DNA of 64,000 bases from Chitinophagales bacterium (GTDB taxonomy: Bacteria > Bacteroidota > Bacteroidia > Chitinophagales > CAIOSU01), in the NCBI GenBank assembly GCA_040877935.1, contig JBBDNB010000008.1, forward strand, positions 1 through 64,000. Reading direction: 5' to 3'. Under the pieces are notes generated by a model. That model was given only the letters and a program-made list of their open reading frames with translations. It ran no database searches and was not told the origin of the DNA. The position numbers and the translations under genes were made by a program. The number at the start of each line of letters is the position of its first letter. The first letter of the stretch is position 1. Below, piece after piece: positions 1 to 64,000 of the stretch.

Positions 1-52
1 ACCCTTTGGGACGTTCACTTTAATGAACTATATTTACCATTCAAGGCGCACA
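1..52 (+). promoter_or_regulatory. 52-bp promoter/operator-like repeat, copy 1
   Basis: This stretch is nearly identical to 4053-4104. It contains TTTG (5-8), a 20-nt spacer and TATATTTA (29-36), which fits the Bacteroidetes -33/-7 promoter layout (TTTG, about 19-21 nt, TAnnTTTG). The spacer carries an imperfect palindrome GTTCACTTTAATGAAC (13-28), placed where a repressor would compete with polymerase. No gene starts close downstream, so this copy may be a relic of an older insertion or may drive a short untranslated transcript. The repeat and motifs are seen; promoter and operator function are inferred. Confidence 0.5.
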
Positions 53-58
53 CATCAC

Positions 59-163
59 CTATACGCAAGCAGGGGTTTTGTGCTTCGTATGACAGATTTT
101 CGTAAATTTGAAGTTCGGTTCTTCGTATGAAGTTCAGTGGTTAAAATCCCTGCCTGCGTATAG
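59..163. repeat. Imperfect inverted repeat, 21-bp arms
   Basis: The arms at 59-79 and 143-163 match at 19 of 21 positions as an inverted repeat (CTATACGCA..GCAGGG.. type). The interior carries two direct copies of CTTCGTATGA (about 83-92 and 121-130). There is no room for a protein. The structure could be a MITE-like element, a long hairpin RNA or a recombination site; nothing in the sequence decides which. Confidence 0.5.
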
Positions 164-332
164 CTGAAAACCGTTGTATTTAATAGCCGCCCGGACACTG
201 TAGTGCTTCTAATCGGGTGACGAAAAAGAAAAAATAAAAAGAGAAAAGGGACGTACTCCGTTGACAAGGACGGTGCTGACAGAAAGGACAGAGGTTCTTT
301 GAAATACCGGTGGACAAAAAGAAAAAGGCCAA

Positions 333-366
333 CCTGCCTTTGCCGAAACGGCTACGTGCAGGCAGG
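333..366. repeat. GCCTGCC-family palindromic repeat (REP-like), copy 1
   Basis: The ends CCTGCC and GGCAGG pair, and the core CGAAACGGCTACG is shared exactly with the copy at 3950-3982 and partly with 3113-3149. It is followed by a T-rich stretch. The element is a small hairpin-forming dispersed repeat; the family's mobility is shown by its insertion inside the primase gene. Confidence 0.7.
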
Positions 367-798
367 CGCGCAGGAGGTTTTTATTTGATTTTCTGCCCAC
401 ACACGGCAAGCACATTTACAAAGCCCCGCAAGGCCGACCCGCCAGCCAAAGCTTTGCAAAAGAGCTTGCCCTCCAGCCCGCAGACTACGACTTTGATGAT
501 CTCTTTCGTGTAGGATAAACGTGTTGTTTCTCTTTAAACTCGGAGATTTCATCTTTCAGTTTCTTATTGGCGTTGTGCAGCAACTCATTTTGAACCTTCA
601 TGATGTTTAAGAGATCGTGCATGGCATTGAGATTTTCCAGTTGAGTGTAAACAATCTGTTCAAGGTCGGCTTTTGTGTATGTTCTGTTTATGTTAAAAGT
701 TTTAATAGTATTCTTTAGAAATTCTAAATAAATCTATACATTATCTATCGAAATTCAAAATGAAACTCTAGATATTCTATATTTTTCTTTCTAAAAGG

Positions 799-806
799 TA
801 TATTTA
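799..806 (+). promoter_or_regulatory. Candidate -7 element TATATTTA for the XRE gene
   Basis: TATATTTAC ends about 22 nt before the ATG at 829 and matches the Bacteroidetes -7 consensus at all but one base. The same word occurs upstream of the genes at 4243 and 28062. No clear TTTG lies at the matching -33 distance, so the site is only a candidate. Confidence 0.35.
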
Positions 807-828
807 CCTCAACAAAATCGAAAGATTT

Positions 829-1050
829 ATGACATCTTTAGGACTGTATTTGACCAAAAAATCCGTAAACAGAGCAATGGTTTCCAGACGAACAGGGATC
901 AGTCAGGCACGACTGTCTCAATTGAGTTCAAATGAATCAACCAAGCTCCGTGCAGGTGAATTATACTTGATTGCTTTGGCTATTGACATTGATCCGGGAG
1001 AGATGCTTAAAGAGATATTCAAAGAATTGAAATTGGAAGACGAAAAGTAA
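829..1050 (+). CDS. XRE/Cro-C1 family HTH regulator
   Basis: This 73-residue protein is almost entirely a Cro/C1-type helix-turn-helix. VNRAMVSRRTGISQARLSQL (residues about 14-33) gives the two central helices, and LRAGELYLIALAIDIDPGEM is the usual 'which-operon-timing' helix 4-5 segment. It probably binds DNA as a dimer. It lies 32 nt upstream of the AlbA_2 protein on the same strand, so the two are likely one transcript, with the regulator controlling the island. A TATATTTA box sits just upstream. The family assignment is firm; the target is unknown. Confidence 0.85.
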   Translation: MTSLGLYLTKKSVNRAMVSRRTGISQARLSQLSSNESTKLRAGELYLIALAIDIDPGEMLKEIFKELKLEDEK

Positions 1051-1082
1051 AAGGTGATTACAAAAGTTCCACTAAAATAACT

Positions 1083-2519
1083 ATGCCCGAATCCCACAAC
1101 ATAGAATACAAAGCCAACTGGCGGGATGAATATCTCAAATGGATCTGCGGCTTTGCGAATGCCAGCGGTGGCAAGCTGTATATCGGCATTGACGATAAAG
1201 GCAAGGTTACGGGCATTGACAATCACAACAAGTTACTGGAAGATTTGCCCAACAAGTTCCGGGATATTCTGGGCGTGTATGCGGAAGTGAACTTGAAAGA
1301 GAAAAAGGGTAAACACTATCTTGAAATCATTGTTCCCCGGTATGATGTGCCTATTTCCGTGAGAGGCAAATATTATGTCCGTACCGGAAGTACTTTGCAG
1401 GAACTGAAAGGTCCGGCATTGAATGAGTTTATCCTGAAGCGTACCGGAAAGACCTGGGATGATATTCCTGAACAAAGAGCTTCCATCAATGACATTGATG
1501 AATCAAGCATTAAGCAATTTTTGAAAGATGCAAGGATCGTTAAACGGATCAATGTTGAGGACAATATCAGCATTTCGGACTTGCTTGAAAAACTACGTCT
1601 GCTCGAAGATGGACATTTGAAAAGAGCTGCCATTGTCTTATTTGGAAAAGACCCCGGAAAATTCTACCCGAACATGGCGGTTAAGATCGGTAAATTCGGA
1701 GAAACTGATGCCGACCTGAAATTTCATGAGGTAATAGAAGGCAATCTGATACAGCTTAAGGACGGGATTGGAGAAATGCTAAACGCCAAGTTTTTCATTC
1801 ACCCGATTGACTTTATGGGTATGCAACGGGTAGAACGAGATGAATACCCTGTAGATGCTGTCCGTGAAATGATCCTCAATGCATTGGTGCACCGGAATTA
1901 CATGGGAGCCCCGACACAAATCCGTTTGTATGAAGACAATTTCAGTGTTTGGAATGATGGCGGTTTGCCCGAAGGAATTTCCGAAGAAGATTTAAAGAAA
2001 GTACACCGATCGAAACCGAGAAATCCACTGCTTGCAGATGTATGTTTCAAAGCTGGTTATATTGATTCATGGGGTCGGGGAACCATAAAAATCATTGAAG
2101 CTTGCAAAGAGGCCGGGTTGCCAGAACCAGTTTTGAAGGATGAGCAAGGAGGTTTCCTGAGTAAGGTATTCAAGAGTACGGAGAAGGTACGGAGAAAGTA
2201 CGGAGAAGGTACGGAGAAAACGGAGGATACTTTAACCTCATTACAGGATAAGTACGGGATAAATGTGGAAGAATTACGGGATAAACACAAGGATCGTCTG
2301 GAGGGGGTTCGGAGAAAGTTCGGAGAAAAGTTCGGAGAAAGTTCGGAGAAAATAATTCTCTTGATGCTCGAAGACAAAAATATTACAACCTCGGAGATGG
2401 CAGAAATTGTCCACGTAACTACCAGAGCCATTGAAAAACAAATTTCAAAACTTAAAGATAAAGGTATTATAGAAAGGATTGGACCAGATAAAGGTGGGCA
2501 TTGGAAAATAAGCGTTTGA
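1083..2519 (+). CDS. AlbA_2 (Schlafen-type) ATP-binding protein with C-terminal winged helix
   Basis: 478 residues. The N-terminus (about 3-125) is an AlbA_2/Schlafen domain (IEYKANWRDEYLKWICGFAN, then GGKLYIGIDDKGKVTG). The middle (about 250-350) resembles the GHKL-type ATPase segment annotated as RecG-like in this family (NALVHRNY, DSWGRGTIKI). The last 65 residues form a winged helix (TSEMAEIVHVTTRAIEKQIS). Between these lies a charged linker encoded by two blocks of 11-12 bp tandem repeats. Such proteins occur in defence islands and as putative DNA-binding regulators; the reaction, if any, is unknown. It lies downstream of the XRE gene and 18 nt before the primase pseudogene. Its G+C (32 of 60 bases at 1141-1200) is well above that of the right half of the window, consistent with transfer. 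Confidence 0.85.
   Translation: MPESHNIEYKANWRDEYLKWICGFANASGGKLYIGIDDKGKVTGIDNHNKLLEDLPNKFRDILGVYAEVNLKEKKGKHYLEIIVPRYDVPISVRGKYYVRTGSTLQELKGPALNEFILKRTGKTWDDIPEQRASINDIDESSIKQFLKDARIVKRINVEDNISISDLLEKLRLLEDGHLKRAAIVLFGKDPGKFYPNMAVKIGKFGETDADLKFHEVIEGNLIQLKDGIGEMLNAKFFIHPIDFMGMQRVERDEYPVDAVREMILNALVHRNYMGAPTQIRLYEDNFSVWNDGGLPEGISEEDLKKVHRSKPRNPLLADVCFKAGYIDSWGRGTIKIIEACKEAGLPEPVLKDEQGGFLSKVFKSTEKVRRKYGEGTEKTEDTLTSLQDKYGINVEELRDKHKDRLEGVRRKFGEKFGESSEKIILLMLEDKNITTSEMAEIVHVTTRAIEKQISKLKDKGIIERIGPDKGGHWKISV
2176..2352 (+). repeat. Two blocks of 11-12 bp coding tandem repeats
   Basis: Block one (2176-2219) is four tandem 11-bp units GTACGGAGAA(G/A). Block two (2307-2352) is four units GTTCGGAGAAA(A) of 11, 12, 11 and 12 bp. 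They encode KYGEG/KFGEKFGE-like linkers in the AlbA_2 protein. Since 11 is not a multiple of three, gain or loss of a single unit would put the C-terminal winged helix out of frame. Confidence 0.85.
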
Positions 2520-2537
2520 GAAAAAAGATGACAGAAT

Positions 2538-3702
2538 ATGCATCAATATTCAGAAAAAGAAAAACTGAATTTGTTCAAAAGCCTCTTCAAAGGCAGGGAG
2601 GATGTCTTTGCCATTCGTTGGGAGAAGCGTGCCCAAACTTCTGGCGGGGGGAATAAAAGCGGATACATGCCCGCTTATCATTATGACCCATACATGTACC
2701 GGCTCCACAAAATGAAAGGCGGTACCTTCAAAGACTACAAAGACAAAACCTACCTCCCACTTACTGATCAGCAACTTCTAAAGCATTTCAATGGTGAAAA
2801 ATTAATCGGTATCTATCCATTGTTGCAGGACAACACTTCCTGGTTTATTGCAGCAGACTTTGATAAAGAGAAATGGGCGGACGAATGCCGTACTTTTCTC
2901 AATATCTGTAAAGAACACGGCATTCCTGCTTATCTGGAACGCTCCCGTTCCGGCAAAGGAGGTCATGTCTGGATATTTTTCGACCAACCCTATCCGGCCA
3001 TCAGAAGCCGTAAGATTTTAATCAATCTTTTGGAACAGACGGATATTTTCTCCGTGTTTGATAAGAGTTCCAGTTTCGACCGGCTTTTCCCCAATCAGGA
3101 TTTCCATTCGGGCCTTCGCCTGCAGAAGGGCTACGGCCCGCAGGCAGGGAAAGGGATTGGGTAATTTAATTGCCCTGCCTCTCTATAAACCGACTTTGGA
3201 AGAAGAGAACAGTTGCTTTGTGGACGAACAATTGAACGCATATCCGGATCAGTGGACATTCCTGTCATCTATTCAAAAAGTATCCACATCCCATCTTGAC
3301 GCAATCTTTAATACGCTCCAACCGGACAAAGTTTCGGTATCACCAAATATAAATTCAGAGAGACTCCACATACAATTAAATAGTGTAGTCCGTCTTAACC
3401 GATCGGGCATGACACCCGAATTGATCAATTTTCTGAAAGAGGAACTGAATTTTGCGAACTCAGAATATTTCATCAAAAAGAAATCTGGCAGGAACACTTG
3501 GGGAACCGAGCGGTATTTCCGCTTCATCGAAGAAACAGAACATGAAGTAATTATTCCGAGGGGCTTTATTGGAAGATTGATCAGGTACTGCAAGCAGCAA
3601 GACATTGATTTTGAGTTTCAGGATGAAAGAAAAAAGCATACCCTTCGGGAAGCCTACACACTGACCCAAGCTTGGCGGCAGCGTGTGTCTGCCCAACCCT
3701 GA
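2538..3702 (+). pseudogene. TOTE-type archaeo-eukaryotic primase, frameshifted and truncated
   Basis: The first frame (2538-3164) matches the N-terminal AEP primase domain of TOTE conflict-system proteins: LFKSLFKGREDVFAIRWE, GIYPLLQDNTSWFIAADFDK (catalytic-type D-x-D), LERSRSGKGGHVWIFF, and DRLFPNQDFHSG. The match continues in the +1 frame as KGLGNLIALPLYK...DEQLNAYPDQWTFLSSI and the IIPRGFIGRLIRYCKQQ segment. The shift coincides exactly with a 37-bp palindromic repeat at 3113-3149: deleting it restores one frame reading HSG-KGLGNLIALPL. The protein also ends after KKHTLREA, where full-length relatives continue into an SF2 helicase, so the helicase and nuclease part is missing. ORF and motifs are seen; family identity rests on recalled motif patterns. 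Confidence 0.85.
3113..3149. repeat. 37-bp GCCTGCC-family palindrome inserted in the primase gene
   Basis: The sequence folds as GCCTGC (3118-3123), aga, an inner GGGC-tacg-GCCC stem, and GCAGGC (3140-3145). It shares the GGCTACG core with the copies at 333-366 and 3950-3982. It lies between codons of an otherwise continuous primase reading frame and adds 37 bp (3n+1). The frame change it produces is the one observed, so its borders can be read to within the ambiguity of the flanking G run. Confidence 0.85.
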
Positions 3703-3865
3703 AACAATAGAAGAAAATCAAATGCGAAGCATTCACGAACACCTTTGAAAATCAACAATGGAGTGAGTAAATAAAAACCCCTCCCTCCCTGACAAAAAAG
3801 AAGGACAAAGTTGTTCTAATAAACATTGGGGGAATGGGGGCTACAGTAGCTAATCGAGTAGCCCG

Positions 3866-3887
3866 ACCTGAGCCAAAAGGCTCAGGT
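3866..3887. repeat. Perfect hairpin, 9-bp stem, AAAA loop
   Basis: ACCTGAGCC and GGCTCAGGT pair perfectly around AAAA. There is no T-tract after it, so a rho-independent terminator is unlikely. It directly precedes the first variable-hairpin repeat and may be part of that element. Confidence 0.7.
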
Positions 3888-3892
3888 TGAGG

Positions 3893-3933
3893 CTCTCACA
3901 TCCAAGATGCTGACATTTATCGTCAGTACCACC
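3893..3933. repeat. Variable-hairpin repeat, copy A
   Basis: The layout is CTCTCACATCCAAGATG, a hairpin CTGAC-atttatc-GTCAG, then TACCACC. The same flanks surround a different hairpin at 4017-4055, and the identical hairpin occurs at 6102-6130. Conserved flanks around changed but still paired stems point to a structured element. Confidence 0.65.
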
Positions 3934-3949
3934 AAGCGTACGGTTCACG

Positions 3950-3982
3950 CCTGCCTGCCGAAACGGCTACGGCAAAGGCAGG
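3950..3982. repeat. GCCTGCC-family palindromic repeat, copy 3
   Basis: CCTGCCTGCCGAAACGGCTA begins this 33-bp element, which closes with GGCAAAGGCAGG. The core CGAAACGGCTACG is identical to that of copy 1. Pairing flanks and a following TTTTTT (3992-3997) make it look like a transcription terminator in this position. Confidence 0.7.
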
Positions 3983-4016
3983 TACTTGGCGGTTTTTTGA
4001 ATGACTTGTCGGGTGG

Positions 4017-4055
4017 TCTCACAATCCTAGATGCAGGCTTAGCGTCTGTACCACC
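4017..4055. repeat. Variable-hairpin repeat, copy B
   Basis: TCTCACAATCCTAGATG, then a weaker stem CAGGC-tta-GCGTCTG, then TACCACC. The flanks match copy A nearly base for base while the stem has different bases that still pair in part. Its right end runs directly into the promoter/operator module. Confidence 0.6.
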
Positions 4056-4104
4056 CTTTGGGACGTTCATTTTAATGAACTATATTTACCAATTAAGGCG
4101 CACA
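4053..4104 (+). promoter_or_regulatory. 52-bp promoter/operator-like repeat, copy 2
   Basis: TTTG (4057-4060), a spacer of exactly 20 nt, and TATATTTA (4081-4088) form a good Bacteroidetes-type promoter. The palindrome GTTCATTTTAATGAAC (4065-4080) fills the spacer and is a better palindrome than in copy 1. The broken helicase gene starts 155 nt after the -7 box, so this is its likely promoter. The motif layout is seen; activity and the binding protein are inferred. Confidence 0.55.
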
Positions 4105-4242
4105 TATTTTGAATAAATAATGGCAGGGCGAATTGTATCTAGGTTTTACGGGAAAGTGATACTCAATCTGCCAGCAATCGTACAATTTACCGTTTGTAGC
4201 CAATCCCAAAAAAGAACCGTTTCAGCAAGACAATGACTGACA

Positions 4243-6030
4243 ATGGAGTTAACGAAGCAACAATATGACATAATCAACTCGACAGGTAACATTAAGGTCA
4301 ATGCTGTTGCCGGATCTGGAAAAACCACGACCATCATTGAATATGCAAAAGCAAGACCCGAGAGCAGTAAAATACTTTACCTGGCCTTCAACAAATCTGT
4401 TAAGCTATAAGCAATAAAAAAGTTTTCAGAAAAGGGTTTAAAGAATGTGAAAGTTGAAACCGCTCATTCGCTTGCATACAAGCACATCGTCTTTCAAAAC
4501 AACTATAAAGTAAGACCACAAGGCTACAAGATTTATGAAATTGCAGAGCTGCTTGGACTTGAAGGAAATGGAGAAAAACATGCAGAATACATTGTGGCAA
4601 ATCACATTAGTAAATTCATTTCGTACTTCTGTAACAGCGACAAGGCAAGAGTTCAAGATCTTAACTATTTAGAAATAGTATCAGACCCCAAAGCAAAAAC
4701 ATTCGTTTCAACATTTTACAATTACATAAAAAGGAAGACAAGACTGCTCTTGAGTAAAATGGACAAAGGTGAAATTGAGATCACCCACGATTTCTATCTC
4801 AAAAAGTTTCAGCTTGTAAGCCCAAAACTCAAATACGACTACATACTTTTTGACGAAGGACAGGATGCTTCTGCCGCAATGCTGGATGTTTTTTTCAAGC
4901 AAAAGGCAACAAAAGTAATTGTTGGAGATACGCACCAACAAATATACGGATGGCGTTTTGCTGTAAACTCTCTTGAAAAAGCAGACTTCAAAACCTACAA
5001 TCTATCAACAAGTTTCAGGTTCAGTCAAGATATAGCCAATTTGGCAATGGGCGTTTTAAAATTGAAGAAGATAATTGAAATAGAAGCACCTTTTCAAATT
5101 GCTGGCAAAGGAACCACCAAGAAAATCAAATCAAAAGCTGTTATCGCCCGAACCAATTTAGGGCTCTTGTTGAAAGCAATAGAGTATGTAACAGAAAAGA
5201 AAAAAGTAAAGAACATTTATTTTGAAGGCAACATAAATTCCTACACCTATGCAGATGAAGGTGCTTCGCTTTATGATGTACTGAGCCTCTACAACAAGAA
5301 GAGAAGGTTGATAAAAGACAAGCTCATCAAAGAAATGAGGAGCATGGAAGAACTTGAGGAATACATTGAAAAAACAGAAGATGTCCAGCTTGGGATGATG
5401 GTAGAAATCGTAAGGGAATACGAAAACAAAATTCCAAATATTATAAAGGCCATTAAGGAGAAGCATATTGACAATGACGACAAAGAAAATGCGGAGATGG
5501 TCTTTTCAACTGTTCACCGTTGCAAAGGAATGGAATATGACACCATTCAAATTGTGAACGACTTCATTACAAAAGAGAAATTAGAAAAGCTTGCGAATGA
5601 AATCCAAAAAGATGAGCTTAATATTGGGAAACTGAATGAAGAAATCAACCTCTTGTATGTAGCAATTACAAGGACTAAAAGCAGCATTTATATTCCTGAA
5701 ACTTTAATGCCTCCAGAGCTTCCTTCATCAAAGCAAATCCATATAATACGAGTGGCCAAGGAAAAGGAAAATAAGGAAGCTACAACTCAAAAGCCAACAT
5801 TAAAAGTGAATACCGAAACTGACGGAAAGGAGAAAGCATATTCCGTTGATGAACTTAGAACAAAACACAAAGATGCCTACAAACCTTGGGCAGAAGAGCT
5901 TGACAATGAACTAACCATAATGTATTGCGAAGGTGTAAATGTGAAAGACTTGGCAAAACACTTCGGAAGAACAAAAGGAGCAATTCGTTCGAGAATTAAA
6001 AAATTAGAACTTAAAGAGCTTTACGGGTAA
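4243..6030 (+). pseudogene. FBH1/UvrD-like SF1 helicase interrupted by one in-frame TAA
   Basis: Read from the ATG at 4243, the protein begins MELTKQQYDIINSTG with Walker A AGSGKTTT at residues about 23-30, then LYLAFNKSVKL and a TAA at 4408-4410 (codon 56). The same frame continues as AIKKFSEKGLKNVKVETAHS and holds all later SF1 motifs: FDEGQDAS (motif II), VGDTHQQIYGWR (III), STSFRFS (IV), STVHRCKGMEYD (V) and LYVAITRTKSS (VI). A C-terminal HTH-like segment (DLAKHFGRTKGAIRSRIKKL) follows. Frame and spacing are otherwise intact over 596 codons, so the lesion looks recent; a single substitution (for example GAA to TAA) explains it. The downstream ORF from 4447 lacks Walker A and could not be an active ATPase alone. 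A sequencing error is possible. Confidence 0.85.
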
Positions 6031-6101
6031 TAGAATAAAAAGCACATGGCTGCAATCGAGCCTGCTCTGCCAAAGATAACTGACGAGGAAAGTCCCTCAA
6101 G

Positions 6102-6130
6102 TCCAAGATGCTGACATTTATCGTCAGTAC
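6102..6130. repeat. Variable-hairpin repeat, copy C
   Basis: TCCAAGATG, the hairpin CTGAC-atttatc-GTCAG and TAC are identical to copy A over 29 bases. The rest of 6031-6208 shows no gene. This copy and copy A bracket the broken helicase gene as direct repeats. Confidence 0.65.
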
Positions 6131-6208
6131 AAACACCTGTAAACTTTGGGAAATCATTTAGTAGAGATAACACAAAAAAGTACCTCCCCCTGTTTTCACA
6201 CTGGCTCC

Positions 6209-6604
6209 TTATTCGGCAGGCTTCCAGCGAATGGTGACCTCTTGCTTACCCCATTCTCGGGCTTTAGATACATCCGCACCCATATAGATATCGATTTTTT
6301 TAGTCCATCTGCGATTCATTTTATCCAGCACTTTGTATTTCCCTTCCAGTCCATTAATGGTGACTTCCATATTGTGATAAAATCCTGAATCAATCAGATC
6401 TCTGGAAATCGCAATGGCCTTCATACCGGCCTTCAGGGTATCACCCCATGCAGTGATGACCGGATCATTGGCTGTTTGTGCTTTTACTGAATTGTAAGCA
6501 GTAGCCGTTACTTCCATGGATCGAGTTTCAGGGCTGCTGCAGGCGCTGAACAAGACTAATATTGTGAAAGAAAGGAAATAGATAATTTTAGTTGAATGGT
6601 ACAT
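6209..6604 (-). CDS. 3D-domain lipoprotein
   Basis: I place the start at the ATG at 6604, which gives MYHSTKIIYFLSFTILVLFS followed by ACSS, a clean lipoprotein signal; the longer frame to 6730 only adds an implausible leader. The mature part is a 3D domain (double-psi barrel like RlpA/MltA tails) with ATAYNS, WGDTLKAGMKAIAISRDLI, YKVLDKMNRRWTKKIDIYM and WGKQEVTI, including the spaced aspartates that name the domain. It probably acts on or near peptidoglycan from a membrane anchor. It is transcribed away from panB and ends against the repeat zone of the accessory island. Whether it is enzymatic is unclear. Confidence 0.85.
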   Translation of the reverse strand: MYHSTKIIYFLSFTILVLFSACSSPETRSMEVTATAYNSVKAQTANDPVITAWGDTLKAGMKAIAISRDLIDSGFYHNMEVTINGLEGKYKVLDKMNRRWTKKIDIYMGADVSKAREWGKQEVTIRWKPAE

Positions 6605-6745
6605 ATATTTTTTAAACAACTGACACCGGAAAATGTTAACTGAAGACTCTATCAGCCCTACCAACAGGCAGTTTATATATAGCGAAGGCGTGCCTACTAA
6701 ATTGGAACCCTGGCAAAAAGCATCAGCCATCTTTTAGACTTTCAA

Positions 6746-6774
6746 TCCTTAAAGGTTTCGGAAACCTTCAAGGA
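6746..6774. repeat. Hairpin (AAGGTTTC/GAAACCTT)
   Basis: TCCTTAAAGGTTTCGGAAAC is the first 20 bases of a near-perfect palindrome of 29 bp. It lies between the divergent 3D lipoprotein and panB genes. No T-tract follows. It could be a regulator site or a REP-like element; I cannot tell which. Confidence 0.55.
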
Positions 6775-6874
6775 TTTCATAAGCCAACAGAGATCAAAAG
6801 CCAAAAAGACGAACCCGTAGATTCACATTTTGCAGTGGTAATGAAGTAAAATGGCCGCCATGCAATCTCTGACT

Positions 6875-6906
6875 TTTGCCTTTACCACACAATATTTCTA
6901 TTTTCG
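6875..6906 (+). promoter_or_regulatory. Candidate panB promoter
   Basis: TTTG (6875-6878), a 20-nt spacer, and TATTTTCG (6899-6906, one mismatch to TAnnTTTG) lie just before the ATG at 6922. Spacing and position fit a Bacteroidetes housekeeping promoter with a very short leader. Confidence 0.45.
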
Positions 6907-6921
6907 ACTAAAATAGAATTC

Positions 6922-7737
6922 ATGTCAGTACACAAGAATGTAAAAAGAGTCACCACCCACACCGTTCAGGAAATGAAAAGCAATGGCGAAAAAATTGCCA
7001 TGCTTACCTCCTATGATTTTTCACTGGCGAAAATTGTAGATGCAGCAGGCATAGACATTATTCTTGTGGGAGATTCTGCCTCCAATGTAATGGCTGGGCA
7101 CGAAACCACACTGCCTATAACACTTGACCAAATGATCTATCACGCCTCTGCTGTGGTAAGAGGAGCCACAAGAGCACTGGTGGTTGTGGATTTGCCTTTT
7201 GGTTCTTACCAGGGCAACTCCAAACTGGCACTGGATTCGGCTATTCGCATTATGAAGGAATCGGGAGCTCATGCAGTAAAATTAGAGGGTGGAAAAGAAG
7301 TCAGGGAATCTGTCACCCGCATCCTGAGTGCCGGAATTCCTGTAATGGGGCATCTGGGATTGACCCCGCAATCCATTTATAAATTTGGCACCTACACCGT
7401 TCGTGCCAAAGAGGAAGAAGAAGCCGCCCGCCTGATTGAAGATGCCCGTTTGTTGGAAGAACTGGGTTGTTTTTCTCTGGTAGTGGAAAAGATTCCAGCC
7501 AAGCTTGGTGCCAAAGTCTCTAAATCAATTGACATACCTGTAATCGGGATTGGTGCAGGTGGAGATGTAGATGGACAGGTATTGGTGCTGCACGATATGC
7601 TGGGTATTACGCATGAGTTTAAACCCCGCTTTTTAAGAACCTACCTCAATCTTTTTGAAGATATCAAATCGGGTGTACAGAAATACATTGAAGATGTTCG
7701 ATCAAGGGATTTCCCCAATGATAAGGAGCAGTATTAA
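6922..7737 (+). CDS. panB: 3-methyl-2-oxobutanoate hydroxymethyltransferase
   Basis: PanB transfers a hydroxymethyl group from 5,10-methylenetetrahydrofolate to 2-oxoisovalerate, giving ketopantoate, the first committed step of pantothenate/CoA synthesis in the cytoplasm. The 271-residue length is normal. Family motifs are all present: [39 protein letters not shown] (metal-binding Asp in VGDS), [23 protein letters not shown], and [21 protein letters not shown]. Other pantothenate genes are not adjacent; the gene stands alone after its own candidate promoter and converges on the M43 protease gene. Confidence 0.97.
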
Positions 7738-7740
7738 ATC

Positions 7741-9036
7741 CTAAATCCCAATATCCTGCTCAAAAGCACAATTCTCAATCAAAGCTTCTTTGCTAAGAAT
7801 AACTTTTCCAGACTCAGCTTTAATTGACTCAATTACAATACCGCCCCACTGCGCATCACAATCATTGTATAAGCGGCCTCCATTTAAAAACAAAGTAGCT
7901 CCGCTGCCAATTTTCAATTGCGCATTTTCAGGCAAATGCACATTGCCCCGTATTTCCAAATAAGCATTTGACCCCAATATTAAATCAGCATGAAGCTGTC
8001 TATTTCCATACCAAATTAAAGTGTCTGCTTCCCTAATTTTGACTTTCATTGAGGGGTTGTAATCACACCAGTCTTCTTTTACAAATTTGCGCAACTGACT
8101 GTTATTCTTATAGATATTACTGTGAATACGGCCTATCTGACAAGGAGATAATGAACACTGACAATAATTATAGTCCATCATATTGTTTGAATATCCCCCA
8201 GGGCAATCGGGACGGGTATTGGGAGAATAACAATTGTCGTTTTTTGGAGTGTCATCGCAACCGTCATTTGCATTCCAGGTATGTGCCAAGCCAAAAGTAT
8301 GTCCCAACTCATGAACAATAATGCCTATCATATCCCAACCGTTTTTTGCCCTTTTTCCTGACTTGTCATTTTTCATTACAGAATCTCTTGAAGTATGATA
8401 AGCCCCTGCTATTTTCAAATATTTAGAACTACCCACACCATTATGCTCAGCTTTATAAGTTGGTGATGCTATACTGTCGGGGTGGTGCTCCATTACAAAA
8501 ATATTCAACACCTCGTTTTTATTTTTCCCATATTGATCATACACATAGGAAGAGAACAAATTTTTACCCGTGCCCTGCTTGTTAAAATAAGCTTTAGCAG
8601 CATCTTCTTCTTCATAAACTGCAATGCCATTATCTCCCTGAACAGTATTGTCCGGAGTAATTTCAAGTTTCAAATTGATAGGAAATACAGGCGTATTATT
8701 GCCTTTGGGCAAATGCATTTTTTGATTGTGATAAAACCTGAAATTAGCAGCAGCATTTAAGGTCTGGGCAAATTTTTCCGCAGCTTCCTGACTAAAGTAT
8801 TCATTCTGAGAAGCCGCTTTAATAAAATTGTAACGCACTTTAATAATTCTTTGTGAAGTTGAATTTCGATATACTGTGTCGGGCAGATTATTTTGCCAGG
8901 AATAGAGGTTGGTGCGCGGTGCTGGAATTTGCTTTCGAATAATATATGGATCTTCCAGTGAAGAAATCAGGTAGCTTTTCAATTGGGGTGTACAAGAGAA
9001 AAGCAAAAACCAACAAAAACAAACATACTTTTGCAT
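7741..9036 (-). CDS. Exported M43 (pappalysin-like) metalloprotease
   Basis: 431 residues with a short hydrophobic leader ending FLLFSC, so probably a lipoprotein. The zinc site is HELGHTFGLAH (His242, Glu243, His246, His252), followed by the methionine-turn segment NNMMDY near residue 285, the combination used by metzincins of the M43 family. Several cysteines around it (CDDTPKNDNC, CPGG, CQCSLSPC) suit a disulfide-rich exported enzyme. The C-terminus has a short right-handed repeat-like stretch (LILGSNAYLEIRGNVHLPEN) but no T9SS sorting domain that I can see. The gene converges on panB and is divergent from the TPR lipoprotein. Substrate unknown. Confidence 0.88.
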   Translation of the reverse strand: MQKYVCFCWFLLFSCTPQLKSYLISSLEDPYIIRKQIPAPRTNLYSWQNNLPDTVYRNSTSQRIIKVRYNFIKAASQNEYFSQEAAEKFAQTLNAAANFRFYHNQKMHLPKGNNTPVFPINLKLEITPDNTVQGDNGIAVYEEEDAAKAYFNKQGTGKNLFSSYVYDQYGKNKNEVLNIFVMEHHPDSIASPTYKAEHNGVGSSKYLKIAGAYHTSRDSVMKNDKSGKRAKNGWDMIGIIVHELGHTFGLAHTWNANDGCDDTPKNDNCYSPNTRPDCPGGYSNNMMDYNYCQCSLSPCQIGRIHSNIYKNNSQLRKFVKEDWCDYNPSMKVKIREADTLIWYGNRQLHADLILGSNAYLEIRGNVHLPENAQLKIGSGATLFLNGGRLYNDCDAQWGGIVIESIKAESGKVILSKEALIENCAFEQDIGI

Positions 9037-9091
9037 TTTAGATTTATTTCTTTGAAAAAAGAACTATAATTTTAGCATAAATTTTAACACA

Positions 9092-9637
9092 ATGAAAAAA
9101 ACTGCAAACTTATCTTTAGTGCTTTTAATCTTTTTGTCTGCATGCACCGGTCCAGACAGATCAAGTTCGCTTGAAAAAGTAAAGGAAGCCGAAAGCATGC
9201 TTTTTGACAAGAACGAATCATTTAAATTTGATGAGGCACTTGCACAATCTACAATAGATGCTTATGGTAATTTTGCGGAAAATTTCCCCAAAGATTCGCT
9301 GACTCCTAATATTCTTTTTAAGAAAGCCGATCTACACCGGGCTATGAAGGATTATGAAGTGGCTATGGATATTTATAAAAAAATTGAAAACGATTATTCA
9401 GATCATAATAAAGCTCCACACAGTTTGTTTTTACAGGGATTTGTTTATGAAAATGAAATTGGCGACATGGAAAAAGCTGCCGAGCGCTACCAGGCATTTC
9501 TCGAAAAATACCCCAATCACGATTTGTCCGATGATGTAAAATTTTCTTTAGACAACCTTGGAAAATCACCTGAAGACATCATCAAGGAATTCAATAAAAA
9601 GCAAAATGCTGCTGCCATTCAAGATTCTGTCTTATAA
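9092..9637 (+). CDS. TPR lipoprotein
   Basis: 181 residues. MKKTANLSLVLLIFLSAC is a lipoprotein signal with Cys18 as the anchor. The rest is helical with tetratricopeptide-like pairs (NILFKKADLHRAMKDYEVAM, then SLFLQGFVYENEIGDMEKAA), resembling the YbgF/BamD-like periplasmic TPR proteins. It probably works as an interaction scaffold at the cell envelope. It is divergent from the protease gene, with 55 nt between starts, and precedes pyrG by 169 nt. Partner unknown. Confidence 0.8.
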   Translation: MKKTANLSLVLLIFLSACTGPDRSSSLEKVKEAESMLFDKNESFKFDEALAQSTIDAYGNFAENFPKDSLTPNILFKKADLHRAMKDYEVAMDIYKKIENDYSDHNKAPHSLFLQGFVYENEIGDMEKAAERYQAFLEKYPNHDLSDDVKFSLDNLGKSPEDIIKEFNKKQNAAAIQDSVL

Positions 9638-9764
9638 TTTATAAAACTTCAAAAAAGTATTTGCTGGGGTTCTTAAATTAATTTTCAGCTCCTGAGTTTT
9701 TAATCAAAAGCAGAAAACTTTTCAGAGATTGTTATTTGCAATAGCCCTCAAGCCAATTAATTTG

Positions 9765-9772
9765 TATCTTTG
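9765..9772 (+). promoter_or_regulatory. Candidate pyrG -7 element
   Basis: TATCTTTG matches TAnnTTTG exactly and lies 34 nt before the pyrG ATG. The nearest TTTG (9735-9738) is 26 nt away, longer than usual, so the -33 element is doubtful. Confidence 0.4.
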
Positions 9773-9806
9773 TGAAGGATACAAAATCGCATAAAATCAA
9801 TTTCCC

Positions 9807-11468
9807 ATGAGCAAGTATATTTTTGTAACCGGTGGCGTAACATCATCTCTTGGGAAAGGTATCTTCGCTGCTTCCCTCGGTAAATTATTGCAAGCCAGGG
9901 GATTAAAAGTAACCATACAAAAATTCGATCCATATATTAATGTAGATCCAGGCACCCTGAATCCCTATGAACATGGGGAATGCTATGTGACTGAAGATGG
10001 TGCCGAAACAGATTTGGATCTCGGGCATTACGAACGCTTTCTGAATATTCAAACATCTCAAGCCAATAATGTAACAACCGGCAGGGTCTATCAACATGTA
10101 ATCAATAAAGAAAGAGAAGGCGCTTACCTCGGTAAAACCGTACAAATTATCCCCCATATTACTGATGAGATCAAAAGACGTATGATGCTTTTGGGGAAAA
10201 ATGACGAATATGATGTTATCATAACCGAATTAGGAGGCACAGTAGGCGATATTGAATCCTTGCCTTATGTTGAATCACTCAGGCAATTGCGCTGGGAATT
10301 GGGTATGAAAGACTGCTTGGTCATTCACCTCACCCTTATCCCCTACTTAAGTGCAGCAAAAGAATTAAAAACAAAACCTACACAACACTCTGTCAAAGAA
10401 TTATTAAAAGACGGGGTGCAACCTGATATTCTGGTTTGCAGAACAGAACATGAGCTCACTTATGAGATTCGTTCCAAGCTGGCTAAATTCTGTAATGTCC
10501 ATATTGAATCTGTCATTCAGGCAATTGATTGCGATACTATTTATCAGGTGCCTCTTGAAATGCAAAAAGAAAATCTTGACTCTATAGTTCTTTCAAAATT
10601 ACAAATCCCTATAGAAAACGAGCCAAACCTTGATAAGTGGAAGCAATTTCTCAAGAAACTGAAACACCCTAAAACATCGATAAATATTGGTCTTATAGGT
10701 AAATATGTAGAACTTCAGGATGCCTATAAATCTATTTTGGAATCTTTTGTTCATGCAGAAGCAGAAAATGAATGTTCCATACATATTGAAAGCATACATT
10801 CAGAAGACCTTTCTCCAGGTAATCTGAAAGCTTCTCTTGGTCATTTAGATGGTATTTTGGTAGCACCTGGTTTTGGAAATCGTGGAATTGAAGGAAAGGT
10901 GCTTGCCATTCAATATGTCAGGGAAAACAATATTCCATTTTTCGGAATTTGTCTAGGTATGCAATGTGCCGTAGTGGAATATGCTCGAAATGTACTAAAA
11001 TTAGAAGACGCCAATTCATTTGAAATGGATGAAAAGTGTAAGACCCCTGTAATTCACCTGATGGAAGACCAAAAGAATATAATAAATAAAGGCGGCACCA
11101 TGCGTCTTGGGGCATTCAATTGCAAAGTTACACCCGGTACAAAAACTTTTGAAGCTTACAAAAGTGAAAACATCAGTGAAAGGCACAGGCATCGCTTTGA
11201 ATTCAACAACATGTACTTAAGTCAATTTGAAAAAAAGGGAATGCTTCCTGTAGGTGTGAATCCTGAAACAAATTTGGTGGAAATTGTAGAATTAAAAGAA
11301 CATCCCTGGTTCATCGGTGTGCAATTTCACCCTGAGCTCAAAAGCAATGTAGCCACTCCTCATCCACTTTTTGTAAAATTTGTGCAAGCGGCCATCGCCT
11401 GTAAAAATGCTAAAGCTGAAGACAAATTGGATAGCAGCAATAAAAAAAATGTGGTTTCTTATTCTTAA
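9807..11468 (+). CDS. pyrG: CTP synthase
   Basis: PyrG aminates UTP to CTP using ATP and glutamine. The 553-residue protein has the N-terminal amidoligase domain (KYIFVTGGVTSSLGKGI, FDPYINVDPGTLNPYEHGE, EDGAETDLDLGHYERF) and a C-terminal class I glutaminase domain with nucleophile Cys382 in FGICLGMQ and the His-Glu pair in QFHPELKSN. Both active sites are complete and length is normal, with a short non-conserved tail. It lies 24 nt upstream of yidC on the same strand, a common Bacteroidota arrangement, so the two are probably one transcript. Confidence 0.98.
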   Translation: MSKYIFVTGGVTSSLGKGIFAASLGKLLQARGLKVTIQKFDPYINVDPGTLNPYEHGECYVTEDGAETDLDLGHYERFLNIQTSQANNVTTGRVYQHVINKEREGAYLGKTVQIIPHITDEIKRRMMLLGKNDEYDVIITELGGTVGDIESLPYVESLRQLRWELGMKDCLVIHLTLIPYLSAAKELKTKPTQHSVKELLKDGVQPDILVCRTEHELTYEIRSKLAKFCNVHIESVIQAIDCDTIYQVPLEMQKENLDSIVLSKLQIPIENEPNLDKWKQFLKKLKHPKTSINIGLIGKYVELQDAYKSILESFVHAEAENECSIHIESIHSEDLSPGNLKASLGHLDGILVAPGFGNRGIEGKVLAIQYVRENNIPFFGICLGMQCAVVEYARNVLKLEDANSFEMDEKCKTPVIHLMEDQKNIINKGGTMRLGAFNCKVTPGTKTFEAYKSENISERHRHRFEFNNMYLSQFEKKGMLPVGVNPETNLVEIVELKEHPWFIGVQFHPELKSNVATPHPLFVKFVQAAIACKNAKAEDKLDSSNKKNVVSYS

Positions 11469-11492
11469 TTTTGCCCGCCACAAAGGCATTTA

Positions 11493-13397
11493 ATGGATAG
11501 AAATACAGTTACAGGTTTTTTGTTGATAGGTTTAATTCTCATTGCTTATACCTATTACAACCAACAGCAGGTTCAGGAACAGGTAGAAAAAGATAAACTT
11601 GAAAAAACAACTTCTCCAGTTGAAACAGATAAGAGTTCCGCATATTTAGATTCAGTAGATTCTGAAAAAGACACTTATTCTGAAAGCGAAGAAGCCCCCC
11701 ATACTGTAATCAGGGATGATGAATCAACAGTCACTGAAAGCCAAGCCAACAAGTACGGGGTATTTGCTCCATTTGCCAGCGGCACACAAAAAGATATTGA
11801 AATTGAAACTGACGAGCTGATCGTAAGGCTCAGCTCAAAAGGCGGAAGCATTAAATATGTAGAGCTGAAAAACTTTGACACCTATGATGAGCAGCCTTTA
11901 ATTCTCGCGAGCAAAGAACAAATCAATAAGAACCTGCATTTCTTTCTCAACAATAACAAAGAGATCAATACCCGGGAGCTTTATTTTGAAAGTAGTTCCG
12001 GCAATCGCAAGATCAGCGGATCTGAGACAGCAACATTGCGCTTTAAAATAGAAATTGAGCCCGGTCGCTTTATTGAGCAGGTTTATACATTTAAAGGCGA
12101 TGATTACCGCATCGATTACCAGGTCAATCTTGAAGGCATGGGTGGATTGATTGCCAATAATGCTCGCCATATCAATTTATTCTGGAAGCAGGATATTGCC
12201 CAATTAGAGAAAAGCCGGAGTACAGAAGACCGCTACAGTTATGTGTTTTACAAGATGAAAGATGGTAGTTTAGAAAGTCTATCGGAAACCTCTGATGACA
12301 ATACCTCTGTCAATGAATCCATCGAATGGATCTCTTTTAAACAACAATTTTTTAACAGTACGCTGATCAGCGAAAAAGGATTTTTCAATGCCACTTTAAA
12401 ATCAGATAGAAAAGAAGAAGAGACCGACCCCTTGCTGAAAACCATGCAGGCCTCACTTACCTTGCCTTTTGAAGGCACAGGCAAACAATCTTTTAATCTG
12501 ACATACCTCTATAGTCCAAATGATTTTAAACTGCTGAAAAAATATGGCAATGACCTGGAAGAGATTGTGCAGCTCGGGCCTAATTTTTCGCTTTTCGCAT
12601 GGATTGGGCTTGTCAATCGCTATACCATTATTCCAATTTTCGATTTCCTCGGTAGATTCATCGGCAATTATGGACTGATCATTTTCCTGCTCACCCTTTT
12701 GATTAAAATGGTGCTATTCCCGCTGACTTATAAATCCTATAAGTCAATGGCTATGATGAAAGTACTAAAGCCGGAATTAGATGAATTAAAAGAAAAATAC
12801 AAAAATGACCAGCAAAGGCAAGGTACTGAACAATGGAAATTGTATCAAAAAGCAGGGGTGTCTCCGTTGGGTGGTTGTTTGCCAATGGTATTACAAATGC
12901 CTTTTCTTATTGGCATGTACTATTTCTTTCCTTCTTCCATAGAATTAAGGCATGAAGCGTTCCTTTGGGCAAGTGATCTCTCCACATATGACTCTATTTA
13001 CGATCTGCCATTTAACATCCCATTTTACGGTGACCACGTAAGTTTATTCACCTTACTGATGACTGTTACCTCTATTCTCTATGCCGTATCCAATGCCCAA
13101 ATGTCGGCAGGAGGAAACAATATGCCGGGCATGAAATATATGCCCTATATCTTCCCTGTAATGCTTCTTGGGATTTTCAATAATTTCCCTGCTGCATTGA
13201 CTTATTACTACTTTCTTTCCAACCTGATCAGCTATGCACAACAGTATTTTATCAAAAAATTTGTGATAGATGACGATAAATTGCTGGAACAGATTAAGAA
13301 AAACAAAAAGAAACCTGTAAAGAAGAATACCTTTCAGAAGAAATTAGAAGAAATGGCCAAACAACAGCAGCAAAAACAAAAAACAAAAAAGAAATAA
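11493..13397 (+). CDS. yidC: Membrane protein insertase YidC
   Basis: YidC inserts and folds inner-membrane proteins, alone or with SecYEG. Residues about 5-20 (TGFLLIGLILIAYTYYN) are the first membrane helix; about 80-350 is the periplasmic beta domain; about 365-600 holds the conserved five-helix core (NYGLIIFLLTLLIKMVLFPL, YQKAGVSPLGGCLPM, PAALTYYYFLSNLISYAQQY). The substrate-groove basic residue is Lys here (TLLIKM) where many homologues have Arg. The tail is very Lys/Gln-rich, fitting ribosome contact. It follows pyrG closely. Confidence 0.97.
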   Translation: MDRNTVTGFLLIGLILIAYTYYNQQQVQEQVEKDKLEKTTSPVETDKSSAYLDSVDSEKDTYSESEEAPHTVIRDDESTVTESQANKYGVFAPFASGTQKDIEIETDELIVRLSSKGGSIKYVELKNFDTYDEQPLILASKEQINKNLHFFLNNNKEINTRELYFESSSGNRKISGSETATLRFKIEIEPGRFIEQVYTFKGDDYRIDYQVNLEGMGGLIANNARHINLFWKQDIAQLEKSRSTEDRYSYVFYKMKDGSLESLSETSDDNTSVNESIEWISFKQQFFNSTLISEKGFFNATLKSDRKEEETDPLLKTMQASLTLPFEGTGKQSFNLTYLYSPNDFKLLKKYGNDLEEIVQLGPNFSLFAWIGLVNRYTIIPIFDFLGRFIGNYGLIIFLLTLLIKMVLFPLTYKSYKSMAMMKVLKPELDELKEKYKNDQQRQGTEQWKLYQKAGVSPLGGCLPMVLQMPFLIGMYYFFPSSIELRHEAFLWASDLSTYDSIYDLPFNIPFYGDHVSLFTLLMTVTSILYAVSNAQMSAGGNNMPGMKYMPYIFPVMLLGIFNNFPAALTYYYFLSNLISYAQQYFIKKFVIDDDKLLEQIKKNKKKPVKKNTFQKKLEEMAKQQQQKQKTKKK

Positions 13398-13530
13398 AAT
13401 TTCAGGACAGGTATTATAACACAAAACAAGTCCACTGGTCACAATGCAAAGCCCACATTTTGTTAAGTAAGTATGAAGCTGTATTTTTGGTACTTTCTAT
13501 TTTTCCAATAAACACAAACAAAACAACTTT

Positions 13531-16500
13531 ATGAAAAGCTTAAACTTAACATTGCTCTTAATCCTGAGCGGATTATTTGCTGTTTATGCTCAAAATTACG
13601 TAGCTGTTGGACTAAATTCGGAAAGACAATGTACTGATGACTTGAGCAATCAGACACTTGTTCCTTTTTCTGAAACTCATTTAGCCACACTTCAAAATTA
13701 CCAGAGCAGTACTCAAAACAATAATGCTGGCTCAAGAGCTGTCACAACTGTACCTATTGGTACTGCGGGCAATCTATTCACAATTATTGATGGCACTGTA
13801 AACAGTCTGGCTGCAAATAATGATCTTGGTACTGTAGCTTTCATTCACAGAACTGACCCAAGTGTACATGCAGGTAATAATGTTGGACAATATCGCTACG
13901 ATGTATCTGTTGACGAAGGTCAAACCTGGACAATTGATCATGGACTACTGAATCCTTCTGGAAATCAGCTGACACTTGCAGGAAGATTTCCTCAAGCTGT
14001 TATTCACAATCCACTTGGCAATACCAATTCTGATAATGCTTTCCTTTCGTATCAGGGAACATGGTTGCCTTTTGACCAAAATGGTACCTGGGACGGACTT
14101 TTTGGAGGAGTAGCAAGATTGGATAATGATCCGGCTACTTTTACTGAAAATGTTTACACTCCAAATAACAGCGATGTAAGTGTTGCTTCAGGACTTTGCA
14201 ATGGCGTTCAAAATGTATTCTGGTCTGTTGCATTTGCCTCTGAAGAAGGCGCTGCATTTGATGCTGACAGTGTAATACTTTACAAAGGAACTTTTAACTC
14301 TGTCACAAATGATGTTGACTGGGCAGTAGATCGCTACTTTGTCCCCGGTTTTGATCAGGGTTTTGACGGAGATACATATGCCGCAGGGTTAAACATGGCT
14401 TTTGATCCAACTGGTCAATTTGGTTGGGTAGTTATGTTAAGTGATGTTACCCCTGGTGGAGTAAACACTCTAAATCCTGTAGTATATAAAACTGTAAATG
14501 GCGGCCAAAGTTGGACAGGTCCAGAAACAGTTGATTTGGCTGGTTTTCAATATGTAGTTGACAGTTTATCTCAACCCGGGGATGTTCCAACAACAGCTTT
14601 CGATTGCGATATTGTAGTTGACAAATATGGCAATCCGCATATAGCAGTTGTCGTTGGTTCATCTTCAGATTATGCAATCACCACCAATCAAGCGGGATCA
14701 AATGTTGGCATCTTAGCGCTTTACGATATTACTTTTAACAAAAACTCAAGCTGTGGTTGGGAAGCTGTATTTGTTGCTGATATGGAAACTTTCCGTGGAC
14801 AAATCACTTCAGGAGTATCTGAAGACAACAGACCACAAGCTTCTTTAAGCCCCGATGGCTCTAAAGTGTTTATCAGCTGGTTAGATTCAGATCCACAATT
14901 TACAGGTGGATCAAATGAAATCCCTGATTTTCATGTAAGAGGATTTGATATTGACAATGGCCTCGCTACTACAATTGATAACTGGACAGAAGGTGACCCT
15001 ATTTGGGGCGGTGGTGCTTTATTTGGCACTATGTCGCAAGATGCACTTGAAACAAATCCCAATACTTACAACCTACCGGTTGTTTTTACCAGGATAAACC
15101 CATCCGGAAGCGATGCCGATCCAGCTTCATTTCACTATGTTAAGGATATAATTTACACTGATGCAGACTTTATAATTGATTATAAAGCTCCTCAAATTAC
15201 GATGAATGGCAGTAACCCTATGACTATAGTTTCAGGTGATCCATTTAATGATCCGGGAGTAACGGCTATTGACAATGAAGATGGGCCACTTAGCGGAGGA
15301 AGCATTACTACTATTGACAGTGTTGACAACAATACTGTTGGGAGTTATACTGTGACTTATTGGGCTGAAGATGCAGCAGGTAATGTTTCTTGTGAGCTTG
15401 TAAGAACAGTAAATGTTGAACCAGCTGCTGACAATACCCCACCAGTTATTACTTTAATAGGCAATGATACCATAACTGTTGAATCTTGTGAATTCTTTGT
15501 AGATCCGGGAGCTACTGCTTCAGATAATGTAGATGGAGATATCACAGCAAACATCCAAGTTACTTCAAATGTTGATACAGGTGTCGTAGGCACCTACACC
15601 ATTGAATATGATGTGACAGATGGAGCAGGAAATGCTGCGACTACTGAAACTCGAGTAGTAGAAATAGTCACTTCACCACCAACAATTACACTTAACGGAG
15701 CTTCAACAATACAGACTGAAGTTTGTCTTGGTTTTAATGATCCGGGAGCTATAGCTACAGATGCTTGTGGCCCAATTACTGTTAATGTTACATCTGTTCC
15801 ACCCTTTAATATTGATTCTTTAGGAACATATACATTTACTTATACTGCTGATGATGGAGTAAATCCTCCTGAAACAGAAACAAGAACAGTAGAAGTAACG
15901 GCTGATGCAACCGGTCCGGATTTCACTTTATTTGGTGACAATCCAGATTTGGCATACCTCGGTGAATCTTATAATGATCCGGGAGTTCTTGCAGAAGATT
16001 GTGTAGATGGTGCTTTAAGTGTTGATACTACAACTACTGCAAATACAACTGCCAGGGATACTGTAGATGTAGTTTATGAAGCTACTGATGGAAGTGGAAA
16101 TACTTCTACAACTACCAGAACCGTATATGTAAATACTGAGCCCGATCCTGATTTCTCATTTCAACCAGAAGGATCACAAGTCGGAAGGATCGAATTTACG
16201 GATGAATCAAGGTATAATCCTACAAGTTGGGTATGGACCAGTGATGCGCCAAATTTTGGAACAAAAACCAATCAAAACCCAACTTTTAATTTTCCTGAAA
16301 ACGGTATTTTTGAAGTTTGTTTAGAAGTTGGTAATGAATGGAACGCACGTTTTAATGTGCCTAAAAAACAGTTTTGCCAAGATGTAGAAATAGTAGGTGT
16401 TGGAATTAACGAAATTGAACTGAATGAAATTTTCAATCTTTATCCTAACCCGACTGAAGCCATTGTGAATATCAATTACTCCAGCTCTGAAATTAAAAAC

Positions 16501-16680
16501 CTGAATATTTCAGTGTTCAATTTGGTTGGAAAAGAAATATTAAATCAAAACTTTAGTCAAGCACCAAGTGCTGCTAATATTGAACTTGATCTGTCCGGAA
16601 ATGCTGATGGAATTTATTTAGTTCGCATTCAAACAGATAAAGGAGTAATCACAAAACGTGTAAACCTTTTCAATAAATAA
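13531..16680 (+). CDS. T9SS-exported multidomain protein with DUF5011/HYR-like repeats
   Basis: 1049 residues with an N-terminal Sec signal (LNLTLLLILSGLFAVYAQ). Residues about 60-545 form a large domain I do not recognise, with WSVAF and repeated DxDG-like turns suggesting a beta-propeller-like exposed fold. Four tandem Ig-like DUF5011 domains follow (about 553-635, 641-720, 725-800 and 805-885), each opening near ITLxG and containing DPG(A/V)xAxD. A PKD-like domain (about 885-965) and a type A T9SS sorting domain (NLYPNPTEAIVNINYSS ... GIYLVRIQTDKGVITKRVNL) close it. The protein is thus secreted through the outer membrane and probably surface-attached. A strong terminator follows. Confidence 0.9.
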   Translation: MKSLNLTLLLILSGLFAVYAQNYVAVGLNSERQCTDDLSNQTLVPFSETHLATLQNYQSSTQNNNAGSRAVTTVPIGTAGNLFTIIDGTVNSLAANNDLGTVAFIHRTDPSVHAGNNVGQYRYDVSVDEGQTWTIDHGLLNPSGNQLTLAGRFPQAVIHNPLGNTNSDNAFLSYQGTWLPFDQNGTWDGLFGGVARLDNDPATFTENVYTPNNSDVSVASGLCNGVQNVFWSVAFASEEGAAFDADSVILYKGTFNSVTNDVDWAVDRYFVPGFDQGFDGDTYAAGLNMAFDPTGQFGWVVMLSDVTPGGVNTLNPVVYKTVNGGQSWTGPETVDLAGFQYVVDSLSQPGDVPTTAFDCDIVVDKYGNPHIAVVVGSSSDYAITTNQAGSNVGILALYDITFNKNSSCGWEAVFVADMETFRGQITSGVSEDNRPQASLSPDGSKVFISWLDSDPQFTGGSNEIPDFHVRGFDIDNGLATTIDNWTEGDPIWGGGALFGTMSQDALETNPNTYNLPVVFTRINPSGSDADPASFHYVKDIIYTDADFIIDYKAPQITMNGSNPMTIVSGDPFNDPGVTAIDNEDGPLSGGSITTIDSVDNNTVGSYTVTYWAEDAAGNVSCELVRTVNVEPAADNTPPVITLIGNDTITVESCEFFVDPGATASDNVDGDITANIQVTSNVDTGVVGTYTIEYDVTDGAGNAATTETRVVEIVTSPPTITLNGASTIQTEVCLGFNDPGAIATDACGPITVNVTSVPPFNIDSLGTYTFTYTADDGVNPPETETRTVEVTADATGPDFTLFGDNPDLAYLGESYNDPGVLAEDCVDGALSVDTTTTANTTARDTVDVVYEATDGSGNTSTTTRTVYVNTEPDPDFSFQPEGSQVGRIEFTDESRYNPTSWVWTSDAPNFGTKTNQNPTFNFPENGIFEVCLEVGNEWNARFNVPKKQFCQDVEIVGVGINEIELNEIFNLYPNPTEAIVNINYSSSEIKNLNISVFNLVGKEILNQNFSQAPSAANIELDLSGNADGIYLVRIQTDKGVITKRVNLFNK

Positions 16681-16700
16681 TATCAAAGCTGCTTGAATTT

Positions 16701-16735
16701 AAAAAGGGCTGTCTCAGTTTGAGGCAGCCCTTTTC
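16701..16735 (+). terminator. Rho-independent terminator
   Basis: AAAAGGGCTGtCTC, loop AGTTT, and GAGgCAGCCCTTTT form a strong stem with a U-rich 3' side, 20 nt after the stop of the T9SS-exported protein. The symmetrical A/T flanks may let it work in both directions. Confidence 0.9.
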
Positions 16736-16863
16736 ATTTGCTTATTTTTTTATTTTGTCATTTATATGTTTACCCTTTATAGCCAAGCCTTCTTGTATGC
16801 ATGTTGATATTTATATCCATACTGGTTTAGGATTATAAATTTCAATTTGATATTTTAGAAGAG

Positions 16864-18144
16864 ATGAAGATTTCTCGAAAGGCATTTTTAAGAACAGGTA
16901 TATTTGCTTCTGCCGCATTTGGCTTGAGCAGATTAAACACACTTAGTGCTCCCGCATCCTTTCCTGCTCTGAATTTATCCAATTCAGTAACCGATGCCAA
17001 TGACGAGTCGTTTTGGAAAGAAATTCGCGCGCAGTTTTGCACATCTACCAACCTTATTAACCTGAATAATGCCGCTTTAAGCCCACAACCAGTTGTAGTC
17101 CAACAAGAGCATTACAGAAATGATCAGTACAGCAATGAAGGCCCAAGCTATTTTATGTGGGAAAAACTTGACAGCCAGAGAGAAAACCTTAGGAATAAAC
17201 TTGCAATAATTGCTGGTTGTGAAGCAAATGAAATAGCCATTAGCAGAAATGCTACTGAAGCATTGAACAGCATAATTTATGGTATTGATTTAAAAAGAGG
17301 GGATGAAGTAGTGCTCTCCGATATGGACTATCCATTTATGATAAATGCATGGAAGCAAAGAGCTCAGAGAGAAGGAATACAGCTCAAATTTGTAGCACTT
17401 AATAGCCCAGAAAAATCAGATAGGGATATTATAAAAAAGTATAAAACTGCCATCAGTCCAAATACCAAAGTGCTGCACCTAACCCACATGATCAATTGGA
17501 ACGGGCAAATTCTTCCGGTAGAAAAGCTGGTGAAAATGGCACATAAATATGGATGCAAAGTAATTGTAGATGCGGCACACAGCTTTGGGCATCTGCCCCA
17601 CAGCATTAGAAAGTTGAATGCTGATTATTATGCTGCATCACTTCACAAATGGATGTGTAGCCCTTTTGGCACAGGTCTCCTCCACATTAAAAAAGAAAAT
17701 ATTTCCAATACTTGGCCGCTGCACTCTGCTTATGATCCTAAAAGTGATGATATTAGAAAATTTGAATTCCTGGGCTCACGTTCATTTGCGGCAGAAATGA
17801 CTATTGCCAAAGCACTTGAATTTCATGAACAAATTGGGACAGAAATAAAATACAAACGGCTTTCCCTGCTTAAAAATTACTGGATAGATCAAGTCAGCGA
17901 TTTAAAGGACTTTGAATTGAAATCCCCAGCATGTTCCATGTATGAAGGGGGTGCTATTGCAGCATTCAGTTTAAAAAATGTTTCTGTCGACACCATAGTA
18001 GAGCAACTCATCAAAAAATATAAGATTCATGTTGGAAAAGTAAATCTGCCAAATTTGAAGGCTGTAAGAATCTCACCCCATATCTACACCAGCAAAAAGG
18101 AATTGGATATCTTAGCAAAAGCAATTAAAGAACTGCACGTTTAA
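16864..18144 (+). CDS. Exported PLP-dependent class V aminotransferase (isopenicillin N epimerase-like)
   Basis: 426 residues. The fold and motifs are those of class V aminotransferases such as cysteine desulfurase and isopenicillin N epimerase: TEALNSIIYGI, VDAAHSFGHLP (cofactor-binding Asp) and SLHKWMCSPFGTGLL with Schiff-base Lys262. The N-terminus ISRKAFLRTGIFASAAFGLS resembles a Tat signal with Lys in place of the second Arg, so the folded holoenzyme is probably exported. No cysteine-containing desulfurase loop is evident, which argues against IscS-like function. The next gene starts 14 nt downstream. Substrate unknown. Confidence 0.85.
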   Translation: MKISRKAFLRTGIFASAAFGLSRLNTLSAPASFPALNLSNSVTDANDESFWKEIRAQFCTSTNLINLNNAALSPQPVVVQQEHYRNDQYSNEGPSYFMWEKLDSQRENLRNKLAIIAGCEANEIAISRNATEALNSIIYGIDLKRGDEVVLSDMDYPFMINAWKQRAQREGIQLKFVALNSPEKSDRDIIKKYKTAISPNTKVLHLTHMINWNGQILPVEKLVKMAHKYGCKVIVDAAHSFGHLPHSIRKLNADYYAASLHKWMCSPFGTGLLHIKKENISNTWPLHSAYDPKSDDIRKFEFLGSRSFAAEMTIAKALEFHEQIGTEIKYKRLSLLKNYWIDQVSDLKDFELKSPACSMYEGGAIAAFSLKNVSVDTIVEQLIKKYKIHVGKVNLPNLKAVRISPHIYTSKKELDILAKAIKELHV

Positions 18145-18158
18145 ACTATACGATTAGA

Positions 18159-19010
18159 ATGCTTGAAAAACTAATATCCTTCCTTGAAAGTCGGCCAATT
18201 CTAAACCTAATTCTAATTTTAATCTACACAATAACAATTGTTTCTCTCCATGATTTTATGGTGCAGCAATCTATTGCGGTAATGAATGCCCTTGGTATGG
18301 ATTTTTACAATACAATAGTAGCCTATGGCAGTTTAATATTGGGCGTATTGTTAATTGTTTATGTGGTTTTTAAGCTCCTAAATAATAAAAATGAGCTTGG
18401 CAAAAAACTTTTCTTCCTGGGAAGCACATTGATTCTAATGTTTATTCATTTCCATTTTATGTTTGAAATGAATATTGAAATCATACACTCTTTGCAGTAT
18501 GGCATTCTTGGGTTTTTACTGTTCCCATTTAGCAGAAAAATAGGAGCAGCAGTGGTACTATCATTGCCTATTATGCTACTTGACGAATGGTACCAATACC
18601 AGGTCTTGTACCCCGGATATGTAGAATATTTTGAGTTCAACGATATCATTATGAATATTTTTGGGCTCACCTTATTGTGTATTATTCTTTGGATAAGTGG
18701 TGTAAAACACAATGTGAGTGCCACAGCAATATACAAACGCTGGGATTTTAAATTACTCTTAGGTTACATTGCCCTTACGACAATACTTCTTATTAGCAGC
18801 ATTATTGTATTTTATCCTGAAAATCAGACAGAACAAACCTGGCTGATTTTAAATCAAATGGAAGAAAGAGGTGAATTCTGGATTACACATAAGTTTTCCG
18901 GGGCAGTTTATCATGTACTTAGTCCTGTAGAATCATTTATTGGTTTGGTGGGGCTTTCATTGTTTTATATGCTGGCAGATTTTAAGTGGGGAAAACCAAA
19001 TATTCAGTGA
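18159..19010 (+). CDS. VanZ-like integral membrane protein
   Basis: 283 residues with about seven to eight hydrophobic segments. The centre carries VanZ-like features: EIIHSLQYGILGFLLFPF, then LLDEWYQYQVLYP and FNDIIMNIFGLTLL. VanZ-family proteins are small membrane proteins of uncertain role, one of which gives teicoplanin resistance. This one is longer than the core domain, with an N-terminal helix pair and a final helix. Its TGA overlaps a GTG start of the next gene, so the two are translationally coupled. Confidence 0.7.
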   Translation: MLEKLISFLESRPILNLILILIYTITIVSLHDFMVQQSIAVMNALGMDFYNTIVAYGSLILGVLLIVYVVFKLLNNKNELGKKLFFLGSTLILMFIHFHFMFEMNIEIIHSLQYGILGFLLFPFSRKIGAAVVLSLPIMLLDEWYQYQVLYPGYVEYFEFNDIIMNIFGLTLLCIILWISGVKHNVSATAIYKRWDFKLLLGYIALTTILLISSIIVFYPENQTEQTWLILNQMEERGEFWITHKFSGAVYHVLSPVESFIGLVGLSLFYMLADFKWGKPNIQ

Positions 19011-19813
19011 TACAAAAAATTAGCATCATAGCCTGTGGTTGGCTGGGACTTCCCCTAGCAGAATTTTTAGTACAAAAAGGATATAAAGTAAAAGGAAGTA
19101 CAACCACGGCTTCAAAACTTAAAGCAATTCAAAGCAAAGGCATTCAAGCCAACCTGATTCAGCTTGGTGCCAATTTTAATGGTGAATGGCAGGATTTTTT
19201 AGACTGTGATCTTTTGATCGTTTGCATTCCCCCTTCTGCATCTAAAGAAAATCCCGAATTGCCGCTCAAGCAAATCATAGCAGAAGCAAAAGAAAAAAAG
19301 GTCTCACGTGTTCTATACACGAGTGCCACTTCTGTATATTCCAGCAACAATTCCATTGTTAAAGAATCGGATGCTACTTATATTAAAAGTCCACATTCGG
19401 GAGTTGAAATGCTGGCTCTGGAAGAGCTTTTTACCAAATCACAAGGATTTAAAACTAGCATTCTGCGCTTGGCTGGATTATTTGGAGGAGATCGCCTACC
19501 AGGGAAATATTTGGCCGGAAAAAAGGATTTGCCCAATGGCAATCAGCCCGTAAATATGATTCATCTTGAGGATTGTATCGATATTATTCATGCGCTCATA
19601 CAAAAAGATCTTTTCCCTGAAATAATGAATGCCTGTAGTGATATACATCCGAGCAGAGAAGAATTTTACACAGTGATGGCGGAGAAAAATGGCTGGCCCC
19701 TCCCCCATTTCAGTGCCGAAAAAAGCAAGCCACATAAAATTGTCAGCAATGAAAAATTGAAGAAATTACTGAATTACCGGTTTGTCTATGCCAATCCCTT
19801 GGATGCGCTTTGA
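19007..19813 (+). CDS. NAD(P)-dependent epimerase/SDR-like protein (YeeZ-like)
   Basis: An extended-SDR Rossmann protein: ISIIACGWLGLPLAEFLVQKG (nucleotide-binding GxGxxG variant CGWLG), LLIVCIPP, VLYTSATSVYSS, and ILRLAGLFGGDRLPGKYLAG. I chose the GTG at 19007 because it overlaps the previous stop as GTGA; an ATG at 18986 in frame is the alternative and would overlap the upstream gene by 25 nt. The catalytic Tyr-x-x-x-Lys is not in the standard place, as is usual for the YeeZ branch. Substrate unknown; role may be oxidoreductase or non-catalytic. Confidence 0.8.
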   Translation: MIQKISIIACGWLGLPLAEFLVQKGYKVKGSTTTASKLKAIQSKGIQANLIQLGANFNGEWQDFLDCDLLIVCIPPSASKENPELPLKQIIAEAKEKKVSRVLYTSATSVYSSNNSIVKESDATYIKSPHSGVEMLALEELFTKSQGFKTSILRLAGLFGGDRLPGKYLAGKKDLPNGNQPVNMIHLEDCIDIIHALIQKDLFPEIMNACSDIHPSREEFYTVMAEKNGWPLPHFSAEKSKPHKIVSNEKLKKLLNYRFVYANPLDAL

Positions 19814-19872
19814 TTTTAGCCCTGAAAATCTATTTTGGACATTCTGTAGTGCGAAAACCAGAACAGAAGCCT

Positions 19873-21561
19873 TCACTCAGCCACTGCCCTTTCCAGAATT
19901 TCGTCCTTTCCTGCTCTAATGCCCGAAATACTTCTATTTATTTTATGGTCAATTTTCACACCATTGGGATAAATATAAGTTCCATCGGGATAGGCAACCA
20001 CTGATCGTGTGAAATAAATTTTGATATTTCCGGGCATAGGCAAACAAATTACATCTCCCAATGCTCCCGCTGTTTGTGTGCCTATAGTAGTGGTATTGGA
20101 AAGACTCTGAAATCGCATACAATTAAACTCACCTCCACTTTGTATAAATTCATCTACGAGAATCACCTTTTTCAAATTTTTCAAGCTACTTTTTTTATAG
20201 CTTTCCAATCTGTTTTCCTGCATGAAAAATGCTCCAGGTTTTTCCCAAAGAGGCATGTATAATTTGGAAAATAAGTTTTTATCAGCTGCCAATATATTCA
20301 GCAAATATTTATAAGTCTCGTAATTTTCCCTCTCATAACTGTAATTGCGCAAATCGATAATGATTTTATTGATGCTGCTATCATCAGCAAACATTTCCAT
20401 TAATTTTTCTTTATTGGCCTGATATGCATTTACATACAGACAAGTGTCGTTCACTTTGAACAAGTTGCCAGAAGGAAGTAAGGATTGGTCGTAGATTCTT
20501 TCAGAACTGTATCCCTTCTTATTTTTTAAAACCAATTTTCTGATAGACATATCAGTCTTTTGCACTTCAATGCTAACCGAATCACGATTTCCATTGAAAA
20601 GATAGTAATTCAGATTTCTATCTGTTGCCGTTTTATTGGCAGCCTGAGCATATTTTTTATAATATTCTAAAAGGGAATCTACTTGAGTTTCGTCAATTTT
20701 AAACAATACATCACCTATTTCCAGTTTTTCATCCACAGTGCTATCATTAGTGTCCAACCAGGTGATTACAGATTTGCCTTCAATAATACTTGTGAAAAAT
20801 GGCGGCTGTGAATATCCCAAAATCGAATCAAGCATAGAACTTTTGAAAACAAGGTGTGTGTCCCTAATTTTTGCAGCAAACTCGCGCATTATAAAATCAT
20901 AACCCGCTGCTTTTGCTTTGGCTTGTATTTTTGGAATATAGGTCTCAAGAACGGTATTCCAATCTGAGTCCAAAAGAGATTTATAGGGATAAAACCAATT
21001 CATCAAATTCCAGAACCGGGCAAAGGCAAGCAATTGCACCGCTTTATTTTGGCGCACATCTTCCTGCGGCTCCGTTTCGTTGATCAGAGTCATTACACCA
21101 TTGGTAAAGGGAGCAATGAGATAATGCTGTTTTTTTACAGAACTGTGGACCAGTTTCTCAATTTTAGCATCAAGAATTGTGTCTCCACTTTCAAAAGTGA
21201 GTGAATTCAGTACAATCAACTCTCGCTTATTTTTAAATTTTTTGTTTTTTGGCTTTTTAATGTCATTGCAATAATTGAGCATTTGCCATAAAACTGTGTT
21301 CAATTCTACTGTATTTTTGGCATTTTCAAGCTTTGGTAAATATTCAAGAAATACAGCATCCCAATTTGTTTTACCTCCTGCAACTGCCGGGTGATGGTAT
21401 TTTAAAATTCCCCAAAACTCGATGTATTTGGCAATATGATCGGTGTTGTCATTCCTCTCTCGGGCATGGTTCTCCTGAAAGGGAAATATTAAAATCCACA
21501 GAATTATCAAAAAGTATAGCTCCCTAAATCCTGACATTTGCTTGATATCGAACAAGTACAT
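19873..21561 (-). CDS. Exported S41 (tail-specific) peptidase-like protein
   Basis: 562 residues with an N-terminal membrane/signal segment (LYFLIILWILIFPFQ; the second Met at residue 9 may be the true start). Middle parts carry a PDZ-like region (VDEKLEIGDVLFKIDETQVD) and the C-terminal S41 core (INKIIIDLRNYS, KKVILVDEFIQSGGEFNCM, TTTIGTQTAGALGDVICLPM). The nucleophile Ser is the one in FIQSGGE; relatives in Bacteroidota are annotated as S41 peptidases of unknown substrate. The gene converges on the SDR gene and is divergent from the TonB-CTD pair. Confidence 0.85.
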   Translation of the reverse strand: MYLFDIKQMSGFRELYFLIILWILIFPFQENHARERNDNTDHIAKYIEFWGILKYHHPAVAGGKTNWDAVFLEYLPKLENAKNTVELNTVLWQMLNYCNDIKKPKNKKFKNKRELIVLNSLTFESGDTILDAKIEKLVHSSVKKQHYLIAPFTNGVMTLINETEPQEDVRQNKAVQLLAFARFWNLMNWFYPYKSLLDSDWNTVLETYIPKIQAKAKAAGYDFIMREFAAKIRDTHLVFKSSMLDSILGYSQPPFFTSIIEGKSVITWLDTNDSTVDEKLEIGDVLFKIDETQVDSLLEYYKKYAQAANKTATDRNLNYYLFNGNRDSVSIEVQKTDMSIRKLVLKNKKGYSSERIYDQSLLPSGNLFKVNDTCLYVNAYQANKEKLMEMFADDSSINKIIIDLRNYSYERENYETYKYLLNILAADKNLFSKLYMPLWEKPGAFFMQENRLESYKKSSLKNLKKVILVDEFIQSGGEFNCMRFQSLSNTTTIGTQTAGALGDVICLPMPGNIKIYFTRSVVAYPDGTYIYPNGVKIDHKINRSISGIRAGKDEILERAVAE

Positions 21562-21689
21562 TAAATTGATTTTAAGTTAATAAAACAAAACATTACATTG
21601 TAGTATTAATCAAAACCTCTTTTAAAAACCTGTGCTTAAAGCCGGAATATGCATTAGAAAATTTATTACATCAATCAAAAACTTTAAAA

Positions 21690-22079
21690 ATGAAACGTAT
21701 ACTCCTATTAATTAGCCTGGCAATATTGGTTTCCTGTAGTAGTACATTTGCCCAGGAAGTGTTTGCCGAAGTAGAACAAATGCCAGAATACCCGGGCGGG
21801 CAGGAAAAACTGCTGGAATACCTGGGGAAGCTCAAAAAGCCTAAAAAACTGGAAAAGGATTTTACACTTTATGTAAGATTCCTGGTAGATACTACAGGCG
21901 AGGTACAAGAAGTAATTATAGCCAATGAATCTGAAACTGATGATGAAGCGCTGAAACAAAGCGTAGTGCAGCATGTGCGAAAAATGAAAAGATGGGAACC
22001 AGGCCGGCAAAAGGGCAAGCCGGTGATTGTACAATATGTGGTTCCCTATAAATTTCAAGCCGAAGCCGGAAAGGAGTAG
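21690..22079 (+). CDS. Periplasmic TonB C-terminal-domain protein
   Basis: 129 residues: a leader (RILLLISLAILVSCSSTFAQ, with either a lipobox or a signal-peptidase I site) and one TonB C-terminal domain beginning EVEQMPEYPGGQEKLLEYL and ending RWEPGRQKGKPVIVQYVVPY. It lacks the membrane helix and proline-rich spacer of energy-transducing TonB, so it is the short form common in Bacteroidota. It lies 3 nt upstream of a paralogue. Possible roles are binding outer-membrane receptors' TonB boxes or regulating transport; not shown. Confidence 0.85.
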   Translation: MKRILLLISLAILVSCSSTFAQEVFAEVEQMPEYPGGQEKLLEYLGKLKKPKKLEKDFTLYVRFLVDTTGEVQEVIIANESETDDEALKQSVVQHVRKMKRWEPGRQKGKPVIVQYVVPYKFQAEAGKE

Positions 22080-22082
22080 ATC

Positions 22083-22499
22083 ATGTTAAGCAAGCCGTTT
22101 ACCTTCGTCTTATTTTTAATTTTATGGATTTTCTCCATTGATGTAACAGCTCAAAAAATCTATACTATTGCAGAAGAAATGCCCGAATATCCGGGTGGTG
22201 AAATGGCACTCTATGAATATTTATATGAAGTTCCTTTTCCCGAAAAATACAAATCCCCAGAGTTTAAAAATCAGATACAAATTCAGTTCCAAATAGATAC
22301 TGCGGGAAATGTGCAAAACATAGGTGTGAAAAACCAAACCGATAATGATGAACTGGGACTTATAGCCATTGAGCACATTGAAAAAATGCCGCAATGGAAA
22401 CCGGGCATACATTTAGGGAAAAAGGTGATCGTGCAATATGTATTACCGATTCCATTTGAAAGATTAACCCCTAAAAACAAGAAGAGAAAAGGAAAATAG
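22083..22499 (+). CDS. Periplasmic TonB C-terminal-domain protein, paralogue
   Basis: 138 residues with signal peptide (FTFVLFLILWIFSIDVTAQ) and the same domain as its upstream neighbour: EEMPEYPGGEMALYEYLYEV, IQFQIDTAGNVQNIGVKNQT, MPQWKPGIHLGKKVIVQYVL. A Lys/Arg-rich tail ends it. The pair is a local duplication and one transcript (3 nt apart), converging on rluD. Confidence 0.85.
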   Translation: MLSKPFTFVLFLILWIFSIDVTAQKIYTIAEEMPEYPGGEMALYEYLYEVPFPEKYKSPEFKNQIQIQFQIDTAGNVQNIGVKNQTDNDELGLIAIEHIEKMPQWKPGIHLGKKVIVQYVLPIPFERLTPKNKKRKGK

Positions 22500-22505
22500 A
22501 TTCAC

Positions 22506-23543
22506 TCACTTCCTCAGCGCATACTTATAATAGCCGCGCCATTTTTCCAAAACGGCAGTAAAATCCTCGGGCAATTCCGACTCAAATAACATTTCCTTGC
22601 CCGTTTCGGGATGTACAAAACCCAGACTCTTTGCGTGCAATGCCTGCCGGGGCATCAGTTGGAAGCAATTTTCTACAAACTGCTTGTATTTGCTGTAAAT
22701 GGTTCCCTTGACAATTCTGTCGCCTCCATAAGTATCATCATTAAAAAGTGGGCAGTTGAGGTGCTTCATATGCACGCGTATTTGGTGCGTGCGTCCTGTT
22801 TCCAGTTCACATTCTATCAATGTGGTATAGCCAAAGCGCTCCAGAACTTTATAATGCGTTACAGCTGCTTTTCCGAAATCACCATCAGGATAGGCCGCCA
22901 TTTTTTTTCTATAGCGTTGGTCTCTGCCAATGAACACATCAACTTTACCTTCATCATCGGGCAAATCGCCCCAAACCAATGCGTGGTATTTACGCTCTGT
23001 GGTCTTTTCAAAAAATTGCTCTGACAAATGGGTCAGTGCCCTTTCTGTTTTGGCAATCACAAGCAGTCCACTGGTGTTTTTATCGATGCGGTGTACCAGG
23101 CCGGGGCGAGTTCGGTCAGCTTTCATGGCCAATTCATTAAAATGATGCAAAAGTCCATTGACAAGTGTCCCTGTATAATTTCCCGAACCGGGATGTACAA
23201 CAAGTCCAGCCGGCTTGTTGACCACTGCAAGATGCTCATCTTCATAAACTACATCAATTGGGATGTCTTCGGCCTCCAGTTTAAATTCCCGTGCAGGAGT
23301 AGTCAGCATAATCCTGATATCATCTCCTGCCTGTATCTTGTGATTGGATTTCACTACACTTCCATTGACAAAAACCTGTCCTTCCTTCGCTGCATTCTGA
23401 ATTTTATTTCTACTAATACCTTCTATTCGGTTGTGCAGAAATTTATCAATGCGCATCGGTTCCTGACCTTTATCGGCTTTAAAGCGGTGCTGCTCATACA
23501 ATCCTTCTGACTCTTCAATATCATTACCTGTATTTTCTTCCAT
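22506..23543 (-). CDS. rluD: RluD-family 23S rRNA pseudouridine synthase
   Basis: 345 residues: an S4 RNA-binding domain (about 28-95; MRIDKFLHNRIEGISRNKIQ), then the RluA/RluD catalytic domain with VVNKPAGLVVHPG and LVHRIDKNTSGLLVIAKT, where Asp154 is the catalytic aspartate, and GRTHQIRVHM. RluD makes pseudouridines in helix 69 of 23S rRNA. Length and motifs are typical. An acidic N-terminal extension of about 27 residues is present. RluD rather than RluC is favoured but not proven. Confidence 0.93.
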   Translation of the reverse strand: MEENTGNDIEESEGLYEQHRFKADKGQEPMRIDKFLHNRIEGISRNKIQNAAKEGQVFVNGSVVKSNHKIQAGDDIRIMLTTPAREFKLEAEDIPIDVVYEDEHLAVVNKPAGLVVHPGSGNYTGTLVNGLLHHFNELAMKADRTRPGLVHRIDKNTSGLLVIAKTERALTHLSEQFFEKTTERKYHALVWGDLPDDEGKVDVFIGRDQRYRKKMAAYPDGDFGKAAVTHYKVLERFGYTTLIECELETGRTHQIRVHMKHLNCPLFNDDTYGGDRIVKGTIYSKYKQFVENCFQLMPRQALHAKSLGFVHPETGKEMLFESELPEDFTAVLEKWRGYYKYALRK

Positions 23544-23681
23544 TTTTATTTTTCAGATTGCATACTTTTATTCTGTAATGCGCATTAATTGGGCTTAAAT
23601 TTAACCAGCCTACACACAAAACAATAAATAATAATTTATTTATAGAAAGGCTTTTTACTGATGTATTAGAATACTATACCG

Positions 23682-24734
23682 TCAGCTAAATTGATTTTTA
23701 AAACTTTCGTATTTTTCGATATTCAATCTCAAAACATGCTCAACGAATGAAAATTTATAGCCTGCACTACCTGTTTCATAATTACCCCTATTTTCCTTAC
23801 TCAAGCTCTTTCTCGCTAAGCTTGTATGTGGTTTTCTGAATTTATACAATAACTTGAACACATTGTCTATTTGCTCTAAACACTTACCATCAACAGTATT
23901 AGAGTGATCAGTCAATGCTGTACTCACTTTTTTTAACAGTGAAGGTTTATCTTCAATTTCATCAAACATTTCCCTTAAATAAATTGGCATATACGCATTA
24001 CACTCTCTGGTAAATTTAAGGTATATCTCATCATCATTATCAAACCATAACATTTTATCAACAAGGTATAATGGGATTTGCCCACCTCCCGGGCCTATAT
24101 ATTCTTTGTTTCCAACTTCCACAGGGTCAAAATAGGGGCGCAATCGATTGCTAAACACCCAGGGGTCTATAAGCCTCATGGATTGTGCAAATGCAGAAAC
24201 GGATTTTTCAAAATTGGATTCTATGTTAGATAGAAGCATTGAAAAATCAGAATTATCTGTTTCTAAAAGTTTAAAAATATCAAAGGCAATATTCTCAAAA
24301 TAAGGTATTGTATTTCTCACGCCATTTATTAAGCCTATTTCATCCTCTAATTTTGTGAAAGTTCTTTGTCTGCTTCCTGCAGGGTTCCACACACCATAAT
24401 GGTAGGAACTTTCCCGTGGTGGCAAAGCCGTATTTTTTGCAATTTGGAGTAAAATAGTCTCTAAATTTGAAACAACTTTAACCGGTTGGACTCCTAATTT
24501 TCTAATTGAAGATATCAGAAAACCCAAATCCCTCATTGCTGCAAGGTTGTTTTCTACATCAAGACTTTGTATAAATTTAAGAGAAGGTAATAAATCAGAA
24601 GTTAACTCAATTAAACCCTTTAAATTTTCCTTTTGATTCAAATCATGCAACATGTCAACATAAGGATCGAAACCTAAAGGATCCAATACAGAAACTCTTA
24701 AATGTAAATCTGCACTGTATTTTATCATTTTCAA
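23682..24734 (-). CDS. PrnB-like haem enzyme (IDO/TDO superfamily)
   Basis: 350 residues. Along its length it follows the pattern of PrnB, the pyrrolnitrin-pathway enzyme that rearranges 7-chlorotryptophan to monodechloroaminopyrrolnitrin: DPLGFDPYVDMLHDLNQKEN, AAMRDLGFLISSI, NTALPPRESSYHYGVWNPAG, RPYFDPVEVGNKEYIGPGGG, and VFKLLYKFRKPHTSLARKS with His303 at the place of the proximal haem ligand, then ETGSAGY. The assignment is from remembered family sequence, not a search. No halogenase, PrnC or PrnD homologue is in the window, so the product is unlikely to be pyrrolnitrin; a tryptophan- or indole-derived oxidation is a reasonable inference. It is single, A/T-rich, and bounded downstream (right) by a GCCTGCC repeat. 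Confidence 0.78.
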   Translation of the reverse strand: MKMIKYSADLHLRVSVLDPLGFDPYVDMLHDLNQKENLKGLIELTSDLLPSLKFIQSLDVENNLAAMRDLGFLISSIRKLGVQPVKVVSNLETILLQIAKNTALPPRESSYHYGVWNPAGSRQRTFTKLEDEIGLINGVRNTIPYFENIAFDIFKLLETDNSDFSMLLSNIESNFEKSVSAFAQSMRLIDPWVFSNRLRPYFDPVEVGNKEYIGPGGGQIPLYLVDKMLWFDNDDEIYLKFTRECNAYMPIYLREMFDEIEDKPSLLKKVSTALTDHSNTVDGKCLEQIDNVFKLLYKFRKPHTSLARKSLSKENRGNYETGSAGYKFSFVEHVLRLNIEKYESFKNQFS

Positions 24735-24898
24735 ACCATTATTATACGAACTTAATCATTTTAAGCATCTAGTTCCACCAATTTAATTAAAAGAAAAGCT
24801 ACCTGAGTTCACATTTAATTTAAGCCCAAACACAATGTGATATAATAAGATTATTTACTTGGAAGCGTTGTGTATTTTATTATTTAGTAAACAACCTG

Positions 24899-24960
24899 GG
24901 GCAAGCCTGCCTTTGTCGTCAGACAAGCCTCGGAGCACCCGCCTGCTTAGTCGGGCAGGT
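24899..24960. repeat. Composite GCCTGCC-type repeat
   Basis: GCCTGCCTTTGTCGTCAGAC opens a G/C-rich patch in very A/T-rich surroundings. It contains TTGTC-gtca-GACAA and a CCCG...CGGG stem around GCCTGCTTAGT, and ends GGCAGG. It resembles the palindromes at 333, 3113 and 3950 in its ends but not in its core. It lies 3' of the aminotransferase gene, at the border where the glycan locus begins; the rest of 24735-24898 shows nothing. Confidence 0.55.
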
Positions 24961-24971
24961 TCAAATCTCGA

Positions 24972-26102
24972 TTATTGAGTAAAATATGCTTCGATTTTAC
25001 TTACAACATACTTTATCTCTTCATCAGAAATAGTATTATAAATAGGCAATCTTAATAGTTTATTGCTTTCTAATGTAGTGTATTCATCTTTATCAATGCT
25101 ACAATTTAATTTTCTGCCGCGAATAGAATTGTGCAATGGTGTATAATGAAATGAATTCATTATTCCATTTTTCTTTAAGTAAGACATTAAAGCATCCCTT
25201 TGTCGCTTGTTTTCACATTTCAAGAAAAAAATGTGAGCGTTGTGTTTGTAATCAGCCTGATGCTTAGGAAGCAATTTATTTAGAATTGGATTTTCGAGCA
25301 TTAAATTGAAATAAGTATTCCATTTCAATTTCCTCTCTTCAATAATTTGTTCGCTTTTTATTAATAAAGGATATAAAACAGCAGCATTGAACTCAGGCAT
25401 ATTGAATTTTGAACCACTGTCAATCCATTCATAAGCATTTACTTTTTTTTTGAAAAAAGCAGATCTGTTGGTCCCATTATCGTAGCATATTTTTACTTTA
25501 TCGACATATCTATTTTTACATAATAATACACCTCCCTCGCTACAACCAATATTTTTCAATGTATCAAAACTGATACAGGAAAAGTCACCCACACTACCCA
25601 GCAATCTGTCATCATCCGTTTTTGCGCATATCCCCTGTGCATTATCCTCAATTAACAGCACATCAGATTCATCACAAATTTGCTTTATTTTGTTCAATTG
25701 ACAAGCCACACTTCCATAATGCATAACAATTACAGCTCGTGTTTTCTTGTTTATCAAATTTTTTATACTCTCAGGGGGAATATTCATGGTTTCTGGATCA
25801 ATATCCGTAAACCTTAATACCGCACCGTAATTTGAAAAAGCATTGGCCACACCAACAAAATTATAAGAGGACATAATAATTTCATCGCCCGGTAATATGC
25901 CAATAGACAAAGCAATTAATTCCATTGCTCTTGTACAGGAACTGGTCATAAATGCAGTGTATTCGGGGTATTTCTGTTTAAAATATTCTTTGCACTTTTG
26001 TGTAAATACCCAATCACTAATGGTCTCTGGATTTTTAACAAGAAATTCTACATTATTACTGCTATCATTGCAGGTATATGGTATATTGAATGGGATTTTC
26101 AT
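24972..26102 (-). CDS. WecE-like sugar-nucleotide aminotransferase (DegT/DnrJ/EryC1/StrS)
   Basis: I take the ATG at 26102 as start: it gives MKIPFNIPYT, the canonical opening, and 376 residues; the longer frame adds 26 residues with no homology. Motifs follow WecE/RffA: TSSCTRAMELIALSIGILPG, MSSYNFVGVANAF, DIDPETMNIPPESI, IEDNAQGICA, and SFDTLKNIGCSEGG with Schiff-base Lys183. WecE converts dTDP-4-keto-6-deoxyglucose to dTDP-4-amino-4,6-dideoxygalactose; the exact sugar here is unproved. A GNAT gene at 30567 could acylate the new amino group. Confidence 0.9.
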   Translation of the reverse strand: MKIPFNIPYTCNDSSNNVEFLVKNPETISDWVFTQKCKEYFKQKYPEYTAFMTSSCTRAMELIALSIGILPGDEIIMSSYNFVGVANAFSNYGAVLRFTDIDPETMNIPPESIKNLINKKTRAVIVMHYGSVACQLNKIKQICDESDVLLIEDNAQGICAKTDDDRLLGSVGDFSCISFDTLKNIGCSEGGVLLCKNRYVDKVKICYDNGTNRSAFFKKKVNAYEWIDSGSKFNMPEFNAAVLYPLLIKSEQIIEERKLKWNTYFNLMLENPILNKLLPKHQADYKHNAHIFFLKCENKRQRDALMSYLKKNGIMNSFHYTPLHNSIRGRKLNCSIDKDEYTTLESNKLLRLPIYNTISDEEIKYVVSKIEAYFTQ

Positions 26103-26238
26103 CAATGAGTAATGTTTTTGTAAAAATAGTTTTTTAGAACCTAAGTTTGAAAACGAATTTGGGTACAGTACAATAAGCAATTTTAAATTTATAAAGTCAT
26201 AATTTCCCTACTACAAAATGATTAATCTTATATAATAC

Positions 26239-27870
26239 ATGTGCGCCAATAATTCATTCTTTCTTTCGGGAATCCTTTCGATATTTTTAATGATATTTAC
26301 TCATGTGTTTTTTAACACTTATTTTGATTCTTACGAACCTATCAGTAATTATTTAATTTACTCAGCGGCAGAATTAAACACTTATTTTAAGGCAATATCT
26401 AATAATGATTTTGGACTTTTTCAGTTATACATGCTCCTACAGCAAAAAACATCAAATATTTCTGTATTTAGTTTAGCTAAAGTCTTTTTTGTGTTGATTT
26501 CGTTTTGGATAATGTTTTATTGCATTATTAGCAAATCAAAACAAACAGTCATGCATTTATTCTTATTGGGAATATGCATTTTACTATATTTTGAAAATAT
26601 GGTTTTCATTAACAATGTAAGGATCAGTTTCTTATTGTCCTTTGCTACTTTAATGTACCTTTTTGTATCAAAAATAAAAGGTGAGAAAATAAATTTATTA
26701 TTGTTTTACACCTTAGTTGTATTGTCCGTTATAAACAGGATAGAAATAGCTATGGTGGTTTTTATACTTGGGTTTATTTATAGTCTTATTTTTTCAAAAA
26801 AGAAAATACTACACAGTGCAAATGCAGTTATTATATGTGCTGTATTCTACTCCGTATTTCTTTGGGGCAATTACACCTATAATAACACAGCTTATAATTA
26901 TATTAAAATTGAAAAGGCACTTGACGACAGGAGAGATTTCAGGTTTTCAAGCATAAATAACTTAAATACTTTAACAAATGAAGAGGTGAAAATGTATGCC
27001 AGAGCTTTATTTGTTCTGGATGAACCTACATTAAATATAGAAGAATTTGATTTTTCAAAAGTATTAAAGCACAAAACTTTCAGTGAATACATAATGAAAA
27101 ATTCAGATTTTTTTTCCATATACACCAATCAACTTATAGAAAGTTACAAAATATTCACTGAATACTACTGGCCGGTACTTATCATTCTTTTTATTAGCAT
27201 TATTTATATTTCCCTTTCAGTAAAAGCTCAATTATTAAAAATCATACTTTTTACTCTGTGTTACATTGCTGTTATTCCATTTTTGGCCCTCATGGGGGAG
27301 GTTCCTAAATCATTTATTGCTCCATACATTACTACAGGAGTATTTATTTCTATTTGGTACATTTATTTAAATATCAAAATGAAAAAAACAGTTAAAGTTA
27401 TTTTTGGAATGACATTCCTTATTTGTAGCCTATTGCTATATATCACGAATATTCAACCTACACTAAATAAAAAAAGAAACCTACAGCTAAATTCTGATAA
27501 AATATACAATGATTTTAAAACTGAAGAAGAAGTTTTTATATTGACAATATTTGACTGGAAAATCTTACCAGTTGAGTTGTTTCACCCCAATGCAAGTTTT
27601 ATTTTTAACAGCATAAGTTTCAGACAATACGATCATACTAATATTTTTCAGCTACAGAAAGAGCGAACTTTTGGTGAAAATTATGCAAGTCTAAAACATC
27701 GATTCGAGTATTTAATCAAAAATAAAAGAGCTGTTTATGGCAGCAATTACATAACAGATTTTTACAAAGCATACCTAAATAGGGTTCATGATTTTAAAAT
27801 TGAATTTATACCTATTAAAAACATTGAAAACACTGATATTTATAAATTCAGAATCGAGATGATTCAATAA
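26239..27870 (+). CDS. Polytopic membrane protein A, GT-C-like (local four-member family)
   Basis: 543 residues with about nine to ten membrane helices and a soluble C-terminal region of about 130 residues. First exported loop: NTYFDSYEPISNY. Midway: VINRIEIAMVV, the R-x-E-x-A motif shared with the proteins at 42738, 46134 and 56089. A hydrophilic loop starting KIEKALDDRRDF and a C-terminal segment ending near YKAYLNRVHDFKIEFIPI are also shared. Acidic residues in the first loop plus an RxE motif recall polyprenol-dependent GT-C glycosyltransferases, so transfer of a sugar outside the membrane is possible. No known family name is claimed. Divergent from the aminotransferase gene. Confidence 0.75.
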   Translation: MCANNSFFLSGILSIFLMIFTHVFFNTYFDSYEPISNYLIYSAAELNTYFKAISNNDFGLFQLYMLLQQKTSNISVFSLAKVFFVLISFWIMFYCIISKSKQTVMHLFLLGICILLYFENMVFINNVRISFLLSFATLMYLFVSKIKGEKINLLLFYTLVVLSVINRIEIAMVVFILGFIYSLIFSKKKILHSANAVIICAVFYSVFLWGNYTYNNTAYNYIKIEKALDDRRDFRFSSINNLNTLTNEEVKMYARALFVLDEPTLNIEEFDFSKVLKHKTFSEYIMKNSDFFSIYTNQLIESYKIFTEYYWPVLIILFISIIYISLSVKAQLLKIILFTLCYIAVIPFLALMGEVPKSFIAPYITTGVFISIWYIYLNIKMKKTVKVIFGMTFLICSLLLYITNIQPTLNKKRNLQLNSDKIYNDFKTEEEVFILTIFDWKILPVELFHPNASFIFNSISFRQYDHTNIFQLQKERTFGENYASLKHRFEYLIKNKRAVYGSNYITDFYKAYLNRVHDFKIEFIPIKNIENTDIYKFRIEMIQ

Positions 27871-28026
27871 GTAAACAACTTTTCAATAAACCTGCATTTT
27901 ACATTTGAAGTGCATTTGCAAAATGCAAATCAAATAAAATTAAGCCCCATTTTACATGAGTTTATTATGCACTTTTAAAATTAATTCAGATACAGTATAC
28001 TATCCTACTGATAATTTTATTACTTC

Positions 28027-28034
28027 TATATTTA
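28027..28034 (+). promoter_or_regulatory. Candidate -7 element before the acyl-ligase operon
   Basis: TATATTTAC occurs 27 nt before the ATG at 28062, as upstream of the XRE gene. No good -33 TTTG is found at the usual spacing. Confidence 0.3.
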
Positions 28035-28061
28035 CCCTTAACAAAATCTCATGTCTCGTCC

Positions 28062-29615
28062 ATGAATAATAAAATTCCAAGTAGGCAGCAAAGATTATTT
28101 GACCTTATTGAGCCTTTCAAGAACAGTAAAAACATAGCTTTCAGCCGTTTGTCAAACAAAAAAACGGAGTTTATTTCCTACGAAAAATATTACGAACTGA
28201 GCCATCTTCTGGCTGAAAAATTTATTTCCTCAGGAATATGTATTGGAGATGCTGTTGGATCTATTTTAAACAACAGAAAAGAATGGAATATAATTGATAT
28301 GGGGGTAGTGCTATCAGGCGCTGTGCATGTTTCGATCTTCCCTACTTTTTCTGAAGAAAATATAATACACATTTTAAGTCAATCAAAAGTTAAAGTATTA
28401 TTTGTTTCTAAACCATCAATCTATTCCAAAATTCTTTCCCTAAAAGACAAACTGCCTAATTTACAGGATATAATACTGGTAAATAACAATCAATTTTACG
28501 ATTACATCCCCGATAAGACATCTACAATTTTAAAAGACAAACTAGAAGGAAGAAAAAAGAATATCACTAATGAATCGATCTGCTCAATTTTATATACTTC
28601 AGGTAGCTCTAGCAAACCTAAAGGTGTACCTATAAGCCACACAAGTTTTTTGATTTATGCTGAAAGTCTAAACAATACTTATGGTGATTTTGCCGGGTCA
28701 AATATGCTAAGCTTTCTTCCACTTTGTCACGGATTTGAAAGAAGTCATTCTTATTATTATCAAGCGCATGGAAAACAAGTGAATTATATTGATCCGGGAC
28801 CAAATTTATTGCAATACATTGAGCAGATTAAACCAACATTTTTCACGATTGTTCCATCAATTCTTTCAACTTTGCTCAGAAATATTGAGGTTGATAAAAA
28901 AGAAATAAATAAAGTATTCCCTAAACTTCAGATAATCTCAAGTTCAGGTGCTCAACTCAATGAATCTATAATTAAATTCTTCAAAGAAAAAACGGACATT
29001 CTGTTATTACAGTCTTATGGCTGTACTGAATGTCTTGGAATTTCAGCAAATAACATACATCACAACAAGCCAAGTACCTCGGGAAAAATATTGCCCTATG
29101 TAGAAATTAAAATCAACAATGAAGGCGAAGTAATGGTAAAAAGCCCTACCCTATTTAAAAATTACTTTAAAATTAAAACTTCAGCTTTTTTTGAGGGTGA
29201 TTATTTTAAAACAGGTGACTTAGGTGAATTGGATAATGAAGGTTATCTTACCCTAAAAGGGAGAAAAAACAACTATTTCAAATTACCGAATGGAAGGTTT
29301 TTTGATCCATTTGCACTTGAAGAAAAGATAAAGGACTTGAAATCTGTAAACGAATGTATATTAACACTTCAAGACAACAGATTAATTGCTATTATCAACC
29401 TGCATTTAGAAAAATCAAATGAATTAAAAACATCTGAAATTAAAAATCACATTTTAGCTTTGAATCGAAAGCATATTGATAATGAAAAGATTTCGGGCTA
29501 TATTATCACAGAGAATAAATGGAGTCCTGATTCAGGCGAGTACACACACAATATGAAACAAAGGAGAAGTTTTATTCGAGATAAGTATATTAATCTTGAA
29601 ATCGAGTTTTTATGA
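28062..29615 (+). CDS. AMP-forming acyl-CoA/acyl-ACP ligase
   Basis: 517 residues of the ANL superfamily. The adenylate motif SILYTSGSSSKPKGVPISH (about 175-193) is complete, as are PLCHGFERS, LLQSYGCTEC, FKTGDLGELDNEGYLTLKGR (A7/A8) and a Lys-rich C-terminal part. It most resembles long-chain fatty-acid ligases, though it is shorter. Its stop overlaps the start of an acyl carrier protein (ATGA), so it probably loads that carrier with a fatty or hydroxy acid as acyl-AMP then thioester. The acid is unknown. First gene of a four-gene operon ending with GNAT. Confidence 0.88.
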   Translation: MNNKIPSRQQRLFDLIEPFKNSKNIAFSRLSNKKTEFISYEKYYELSHLLAEKFISSGICIGDAVGSILNNRKEWNIIDMGVVLSGAVHVSIFPTFSEENIIHILSQSKVKVLFVSKPSIYSKILSLKDKLPNLQDIILVNNNQFYDYIPDKTSTILKDKLEGRKKNITNESICSILYTSGSSSKPKGVPISHTSFLIYAESLNNTYGDFAGSNMLSFLPLCHGFERSHSYYYQAHGKQVNYIDPGPNLLQYIEQIKPTFFTIVPSILSTLLRNIEVDKKEINKVFPKLQIISSSGAQLNESIIKFFKEKTDILLLQSYGCTECLGISANNIHHNKPSTSGKILPYVEIKINNEGEVMVKSPTLFKNYFKIKTSAFFEGDYFKTGDLGELDNEGYLTLKGRKNNYFKLPNGRFFDPFALEEKIKDLKSVNECILTLQDNRLIAIINLHLEKSNELKTSEIKNHILALNRKHIDNEKISGYIITENKWSPDSGEYTHNMKQRRSFIRDKYINLEIEFL

Positions 29616-29854
29616 ATGAATTAAATCGTTTTTTAGAATTGATATCTTATGAGTTAGAAGATGTTTCAATAGAGGATCTTTCACCGGCCATTGACATAAA
29701 AAAACTAGATCAATGGAATTCCATCAATGCAGTTTTTATTTTAAACATGATTAGCGAGCATTATAAAATTGAAATAAGTTTTGAGCAATTAAAAGCTTCA
29801 CATTCAATCGAAGAACTTTTTAAGTTAATTCAAAAAAATCAAAAACAGAGCTGA
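29612..29854 (+). CDS. Acyl carrier protein
   Basis: 80 residues, acidic and helical. Ser37 in LDQWNSINAVFIL occupies the phosphopantetheine site (canonical D-S-L replaced by N-S-I), and IEISFEQLKASHSIEELFKL is the usual helix III-IV. It is a dedicated carrier, not the housekeeping AcpP, whose motif is DSLD. Start overlaps the ligase stop, and its own stop abuts the next gene. Confidence 0.87.
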   Translation: MNELNRFLELISYELEDVSIEDLSPAIDIKKLDQWNSINAVFILNMISEHYKIEISFEQLKASHSIEELFKLIQKNQKQS

Positions 29855-30580
29855 TTGAATAGTGACTATATCGATATTGTAATACCTGTTTTTAATGCTG
29901 ATAAACATATAGAAAATACTGTTACAGCTTTTTTAGAAGCATTTATAAATAGCAGAATCATTCTAATAGATGATTGTAGTGAGGATGAAACCTGGAATAC
30001 GCTATTGAAGATAAAAGAAACGCACTCAGAAAGAATTTCAATCGTAAGGCTAAATAAAAATCTGGGGCAACACAAGGCTACATTTATTGGGCTTACTTAT
30101 TCGCAAAACATATTTGCTGTAACTACTGATGATGATATGAGCATTCCTTGTGTAGAAATTGAAAAATGCCTTCACATTCTTAAAAATAGCGGGAATGAAT
30201 TATTGGTAATGACCTACGATAAAAGCCGCAAAAGCAAAGTCAGACTGGCATTTAATGAGTTGGTAAAACGCTTGCTAAAAATTGACAATTATAGTACAAA
30301 TCATAAAATAATTCATAAAAAACTGATTGGTAGAATTGAAAATTACTATTCTAATTTGCTTTTTATCGACATAATACTTTTTCACAACACCAGCAGATAT
30401 CAGTTTCAGGATGTACTGCATTTTAACAATACCAAAAGTCGGTACAATATCTTTTCAAAGGTTTACTTTTTATCAACCTTTCTGTTTCATTATCTACATT
30501 TTAATTTTCTAAAAAAACAAAATACCAATAATTTTTCGTCTGATTACCTCAAGAAATTCAAAGCAGATGAGCTATTATAA
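29855..30580 (+). CDS. Family 2 glycosyltransferase (TTG start)
   Basis: 241 residues beginning NSDYIDIVIPVFNADKHIEN. IILIDDCSEDETW and VTTDDDMSIP (D-D-D where GT2 enzymes bind metal and nucleotide sugar) define GT-A family 2. The start is TTG directly after the ACP stop; no in-frame ATG occurs until well inside the fold. No membrane helices beyond a weak C-terminal hydrophobic stretch (FSKVYFLSTFLFHYLHF). It likely adds a sugar to a lipid carrier or acceptor in the operon's pathway. Confidence 0.85.
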   Translation: MNSDYIDIVIPVFNADKHIENTVTAFLEAFINSRIILIDDCSEDETWNTLLKIKETHSERISIVRLNKNLGQHKATFIGLTYSQNIFAVTTDDDMSIPCVEIEKCLHILKNSGNELLVMTYDKSRKSKVRLAFNELVKRLLKIDNYSTNHKIIHKKLIGRIENYYSNLLFIDIILFHNTSRYQFQDVLHFNNTKSRYNIFSKVYFLSTFLFHYLHFNFLKKQNTNNFSSDYLKKFKADELL

Positions 30581-31088
30581 CAATATACATTTCGCGGATT
30601 TATCTGAAGAGCACCTGGAGATGTTAAGGAATTGGAGAAATACTGATGAGGTCAAACAATTTCTTGTCAATAAAAATCATATAAAAGCAGATGAGCAAAT
30701 AAAGTGGTTTGCTGAATTGGATAAGCGCAAAAATATTTATTATATCGTTTATTATGAAAACACAGCAATTGGTTGTGCAAGCTTAGTTAATATAGATTAC
30801 AAGAAAAAAACAGCCCAACCGGGTTTTTTCATAGGAAATATTAAATTCAGAAATCATCCTGTGGCTGTATTTTCAGTATATAAACTTATAGAGCGGGCAT
30901 TTAATGATCTGAAATTAAATCATTTAGAATCTGTGGTTTTAGCAGAAAACAAATCTGCCATTCAATTGTATCGCTTTTTAGGGTTTGGGCTTACTCCAAT
31001 AAATACAGAGCTTATGAATTCTAAAATAAGCAGGAAGCAGTTTTACAACAATCAATCTGTAATTAAAAAGAAATTGTTCGGGAATTGA
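30567..31088 (+). CDS. GNAT-family N-acetyltransferase
   Basis: 173 residues with GNAT features: LRNWRNTDEVKQFLVNKNHI (RimJ/PseH-like opening), IGCASLVNIDYKKKTAQPGF, then VVLAENKSAIQLYRFLGFGL, the acetyl-CoA-side helix. Relatives in sugar loci (such as PseH) acetylate 4-amino sugars. With the WecE-like gene nearby it could acylate the new amine; whether the donor is acetyl-CoA or the operon's acyl-ACP is open. Overlaps the GT gene by 14 nt. Confidence 0.83.
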   Translation: MSYYNNIHFADLSEEHLEMLRNWRNTDEVKQFLVNKNHIKADEQIKWFAELDKRKNIYYIVYYENTAIGCASLVNIDYKKKTAQPGFFIGNIKFRNHPVAVFSVYKLIERAFNDLKLNHLESVVLAENKSAIQLYRFLGFGLTPINTELMNSKISRKQFYNNQSVIKKKLFGN

Positions 31089-31108
31089 TAATTGCAAATC
31101 TCCTTAAA

Positions 31109-34100
31109 TTACATTTCATGTCTTGTTAGTTTATACAAACTTAGTTTACCATTATTTCTTCCAACAATAATCAGAGGCTTTTCTCCATCAGTATCAACAT
31201 CAATTATTGCCCTACAATCTCCATCCGCCCACAAACCAGTTTCAGCAGGTAATAATTCATTAAAATCTCCATTTCCATCGCCTTTCAATATCAAGCCTTT
31301 TTGAGCTGTGTATTGTCCTCTTTCGACCTCGCTGTGATAGAAATTTCCAACTACTGCAATATCCTGATTTCCATCCTTATCAAAATCAAGTACAAGCATG
31401 TCCATAATAGGAGCTACCTGTGCCCATACGGGCAAGATTTTAACATCAAACTTTCCATCACCTGAATTTTGCAAATAAATTGAAGCTGTAGTGTGTGCTT
31501 TTAAATGATAAGCGCTTTCTAAATTTTCCATACCAAACACATCATATACTGATGCCTTACCAAAATCTGAATATCGATAGTATTTTTTGGACAGTCCGTT
31601 TATTTTCTTTTTTAATGGCCCTAACTGCTTAGTAGGATATAGGACACTATCTTCATAATAGCATGCTGTTATTACATCAAGAGAACCATTATCATCAAGA
31701 TCACCAGCAAATATCTCCAGCGGATAGGAAGCTGAAGCTTTATACCGCGTGTTTAAGCCAAGATTACCGATAACATAATCCGGCTTCCCGTCATTGTTAA
31801 AATCACCAGTTTCTATGCTGTTCCAAAAACCACTTAAGGTATCCACTGGGAAAATTTCCCTGGTTTTATTTACTAGTTTTCCATTTACATATTGAAAAAA
31901 CTGAGGAGACATATATTCTCCAACTACTATCAAATCATCATTTTCATCTCCATTAAAATCAGTCCAAATGGCATCTGTTATCATTCCAATATTTTTCAAT
32001 CCTACTGCAAGTTTATCTGTATGATCCCTGAACGCTCCATCTTCATATACAAACAGGTAGCTCTCCGGTGGCAACGGGTACTCCCATGCCTTAACCCTCC
32101 CCCCTACAAAAACAAAGGTTTGATTATCGATTTTTCCGGGACGCACAACTGAAGCACTAGTATTAATCTGTGGCAGGATATATTTCTGAAATTTACCTTT
32201 TCCTTTATTGAGATAATAACGGTGGTTATAAAAATCATCTCCATGCGCCTTCTCATTGCCCCCAGAGGCCACATAAATATCATTCATGCCATCGCCATTG
32301 ATATCAAAAATAGCTATACCTGCATCTTCTTTCCACTTTTCACCTGCCAGTGTTGTGGTATCATTTCTAAAAACACCAGAACTAATTTGATAATAAATTT
32401 CAGTGGGATATCCTGCTGCTCCACCAATTATAATATCTTCCAAGTCATTCCCACTAATATCTCCCTTAGCCATATAGGGACCAAAACGCGAGTACAATTG
32501 AGGCAACAGTAGGTTTTGCTCAAAATCTAAATAATCATTTTCTCTATGTTGATAATCTATAAGACCAGGAATTTCTGCAATTTGAAATGGGGAATTCGGC
32601 TTATTTTCGGCTGGTTTTGCTCTTAGCTCGTCTTCTAAATAATTCACTTCAAGTAGTTGATTTGCATGAATCGTTTTCAATTTCGTTTGTTTCCCATTTG
32701 ACCAGGTAACTATCAAGGAATCAACTTTTTCAACCTCATCTAGGCCAAAATGTAAAAAATGCTCAGAGCTTGAATAAAATCCTCTGCAAGGATTGAGTTC
32801 CTGAAGTTGCATTTCATCATTGTAGTAAATTTTCACTTTGCTGTGCAATATTGAAAATTTATTGCCCGCATCTAATTTAACCCGCAAATAATTAGTTGTA
32901 GTGTCATTAAGCTCCCTCGAATTGTTCTTTAAAATGACACTATATTGTTTGGAATTATTAAAAATCAATTCCAAATCCCCGTCATTATCCAGATCTGCAT
33001 AGGCAGCTCCCCTGGTGTTCAAAGGTTTATTTTTAAACCATTGCCGGCTCACATCAGTAAAATCCAAATCACCCTTGTTGCTAAAAAAGAAATTGGTAAA
33101 ATAGTCAGCAGTGATTGTATCTCCTAAAATCAATTCAAATACATTGAAATTTTCATCTCTGGTTATAGAGTCAAAATAAAGCGGAGTGTCATGCTCAAGG
33201 AATTTCTGAATATAATATCCATTGCTCACAAATATATCCTTGTGCTTATTGTTGTTAAAATCAGCCAGCAATACAGACCAGCTCCATTCAGTGGCATCCG
33301 CATCAATCATCTCTGATATTTCTGAAAATTGCTTTTCCCCATGATTGACATACAACATATTTTTTACGGTCTGATTTTTTATTAAAGTTGAAATATTGCC
33401 ATAACTCCAGTCAAATAACTTTTCATATTTGACCGTCTTGTCACGATAATATGTATAGGGTCTCATATCCGTTACGAAATAATCTAAGAGTCCATCATTA
33501 TTAATATCTGCTCCATCTACACCCATTGAGAAGAAAGAAGTGTTTTCAAACAGAATTTCATTTTCAAAATTATTTCCTTCATTGTTTATAAATGAGAGGT
33601 CTGGAGGATCAAAATCATTTGTCACAAATAAATCCACCCAATCATTATTATTAAAATCTGAGCAAAACAATGACCATGAAGTTTGAACTACACTTCCTTT
33701 ATTTAACCCAAGCTCTTTAGCGCGAGAATAAAATCCACCATTTTCAGATTGAAGGAAAATTTTAACCGGGGGTATACTGTCCACAGTCATATCATCTTCA
33801 ATTTTAAACAGCATGGTATTTTCTTCATTAAAATCAACATCCCATGTTGAAATGGCTATATCTGTCAATCCATTTTTGTCAAAATCAGCCAGGCCTATAC
33901 CACTAACAGCATCTTTAAAGTCTATTTTATAAGCATCGTCTTTTTCAAACTTAAAATTCCCTTTATTTATAAATATCTGAAAATTAGATTCTATTTTTTC
34001 CAAAGTCACACTTTCGTCTTCTGTAAAGTTTACATATGAAGATTGACTTGAAGCATCTCTCCTTCCAATTAACAAGTCCAATTTCCCATCGTTATTGATA

Positions 34101-34441
34101 TCCCATATTACAACTGAGGTAGCCCCTCTGAAAGGGGGGATTCCAGATAAACCAAAACGATTTTCAAATTTTAGATCCCCCAGGTTTTCATATAAACCGT
34201 GAAGAGAATCACCTACAAGAAAAATATCCTGCAAACCATTGCCATTTAAATCACCGACAGCTACTCCTCCTCCCTCTAAACCAGCATGAGGTAATTTTCC
34301 AAATTTGTGGTAAATCCCAGATTCTTGAGGGGATAGTGCTTCAAAAAGATATTTTATTTCACCCTCATTATTCTCCTTATCATTACATCCAACAAAAAAA
34401 CAATAAAACAAGACAATGCTGAATAGAAAATACGACCTCAT
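31109..34441 (-). CDS. ASPIC/UnbV and FG-GAP repeat lipoprotein
   Basis: 1110 residues; lipobox FVGC at residues 16-19. Many integrin-like FG-GAP/VCBS calcium motifs fill it (DINNDGKLDLLIG, DFNNNDWVDLFV, DLDNDGDLELIF, DINGDGMNDIYV, DFNNDGKPDYVIG, DFDKDGNQDIAVVG), with an ASPIC/UnbV domain around 555-625 (FHFGLDEVEKVDSLIVTWSN-like region). It should form beta-propellers on the cell surface. It overlaps the haloperoxidase-like lipoprotein gene upstream by 4 nt, so they are co-expressed. Function of the pair is not established; a role at the outer face is inferred. Confidence 0.9.
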   Translation of the reverse strand: MRSYFLFSIVLFYCFFVGCNDKENNEGEIKYLFEALSPQESGIYHKFGKLPHAGLEGGGVAVGDLNGNGLQDIFLVGDSLHGLYENLGDLKFENRFGLSGIPPFRGATSVVIWDINNDGKLDLLIGRRDASSQSSYVNFTEDESVTLEKIESNFQIFINKGNFKFEKDDAYKIDFKDAVSGIGLADFDKNGLTDIAISTWDVDFNEENTMLFKIEDDMTVDSIPPVKIFLQSENGGFYSRAKELGLNKGSVVQTSWSLFCSDFNNNDWVDLFVTNDFDPPDLSFINNEGNNFENEILFENTSFFSMGVDGADINNDGLLDYFVTDMRPYTYYRDKTVKYEKLFDWSYGNISTLIKNQTVKNMLYVNHGEKQFSEISEMIDADATEWSWSVLLADFNNNKHKDIFVSNGYYIQKFLEHDTPLYFDSITRDENFNVFELILGDTITADYFTNFFFSNKGDLDFTDVSRQWFKNKPLNTRGAAYADLDNDGDLELIFNNSKQYSVILKNNSRELNDTTTNYLRVKLDAGNKFSILHSKVKIYYNDEMQLQELNPCRGFYSSSEHFLHFGLDEVEKVDSLIVTWSNGKQTKLKTIHANQLLEVNYLEDELRAKPAENKPNSPFQIAEIPGLIDYQHRENDYLDFEQNLLLPQLYSRFGPYMAKGDISGNDLEDIIIGGAAGYPTEIYYQISSGVFRNDTTTLAGEKWKEDAGIAIFDINGDGMNDIYVASGGNEKAHGDDFYNHRYYLNKGKGKFQKYILPQINTSASVVRPGKIDNQTFVFVGGRVKAWEYPLPPESYLFVYEDGAFRDHTDKLAVGLKNIGMITDAIWTDFNGDENDDLIVVGEYMSPQFFQYVNGKLVNKTREIFPVDTLSGFWNSIETGDFNNDGKPDYVIGNLGLNTRYKASASYPLEIFAGDLDDNGSLDVITACYYEDSVLYPTKQLGPLKKKINGLSKKYYRYSDFGKASVYDVFGMENLESAYHLKAHTTASIYLQNSGDGKFDVKILPVWAQVAPIMDMLVLDFDKDGNQDIAVVGNFYHSEVERGQYTAQKGLILKGDGNGDFNELLPAETGLWADGDCRAIIDVDTDGEKPLIIVGRNNGKLSLYKLTRHEM

Positions 34442-35739
34442 AATTCAAGCTTTTTAATAATGTGATTCCCAATTTCATTTCCCTGGGTATTGCCTTGTTG
34501 AATAGCGGTCATATAATGAATCCCCCCATAATATCTACTTAAAGAAACCTCCCAGGCTGCATCAGAAAATGAATCAAAACTTCTTGTGCCCAAGCCTATT
34601 TTGTAGTGAGTAGAATCTGTAAATGTATATTCATCACCAAGAAAATGTTCTAATATACTTGCGCAGGCAGCACTACACGAACTGTGTGCACTGGTATGTT
34701 CTGGAAACGGAGGTGTTACAAGCAATGGCATCCATTTGGGGTCAATATGTTGCTGAATATAGGTTACCGGTCGAATCAGGTTGTAGTGATACTTATCATA
34801 CCATGAAACTAAATTGGCATCAAAAAAAGCAATAGATGCAGCCGCATATATTTGAATGGTTTTTGCAAAACTTAGTTGTTCTTTTCTTGACACCTGGCCA
34901 ATAATACTCATCCAATGAGAAGTAGGATTAATATGCCTTCTGGGAACAGGCATATGTCCTTTGAAATTGTTTAGATCTGGATTATCGTCCCAAAACCACG
35001 CTATTTTAGTTTGTTCTTCTTTTAAATTAATTGAGGAATCATAAACAGCCCTGGCAAGATTATAAAATTCAGAAGCACTGTCTTCGCTAAAATTAATAGT
35101 AAAAGCTTGTGAAAACATTGGAAGTGAGTCAATAGTTAATGCTCTCAGCTTCCCCCAATGAGGCTCTAATGCTGACCTGTATTCCGGGGGAGTCGGCACC
35201 CATGAGCCTGGTACTTCAGAATTGATATAATAGGGCATGCCTTTAGTTTGTTTATAATGGTCATCTTCTGCCCATTTGATTATTACATTAGCTATTTTTT
35301 CACCATAATCAGAACTGTTTTTCAAAATTCCGGAAGCATATAAATCCTGAAAATACAAATATTGATTTTCATATAAATCATGATACAAGTCTTCCCTGTA
35401 ATTCAATTTCAACATTACTTTATAGTATGCTGTAATTGCAGCCCAGTTATAATTTATTTTATTCTCTGGAGCAGGTATAGAATCTAACCCGGTAATCTTT
35501 CCTGAAAAAGGAGTCAGAGAATCAGCTGCATGAGCCATCACTTCATAAGCAGCAATATTTGGATACAAATAAATTCGGGTTGCCAATACAGGGTTTATTC
35601 CATCGGTTTTCATTGTTTGAATAGTAAGATCATTCCAACTTATGAAATAATCATTTGGGATTATTTTAGTCTTTTCATTGCAACCAAAACTTAACCAAAC
35701 AAACAATGGTATAATTATTTTTTTTATTAAAATCATCAA
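34438..35739 (-). CDS. PAP2/vanadium-haloperoxidase-like lipoprotein
   Basis: 433 residues with lipobox FGC (about residues 18-20). The C-terminal half has the PAP2/VHPO layout: PPFPEHTSAHSSCSAACA, GTRSFDSFSDAAWE, and SRYYGGIHYMTA with the acid/base-type His and the vanadate- or phosphate-binding Arg. The usual SGH is SAH here. Relatives are either vanadium haloperoxidases or acid phosphatases; sequence alone does not settle which. Coupled by 4-nt overlap to the ASPIC/UnbV gene. Confidence 0.86.
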   Translation of the reverse strand: MMILIKKIIIPLFVWLSFGCNEKTKIIPNDYFISWNDLTIQTMKTDGINPVLATRIYLYPNIAAYEVMAHAADSLTPFSGKITGLDSIPAPENKINYNWAAITAYYKVMLKLNYREDLYHDLYENQYLYFQDLYASGILKNSSDYGEKIANVIIKWAEDDHYKQTKGMPYYINSEVPGSWVPTPPEYRSALEPHWGKLRALTIDSLPMFSQAFTINFSEDSASEFYNLARAVYDSSINLKEEQTKIAWFWDDNPDLNNFKGHMPVPRRHINPTSHWMSIIGQVSRKEQLSFAKTIQIYAAASIAFFDANLVSWYDKYHYNLIRPVTYIQQHIDPKWMPLLVTPPFPEHTSAHSSCSAACASILEHFLGDEYTFTDSTHYKIGLGTRSFDSFSDAAWEVSLSRYYGGIHYMTAIQQGNTQGNEIGNHIIKKLEL

Positions 35740-36065
35740 TTTTTTCTTTTAGATAAACCTCAAAAGTTAAAGGGATTAAAGGCTTATTACTCATTGTACT
35801 AAATAACTGCCATGAAATTATACTTTTATCTCTAAACTTAAAATGGAAAAATTCACAAAAACTAAATGATTCTTCCTGCAATAATTTAGCATAGAGCCAA
35901 ATTATCACTGAAAGGGACAATTATTTCATGCCGATTAATCTATTTCGATGCTTAGTGAGATTTTAATTAAAAGTTCTTTAATTTACTCCTTAAACTCAAT
36001 CTAAATAGATAGGAAATCTTAAAATAGTAACGAGATTTGTTGTCTAATCAAGTATAAATAGGAAA
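35740..36065. other. Intergenic region without recognisable features
   Basis: 326 bases of A/T-rich sequence between the divergent haloperoxidase-like and FAD-oxidoreductase genes. It probably holds both promoters, but I find no match to TTTG-N20-TAnnTTTG, no repeat and no credible small gene. Confidence 0.4.
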
Positions 36066-37109
36066 ATGAGAATCGGAATTATAGGTGCAGGTTGGTTTGG
36101 TTGTCATATAGCATACGTACTTAAACAAAAAGGCCACCACATAAAACTATTTGAAAAAAACGATAGGATTTTTTCTAGTGCATCAGGAAACAATACTGGC
36201 AGGCTTCATAGGGGATTTCATTATCCCAGATGTCAAGAAACCATGAATCAAACAAAGTTGGGTTTTTTGGAGTTTGAAAAAAGATATAAAGACTTTCTGT
36301 ACAAAGTAGATAAAAATATATATGGAGTTTCAAAAGATGGTTCATACATGAGTTGGGATTCATATAAAAATGTTCTAAAAAAATCCGGATTACAATTTGT
36401 TGAAAAATCACCTGACGAATTAGGGCTTAGAAATCTCAGCGGTGCCTTAATTTGCGATGAATACTTTATAGATTTTTCTAAGTCTATAAATTTTTTCAAT
36501 GAACGCATTAGAGATGAAATAACATTTAATCATAAAGTTAAATCTATTTCCGAAAAAGGGAATGTAATATCAATAGATAATAAATATGATTTTGACTATG
36601 TAATTGACTGCACTTATGGTGCTTTTACACAAATGATTGGTTTTGAGGTGCAGTATGAACTTGTTCAACTGCCAATATTTATTGATACAACTAAAAAACA
36701 AAACATTTCTTATGTAATAATGGACGGTGAATTTCAAACACTTTCTCCATTAAAAACAAACAATAAATCAAATGTTTTCTCTCTCTATGATGTGAAATAC
36801 TCAAGACTCCACATCAGCGATAACTTTAAAGAAATCCAAAATGAATTTAGCAAGATAAATAGTACAGGGAAAGATTTTAAAGTGGAAAATTCATCCGAAA
36901 TAATAGATAAAGCGGAATATTATAATCCTGGGTTTTCTGAAAAATTCAGACTTGAAAATGCTGTTTTATCTACAAGAGCAATTATAAATGATTTGAATGC
37001 AAATAGAACCTGTAAGATTGAATATGATGGGAGATTAATAAAAGTATTTTCCGGAAAGATTAATACCATATTCGAAGCAGAGAATAGATTGTTGGACTTT
37101 TTGTCATAA
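36066..37109 (+). CDS. FAD-dependent oxidoreductase (DAO-like)
   Basis: 347 residues. MRIGIIGAGWFGCHIAYVLK is a GxGxxG FAD-binding start, followed by VKLFEK-like IKLFEKNDRIF (acidic ribose-binding residue) and SSASGNNTGRLHRGFHYPR, the substrate-side segment of DAO-family proteins. IDCTYGAF lies in the second FAD-contact region. It is likely to act on an amino acid or sugar acid. It forms a pair with the Gfo/Idh/MocA gene 13 nt downstream, so both probably serve one step series in sugar modification. Confidence 0.83.
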   Translation: MRIGIIGAGWFGCHIAYVLKQKGHHIKLFEKNDRIFSSASGNNTGRLHRGFHYPRCQETMNQTKLGFLEFEKRYKDFLYKVDKNIYGVSKDGSYMSWDSYKNVLKKSGLQFVEKSPDELGLRNLSGALICDEYFIDFSKSINFFNERIRDEITFNHKVKSISEKGNVISIDNKYDFDYVIDCTYGAFTQMIGFEVQYELVQLPIFIDTTKKQNISYVIMDGEFQTLSPLKTNNKSNVFSLYDVKYSRLHISDNFKEIQNEFSKINSTGKDFKVENSSEIIDKAEYYNPGFSEKFRLENAVLSTRAIINDLNANRTCKIEYDGRLIKVFSGKINTIFEAENRLLDFLS

Positions 37110-37122
37110 TGGAATTATTAAT

Positions 37123-38154
37123 ATGGTAAGAATAGGGATTATTGGCCCAGGTAGAAATGATAATGGATATGGCATTGGCACTTTTATAATTCGGGAGATT
37201 CTAAATAATTCAAATGCCCTGCTTACGGCTATTGGAGGAACCACAATCCAAAGCATTAAAAAGAGCATCCAGGAAATTGAAAATAAATATTCAAAAATAC
37301 CGGTAGGCACGGAGCTGTATCCACTTGAAATAATTGATCGGTTTTTCAGCTCTGAAAATATAGATATGGTCGTCATAGCAAGTCCTACACCTACTCACCT
37401 GAATTATATTGAACTTTCCATTCAAAACAATAAGCATGTATTTTGTGAAAAACCACTATTTAGTTTTGATAATATCATTGATGAAAAATTGAATTATTTG
37501 CAGAGTTTATATAAAATGGCTGAAAAAAAAGGACTTATTCTTTCGGTTAATTGTCAAAGAGCTTATATTCCTGTATTTCTTGCAGAAAACAAGTTACTTC
37601 CTGAATTAAAATCAGAGCTTGAAATAGTTTTTTCAATTGGTGCTAAGACCGGCTTGTTGCCCCCTAAAGAATTATTTGAACTTTGTATTTCTCATCTATC
37701 AAGTATTTTAATAAAATTCAACCTGAATAATCAGAGCAAATACTCAATTTCGAATATTGATTTCAGTAAGGATAATGATCATATCCAGTGTGTTTTGTCT
37801 TTCAGTTATTTAAATCAAAAAGACAAACTCATTAATGGAAAAATGAGAATTGAGCAAAGTAAAAATGTTGAACTGGCAAGTGTTAAAATAAGAACTGATA
37901 ATAGTTTTGAAGCTATTGTTTCAGGCGTGAAAATTGGAGCAGATTTCAAAACAAGTTATAAAGTAAATAATAATCCGGAAATTTATTCTCGTGATTTACT
38001 GTCTGTCAGCATCGATAAAATGGTTGACGCACTATCAACGCCATCAAACGCTCCACTTTTAACAAATAATGAAAGTTATTGCCTGAGTGCTATTGACTCT
38101 ATGTTTTGGCAATCTGGGGTTAGTAAATTGTCCTCAAAGAACGAAATGGAATAA
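37123..38154 (+). CDS. Gfo/Idh/MocA-family oxidoreductase 1
   Basis: 343 residues: VRIGIIGPGRNDNGYGIGTF (NAD(P)-binding glycine loop, with an unusual long loop), VVIASPTPTHLNYIELSIQN, and NKHVFCEKPLF with the catalytic Lys of EKP. C-terminal half is the expected alpha/beta dimer domain. Such enzymes oxidise or isomerise sugars and sugar nucleotides. Its stop abuts the stop of the convergent radical SAM gene with no gap. Confidence 0.87.
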   Translation: MVRIGIIGPGRNDNGYGIGTFIIREILNNSNALLTAIGGTTIQSIKKSIQEIENKYSKIPVGTELYPLEIIDRFFSSENIDMVVIASPTPTHLNYIELSIQNNKHVFCEKPLFSFDNIIDEKLNYLQSLYKMAEKKGLILSVNCQRAYIPVFLAENKLLPELKSELEIVFSIGAKTGLLPPKELFELCISHLSSILIKFNLNNQSKYSISNIDFSKDNDHIQCVLSFSYLNQKDKLINGKMRIEQSKNVELASVKIRTDNSFEAIVSGVKIGADFKTSYKVNNNPEIYSRDLLSVSIDKMVDALSTPSNAPLLTNNESYCLSAIDSMFWQSGVSKLSSKNEME

Positions 38155-39708
38155 TTAGCTCGCTAAGCGTTTATTTTCTTTCACCACCGATTTACTTTTA
38201 GACATTTTTAGTTTTTGCAGTGTTTGTGATATTACTAATTCTGATCTTGATTCATGTTTACTGGTCACTAAATTTTTAATTAAATTGTAAAATCTTTGTG
38301 GCCTGAACAAGAAATTAGAGGAGTAAAAAGCAAGGTACATAATCACAGTATAAAATTTAATCGCATTGGAACTGATTTTATTATTGTACACTTTTCCAGG
38401 CCATAAATCATGTGAATTGATTATTTCCATAATATACTCATCGCTGTAAAGATCAATTTCGCCATCACTTACAAGCCTGTCATATAAAGCAGATCCCGGA
38501 TAAGGTGAAAAAACTGCAGGGTACATATCATTAGCTCCATACCAGCTTGATTTGACTAAGAATGAAATGGTTTTCAAAATATCTATATGGGTTTCATCAG
38601 GGAACCCAACCATAATATTGAGTTTGATATTCATCCCTACATCTTTTGAAAATCTTATAGATTCAAGTAAGTGTTCAAGTTTTACTTTCTTTTTAATATC
38701 AGACAAAACAATATCTGAACCGGATTCTGGTGCATAAGTAATATTTTTACAACCAGATTTGTAAAGTTTTTCTGCCACTTCGAAATCTATAGCTTCCGTA
38801 CGTGTTCCCGCTGGCATTTGATAACATATTTTCAGGTTTCTACGCATAATTTCATCGCACATTTCTATGATCCAGTATTTTTTAATTACTGCAGTAAGAT
38901 CATAGAAATCGAAGTTTACAACATTGTATTTACTGTTCAGGAACTCCATCTCATCTACAAAATCCATCACACTTCTTAAACTGTATTTACGTCCCCACAT
39001 CTGAGGATTGGAACAAAAAGTACATTCATAAGGACAGCCTCTGGATGCCATGATAGGCAATGAGTTTCCTCTATAAACTCCATAGGTTATCTTATTCTCA
39101 AAATATTTTTGCAATGGAAATAAATCCCAAGCAGGCCAGGGAATATCATTGATTTGCTGAACTCTTTTAATTTTTCTACTTGTATTATTTACTTGAACTG
39201 AAGTGTTTTTCTTAAAGGCAATTCTCGATATTTCATCAACCGGTTTATTGTTTTCAATACAATGAATTAACTCTACGATTGTAGCCTCACCTTCGCCCAT
39301 AACGATGTAGTCAAGTTCAGGAGCGGTGTCAAAACAATATTCAGGTACAGCTGTAACATGTTCTCCTCCAGCTATTATTACAGAATCAGGGAATTTTTTT
39401 CTGGCTTCATCAACCAGTTCTCTATCAAAGTACCAATTGTTGGTAAACATAAAGCTAAAGCATATAATTTCAGTCCCTTCATCAATCTGTTTGATTGTGT
39501 TTTCTTTGTTGAGGCCAAATATATAGGTGCCAAATTTAAATTTTTCTACCTGATCATAGCCTTCTATTGCTGCATCAAGTGCTTGAATTTCATGTCCTTC
39601 TTCTCTTAATACTGCTGCAATATATGCTGGTCCCAAAGGGGCGACAGGCATATGAGAAAAAGCAACTTCTTTATGTAAAACTGATGGACGAACAATACAA
39701 ATTTTCAT
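38155..39708 (-). CDS. B12-binding radical SAM protein 1
   Basis: I start at 39708 (MKICIVRPSVLHKEVAF), which matches the start of the paralogue at 41078; the longer frame adds nine residues. 517 residues: N-terminal cobalamin-binding Rossmann-like domain (PLGPAYIAAVLREEGHEIQA, IIAGGEHVTAVPEYC, MGEGEATIVEL), radical SAM core with Cys225, Cys229 and Cys232 in SRGCPYECTFC, and a C-terminal helical tail. Members of this class methylate unactivated carbons or rearrange rings. Substrate unknown. Adjacent to a SGNH hydrolase and a second copy. Confidence 0.9.
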   Translation of the reverse strand: MKICIVRPSVLHKEVAFSHMPVAPLGPAYIAAVLREEGHEIQALDAAIEGYDQVEKFKFGTYIFGLNKENTIKQIDEGTEIICFSFMFTNNWYFDRELVDEARKKFPDSVIIAGGEHVTAVPEYCFDTAPELDYIVMGEGEATIVELIHCIENNKPVDEISRIAFKKNTSVQVNNTSRKIKRVQQINDIPWPAWDLFPLQKYFENKITYGVYRGNSLPIMASRGCPYECTFCSNPQMWGRKYSLRSVMDFVDEMEFLNSKYNVVNFDFYDLTAVIKKYWIIEMCDEIMRRNLKICYQMPAGTRTEAIDFEVAEKLYKSGCKNITYAPESGSDIVLSDIKKKVKLEHLLESIRFSKDVGMNIKLNIMVGFPDETHIDILKTISFLVKSSWYGANDMYPAVFSPYPGSALYDRLVSDGEIDLYSDEYIMEIINSHDLWPGKVYNNKISSNAIKFYTVIMYLAFYSSNFLFRPQRFYNLIKNLVTSKHESRSELVISQTLQKLKMSKSKSVVKENKRLAS

Positions 39709-39809
39709 ACATGTTATATTTAAACAAAACAACAAATCAATTTGCTATTTCTAGCTTAAGATTCAAATTAACAATATATTTTCTAAAATCCAATGCTCTA
39801 TTGAGTACT

Positions 39810-41081
39810 TTAATTTAAACCAATAGATGTATTTTTTTTAGGAGTAAAAAAATATCCTGTTGCAGAATCCTCTTCAAATCTATAAGGAACCATATCTTTA
39901 GTTTCACTTAATAGTTCATTTACTTTTGCTGCTAAGTACCTATTAAAATCAGGAGAATAATGCACTATATCAATAATGGCAGGTTTCTCATATTCAATCA
40001 ACAATTCACTAAAATCAACAAAGCCCACATCAGATTCTAATATTTTATTATAAATATAGCGATGATTTTTTTCAACCAGTGTTTCATTCTCCATCCATCC
40101 CTGAACTGTTTTAGAGAAATATTTTCTATTATAGTTAATATAAGCATTGGGTTGTAGAATTTGTATGATTTCAACTCCATACAAGTCTGCAATTGATTTT
40201 CTTATTCTGGCATTTTCAATAAATCTGTTTACAATAATATCATTGTATTCAGTTGTGCTTTCAACATTTAGCAAATCATACTCCTCATCAGTTTTAAAAA
40301 AATCAACTTCATCATTAATTGGCTTGCCATTAATTAATTTTATTGCAGGAAGTAATGAGAAAAATTTGGGGAAATCAGCCAATTTTAAACCACTATAATT
40401 AAATCTGTTAAATATCTTACTGGAAAATTCTGACCCATCATGTGTGGATCCAAAGCTTGTACCATCCATAAAAATGACAAGACTTGGTCGATGACCAAGT
40501 TTAAGCAAATGGATGAATTGGTTGGTTTCCTGAGTGGGACTAAATGAAGCCACACCGTAGTTCGTTACATTATAACAGGCATTTTCATCTTTATTTTCAT
40601 TAAGTATTCGATAAAGAAAAGACGGCCATGTATGCTGGTCTTCCAGTAAAACTCCTAATGTAGTGCTTGCGCCAATACAAAACACTTTATAAGTGTTTTT
40701 ACAGCTAAGTTCTTTTCCACTTGACCTTGTATTGAAATCATTCTTATTGTGATTTATGTTGTACCATTCAAAATGAATTGGGGCTTGTTGATACTCAGTA
40801 ACCGGGTGAAATTCAAATTCATTATTGCCTAACTTCAAATACTGCATATACTCATCCAACATAGAATCTACTGTTGAAGTATCTACTCTAATGCCCAATT
40901 TTTTGTTAGTGTATGCATTATAGCAGAGCAGTTTGTTTATGATATTGTCCTTGTTATTATTTGCTGATTTATTGTAATTGAGCAGTAACAAACTTATGAG
41001 GTTTATTAAAATAAATATTATAATAGCAGATAATAATGTAATTGATATGTAGGTGTACATACCTTTTAATTTGCGCATCAT
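39810..41081 (-). CDS. Membrane-anchored SGNH/GDSL hydrolase-like protein
   Basis: 423 residues. One N-terminal helix (about 11-36) anchors an exported domain. Ser139 in FCIGASTTLGV is the block I nucleophile, NYGVASFSPTQE is the block III-like glycine/Asn part, and DIVHYSPDFNRYLA near residue 390 supplies the Asp and His. SGNH domains of this type deacylate or O-acylate glycans (compare AlgX, PatB and similar). Overlaps the second radical SAM gene by 4 nt and lies between the two copies, so a shared modification is likely. Confidence 0.8.
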   Translation of the reverse strand: MMRKLKGMYTYISITLLSAIIIFILINLISLLLLNYNKSANNNKDNIINKLLCYNAYTNKKLGIRVDTSTVDSMLDEYMQYLKLGNNEFEFHPVTEYQQAPIHFEWYNINHNKNDFNTRSSGKELSCKNTYKVFCIGASTTLGVLLEDQHTWPSFLYRILNENKDENACYNVTNYGVASFSPTQETNQFIHLLKLGHRPSLVIFMDGTSFGSTHDGSEFSSKIFNRFNYSGLKLADFPKFFSLLPAIKLINGKPINDEVDFFKTDEEYDLLNVESTTEYNDIIVNRFIENARIRKSIADLYGVEIIQILQPNAYINYNRKYFSKTVQGWMENETLVEKNHRYIYNKILESDVGFVDFSELLIEYEKPAIIDIVHYSPDFNRYLAAKVNELLSETKDMVPYRFEEDSATGYFFTPKKNTSIGLN

Positions 41082-42610
41082 TTATTGTGGTATAAATTTG
41101 ACCTATTGAAAAACAAAACAATTGGTTTTATAAGATTTACATGAATCAACTGCTCAATTTTAGATTCTTGTTTGTTTTTTAAAACATTATAAATTGTAGT
41201 AAAAAATCTATTAGGCCTGAACAAATAGTTAGACCCATAGAACAAAATCAAGAATATAAATATATAAGCCCTTATAGAAAAAGCGCTTATATTGTTACTA
41301 TATACCTTTTTTGGCACCACATCATAAGAATCAATTATGCTATAAAGAAAATCATCATTTTTTAAATTCAACTTTCCTTCCTCAATCAAACGATCAAATA
41401 ATTCAGATCCAGGATATGGTGAAAAAATTGCCGGTGCTGCGTCATTAGCACCATACCAGGTTGACTTAATTAAAAACCAAAATGAAATCCAAATATCCTT
41501 ATGGGTATCATCTGGAAAACCCATTATCATATTGAGTTTAATATTTAACCCTGCCTGGTTTGAGTATTTAATAGATTCGAGCATTTTCTTAGTCTTAACT
41601 TTTTTCTTGACCTCTTTTAATACCTTATCAGAACCGGATTCGGGAGCATAAGTAATATTTTTACACCCTGATTTATACAATAAATCAGCTACCTCAAAAT
41701 CTATTGCTTCTGCCCGGGTACCTGATGGTAGCTGGTATGTGATTTTTAAATCTCGTTTGATGATTTCATTGCACATTTCAACAATCCAACTTTTAACTAT
41801 AATAGCAGTGAGGTCATACAAATCGAAATTATCTACTTTATATGTGTTGTATAGATGTTCAATTTCGTCAACAAAGTCTTTGGGAGAACGCATTTGGTAT
41901 TTTCTTCCCCACATCAAGGGACTGGAACAAAATGTGCAATCATAAGGGCAACCTCTTGTTGCCATAATAGGTAAGGTCCTGCCCCTGTGAACCCCATATG
42001 TCATTTCATTTTCAAAATATTCTTCAACAGGAAACAAGTGCCAGGCTGGCCAGGGGATTTTTTCTATATCTTTTATTCTCTTTTTCCCTTTTGAATAATT
42101 TATTCCTTCATTGTTCCTATAGACTATACCTGGAACCTCACTGAAGCTGTTACTTTCTTTTAAACTGTTACATAATTCAACTACAGCACTTTCACCTTCT
42201 CCAAGCACAATGAAATCCAATGGAGCTTGTTCCATACAGTATTGCGGTGCTGCAGTGGCATGTTCTCCTCCTGCTATCAATATAGCATTGGGATATCTTT
42301 CCTTTATATAGCCAACCAATTCTCGATCATACAGCCAATTATTGGTAAACATAAAACTAAAACAAATGACCTCGGTATCTGCATGAATCAGATCAGATAT
42401 ATCGTTTTTATTTAACCCAAATAAGTATATATTGTCTTTGTATTTCTCAACGCTATTAATACCAGTTGCTGAAGCATCAATAACATACACTTCATTTCCA
42501 GATTTTTTTAAAGCAGCTGCAATATATGCTAAGCCAAGAGGGGGGGTTGCATACCTGGCAAAGGAAACTCCCTTATGTAGAACTGGTGGTTTTATTAGAC
42601 AAATTTTCAT
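41078..42610 (-). CDS. B12-binding radical SAM protein 2
   Basis: 510 residues, clearly a paralogue of the protein at 38155 throughout: MKICLIKPPVLHKGVSF, LIAGGEHATAAPQYC, VLGEGESAVVEL, and TRGCPYDCTFC with Cys221, Cys225 and Cys228. KSGCKNITYAPESGSDKVL is shared almost unchanged. Two similar but distinct copies suggest two related sites on one product. First gene of the minus-strand set 42610 to 38155. Confidence 0.9.
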   Translation of the reverse strand: MKICLIKPPVLHKGVSFARYATPPLGLAYIAAALKKSGNEVYVIDASATGINSVEKYKDNIYLFGLNKNDISDLIHADTEVICFSFMFTNNWLYDRELVGYIKERYPNAILIAGGEHATAAPQYCMEQAPLDFIVLGEGESAVVELCNSLKESNSFSEVPGIVYRNNEGINYSKGKKRIKDIEKIPWPAWHLFPVEEYFENEMTYGVHRGRTLPIMATRGCPYDCTFCSSPLMWGRKYQMRSPKDFVDEIEHLYNTYKVDNFDLYDLTAIIVKSWIVEMCNEIIKRDLKITYQLPSGTRAEAIDFEVADLLYKSGCKNITYAPESGSDKVLKEVKKKVKTKKMLESIKYSNQAGLNIKLNMIMGFPDDTHKDIWISFWFLIKSTWYGANDAAPAIFSPYPGSELFDRLIEEGKLNLKNDDFLYSIIDSYDVVPKKVYSNNISAFSIRAYIFIFLILFYGSNYLFRPNRFFTTIYNVLKNKQESKIEQLIHVNLIKPIVLFFNRSNLYHNK

Positions 42611-42737
42611 TAGCTTAACGCAAATTTTTCTCTATCAATTTTTTATTCAAAGGATATAGTGAATGTAACTAAAAAGAAGAGAACTATTACACCGCATGAT
42701 TTTATTTCGTTAGTATAAACCAATAATTTATTAGTAT

Positions 42738-44411
42738 ATGCCTGGCAAAAAGGTTAATCGCTTGCTTTTAATCGCTAGCATTATTTCATTAATATACATT
42801 GCTGCAATCAATTATTTTTTCGGTACCTATTTCGACACCTATGAATCTTTCATAAATTCAATTGTGCTTCAGGAATGTGCTGCACCAATTACCAATAATT
42901 TTTTTGTGCCACAATGGTTTGGTGTATTCCCTTTAATTTCGGATTTAAGTTCTGCTTTTCCTCAAGCACATATTTATGCCCTGCTGTACACAATTATAAA
43001 TACTTTGATATTAGGAGTGTTGATTTTTGTGTTTATGATCATCTATAATAAAAATAAAAATTTAGTTTTCACGTCTTTGGCGGGTCTCTTTTCAGTAGTA
43101 ACATTTACTTGCTGTATAGTATATGTAAATAACCACAGGGCTGCTTATTTTTCTATTTTTGCTGCACTTCTTTTATTGTACCTTATACGTTATCACAACA
43201 TCCCCCGATATTATTTAGGCTTATCTATATTACTGCTTGGTATTGGTATTGTATCAAGATTAGAAATTGCTGTTATAACATTATTAATAGCCTCAGTTTT
43301 TGTGTTTTTATTTAATAGAAAATTATTTAAAACAACGACTATTTTATTGTTGACATCCATCTCTTTATATTCTTATTATTTAATTTATCAATCATCGAAT
43401 CATCCTGATCATAAACTAATCTTAAAGGCAGAACATGAATTTTTTGACCGGATGAGTATTAAAGCGGAGAAAAATGATTCCTCCTATTACAAGTTACAAG
43501 CTATGAACTGGTTCATAAGGGATGATGAAGTTTACGACATTGATGACTATCAAATATTGATGGAGGAAAGATCTCTTATTGAATATTTTAAGAGTAGTGA
43601 TTTTAGATCCATTTATGTTGGGAAATTTGATGATCTATTGTATGATTTAGAAAAGTACCAATGGTTAGTTTTTTTGACACTATACATTACATCTCATATC
43701 GTTATTGTCAACCTATTTGGCAAAAACAAGCAGAGGTCAATAGCATATAAAACTTTATTATTTGCAGGCTTTTTGTTAACGCTCCCTGTATTATTTAATG
43801 TTTACCTTGTTTTTCCATATTCTGTAGCTATTTCTATATGCGTGTCAATGTGCGTATTATATTTCATATATATTGCAGAAAAAAATGACAGTTCGGTACA
43901 CGGAAAAATTAACCTATCATTCATATTTGTTTTTTTTATATTATCATCTATATTTTATTATAAAGAAGTGGCTGGTTTTGAAGCGGATAATTTTAAAAAG
44001 GCATTTTCAGTAAGGAAGATTAAAGAGAATTTTGCAAATTCACCTGAAAATAAGACAATAGTATTTGCCCATGGCTTTGATTTTACAAATTATCCTTCAA
44101 AACTGTTCTCTGATTTACACGCACCAAAAATCAAGCATTACAACTTAGATTTTTATCTGTTTCATGTTTTTGATTTTTATAAAAAACACAATAGACCATT
44201 TTTTGGAGAGGATTTACCATACCTTTCTGAAAGAATAAGTAAATGCGCAAATGATTCTAGCATTGTTTTTATATCACAAGATGGATACAATCAGTTTCTT
44301 AAAGAATACCTGAAGAATATTCATGATATGGATATAGAATTCAGGCATATTAATACTGGAATAAAAGAATACGCACTTAAACCATTTTATGTTAAGTGCA
44401 GCAATTGTTAG
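42738..44411 (+). CDS. Polytopic membrane protein B, GT-C-like
   Basis: 557 residues, closest in layout to protein A at 26239. First loop GTYFDTYESFINSIV matches NTYFDSYEPISNYLI; VSRLEIAVITL matches VINRIEIAMVV; the loop KAEHEFFDRMS and the ending FLKEYLKNIHDMDIEFRHI match the corresponding parts of A, C and D. About nine to ten membrane helices. Divergent from the radical SAM gene at 42610 and convergent with a GT2 gene six bases away. Confidence 0.75.
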   Translation: MPGKKVNRLLLIASIISLIYIAAINYFFGTYFDTYESFINSIVLQECAAPITNNFFVPQWFGVFPLISDLSSAFPQAHIYALLYTIINTLILGVLIFVFMIIYNKNKNLVFTSLAGLFSVVTFTCCIVYVNNHRAAYFSIFAALLLLYLIRYHNIPRYYLGLSILLLGIGIVSRLEIAVITLLIASVFVFLFNRKLFKTTTILLLTSISLYSYYLIYQSSNHPDHKLILKAEHEFFDRMSIKAEKNDSSYYKLQAMNWFIRDDEVYDIDDYQILMEERSLIEYFKSSDFRSIYVGKFDDLLYDLEKYQWLVFLTLYITSHIVIVNLFGKNKQRSIAYKTLLFAGFLLTLPVLFNVYLVFPYSVAISICVSMCVLYFIYIAEKNDSSVHGKINLSFIFVFFILSSIFYYKEVAGFEADNFKKAFSVRKIKENFANSPENKTIVFAHGFDFTNYPSKLFSDLHAPKIKHYNLDFYLFHVFDFYKKHNRPFFGEDLPYLSERISKCANDSSIVFISQDGYNQFLKEYLKNIHDMDIEFRHINTGIKEYALKPFYVKCSNC

Positions 44412-44416
44412 GAGCT

Positions 44417-45106
44417 TTACCTAAATATGTAGAAGCTGATCATTTCTTTTAAAGTATTGATTATTGCTGATGGCTTAGAAACTGTTGCAATTCCGGTTAA
44501 TCTCATTTTTTGATCGACTTCGACTTCTTCGATTTTAAAACCGAGTTTATTTGCTTTTACCAACACTTCAGATAGCATAAAAAGCCCTTTGGAATTTATT
44601 TCAATAGAATTGAAAATATCTCTTTTATATAAATGAATCCAATTGTAGTCTTTTAATTTAATTGAGAATAACCAGGAAATTAAAAAGTGATAAATTTTAG
44701 AGTTAAGCAGCATTGACCTTGTATAGCCTTTTCTTTCTTTTCTGTAGCTTATAATAATGTCTGCAAAATCAATATTGCTGCTAAAAAAAGTATGACAAGT
44801 ATCCTTGTCCAACGGACTATCTGCTGGAATACAAATTATATATTCATTTGTAGAATTTTCTATACCTAGTTTAACAGCGCTACCAAACCCTTCATTTTCT
44901 TTGTTTATAATTTTAAAATCAGGGTTAAGAGCATAATTTGTATTAATAATCTCTAAAGATTTATCGGTACTGCCATCATTAACAATTATATATTCTACTT
45001 TGTCAAAGTATAAATTTGCATTTTTAATTGTTTCTGAAATGCAATCAATAATAATATCTTCTTCATTAAATACCGGAGTTATTATAGATAGAGAACTTTT
45101 TCGCAT
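44417..45106 (-). CDS. Family 2 glycosyltransferase (dolichol-phosphate-mannose synthase-like)
   Basis: 229 residues: SIITPVFNEEDIIIDCISET, VEYIIVNDGSTDKSLE, and ICIPADSPLDKDT (D-x-D position reads PADSPLD). It lacks C-terminal membrane helices. This subclass typically loads a sugar from a nucleotide donor onto polyprenol phosphate, which would give donors for GT-C-like enzymes. Start overlaps the upstream Gfo/Idh/MocA gene by 41 nt. Confidence 0.87.
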   Translation of the reverse strand: MRKSSLSIITPVFNEEDIIIDCISETIKNANLYFDKVEYIIVNDGSTDKSLEIINTNYALNPDFKIINKENEGFGSAVKLGIENSTNEYIICIPADSPLDKDTCHTFFSSNIDFADIIISYRKERKGYTRSMLLNSKIYHFLISWLFSIKLKDYNWIHLYKRDIFNSIEINSKGLFMLSEVLVKANKLGFKIEEVEVDQKMRLTGIATVSKPSAIINTLKEMISFYIFR

Positions 45107-46091
45107 TAATTTCTAAGGATTTTTGGATTTTATTTAAAACAGAAACAACTTTTAAAGCATTTTGGGCATTTGTTATTGGAATTGTTTTGTTTACGATTGA
45201 ACTAATAAAATGATTAAACTCAATTATTAAAGGCTCCTCGTAATTGATATTAGGTATATGTATATCTCCATCTTTCATTGAAAGCTGAAAACTACCAAAA
45301 TCTCCATTAAATTTTTGATAAGATTCACCGGTTTCAAAGATTTTAAGTTTTGAATTAGTATCTACATCATTAAAAATAATCATCTTTTTATCACCAACAA
45401 TTTTTATGGTTCTTTCTTTTGAGGCTTCAAGCCATGATGCATGAATGTTAACAATTAACTTGTTGTTGTATTTCATATTAACAAACACTAAATCTTCTAT
45501 GCCTTCACTAAAGAAACACATTCCGGTAGCATTTATCTGTTTAGGCTGATCATCTAATAAATAATTTAAAATCGATACATCGTGTGTTATTAAATCATAT
45601 ACAACATTCACATCTGTTCTTACCGGCCCAAGACTAGCTCTTACCATTGTTATGTACAGTATCTCTCCTAATTCTTTATTTTCTATTATTGTTTTAATCT
45701 TATTAACAACTGGGTTGAATTCAAAAATCTGCCCAACCATAAGGGTAACGTTATTCTTCCGGGCAATGTCATCAAGTGTAGATACCTCTGATGCTTCAGT
45801 GGCCAAGGGCTTTTCACAAAAAACATGAATTTTCTTTTCTAAAAAGAATTTAGAAATATTAAAATGGGTGTTTGTAGGTGAACAAATTATTACCGCATCT
45901 AAATCGTAGTTTAAAGTTTTTTTGTAATCTTTTTCGAATGGAATTTGATCGTGAATTTGAAAGAAAATATCGTTGGATTGATTTTCATCTATATCACATA
46001 TCACAAATAGTTTTGCACTACTTGAATTTAAAATTACCCTTGCAAAATTTCTGCCCCAATAGCCAAAACCAATTAAGCCAATTTTCAACAT
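45066..46091 (-). CDS. Gfo/Idh/MocA-family oxidoreductase 2
   Basis: 341 residues: KIGLIGFGYWGRNFARVILN (GxGxxG), VIICSPTNTHFNISKFFLEK, KKIHVFCEKPLATEASEV with the catalytic Lys, and VYDLITHDVSILNYLLDDQP. It is nearer to the WlbA/KijD10-type sugar-nucleotide dehydrogenases than the copy at 37123. Possible role is C3 oxidation of a nucleotide sugar. Fourth gene in the minus-strand operon from 49137. Confidence 0.9.
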   Translation of the reverse strand: MLKIGLIGFGYWGRNFARVILNSSSAKLFVICDIDENQSNDIFFQIHDQIPFEKDYKKTLNYDLDAVIICSPTNTHFNISKFFLEKKIHVFCEKPLATEASEVSTLDDIARKNNVTLMVGQIFEFNPVVNKIKTIIENKELGEILYITMVRASLGPVRTDVNVVYDLITHDVSILNYLLDDQPKQINATGMCFFSEGIEDLVFVNMKYNNKLIVNIHASWLEASKERTIKIVGDKKMIIFNDVDTNSKLKIFETGESYQKFNGDFGSFQLSMKDGDIHIPNINYEEPLIIEFNHFISSIVNKTIPITNAQNALKVVSVLNKIQKSLEINAKKFSIYNNSGI

Positions 46092-46133
46092 AAATATTCA
46101 GTGTATTATATTCTAATAATTATTTTAACCCAT

Positions 46134-47840
46134 TTACCTTAAATCAATTTGAAAAATCTCAAAATCACTGCCGGCAATAGAGTTGTTGCTCACAGAGGGT
46201 TTCATGCATTCATGCTTATTTTTTTTACTACTGATAGGTGTGAATGAAACTTCAATATCATAAATCACTTTCATGAATTGTTCTAAAATCTCAACTCTAT
46301 TTGTATTCCCTATGTATAAAACCTGATTATCGGCAGCCCAATTTAAAAATAATACAGGGTTTTCTGCTTTGCAATTACAAATTGTGGACAAATATCGCAC
46401 ATAAGAAGGCACTATTGAATATGTACTTAAATCGTACATTAGATATGTATTCTTTGTGTAATTCTTATTCTTAATACTTGGCGGTTTGTCAAATAGGTGA
46501 TATGCTTCTAAAGATACTAAGAGATATCGGTTTTGAAAGTTTTCTTCAATTTTGTGCATAGTAGATTTGTAGCAATCTATGGCTTCAGCTACTGAACTGT
46601 AATTTTCTATATAGTTCTTAATTGTGTATCCAAATGCGGGCACAATTAGTATTATTGATAAAACAGCAGTTATAAGTGTATGCTTGCTATTTTTTATCTC
46701 TGACCTGAATAAATAGAACAAACAGATTAATAAAGTAAATATTTGAAAACACAAAAAATGTCTTAAGTAAATTTCTGCTTTATAATCTATTATAGAAAGC
46801 AGTAAGAAATTGAAAACATTAAATAATACAATAGAAGTGAAAGTTTTCAATCTATTGTCAGAGATTAGAGATAATACAATTAATATTATTAAAACAGCAG
46901 GGATAAATAAATAATACTTGTAAAACCCATAAATATTAGTAAACGATCTAATTAGCTTATCTAATTTGAAATTATATTCAGGAGTAGCTATTTTATCTCT
47001 TATAAAATCAGCACTCAGGGTTTCTGAATCAATAAACATTCCCCTGGTAGCCATTCTATATTTAACGGAATCAACCTTGTTTTCCATTTCACTTATTGGA
47101 ACAACCCTTCCCGTTGATAATATATACTCAATATTTGGTTCTATTTTTTTCTCAAATCTATCCGTGTGGTTCCAGTCAATTATAAAAACTGTCGCTACCA
47201 ATAAAATTATGAAAGTGGGTATAAATGAGCGCTTAATTAAACGCTTAAAAGAAGTAAAATAAATAAAGTGCCCGACACTGATTAATAGAAGCATTCCAAT
47301 TGCTGCTTCCGGTCTAAAACACATGCCTGATATGAATATAATAGTGTAAACGGATGCTTGCTTAAATGTAATTTTTGGACTGAAGAAAAATCCAAACATA
47401 GATACACCACACAATAGAAGTGCTGTCCTTGTATATGTTAATGATATAAAAGACTCCATGAATATTAATGAAATCAAAATTTGTGTCCATATTAACAAAA
47501 CATAGCCCTGGTGTTTGTCAAATATTACTTTTTTGACTAAAATTAATGCAACAAATAAACTTAACCAGCAGAATAACACATAACTTATTACTAACCAGTT
47601 AATTGCCGGAAATATATTGAATAAAAATTTTAAAGGTTCGTTAATTCCAACTAAGAAAAGGTAATGCCAATCTATTATAGAGTAATTACTAAATTGTAAT
47701 GAAGCCGCATTGTAAATTAACGAATCATAAGAATCATCAAAGGTGATCGGAAAAAAAATCAAGCAAACTAATACTGTTAAAATACTGATTGTAAGTTCTG
47801 CTAAATAATATCTTTTAGTGAATGTAAAGTCTTGTTTCAT
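46134..47840 (-). CDS. Polytopic membrane protein C, GT-C-like
   Basis: 568 residues. First loop ITFDDSYDSLIYNAASLQ has the acidic cluster; MCFRPEAAIGMLL is the R-x-E-x-A motif; the loop KKIEPNIEYILSTGRVVPIS is near-identical in plan to KKIEPDVEYELTTRNNIVSV in protein D, so C and D form one subgroup and A and B the other. A cysteine pair CNC in the C-terminal region also recurs in D (YCNC). Overlaps the GT2 gene at 47837 by 4 nt, linking it to polyprenol-sugar synthesis. Confidence 0.77.
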   Translation of the reverse strand: MKQDFTFTKRYYLAELTISILTVLVCLIFFPITFDDSYDSLIYNAASLQFSNYSIIDWHYLFLVGINEPLKFLFNIFPAINWLVISYVLFCWLSLFVALILVKKVIFDKHQGYVLLIWTQILISLIFMESFISLTYTRTALLLCGVSMFGFFFSPKITFKQASVYTIIFISGMCFRPEAAIGMLLLISVGHFIYFTSFKRLIKRSFIPTFIILLVATVFIIDWNHTDRFEKKIEPNIEYILSTGRVVPISEMENKVDSVKYRMATRGMFIDSETLSADFIRDKIATPEYNFKLDKLIRSFTNIYGFYKYYLFIPAVLIILIVLSLISDNRLKTFTSIVLFNVFNFLLLSIIDYKAEIYLRHFLCFQIFTLLICLFYLFRSEIKNSKHTLITAVLSIILIVPAFGYTIKNYIENYSSVAEAIDCYKSTMHKIEENFQNRYLLVSLEAYHLFDKPPSIKNKNYTKNTYLMYDLSTYSIVPSYVRYLSTICNCKAENPVLFLNWAADNQVLYIGNTNRVEILEQFMKVIYDIEVSFTPISSKKNKHECMKPSVSNNSIAGSDFEIFQIDLR

Positions 47841-48739
47841 TCTGAATCTATTACCTTTTCAACAATGAAATTAGGTCTTTTTCGAACACTTTCATGAACC
47901 CTACTAATATACTCTCCTATTATTAAGAGCATTAGACTAATTAAAACAGATAAAAAAGGAATTTCTAATTTTTCTAAGTCGTACCCAGGGGTAATCATCA
48001 CTATCAATAATTTTACAAATAAATATATTACTAATAGCACAAACGAAAACCTAATTGTCCAGAGTGGTATATTACCAAAAGAAAAGAATGTATCCACAAA
48101 CAATTTAGCTTTTGCAAAAAACTTCCACTGCGACTTCCCATATTTTCGTTCCTCCCTATTGTATGGAATATTAACATATGGATATCCTAACCAGGAAATT
48201 AAATAAACATTATTGGTATTTTTTTCAGAAATCGCTACAATTTCTTCTCTTATTTTTGAATCAAATAATACAAGGTCAAAGCCACCTTTAGGGATATCTT
48301 TAATAGCAAAGTGTTTAACCATTATATGATATAAATTTGAAAATATACTATTATCAGCCCTTTCTGAACGATTAGCTATAACAAGTTTGTATCCATTTAA
48401 ATAATGCTCAAACATTGATGGTATTAACTCTGGGGGGTCTTGAAGGTCTGCATGTAAATAAACATTACAATCACCTTGCGCATAGATCATACCTGCTAAA
48501 AATGAATTGTACGAACCAAAATTCCGGGTAAGTTTAATAATCTTTATTTGATTAGGGTATTTAGCCTTTATTTCCTGTTGAATTGTATAGGTATCATCTT
48601 CAGATTTATCATCCACAAACACATATTCGATAGTATGAGCATTAAAGACTTGATTTTCTTCAATTTTTTTAAGTCGATTTATCAGTTCCCACAAGCTTTC
48701 TGCATTATTATAGCAAGGTATGATTATTGAAATATTCAT
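47837..48739 (-). CDS. Family 2 glycosyltransferase with C-terminal membrane helices (ArnC-like)
   Basis: 300 residues: NISIIIPCYNNAESLWELIN, VEYVFVDDKSEDDTY, LHADLQDPPELIP (D-x-Q-D), REERKYGKSQW, and two C-terminal helices (FVLLVIYLFVKLLIVMI and FLSVLISLMLLIIGEYI). This plan is that of ArnC/GtrB/DPM-type enzymes, which move a sugar to undecaprenyl phosphate. It would supply the lipid-linked sugar for its overlapping partner, protein C. Confidence 0.92.
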   Translation of the reverse strand: MNISIIIPCYNNAESLWELINRLKKIEENQVFNAHTIEYVFVDDKSEDDTYTIQQEIKAKYPNQIKIIKLTRNFGSYNSFLAGMIYAQGDCNVYLHADLQDPPELIPSMFEHYLNGYKLVIANRSERADNSIFSNLYHIMVKHFAIKDIPKGGFDLVLFDSKIREEIVAISEKNTNNVYLISWLGYPYVNIPYNREERKYGKSQWKFFAKAKLFVDTFFSFGNIPLWTIRFSFVLLVIYLFVKLLIVMITPGYDLEKLEIPFLSVLISLMLLIIGEYISRVHESVRKRPNFIVEKVIDSE

Positions 48740-48741
48740 TT

Positions 48742-49137
48742 TTACTTATTTAGAAAGCGCGTTTTATCTTTTATGGTAGATAACTCATGGTAGAGCTTTT
48801 CAGCAAAACACAAAAGAATACTATCCTTATGTAGTGTGATTTCTATCCAATGATTTTGCGGTATAAATAATGCCTGAGCAGTTAAATTAAAAACAAATTT
48901 TTCACCTTCATTATTTAATAATAAAACTTTTGCTTGTCCTTTTATAATACTGATAACTTGCGATTGATTTTTATGTGCATGAAATCCTCTTTGGCTTTCG
49001 TTTTCAGCAGTTTTTATTGTATAAATTCTCTTGGGTACAAAAGGGCATAAATCTACTAAATTAAATACATCAATATTGACCTGATCTTCGGACAAACTAA
49101 TTTGATCGAACTCAATTAAACTTGGATTTTTGCGCAT
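48742..49137 (-). CDS. FdtA/QdtA-like sugar 3,4-ketoisomerase (cupin)
   Basis: 131 residues, a single WxcM-like cupin. The active-site region RGFHAHKNQSQV (His53 and His55) matches FdtA/QdtA, which turn dTDP-4-keto-6-deoxyglucose into the 3-keto isomer. VPKRIYTIKT and FIPQNHWIEIT are also typical. The usual next step, a 3-aminotransferase (FdtB), is not adjacent; the WecE-like enzyme is 23 kb away. First gene of the operon 49137 to 44417. Confidence 0.88.
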   Translation of the reverse strand: MRKNPSLIEFDQISLSEDQVNIDVFNLVDLCPFVPKRIYTIKTAENESQRGFHAHKNQSQVISIIKGQAKVLLLNNEGEKFVFNLTAQALFIPQNHWIEITLHKDSILLCFAEKLYHELSTIKDKTRFLNK

Positions 49138-49191
49138 TTATTTAGTTTGGGATAATTTAAAATTGTTTTTACACAAATTAATAATTGCTAA

Positions 49192-49218
49192 ATTTGGAAT
49201 CATGGCTTAATTCCAAAT
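49192..49218. repeat. Perfect 9-bp inverted repeat
   Basis: ATTTGGAAT, nine-base loop, ATTCCAAAT. It lies between the stop of the secreted transglutaminase-like gene and the start of the FdtA-like gene, so it may end one transcript or regulate the next. No T-tract. Confidence 0.5.
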
Positions 49219-49315
49219 GTGAAATTAGCGTAAAATACTAAAAGTATTGAGTTTAGAACGCTGATCGATCCGACTGCCCCTACCCTTTTATTACTTATAA
49301 ACCTGAGTCCGGAAA

Positions 49316-50791
49316 TTATTTACTACTATTATCGTCCTTATTCAATTCAATACTAAGGTTTTCTGATAGTTTTTCATTTGATAAAACTAAATTAAATCCA
49401 AACGCAAATGGAATAAAAGCAGGATTAAATGGGCAGGTAAACTTTGCATTAGCAACCGTAGCTATATCTTTCAGATATAAAATTTCAGAAGGATTTACAG
49501 GAATTGAATCATTTTCACTTCCCCAAACATTAAAATTGTTTTCTCCACTCGATAAAGTTTTGCCACCATTAATTTTTATGTTTTCTTCAGATTCGCTTTT
49601 GGTTATGAATAAAGGTGCTTTAAGCTGGTTAATATTTACACCTGAATCAGGAACACTTATCACAACCTGATCTAATGGTGATTTCCTGTGAATATATCTG
49701 ATTAACATGTTTTTATTCATCACATACAACTCATTTGAGATAAAAGGTATAAAATCATCCATCTCTTTTATTGGTGAATCGGGTATATAATTATTTACTA
49801 AGCCTAATAATTTTTCTCCGTAAACTTGCCCATTCACGTCATTAAATTTTCCTTTTAAATCTAGTTGTTTAATTTGCATAACTAATAAATTTATGGAATC
49901 ATACACTACAGCACCTCTTTTTTCTTCCAGATTTAAAAAATAGCCCCTTTCTTCCCAGAAAATTTCACAACCAGGACATAATACGAATTCTCCCGATATT
50001 TTCATTTTTTGTTCGCTATGAAACACAGGACTGTACATTACTGTATTTGACTTTTGCTTTAAATTAATTTTGTATTTTTCTATAATGTCTCCTCTTTCAG
50101 GAACATCATATTTTTCACTCCACCATTGATGATGATCATATTTTTCAATCAATGAAGTATCAGCAACAATATCTTCAAATGAAGCATAGCCATTAGGTGA
50201 GTTTTTATATTTATTAATAAACGCAGGCTTCTTCGGGTCAACATCAACCATGACCCAGGCATCATTAATTTTAACCTCTATAAAACTGTTGTGATCTAAA
50301 GCTACTTCTCTGAAATCATCATAATCAAAATACGGTGTTCGAACCAACAGCTCAATAAAACCTTTATAAAAATCATTGGAATTTTTAGAAGGCTGCCCCC
50401 ATATCATGCCCATCAACGAATATTTTAAGGCATAGAGCTGTTCATTTTCATCTTCAAGGAAAAGATGTCGATCATTATTAAAAAAAACAGATTTGAATAA
50501 GCTTCCTGCCTTTTTAATAAGTTTTATTTGAATGTCTGCTTTTTCGGCTTCTTTATTTAAACCCTCTAGTAAATAAGCAATTAGAGTCGAATCATTTCTA
50601 AATGCATTTTTTAAATCAGGTATATTTGGCTGAACATAGAATGCTACTGGCTTATCCCCTGCATTTGTAATGCTCGTAGTAAAATGAAATTTTTTGGATT
50701 TAGAATCAAATTTATGCCCGGGTACTTTTAACTGGGCTGAAATATTTGAGCAAAGAATAAAAATCAAAATACTTGTAATTGAAAATTTCAT
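49316..50791 (-). CDS. Secreted transglutaminase-like protein with Cys-to-Ser change, copy 1
   Basis: 491 residues, signal peptide SITSILIFILCSNISAQ. HNSFIEVKINDAWVMVDVDP (His167 to Asp183/Asp185) reads like the His-Asp half of the transglutaminase-like fold. About 30 residues before it, KNSNDFYKGFIELL aligns with the usual G-x-C-x-D-F-A, with Ser138 where the nucleophilic Cys should be. A conserved CPGC occurs at about residues 238-241. So it is probably a non-enzymatic or altered relative. Paralogous over its whole length to the divergent gene at 51234. I do not recognise a named family. Confidence 0.72.
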   Translation of the reverse strand: MKFSITSILIFILCSNISAQLKVPGHKFDSKSKKFHFTTSITNAGDKPVAFYVQPNIPDLKNAFRNDSTLIAYLLEGLNKEAEKADIQIKLIKKAGSLFKSVFFNNDRHLFLEDENEQLYALKYSLMGMIWGQPSKNSNDFYKGFIELLVRTPYFDYDDFREVALDHNSFIEVKINDAWVMVDVDPKKPAFINKYKNSPNGYASFEDIVADTSLIEKYDHHQWWSEKYDVPERGDIIEKYKINLKQKSNTVMYSPVFHSEQKMKISGEFVLCPGCEIFWEERGYFLNLEEKRGAVVYDSINLLVMQIKQLDLKGKFNDVNGQVYGEKLLGLVNNYIPDSPIKEMDDFIPFISNELYVMNKNMLIRYIHRKSPLDQVVISVPDSGVNINQLKAPLFITKSESEENIKINGGKTLSSGENNFNVWGSENDSIPVNPSEILYLKDIATVANAKFTCPFNPAFIPFAFGFNLVLSNEKLSENLSIELNKDDNSSK

Positions 50792-51233
50792 CTGTTTAAA
50801 ATTTATTTTTAGTGGTTAGATGCCTGCCTGACCGAACAGGCGGAGAACTCACAATACCAAAAAATTTTAATCATGCTCATGTGTGTCAAAATTTTTTGGC
50901 ATGTTCGTTTCATGTAGTAAGAGTTTAACCTGTAATGTTTAGCTGACAATAGTAGTTTTTATATTTTACCAATTATACCATATTGCCAGTATTTATTCAA
51001 AAATAAATTGAGTTTATTATTTAAAATAGCTGAAGAATAAGTAAAATACAGTTTGGAATTTCAACTATTAAAAACACTTGTTGTTATTAAAATTCAAAAT
51101 AAGAAAAAATTCTTACAAAATTAGTCATTGGCAGCTTCCTAAGATGTTTGAAAAATCATCATCAAAATGCTATTATTGACAAAACAAAGCTGAATTGTTC
51201 GCTTTTATATTTACAATATAAATTAATCCTACC
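50792..51233. promoter_or_regulatory. Divergent intergenic region with GCCTGCC repeat and 12-bp inverted repeat
   Basis: This 442-base gap separates two divergent paralogues. GCCTGCCTGACCGAACAGGC (50822-50841) is a REP-like palindrome. A perfect 12-bp inverted repeat CCAAAAAATTTT/AAAATTTTTTGG sits at 50857-50868 and 50888-50899 around a 19-nt loop; it can form a stable leader hairpin for the minus-strand gene. The remainder is A/T-rich with no gene. Confidence 0.5.
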
Positions 51234-52700
51234 ATGAAATTAGTAGACCTTGTTATTTTCCTATGTTTATTGACCTTCAATGAAAACATACTTGCACAAG
51301 TAGAGGTTTCCGGTCATAAGTTCGATTCCAGCACTAACAAATTTCATTTTACTACCAATATAAAAAACTCAAGTTCAGAACCTATATCATTTTATATTAA
51401 ACCTAATGTGCCAAAATTAAACACAGCCCTTAGAAATGATTCTACACTATTAAACTACTTACTTGAAGGCATTAATAAAAAAAGTGATGAAGCATCCATT
51501 AAAATCCACTTGATAAAACAAGCCGGACAACTTTTTAAGTCTATACATTTCAAAAATGACATGGACTTGTTCTCTGGAGAAACTGATTATTTGTACAGTT
51601 TGAAATACTCATTAATGGGCATGCTATGGGGACAATATGTTAAAAGCTCTAAAGATTTTTTCAGGGGCTTTGCGGAATTGCTCATGAAAACCGGTTATTT
51701 CAAAGTAGAGGACTTTAGAGAACTATCTACAAATTATCATTCATTTGGAGAAGTAAAGGTTAATGATTCATGGATAATGGTTGACATTGATCCAAAAATG
51801 CCCGGCTTTATCCATGAATACAGAAAATCTCCTAATGGATTTGCCTCTTATGAAGCCATAGTAAAGGACACTTCTATTGTTCAGAAATACAATATCAATC
51901 CTTGGTGGGACAAAAAAGAGATTATCCCTGTAAGTGGGGATATACTTGAAGGTTATAAAAGGAATATGAAAAAATCAGCAAGCACTTTAGCGGTATCTTT
52001 ATATTCCCCCCTTTCTAAACCAAAAGAAATATCAGGTGAATTCGTATTATGCGCTGGATGCGAGATTAATTGGGAACAATCCGGTTATGTACTGGATTTA
52101 AGAAAAAATGAAGCTAAAGTATTTTTCGATTCATTGCACTTAATGAGAGAACAATTAACCAGACTTTCATTAGACGGGGAGATTTCCGAATCAAAAGGCA
52201 TGTCTTTTGCTAAAAAATTCATCTACGGTGTAAATGATTTTTTCCCTGACGAACCGGTAGATTTGCATATGAAATATTTTTACGACTTCCTGAATAACAA
52301 ATTGTTTGTTAGGTATCATGAGCATTTTGAAAGATTCATCTACCGCAACTCTCCGCTGGATACATTGGATTTAATTATCCCGGAATCCGGATTTGAAAGC
52401 GGAGCATTAAAAGCCCCACTCTTTGTCACGAATTGTAGCAGCAAAAATGGATTCATATTTGGGGGTAAGCAAATCAGTGGTAATACAGTGTTTAATGTAT
52501 GGTTAGATGAGAATAATGCCGATTCAAATAATGTAAGCCCAGATAATATTTTTTATTTGCAAAACTGTTCATCTAACGGGGGTGGTAAAATTACAACTGC
52601 TTTTAACCCATCATTTATACCCTTTGCCCTGGGTTTTGAATTAGTACTTAAAAATCCTGAAAATGCTGGGGCTATTATTGTAAAAACCGAAAGTAATTAA
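51234..52700 (+). CDS. Secreted transglutaminase-like protein with Cys-to-Ser change, copy 2
   Basis: 488 residues with signal VDLVIFLCLLTFNENILAQ. It matches copy 1 along its length: EVSGHKFDSSTNKFHFTTNI, SLKYSLMGMLWGQ, HSFGEVKVNDSWIMVDIDP (His169, Asp184/Asp186), FVLCAGCEINWE, and FNPSFIPFALGFELVL. Ser139 in KSSKDFFRGF replaces the expected Cys, as in copy 1. It leads a plus-strand set with the two genes downstream. Confidence 0.72.
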   Translation: MKLVDLVIFLCLLTFNENILAQVEVSGHKFDSSTNKFHFTTNIKNSSSEPISFYIKPNVPKLNTALRNDSTLLNYLLEGINKKSDEASIKIHLIKQAGQLFKSIHFKNDMDLFSGETDYLYSLKYSLMGMLWGQYVKSSKDFFRGFAELLMKTGYFKVEDFRELSTNYHSFGEVKVNDSWIMVDIDPKMPGFIHEYRKSPNGFASYEAIVKDTSIVQKYNINPWWDKKEIIPVSGDILEGYKRNMKKSASTLAVSLYSPLSKPKEISGEFVLCAGCEINWEQSGYVLDLRKNEAKVFFDSLHLMREQLTRLSLDGEISESKGMSFAKKFIYGVNDFFPDEPVDLHMKYFYDFLNNKLFVRYHEHFERFIYRNSPLDTLDLIIPESGFESGALKAPLFVTNCSSKNGFIFGGKQISGNTVFNVWLDENNADSNNVSPDNIFYLQNCSSNGGGKITTAFNPSFIPFALGFELVLKNPENAGAIIVKTESN

Positions 52701-52760
52701 CTGCAAACATCAATAAATTAAAGTACAAAATATAAGTACTTAAATGTTTAAATCAAAAAA

Positions 52761-53351
52761 GTGTGTTATAAAGCTGGTTTGCTCTTTATCTTCAGTTTGT
52801 TGTTAGCTTGTGCATTGAGTATAACATTTCTTCATGACAATAAGCTATTGCGTATAATTGCTCCTGAAAAATTTAAATATGAGCCTGATATACGAACTAA
52901 ATCTACGAAAGCATTATTCGAAAGCTTACTTCTAAAAGATACAGAGCTTTTTAGTAATTTAATATTAGATAAAAAAAAGTTACAGCAATCACTTAAGTCT
53001 CAAATTCATCAATCAAATAAAAATTGCAATAATTATTGGTCAGCATTAGAAAATAAAATAAACATAACAAATAGCGATAGTGCACTTATGCTTACTGTTA
53101 AACAGATTTTTAATTTATCAGCCCCGCTCCACAAAATCAGTCCTATTGATTCAATTTATTCTATAGCTGTCTTTTATCCGGCTAATCATCCTAAATCAAT
53201 TCACATAAATGAAATAGATTCATTTAGTGCTCAATTCTTACTACGCAGGCATAAATCCGGTTCTAATAAAGTTAAAATCGATGAAATAAACAACGTAAAT
53301 AATTTTTTACATTACATATGTAGTAACAACTCTACACAAACATCAATGTAA
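52761..53351 (+). CDS. Exported or membrane-anchored protein of unknown function
   Basis: 196 residues from a GTG start (an ATG 17 nt earlier is out of frame and soon stops). The N-terminus LLFIFSLLLACALSITFL is a signal anchor or a lipoprotein leader (LLAC). The rest is hydrophilic and mostly helical, with no motif I recognise. Its place between a secreted transglutaminase-like protein and the membrane transglutaminase-like protein suggests it belongs to the same assembly. Confidence 0.6.
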   Translation: MCYKAGLLFIFSLLLACALSITFLHDNKLLRIIAPEKFKYEPDIRTKSTKALFESLLLKDTELFSNLILDKKKLQQSLKSQIHQSNKNCNNYWSALENKINITNSDSALMLTVKQIFNLSAPLHKISPIDSIYSIAVFYPANHPKSIHINEIDSFSAQFLLRRHKSGSNKVKIDEINNVNNFLHYICSNNSTQTSM

Positions 53352-53435
53352 AACACTTATCAGTTTGCATGTTTAATTTAGTGTTATAAAACAGAATATT
53401 AGATAGTTCCAAAATCATTGGATCAACACCTATTT

Positions 53436-55727
53436 ATGAAAGAAAGATATTTTTTATTTAGCCTATTGGTTTATTTGCTATTGCCCTTTTGTATACTTTC
53501 GTACTATACATATCCGGGACTTGAAGATTATTCACAATCGATGCTTTCACAAACATTGGGGCGTTTTGTACATTTCAAGGATTTGTATTTCACCTATGAC
53601 GGAAGATATTTTGTAGCTCTACTTTATGCAATTAACCCACTGGTTAATTACAATTTTTGGATGTATAAACTTATTCCACTGCTTCATTTTGTGTTATTAT
53701 ATTCAGGACTATTATACTTAATGAAAGTAAGTTTCCCAAAAACAAACTTAAACACCTTATTGCTTTATTCTATTCTATTATTTGCAATGAGCATTTATGT
53801 TTTCCCCTCTATGCCTGCAGCCTTTTATTATATGGTAAGTACAATGGTGTATTTCACACCAATGGTATTAACTGTACTACTGTGCATATTAATTATACTA
53901 ATGTATAAATCATTAGTAGGAGGACGTAAGTTTATATATTTACTACTTGCTTCTATTTTTATTTTAATGATTTTGGGATGTAATGAAATGTATCTAATCC
54001 TATTGCCTTATACCGTATTCAGCTTAGTAATATACTTCTCTTTCAAAAAATCTGATCATAAAGCTGAGAGTTTCATTTTATTGTTTGCCGTTGCTTGTGG
54101 TTTATATATTCATCTATCTGCACCTGGTATCCAATCACATTTCACACAAGAACCTATTAATTTTGACTTGGCTTATTTATCAAATAAAATAAGCATAACT
54201 ATTTCGCAAAACATAAAAATAAACTGGACTTGGCTTAAAAATCATTATTTACTATGGGCTCTAAGCGTTCTATATATTCCTGTAGGAATAAAACTGGTTC
54301 AAAACAACCCAAGTTTGCAGCAAAACAAAAAATCATATTTGCTGTTTTGCGTATCTGCTTTAGCAATATACTTAATATTACCCCTGCCCTATTACTGGGC
54401 ACTAGATCATGTAGAAGGTGATTATCCGGATAGGATATTCAATGTAACACATTTTCTTTTTCCATTTCTGTGGTTTTTTATACTTCAAAACATACTTAAT
54501 TTTTCTTACCCCTATTTAAATATTTCGCTAAATATTAATAATGTAAATATTATTTCAAGCTTTACTTTTTTGGGATTATTGCCATTTTCACCTACCTGGA
54601 ATTCGGCAGTAACTGATATTCTTAGTGGAGATGCTCGAAATTACCATCTTGAGATGCAAAAACGTTTGGAGCTATTAAAAACTCATGACAAAAATGATAT
54701 CGTATATATTGATACGCTTAGAAGCAAACCCAAAACAATTTTTAGCGGCTTCGATTTACAAAATAACAGGTTTGGAGGATGGAATGAAGTATACGAGAGC
54801 TATTTTAAAGTCCAGCAAATTATTTTAGAAGGAGATAAGGAAATTAAACCAAGGAAAAAAAGCAAATTCAATTCAAAAAAGATTAGCAAGGAAGAATTAC
54901 AAAAAAGATTTTTATCAGATAATATTCCTTTAGAGAATATAGACTCGGCAATTAATATTGGACTTTTTGATCCAAGTGATTCATTATGTAATAAACAAGT
55001 ACTTGTTTATCCACCAATCAATTTTGAATGGATAGACCTTAATAAAGATATTGAAAAAGGGGGTGTTGAAGGTCTAATTGCTTTAACATCTTCATTATAT
55101 CAAATATTTGCGGATCCAAGGATGCCTCAAAAAGAAAACTATCCATATGAAAAAATGTCTTTAGATTCTATATTATCAAATATAATATCAGGTGTTTGGG
55201 CACCTCAGTGCGGAGGAATCTCATTAATTACTTCAAGGATAATAAATGAACTGGGTGAAAGTAATTATTTTGCTACTGCTGCACATTTAGATGAAATTGA
55301 ACACGATATATGCCTTGTTTATTTTAAAGAAAAGACTATATTATATGCTGTGGCTATAGATGTTCAAAATGGTATCATTGGTCCAATCTATAAAGACTCT
55401 CGTAAGGCAGTATCAATAGATGAATTAAAACAAAACATAAATATTACCGATAATGTTACCCTACTTCATTTAAATGACAGTATCTTACGCAGGAAACGAA
55501 ATCTGTACGAAGAGATTCCCGCTTGCAACTTTTTTCCATTGGATATAGAAGATTACCATTTTGCTCAAAAAGAAAATGAATATAAATTCGAAATTTTGAG
55601 TTACTCCCTTCATTATTATTTATGGTTCAAAAAAAACAGATTGAATGAAATTGACTTAATCAGTGATATTAATAACAAGATCATTTTACATGAGTCTTTA
55701 AACAAAGCAATTATTAATTCTAATTAA
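53436..55727 (+). CDS. Polytopic membrane protein with C-terminal transglutaminase-like domain (Cys-His-Asp intact)
   Basis: I start at the ATG at 53436 (763 residues); a TTG six codons earlier is possible. Residues about 1-400 have about ten membrane helices and DUF6056-like features: GLEDYSQSMLSQTLG, YTYDGRYF-like FTYDGRYFVALLY, CNEMYLILLPY, and SAPGIQSH. After about residue 440 the protein is soluble. Cys592 in PQCGGISLITSRII, His623 in DEIEHDICLVYF and Asp642 in VAIDVQNG are spaced as in transglutaminase-like enzymes (31 and 19 residues), and the Cys-His distance equals the Ser-His distance in the two secreted relatives. Membrane fold could be GT-C-like. No described fusion of this kind is known to me. 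Confidence 0.7.
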   Translation: MKERYFLFSLLVYLLLPFCILSYYTYPGLEDYSQSMLSQTLGRFVHFKDLYFTYDGRYFVALLYAINPLVNYNFWMYKLIPLLHFVLLYSGLLYLMKVSFPKTNLNTLLLYSILLFAMSIYVFPSMPAAFYYMVSTMVYFTPMVLTVLLCILIILMYKSLVGGRKFIYLLLASIFILMILGCNEMYLILLPYTVFSLVIYFSFKKSDHKAESFILLFAVACGLYIHLSAPGIQSHFTQEPINFDLAYLSNKISITISQNIKINWTWLKNHYLLWALSVLYIPVGIKLVQNNPSLQQNKKSYLLFCVSALAIYLILPLPYYWALDHVEGDYPDRIFNVTHFLFPFLWFFILQNILNFSYPYLNISLNINNVNIISSFTFLGLLPFSPTWNSAVTDILSGDARNYHLEMQKRLELLKTHDKNDIVYIDTLRSKPKTIFSGFDLQNNRFGGWNEVYESYFKVQQIILEGDKEIKPRKKSKFNSKKISKEELQKRFLSDNIPLENIDSAINIGLFDPSDSLCNKQVLVYPPINFEWIDLNKDIEKGGVEGLIALTSSLYQIFADPRMPQKENYPYEKMSLDSILSNIISGVWAPQCGGISLITSRIINELGESNYFATAAHLDEIEHDICLVYFKEKTILYAVAIDVQNGIIGPIYKDSRKAVSIDELKQNINITDNVTLLHLNDSILRRKRNLYEEIPACNFFPLDIEDYHFAQKENEYKFEILSYSLHYYLWFKKNRLNEIDLISDINNKIILHESLNKAIINSN

Positions 55728-56088
55728 GTTTCGTATAGCATTTATATCCGAACAAGAGGAATGTGCTTGACCAATAGAATATTTATATGATTCTAAAAGT
55801 GATGTTTGTGCAAAGTTCTTTTATCATTATGGTGTTTTAAAAGCTTCAACTATTCTATTGATTTTATGGCAAGGTATATATTTTCAATTGACAATTGTTC
55901 ATTTTATAGAAAATTATACAAAAATTAATTGCCCTGCAAATTCCTATGCTTAAAAGATTCTACAAAGAAATAAGTAACTTTATCAGTAAGTTGTAAGCAG
56001 TATTTTGTCACATTTGTATTTTAAATCTTAAAATCAAATACATGTTTTTTATATTGATAATATTGTAACAAAACTATAAATTAAAACT
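55728..56088. other. Intergenic region, probably promoter-bearing
   Basis: 361 A/T-rich bases before membrane protein D. TTTGTATTTTAA near 56017 and its partial inverted match TTAAAATCAAATACA suggest a hairpin or operator close to the start. No gene, no dispersed repeat, no clear promoter pair. Confidence 0.35.
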
Positions 56089-57798
56089 GTGATTCATAGC
56101 ACCATACACAATATAAACTTGCTTTTAAGAAACAGTATATTTTTATTGGTTTTGTCATTTTTAACACTATTATTTAGTTATTTTCTATATGGGTTCTATT
56201 ATGTAAGATATGAACCTATTTTTACAGCAATGATTGAGGGAGTGCTTACTCCAGGAATGCCTTATAATGATTTTTATTATTTAGTTCATATACTACTCAT
56301 TAAGGTTTACTCTTATTTTTTTACAAGTTTCCCAGAAATTCCCTGGTTAAGTGTATTCCAATACTCCTACTTGTTGGTTAGCCTTTTTATAATTTTAAAT
56401 ATATTCAGTAAATATGTTTTAAAATTCAAAAACTATTTAGCTGTCGTTATACTACTAATAATATTTTATAGTGAACAAGCAACAACTCTAATATGCACCA
56501 ATATTGGTTTTTTAATGAGTTTTTCAGCTCTCTTTGCTTTGGCATATGAATTTAGGCACAATAAACTCACTTATAAAAGTAGGCTGTTCTATAATTTATT
56601 TTATGTAGCGGGGCTTTTCACACGACCTGAAGCTGCTGTTTTAATGCTATTTATTGTTGGGCTTTATTACTTCTTGATTTTAGATCAAAATAAATTAATC
56701 ACAAAGTTTACAAACTCAATAAAGCTATATCTGATACCAGCGATAATATCGGTAACAGTAATTATATGGTTTGCCCATGATATCAGTACATCAGATGCAT
56801 TTTACAAAAAAATAGAACCGGATGTAGAGTATGAACTCACCACGAGGAATAATATCGTATCTGTAAACAAAATGAATAGCTACATTGATACAATGAGATA
56901 TAAAGCTATAAATAAAAATATGTGGGGAGATGCTACAACTAATGATGCTGAATTTCTAAGATCATTAATTGATAAAGAAATGGAAACAAGGGATTATCAA
57001 TACATGATGATGAATACCTGGACACTCTTTTTTAACGCTTTGTTGGCTTCAAAATTCCTTTTCCTGTTTAATATTTTAATTATTTTATTCATAACGCTGG
57101 CCGGGTATGTAAAAAAGAATAAAGAAACTTTAAAAATGCTCCTTTATCATATTATTATTTGGATGTTTTTTCTCTTTATTGGGTATAAAGTTAAAATGAC
57201 AGATACAGGAATGTCTGTATTATTATGCTCTATCAACATACTTTATGTATCTTTTTTGTTTATAGTTATTGATATTAAAAATAATGCGTTGCAAAATATT
57301 TTTTTGATGTTGTCCCTTGTTTTTTTCTTAGGGCATGGAACAAATTTATGGTTCAAAAGCAGGAGCTTAAATAAGTTTTATATAGAACAAAAAAACCTGA
57401 AAAGTGAATTTGATGAAATCATTCAAGGCAAAAATATTTTCCTAAACAGCCAATCTGCAAGTATGATATTAAATGCATTTAAACCATTTGAAAGTTATAA
57501 ATTCAACAATTACCAAAGTGTGGTATTATTTGATATCCAACATATAAGCACCGTAGAACCCTACAGGTCTTATTTACAAGCTTATTGTAATTGTGACCCC
57601 AATCATTACGGTGAATTCTTTAAATTTGTAAGGAAAGGAGGAGAGGAAAACATTTTTCTAATGAGCGCATCTTATAAAGACTTCCTTACAGAATACCTGA
57701 ATGTTGTTCATAAAATAGATATCCAATGGAAACTCTTATATCCAGCCAATCCTGATGAAAAGGAAGCTGTCAGGGCATATACAATAAAACAATCATGA
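56089..57798 (+). CDS. Polytopic membrane protein D, GT-C-like
   Basis: 569 residues from a GTG start (no closer ATG before the first helix). First loop GFYYVRYEPIFTAMIEG, R-x-E-x-A as LFTRPEAAVLMLF, loop KKIEPDVEYELTTRN, and ending YKDFLTEYLNVVHKIDIQW identify it as the fourth member of the local family, closest to C. YCNC occurs in the C-terminal region. Its last 4 nt (ATGA) overlap the first of three consecutive 2OG oxygenase genes, tying the family to oxidation of its product. Confidence 0.77.
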   Translation: MIHSTIHNINLLLRNSIFLLVLSFLTLLFSYFLYGFYYVRYEPIFTAMIEGVLTPGMPYNDFYYLVHILLIKVYSYFFTSFPEIPWLSVFQYSYLLVSLFIILNIFSKYVLKFKNYLAVVILLIIFYSEQATTLICTNIGFLMSFSALFALAYEFRHNKLTYKSRLFYNLFYVAGLFTRPEAAVLMLFIVGLYYFLILDQNKLITKFTNSIKLYLIPAIISVTVIIWFAHDISTSDAFYKKIEPDVEYELTTRNNIVSVNKMNSYIDTMRYKAINKNMWGDATTNDAEFLRSLIDKEMETRDYQYMMMNTWTLFFNALLASKFLFLFNILIILFITLAGYVKKNKETLKMLLYHIIIWMFFLFIGYKVKMTDTGMSVLLCSINILYVSFLFIVIDIKNNALQNIFLMLSLVFFLGHGTNLWFKSRSLNKFYIEQKNLKSEFDEIIQGKNIFLNSQSASMILNAFKPFESYKFNNYQSVVLFDIQHISTVEPYRSYLQAYCNCDPNHYGEFFKFVRKGGEENIFLMSASYKDFLTEYLNVVHKIDIQWKLLYPANPDEKEAVRAYTIKQS

Positions 57799-58649
57799 CA
57801 GACATAATTTTAAAATATAAAAATATAGAAAACAGCACCATTGATAAAGCTACACTTTCATCATTGTTTCAACGCAATACTGACATCATTAACATTGATA
57901 ATTTCATCAGTCTTAATACTGCTGATGAACTTTTAAGTGCCCTAAGAATTTCAGATAAAAATGAGGACAAAGGTTATTTTAGACTTCCTGATGGATGTTT
58001 TTTTCCTTTTCCATACTCTATAATTAGGGGCGATCAGGAAAATGCTGCTGAAGCACTAAATAACTATTTAAGTTCAAACAAATCATTTTCAAAGCGTTTT
58101 TTCACAAGTGAGCATGCTGCTGCAAATGTAATAAGAAAGCAAATAGAACAATCAGGAGGCACAAAACTACTTTGTTTACCCAATCAAATTTGTCTATCTC
58201 CAATGAGCTTTCGTGTACTTTTTTCCGGAAAAAATGGTATTGATATACATTGTGAAAATGCATTTTTAAACCAATTAGATTCAGAATTTAAAAAAAACAT
58301 TTATGAAGTGATTGATCTTGAAAATGCATTGTCCCTTTTTATTACATTACAAGCTCCCGAAGAAGGTGGTGAACTGGTATTATTCAATAAGTCATGGGAA
58401 AACACACAAATCAATGTTAATGAAACATCCTATGAAGAACGACATAATATTGATGGGTCTATTTTTAAGAATAGAGGGCATACAAATATAGAGCACTATA
58501 TGATAAAACCTAAAAAGTGTTCTGCAACAATTTTTAGGGCTGCTCAAATATGGCACAGTATCAATTACATTGAAGGGAACCTCGATCGCGTTACAATTGG
58601 TTGTTTTATAGCAGAAGGAAAGGATGGAAACATTTATTATTGGGCCTAA
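57795..58649 (+). CDS. 2-oxoglutarate/Fe(II) oxygenase-like protein (H-x-E type)
   Basis: 284 residues. IDIHCENAF gives the facial triad His152 and Glu154 (H-x-E in place of H-x-D), AAQIWHSI gives His254, and LDRVTIGCF gives the 2OG-binding Arg265. EEGGELVLFNKSW is a typical double-stranded beta-helix turn. The layout is nearer to prolyl-hydroxylase-like/small-molecule hydroxylases than to PhyH. Cytoplasmic; substrate unknown. Overlaps membrane protein D by 4 nt. Confidence 0.78.
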   Translation: MTDIILKYKNIENSTIDKATLSSLFQRNTDIINIDNFISLNTADELLSALRISDKNEDKGYFRLPDGCFFPFPYSIIRGDQENAAEALNNYLSSNKSFSKRFFTSEHAAANVIRKQIEQSGGTKLLCLPNQICLSPMSFRVLFSGKNGIDIHCENAFLNQLDSEFKKNIYEVIDLENALSLFITLQAPEEGGELVLFNKSWENTQINVNETSYEERHNIDGSIFKNRGHTNIEHYMIKPKKCSATIFRAAQIWHSINYIEGNLDRVTIGCFIAEGKDGNIYYWA

Positions 58650-58705
58650 ACTTGATTAATAAATGCTCTTTTAATCATTACCTTCAATTTTCTATATAAA
58701 GAATT

Positions 58706-59596
58706 ATGGAACAGATATTAAAGGACAAACAATTAAATTCAGCGTATCATAATAAAGGATTTGTGAAGTTTCCCTTATTTGATGCTATGCAAATTTCAGA
58801 AATCAAAGAATTTTACAACTACATTCGCGAGAAACACAATGCTAAAAAAAATAATGCTTTTCATACTACCCTAAACACCAGTGATAGCAATATAATTAAT
58901 AAAGTTAATGATTTCTTAATACCTTATTATAAAAAAGAAATTAATAAATATTTAATAAACTACAATCTAACGATAAGTGTATTTTTGACAAAAGACAGAG
59001 GTAAAAATTCTTCTGTAACCATTCATCAAGATGGCTCGTTTGTAGATGAAACAAAACATACTGCATTTGGTCTTTGGGTTGCTTTAGACAATACAAACGT
59101 CTTAAATGGATGTATGCAGTTTATTCCGGGAAGTCATAAATTTTACCCTTCCTTGCGAATTTCACCAGATCTCCCTCCCTATTTTTATTCTTTTAAAGAT
59201 GCTGCGGTCGATTATCTTGTTGACGTACCATCAAAAGCAGGAGAATGTGTTATGTTCAATCAGGCTATAATACATGCTTCAAGGAAAAACTTTTCAAACA
59301 AGCAAAGAGTAGCTTGTATTACAGGTGGGTATTCAAAAAATGCTGAATTTACACATCATTTTTTACCAAAGGGAAATCCGCTATCAAAAATCGAAAAATA
59401 TAAAATCAGCGTTAAATCTATGTTAGAAATGAAAAAAGATGAACGTCCTAAACACGCTGAATTTTTAGGGTATATAGATTATAAAGCACCGGACGTTTCA
59501 TTTGAAGTATTTAAAGATAAATGCGAATTAAATGTTGGCACTTTATACAAATACAGAAATAGAATTATCAATAAATTAATCGGAAAAAGCAGTTGA
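58706..59596 (+). CDS. Phytanoyl-CoA dioxygenase (PhyH)-family oxygenase 1
   Basis: 296 residues: VTIHQDGSFVDE (His107, Asp109), FGLWVALDNTNVLNGCMQFI, PGSHKFYP, VMFNQAIIHAS (His190) and KQRVACITG (Arg201), so all Fe(II) and 2OG ligands are present. The C-terminal signature GNPLSKIEKY...ERPKHAEFLGY recurs in the protein at 61356. PhyH enzymes hydroxylate or halogenate carbons of lipids and small molecules. 56 nt after the previous oxygenase gene. Confidence 0.88.
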   Translation: MEQILKDKQLNSAYHNKGFVKFPLFDAMQISEIKEFYNYIREKHNAKKNNAFHTTLNTSDSNIINKVNDFLIPYYKKEINKYLINYNLTISVFLTKDRGKNSSVTIHQDGSFVDETKHTAFGLWVALDNTNVLNGCMQFIPGSHKFYPSLRISPDLPPYFYSFKDAAVDYLVDVPSKAGECVMFNQAIIHASRKNFSNKQRVACITGGYSKNAEFTHHFLPKGNPLSKIEKYKISVKSMLEMKKDERPKHAEFLGYIDYKAPDVSFEVFKDKCELNVGTLYKYRNRIINKLIGKSS

Positions 59597-59630
59597 ATTT
59601 ACAACAACACTACTTAATATATAAATTACA

Positions 59631-61337
59631 ATGATAAAATACGAAATATTACAGCAGTCTATAGAGAATATAGGTTTCAGTAAAATACAACTGGGCGATC
59701 AATCTATGATAGATGACTTAAAAAGTATTTTTAGGAAATATTATCAGGAAAAAATAAAGGATCAAGACATGTCTGTTACGCATAATGATCCTAAAGATCG
59801 GAACAACTTAAAAGTACACAATGAAATAGTAAATACGATAAAACCATATTTTGATCAACATTTTGAAAACTTTAATTTTCTTGCGAGTCATTTTGTAGTA
59901 AAAAGAGCAAAAAGCAATGAAGCATTTCAACTTCACCAGGATTGGAGTGCTGTTGACGAAAGATACTATCAAAATTACCAAGTTTGGATCCCACTTGATG
60001 TTTCTTATCCTGAAAATGGAGGGATTTGTTTTATCCCTGAAAGCCATTCCTTTTACAACAATATACGCTCTGGCAGTATGGGAATTACCCATATTCCAAT
60101 CGACAAAAAAATGCATCCATATTTATCCTATATGAGACTATTTGCTGGAGAAGCTGCTGTTTTTCATAATAAAACATTTCACGGGTCATTTATTAATTCA
60201 ACTCCAAAGGAGAGAGTTGCAGTATTAGTAAATATCACACAAAAAAATGCCCAGGCGCTTTATTTTCATAAAGATGATTCAAATCCAAATCAAATTGATG
60301 CTTTTGAAATTAACACAGAAGAAATTTTTCAACACTTACCTAAACTAGAAAAGGGGATACTTCCCTTTAAGAAAAAAGCTGAGTTTTCTATTGAAAACAA
60401 TGTGACCCAGAATTCAGAAATTACCGCCTCGGGGTTGATTGATAAAATCCATGAACATAATGTGAGCAAAGGAAGAGCTAAAACCTACGAACATAAAATA
60501 TTTCATATACTTAAAAGCCAGAAAATTGAAGCAAAGATAAATGAAAAAGGCTTTGTAGTTGTTGATCTTTTAGACGATAACACCATAAAAAAACTCCAAA
60601 ATAAATTTGAAGAAACATTTCCTGATACATCTTTATTCAGAGGGACATTTTCATCCCTAGAATTGGAAAACGCTAAAGACAGAAGAGATTTGCATAAGTT
60701 TATAATAAATACAATAAAAAATAACTTAGATAACTACTTCAAAGATTACAAATCTCCTGTTAGTTTGCTTTACTCAAGAAAAGCAGATAACCAATACCCA
60801 CTGGAATGGCACAACGACCCTTCATTAATATTTAATGAATCTATAGAACCACTATATGGCATATGGGCACCATTTATAGATGTGGATAATAATACTGGCG
60901 CATTAAAAGTGATACCCGGTTCTCACAGGATTTTTAATAAAATTAATTTTGCTTACAACGTATTTAAATGGCCATTGGAAAATAAAAGGAAGTTTTTGGA
61001 TAGTTATGGTAAAACTTTTCAATTAAAAGCAGGCCAGGCAATTATTTTTGATTCCCGTATAATACACTCATCAGAACCAAATCAAACACAGGTTAATAGA
61101 AACAATATTGTTTTAAGAGTTCACCACAAATATTCCGAATATTTTAACGTGATTACTGCTTCAAATTCAGCAGATAAAGGTATATTGTATAAACAAAGGG
61201 AAGATTATTTTTTTTCAGAAACACATAAACTTCATAATGTTAAACCTAATACTGGAGATAATGTAGGAGAAATTTATTTGTTTTACGATGATATCGATAA
61301 TAACTATATTAAAGAAAAATTAGAACATTTAACATAA
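59631..61337 (+). CDS. Tandem PhyH-like double-domain oxygenase
   Basis: 568 residues made of two oxygenase domains. Domain 1: FQLHQDWSAVDE (His102, Asp104), GGICFIPESHS, KTFHGSF (His184), KERVAVLV (Arg195). Domain 2: LEWHNDPSLIF (His394, Asp396), GALKVIPGSHR, SRIIHSS (His479), NRNNIVLRV (Arg490). Both sites look complete. About 100 residues of linker (210-300) join them. The two halves are diverged, so it is an old fusion rather than a recent duplication. It ends 18 nt from a convergent PhyH gene. Confidence 0.87.
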   Translation: MIKYEILQQSIENIGFSKIQLGDQSMIDDLKSIFRKYYQEKIKDQDMSVTHNDPKDRNNLKVHNEIVNTIKPYFDQHFENFNFLASHFVVKRAKSNEAFQLHQDWSAVDERYYQNYQVWIPLDVSYPENGGICFIPESHSFYNNIRSGSMGITHIPIDKKMHPYLSYMRLFAGEAAVFHNKTFHGSFINSTPKERVAVLVNITQKNAQALYFHKDDSNPNQIDAFEINTEEIFQHLPKLEKGILPFKKKAEFSIENNVTQNSEITASGLIDKIHEHNVSKGRAKTYEHKIFHILKSQKIEAKINEKGFVVVDLLDDNTIKKLQNKFEETFPDTSLFRGTFSSLELENAKDRRDLHKFIINTIKNNLDNYFKDYKSPVSLLYSRKADNQYPLEWHNDPSLIFNESIEPLYGIWAPFIDVDNNTGALKVIPGSHRIFNKINFAYNVFKWPLENKRKFLDSYGKTFQLKAGQAIIFDSRIIHSSEPNQTQVNRNNIVLRVHHKYSEYFNVITASNSADKGILYKQREDYFFSETHKLHNVKPNTGDNVGEIYLFYDDIDNNYIKEKLEHLT

Positions 61338-61355
61338 ATAAAATAACAATTATAT

Positions 61356-62225
61356 TCAACTCATATTAAAAAGTTTGATATTAGCTCTTATATATTCTAA
61401 AGGATAATTTTTAAGCATGAATTGCTTAAAATGTTTATAGTCGAGTTGTTTAAAATTGTAATTATGATATCCTAAAAATTTAGAGGAAGGGCGCTGGTTT
61501 TTCTTTAATTCAGCAAAACTTTTAGTGTCGAATGCATATCTTTCTATCTTACTCTCTGGATTACCTGGTTCCAAATAATAAAAATTCCACTTAGCCTGCT
61601 TTGATTTAATTGATAATACAGCAGCTATTCGCTCTTTACCGGAATGATTTGCTGTCGCACCATGTATAAGCTTATTATCAAAAATTATTGCTTGACCTGA
61701 TTTCACTGGAATTTCTGTTGAATATTCAGGGATTTGATCTTTAAATTTATTAAAAAACGCGGGGAAATCAGGTGTTACAACAAGACAATCTGTAATTCTA
61801 TGCGAACCTTTAACAACACAAAGGTTACCATTTTCACTATTTGTATCCTGAAGGGCTACCCATATATTAGCACTCATATATTCATCAGAATCTACTAATG
61901 TAGGATCCTGATGATATGAAGTTTGGCTATTATCACCGGATTCTTTAACCATGAAAGAAGATAATATATGATCATATTCGTGTAAAATATCAGAAAGCTT
62001 TGGAACCAATATGTTTTTTATTTTTTCATCTAATTTTAGAATTAGATCTACATTAAAGGTATCAGTTGTGCTGTGCATCATATTTTTCACAACTAAATGC
62101 TCTTCTTTATGATCAAAGTACAAATCCCTGAGCTTTTGAACCTCAACATTATTTAGCAAATCAAATTTAACACATCCATCTTTAATGAATTTACTATGTA
62201 GCTTGCTGTTTTTAAACTTGATCAT
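61356..62225 (-). CDS. PhyH-family oxygenase 2
   Basis: 289 residues: TSYHQDPTLVD (His105, Asp107), ANIWVALQDTNSENGNLCVV, KGSHRI, FDNKLIHGAT (His188), KERIAAVLS (Arg199). The tail GNPESKIERY...QRPSSKFLGYHNYN pairs it with the 58706 protein. Opposite strand from the other three oxygenase genes but immediately adjacent, and 151 nt downstream of the exporter ATPase gene on its own strand. Confidence 0.88.
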   Translation of the reverse strand: MIKFKNSKLHSKFIKDGCVKFDLLNNVEVQKLRDLYFDHKEEHLVVKNMMHSTTDTFNVDLILKLDEKIKNILVPKLSDILHEYDHILSSFMVKESGDNSQTSYHQDPTLVDSDEYMSANIWVALQDTNSENGNLCVVKGSHRITDCLVVTPDFPAFFNKFKDQIPEYSTEIPVKSGQAIIFDNKLIHGATANHSGKERIAAVLSIKSKQAKWNFYYLEPGNPESKIERYAFDTKSFAELKKNQRPSSKFLGYHNYNFKQLDYKHFKQFMLKNYPLEYIRANIKLFNMS

Positions 62226-62376
62226 TTGCTTTGTGTTATATCTTTAACATGAAGATTGCTGAAACTAGATTATTGCCTAATTTATATTGCTTATTATTTA
62301 AGTATTAAATTACATGCTGTAAGTAATATTTAATACAGTATATCAATCTGTATACATTAGCATTAAATAGATTGAC

Positions 62377-63657
62377 TCATTCAACCATTTTATGATCATT
62401 TACTTTCCATTCAGCCAAAGGTTTTATAAAAACATTCTGGCCTGCACCAGAAAAATCATAAGTGTTGATACCCTCTTTAACCTCAAATTTTATTTTAACG
62501 GGTAATTTATAAGCTTCTTCAGTATAAAGTTCTCCTTTTTCAGGATCCTTACCAAACATAAAGTCAGCATAAAATACACCTGAACTTAGAAGATTGGGAG
62601 GAACATTACATTCTAAAGTCATTTCCCCTTTCTTATGTTTTAAACTATTAAGTTTTTCGTAAATTGATTTATTATTACTTGAAACAAGGGATATAATGGG
62701 CTTCATGTAAATATCGTACAATACAATCATTAGATGCAATGACCATCCTTCTATTTTTTTTAAAACAGTAATTTTAATTTTAAATCCATTTTCATATGTA
62801 ATATCACTTGAATTGTCTACAGGTGTAATTTTAAAATCCAACACTTCAATGAGTTCATTGGCTAATTTATCTTGTGTTTTATTGATGTTATTTGAAAATT
62901 TTATTTTTTGACTTACAATATTTTTATCTTTTTCAGGAAAATATTTTGATTCAGCATATGATTTAGTCATGCTTTTATAATAATTTTCAACGACTTCACC
63001 TGCTTTTCCAAGCATTTTAATCTGTCCTTCTTCAAGCCAAATGCAATCTGTACAATTTTCCAATATTTCATCGGGGCTATGCGATGCCAAAAGCAATGTA
63101 GCTCCATCATTGGTTATTTCTTTAAAATACGAGGATGCTTTTTCCCTGAAGGCTGCGTCACCTGCCTGCAAAACCTCATCAATAAAAAACAAATCGGCAT
63201 TGATGTGAAAACCAGCCGATAAAGCCAGTCTTACAAACATACCACTGGAATAATGTTTAACAGGCTGTTCAAAATATTTACCTAAACCACTGAATTCTTT
63301 GATTTCATCTATGAAATCATTTTTTAAACTCCCATTAATCCCATTAATCTTCAGAAAGAAGTTGGTGTTTTCCCTTCCTGTAAGATCAGGAATAAAATTA
63401 CTGCCTAATTCTATAAGTGCATTTACTTTTCCCTTTATAACAGCACTGCCATTAGTAGGTTTTATTAAGCCGGATAAGATCTTTAATAACGTACTTTTTC
63501 CTGAGCCATTTTCGCCTATAACACCAATTCTTTGATTTTTATAAAACTGTACATTTATATTATTCAATGCATAAAAACCAAATTCACCCTTTTCATTTGG
63601 ATAATACCCCTTAGACAAGTCCTTTATATCTATTACAAGCTCTTTTTCAATCTCCAT
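62377..63657 (-). CDS. Wzt-type polysaccharide ABC transporter ATPase with C-terminal domain
   Basis: 426 residues. ATPase domain (about 8-245): Walker A GENGSGKST (48-56), signature HYSSGMFVRLAL, Walker B LFFIDEVLQAGD, and ASHSPDEIL. The C-terminal part (about 265-400, starting IEVLDFKITPVDN) has the plan of the Wzt carbohydrate-binding domain, which in O-antigen systems recognises the modified end of the chain before export. The partner permease (Wzm) is not in the window; the partial gene just upstream may lead to it. This gives the locus an export route for a lipid-linked glycan. Confidence 0.9.
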   Translation of the reverse strand: MEIEKELVIDIKDLSKGYYPNEKGEFGFYALNNINVQFYKNQRIGVIGENGSGKSTLLKILSGLIKPTNGSAVIKGKVNALIELGSNFIPDLTGRENTNFFLKINGINGSLKNDFIDEIKEFSGLGKYFEQPVKHYSSGMFVRLALSAGFHINADLFFIDEVLQAGDAAFREKASSYFKEITNDGATLLLASHSPDEILENCTDCIWLEEGQIKMLGKAGEVVENYYKSMTKSYAESKYFPEKDKNIVSQKIKFSNNINKTQDKLANELIEVLDFKITPVDNSSDITYENGFKIKITVLKKIEGWSLHLMIVLYDIYMKPIISLVSSNNKSIYEKLNSLKHKKGEMTLECNVPPNLLSSGVFYADFMFGKDPEKGELYTEEAYKLPVKIKFEVKEGINTYDFSGAGQNVFIKPLAEWKVNDHKMVE

Positions 63658-63706
63658 AAATTAAATATTAACATGCTATTATAACGGTCATGTACCTTAT
63701 TAAATA

Positions 63707-64000
63707 CTACTGTTCCAAAAAACAATCCACTTCTTTAAATACGTTGCAGAATCCTTCTACTTTTAGAAGCCTGAAATCACCTTTTTTAAAATTAAATCTA
63801 ATTTCTGCAATAACATCATGATTTTGTAAAACCCTTGCAGAATAGTAATCAGGCTTTTTATTTAATAAGATATCATTGCTTACAATACCTGATAATCTCA
63901 TAAACTCTATAAAAAAAACATACTCATCCTCTGTATTCATTTTGTACTTGTTTACCAATCCTTCGCATAAAAACTCATTTTCAAGTCTTTTTGTAAATCG
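63707..64000 (-). CDS. Partial protein of unknown function (continues beyond the window)
   Basis: The frame is open from the right edge (64000) to the stop at 63707, so this is the C-terminal 97 residues of a longer protein; the TTG at 63958 is not a convincing start. The visible part (EYVFFIEFMRLSGIVSNDIL, DYYSARVLQNHDVIAEIRFN) is mixed alpha/beta, without a motif I recognise. It lies 49 nt upstream of the exporter ATPase, likely one transcript. Confidence 0.6.
   Translation of the reverse strand, partial: RFTKRLENEFLCEGLVNKYKMNTEDEYVFFIEFMRLSGIVSNDILLNKKPDYYSARVLQNHDVIAEIRFNFKKGDFRLLKVEGFCNVFKEVDCFLEQ

Follow-up and report, generated by a model that had tools for sequence, protein, structure and literature searches.

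Introduction

We begin by considering ABC-dependent O-antigen export with end recognition, an established general model. The Wzm/Wzt systems of Aquifex aeolicus and of E. coli O8/O9a (with WbdD capping) have in common with the locus described here the permease Wzm, a Wzt with a C-terminal domain (similar, by profile comparison, to that of Aquifex), and modifying enzymes that adjoin the exporter. Where E. coli O8/O9a uses a kinase/methyltransferase cap, however, the loci of the present kind have arrays of 4-10 PhyH oxygenases between wzm and wzt, and fusions of Wzt with PhyH set them further apart from both systems. The nearest precedent in the open-licence literature is the ABC-dependent LPS locus of Xanthomonas citri, where a single PhyH gene (XAC3597/bdp11) lies near wzm/wzt; there is no array, and no H-x-N paralogue or WelO5-like partner (see below) is described there (PMC3130047).

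The orthosomycin oxygenases (EvdO1, EvdO2, EvdMO1, HygX, AviO1) resemble the array in another way: several PhyH-type enzymes serve one oligosaccharide pathway, one of them is fused to a methyltransferase, and they are fold neighbours of the enzymes studied here. Their products, however, are soluble actinobacterial antibiotics, and we know of no H-x-N clade among them and no Wzm/Wzt arrays in their pathways. The WelO5-type carrier-independent halogenases share the family PF22814 with one enzyme of our locus, and their H-x-G site is kept in six relatives at array loci; they belong to indole alkaloid pathways, whereas array loci are export clusters and the WelO5-like protein of our own locus carries H-x-E. 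LpxO is a further Fe/2OG oxygenase that modifies LPS. KdoO (Kdo hydroxylase) acts on an LPS sugar (PMC5462993) and can be likened to the array by function; it is a single enzyme on the LPS core as against many oxygenases.

Among these systems, we place the array/exporter locus with Wzm/Wzt-dependent glycan export, of which it is best regarded as a variant. The recurrence of the oxygenase array with the exporter suggests an undescribed chemical decoration of surface sugars before export. The initial annotation of this DNA knew of no described locus of such make-up, and we likewise find no earlier account of these arrays in the open-licence literature.

Results

The window, the whole stretch of DNA that was analysed, comprises 64,000 nt (positions 1-64000 of contig JBBDNB010000008.1, here C8, of the 4.03 Mb genome G000). 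In it the initial annotation had marked positions 56089-62225 as four genes with five oxygenase domains, coupled to a membrane protein and an exporter ATPase. Rechecking of the open reading frames reproduces every gene coordinate of this region and the 4-nt overlap (ATGA) between the membrane protein gene and the oxygenase gene 57795, and the gene said to follow the oxygenases does encode a Wzt/TagH-like ABC ATPase. These four genes show only half of the locus. Reading the contig beyond the window end at 64000 extends it to approximately C8:56089-72165, where ten oxygenase domains in eight genes accompany a complete exporter, the permease Wzm with its ATPase Wzt (Table 1).

Table 1. Features of the oxygenase/exporter locus on contig C8 and its possible upstream neighbour
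Feature	Position	Strand	Evidence or remark
Multi-pass membrane protein, weakly DUF6056-like, soluble C-terminal domain	53418..55727	+	PF19528 E=1.5e-4, below cut-off
Polytopic membrane protein, putative 'GT-C-like D'	56089..57798	+	~10 hydrophobic helices
WelO5-family Fe(II)/2OG oxygenase, H-x-E metal site	57795..58649	+	PF22814 E=1e-30
PhyH oxygenase, H-x-D...H...R	58706..59596	+	PF05721 E=4e-21, motif
Tandem PhyH-PhyH oxygenase, H-x-D...H...R in both	59631..61337	+	PF05721 E=5e-27, two stretches
PhyH oxygenase, 3' of wzt in exporter gene run	61356..62225	-	PF05721 E=5e-21
Wzt-type ABC ATPase with C-terminal domain	62377..63657	-	PF00005; NCBIfam Wzt/RfbE partial match
Small protein of exporter gene run	63707..64000 in window, continues to C8:64156	-	
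DUF6056 membrane protein	C8:64149-65633	-	outside window
PhyH	C8:65650-66615	-	outside window
GxxExxY protein	C8:66661-67074	-	inside exporter gene run, outside window
PhyH	C8:67490-68512	-	outside window
PhyH-PhyH	C8:68478-70421	-	outside window; overlaps wzm by 8 nt
Wzm permease	C8:70414-71247	-	PF01061 E=9e-12; outside window
H-x-N PhyH	C8:71248-72165	-	outside window

The exporter genes lie in a minus-strand run that begins at C8:72165 and reads, in order, H-x-N PhyH, Wzm, PhyH-PhyH, PhyH, GxxExxY protein, PhyH, DUF6056 protein, small protein, Wzt and the PhyH gene 61356, the last being convergent with 59631. A 100-base run of N at C8:67248-67347, beside the GxxExxY gene, leaves one junction of this run incompletely read. 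Inside the local cluster there is no dedicated polymerase and there are no repeat-unit glycosyltransferases. The gene at 53418 is a possible neighbour whose membership is uncertain; the C-terminal 300 residues of its product look like a separate soluble domain and contain a CGG... motif. Also upstream, two divergent paralogous genes (49316-50791 and 51234-52700) encode secreted proteins of ~490 aa with no Pfam match, in which an H...D segment (HSFxEVKVNDxWVMVDxDP) resembles that of transglutaminases but no obvious counterpart of their catalytic Cys is seen. GxxExxY-type genes occur in or near glycan loci twice, in the present run and on contig C43 of the same genome (L018:5831-6205).

We next describe the oxygenases. 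The PhyH genes 58706, 59631 and 61356, together with the four outside the window, score 74-174 bits against PF05721 (cut-off 22), and in a motif alignment all four PhyH domains of the window have the H-x-D...H metal triad and the 2OG-binding Arg. The gene at the head of the exporter run departs from this pattern, carrying H-x-N like every readable member of its clade. The product of 57795 matches PF22814 with 108 bits (cut-off 27), its best PDB match is of the WelO5 type (E=9e-15), and its putative ligands are H-C-E at aa 152-154 (nt 58248-58256), His254 and Arg265. By profile and motif, then, metal and 2OG ligands are present in all five domains of 57795, 58706, 59631 and 61356, as had been claimed. 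The halide-binding H-x-G site of the halogenases is not present in 57795, where H-C-E stands instead, and this H-x-E makes it a predicted oxygenase of the hydroxylase type rather than a halogenase.

Among the 11 WelO5-family proteins in Wzm/PhyH loci, H-x-G is found in six (L078, L097, L118 twice, L139 and L150) and H-x-E in five including 57795; from their motif, the sister loci with H-x-G probably encode halogenases. The family occurs in 6/23 array loci (defined below) against 2/45 others (p=0.015). As a general marker it fails, the only match in a 395-genome sample of the phylum being the genome itself, and we therefore treat it as an optional part. The solved enzymes nearest to the PhyH domains include oxygenases that tailor sugars or sugar ligands (SnoK, SnoN, EvdO2, HygX); SyrB2, PHYHD1 and MysH, whose substrates are not glycans, are about equally close.

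To see how often such arrays accompany the exporter, we consider two sets of loci. In the relatives, PhyH genes like 59631 are found in 13 of 41 genomes, and the arrays adjoin Wzm and/or Wzt in 12 of these 13, the exception being G025; an H-x-N/double-PhyH block of G014 is likewise without Wzm linkage. Scanning named genomes with a Wzm-only alignment yielded 80 loci, and the analysis covered the 69 from Bacteroidota that span 8 kb or more. No PhyH domain is present in 33 of them and one in 12 (together the 45 'others' of the comparisons with array loci), two in a single locus, three in none, and four to ten in 23, the array loci; the Wzm query set was taken from array loci, which inflates the share of 23/69 and leaves the two peaks and the lack of intermediates unaffected. 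In the array loci PhyH genes adjoin Wzm, and over the whole set the gene next after Wzm is Wzt in 30 loci and PhyH in 24. By record name, the array loci are of Chitinophagales, Saprospiraceae, Flavobacteriales/Fluviicola and Cytophagaceae.

The genome has one further Wzm (L021, C39:188041-190920), in the row Wzm-Wzt-PhyH; a 345-aa protein with no Pfam match and a 920-aa TPR membrane protein follow. On C43 there is a third region of glycan-like content, with PhyH, B12-radical SAM proteins, a carbamoyltransferase, an N-acetyl sugar amidotransferase-like gene of the WbuX family, a methyltransferase and UbiA. A conserved trio is seen beside PhyH loci (L019 on C43, L065, L072 and L076), namely a nitrilase-like gene, a WbuX-type N-acetyl sugar amidotransferase and a NodU-like carbamoyltransferase.

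In a tree of 220 PhyH domains, at least five orthologous groups are conserved across Bacteroidota orders: PPb, P3, P4, P5 and H-x-N each span Chitinophagales and Flavobacteriales with support of 0.78-0.99, and a further group, PPa, has members in Chitinophagales. The order is nearly constant, being Wzm, H-x-N, PPa-PPb, P3, P4, P5 and then Wzt. The H-x-N group forms a single clade (support 0.993), and an array that carries it has just one member. Every readable member has Asn where all other groups have Asp and retains both His and the Arg, the Asn being read directly in those H-x-N sequences that were fetched; the alignment comprises 14 sequences with identity down to 37%. A pattern search had suggested H-x-S and H-x-E in PhyH groups; alignment of the sequences showed these readings to be artefacts. 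Of 299 genomes in the order, ~49 match the H-x-N group strongly (above roughly 225 bits), and in the 395-genome phylum sample the genome itself alone does so.

The one H-x-N member that was modelled with AlphaFold gives a good structure (pLDDT 87), whose nearest solved folds are SnoK, SyrB2, SnoN, EvdO2, HygX and AviO1. With the two His and the Arg retained, the H-x-N protein is likely to bind iron and 2OG as before. Its reaction is probably unlike that of its H-x-D siblings, or it may be a non-catalytic partner. For an H-x-N paralogue that is invariant in the arrays carrying this group, the open-licence literature gave no precedent.

The genes of 56089-62225 are the accessory half of the locus. 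Most of the PhyH part of this module recurs in one other genome (L058, G032:C8), where the closest relatives of 61356 and of both domains of 59631 are found in the tree (supports 0.998, 0.98 and 0.74), the double PhyH there being orthologous to 59631. In another genome, locus L078 encodes in one direction a relative of 56089, three PhyH enzymes, a protein of WelO5 type and a fusion of Wzt with PhyH. The GC content of the module and Wzt (0.29-0.32) is below that of the Wzm/PhyH core (0.36-0.40), which suggests a separate origin.

The membrane protein 56089 is a different matter. Its identity as a GT-C glycosyltransferase is unproven: it has no Pfam match and no PDB match, profile-profile comparison with DUF6056 gives a probability of 1%, and the AlphaFold model, made from a four-row alignment only, has a pLDDT of 48. 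The acidic pair after TM1 that is present in some homologues reads YVRYE in 56089. Homologues exist in the same genome (window 46134-47840 and C43:185960-187555), and otherwise in 2/41 relatives and 2/23 array loci. Of the coupling that the initial annotation had seen, the link of the oxygenases to the exporter is supported, and more strongly than the four genes alone could show, by the Wzm/Wzt pair, the neighbourhoods in relatives and Wzm loci and two fusions, while that to the membrane protein is weak, its homologues being rare in relatives and array loci and its GT-C identity unproven. The homologue at 46134-47840 lies in a block (window 31109-48739) with two B12-binding radical SAM proteins, two GT2 glycosyltransferases and GFO/IDH/MocA oxidoreductases, and the gene kinds of this block recur on C43.

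We now examine the exporter and the genes that accompany it. When nine Wzt C-terminal domains, among them that of the window, are combined in a profile, it matches the corresponding domain of Aquifex aeolicus Wzt with E=2.5e-7; the window Wzt alone has no Pfam Wzt_C match. Wzt and PhyH are fused in both orders, as Wzt-PhyH (647 aa, L078) and PhyH-Wzt (718 aa, L097), each domain with a strong score, and a methyltransferase-PhyH-PhyH fusion occurs in four arrays of the same family. Methyltransferases of this family occur in 14 of the 23 array loci and in 6 of the 45 others (p=1e-4). UbiA prenyltransferase was considered as a core part and rejected, not being enriched (4/23 against 8/45). Clusters of the Fluviicola type also encode two GT2 glycosyltransferases, a DegT aminotransferase, a PseH-like N-acetyltransferase and KAS III, a set that fits an amino-sugar glycan.

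Discussion

We propose, with a probability of roughly 0.6, that the locus joins an oxygenase array to an exporter for oxidative tailoring of a glycan, which is then selected by Wzt and exported by Wzm. The PhyH and WelO5-like enzymes would act successively, while a lipid-linked glycan is still in the cytoplasm, on that glycan or on substituents of its sugars; it would thereby be hydroxylated or oxidatively rearranged several times, in many arrays with a methyltransferase taking part. The putative carbohydrate-binding C-domain of Wzt would select the modified glycan, by analogy with the end-cap recognition of E. coli O8/O9a, and Wzm would export it to the cell surface; the oxygenases would stand in place of, or in addition to, a capping enzyme. 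The Wzt/PhyH and methyltransferase-PhyH-PhyH fusions and the Aquifex-like Wzt C-domain support such tailoring before export, and the initial proposal that several positions of one molecule are oxidised before export is plausible.

The same enzymes could instead hydroxylate a lipid (an acyl or polyprenyl chain), with Wzm/Wzt exporting the lipid or a glycolipid. The founder of the PhyH family acts on branched acyl chains, and UbiA-like prenyltransferases and KAS III/ACP are present in some clusters. UbiA, however, is not enriched, and KAS III in the Fluviicola-type clusters adjoins the aminotransferase and the PseH-like N-acetyltransferase, pointing to acylated amino sugars. The Wzt C-domain resembles a carbohydrate-binding domain, and this, with the glycosyltransferases in some clusters, favours a sugar over a lipid, so that we think the lipid reading unlikely. 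We think it similarly unlikely that what the array makes for export is a soluble natural product, oligosaccharide-like and heavily oxidised as the orthosomycins are, and not a surface polymer. While EvdO2, AviO1, HygX and the methyltransferase-oxygenase EvdMO1 are among the structural neighbours, and arrays do contain methyltransferase-PhyH-PhyH fusions, the exporter is of the O-antigen kind with its carbohydrate-binding-like Wzt C-domain, the spread over the order is wide for an antibiotic, and neither a resistance gene nor typical assembly genes are seen locally.

It may also be asked whether unrelated tailoring genes have simply built up at a surface-polysaccharide locus, each PhyH acting alone and the link to Wzm/Wzt being genomic only. 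Polysaccharide loci often exchange genes, and the lower GC of the module (0.30) is consistent with a separate acquisition. The two-peaked PhyH counts, the paralogue set and order conserved across orders, the single H-x-N per array and the two Wzt/PhyH fusions argue against such a build-up, which we regard as quite improbable.

Within the preferred reading of glycan tailoring before export, a bolder version has the array as a dedicated tailoring line, with the H-x-D hydroxylases, the H-x-G WelO5-type halogenases of sister loci and a new H-x-N class of 2OG enzyme with chemistry of its own acting sequentially on one Wzt-recognised glycan, so that halogenated or oxidatively cyclised glycans would be expected at the surface of some Bacteroidota; we offer this tentatively and hold it to be rather doubtful.

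If oxidative tailoring before export is correct, a large oxygenase family with no assigned substrate would be tied to a definable export machine, and the surface glycans concerned would bear unusually many oxidations and, in some species, probably chlorinations. The conserved H-x-N site would then provide a test of what 2OG enzymes do without the carboxylate ligand.
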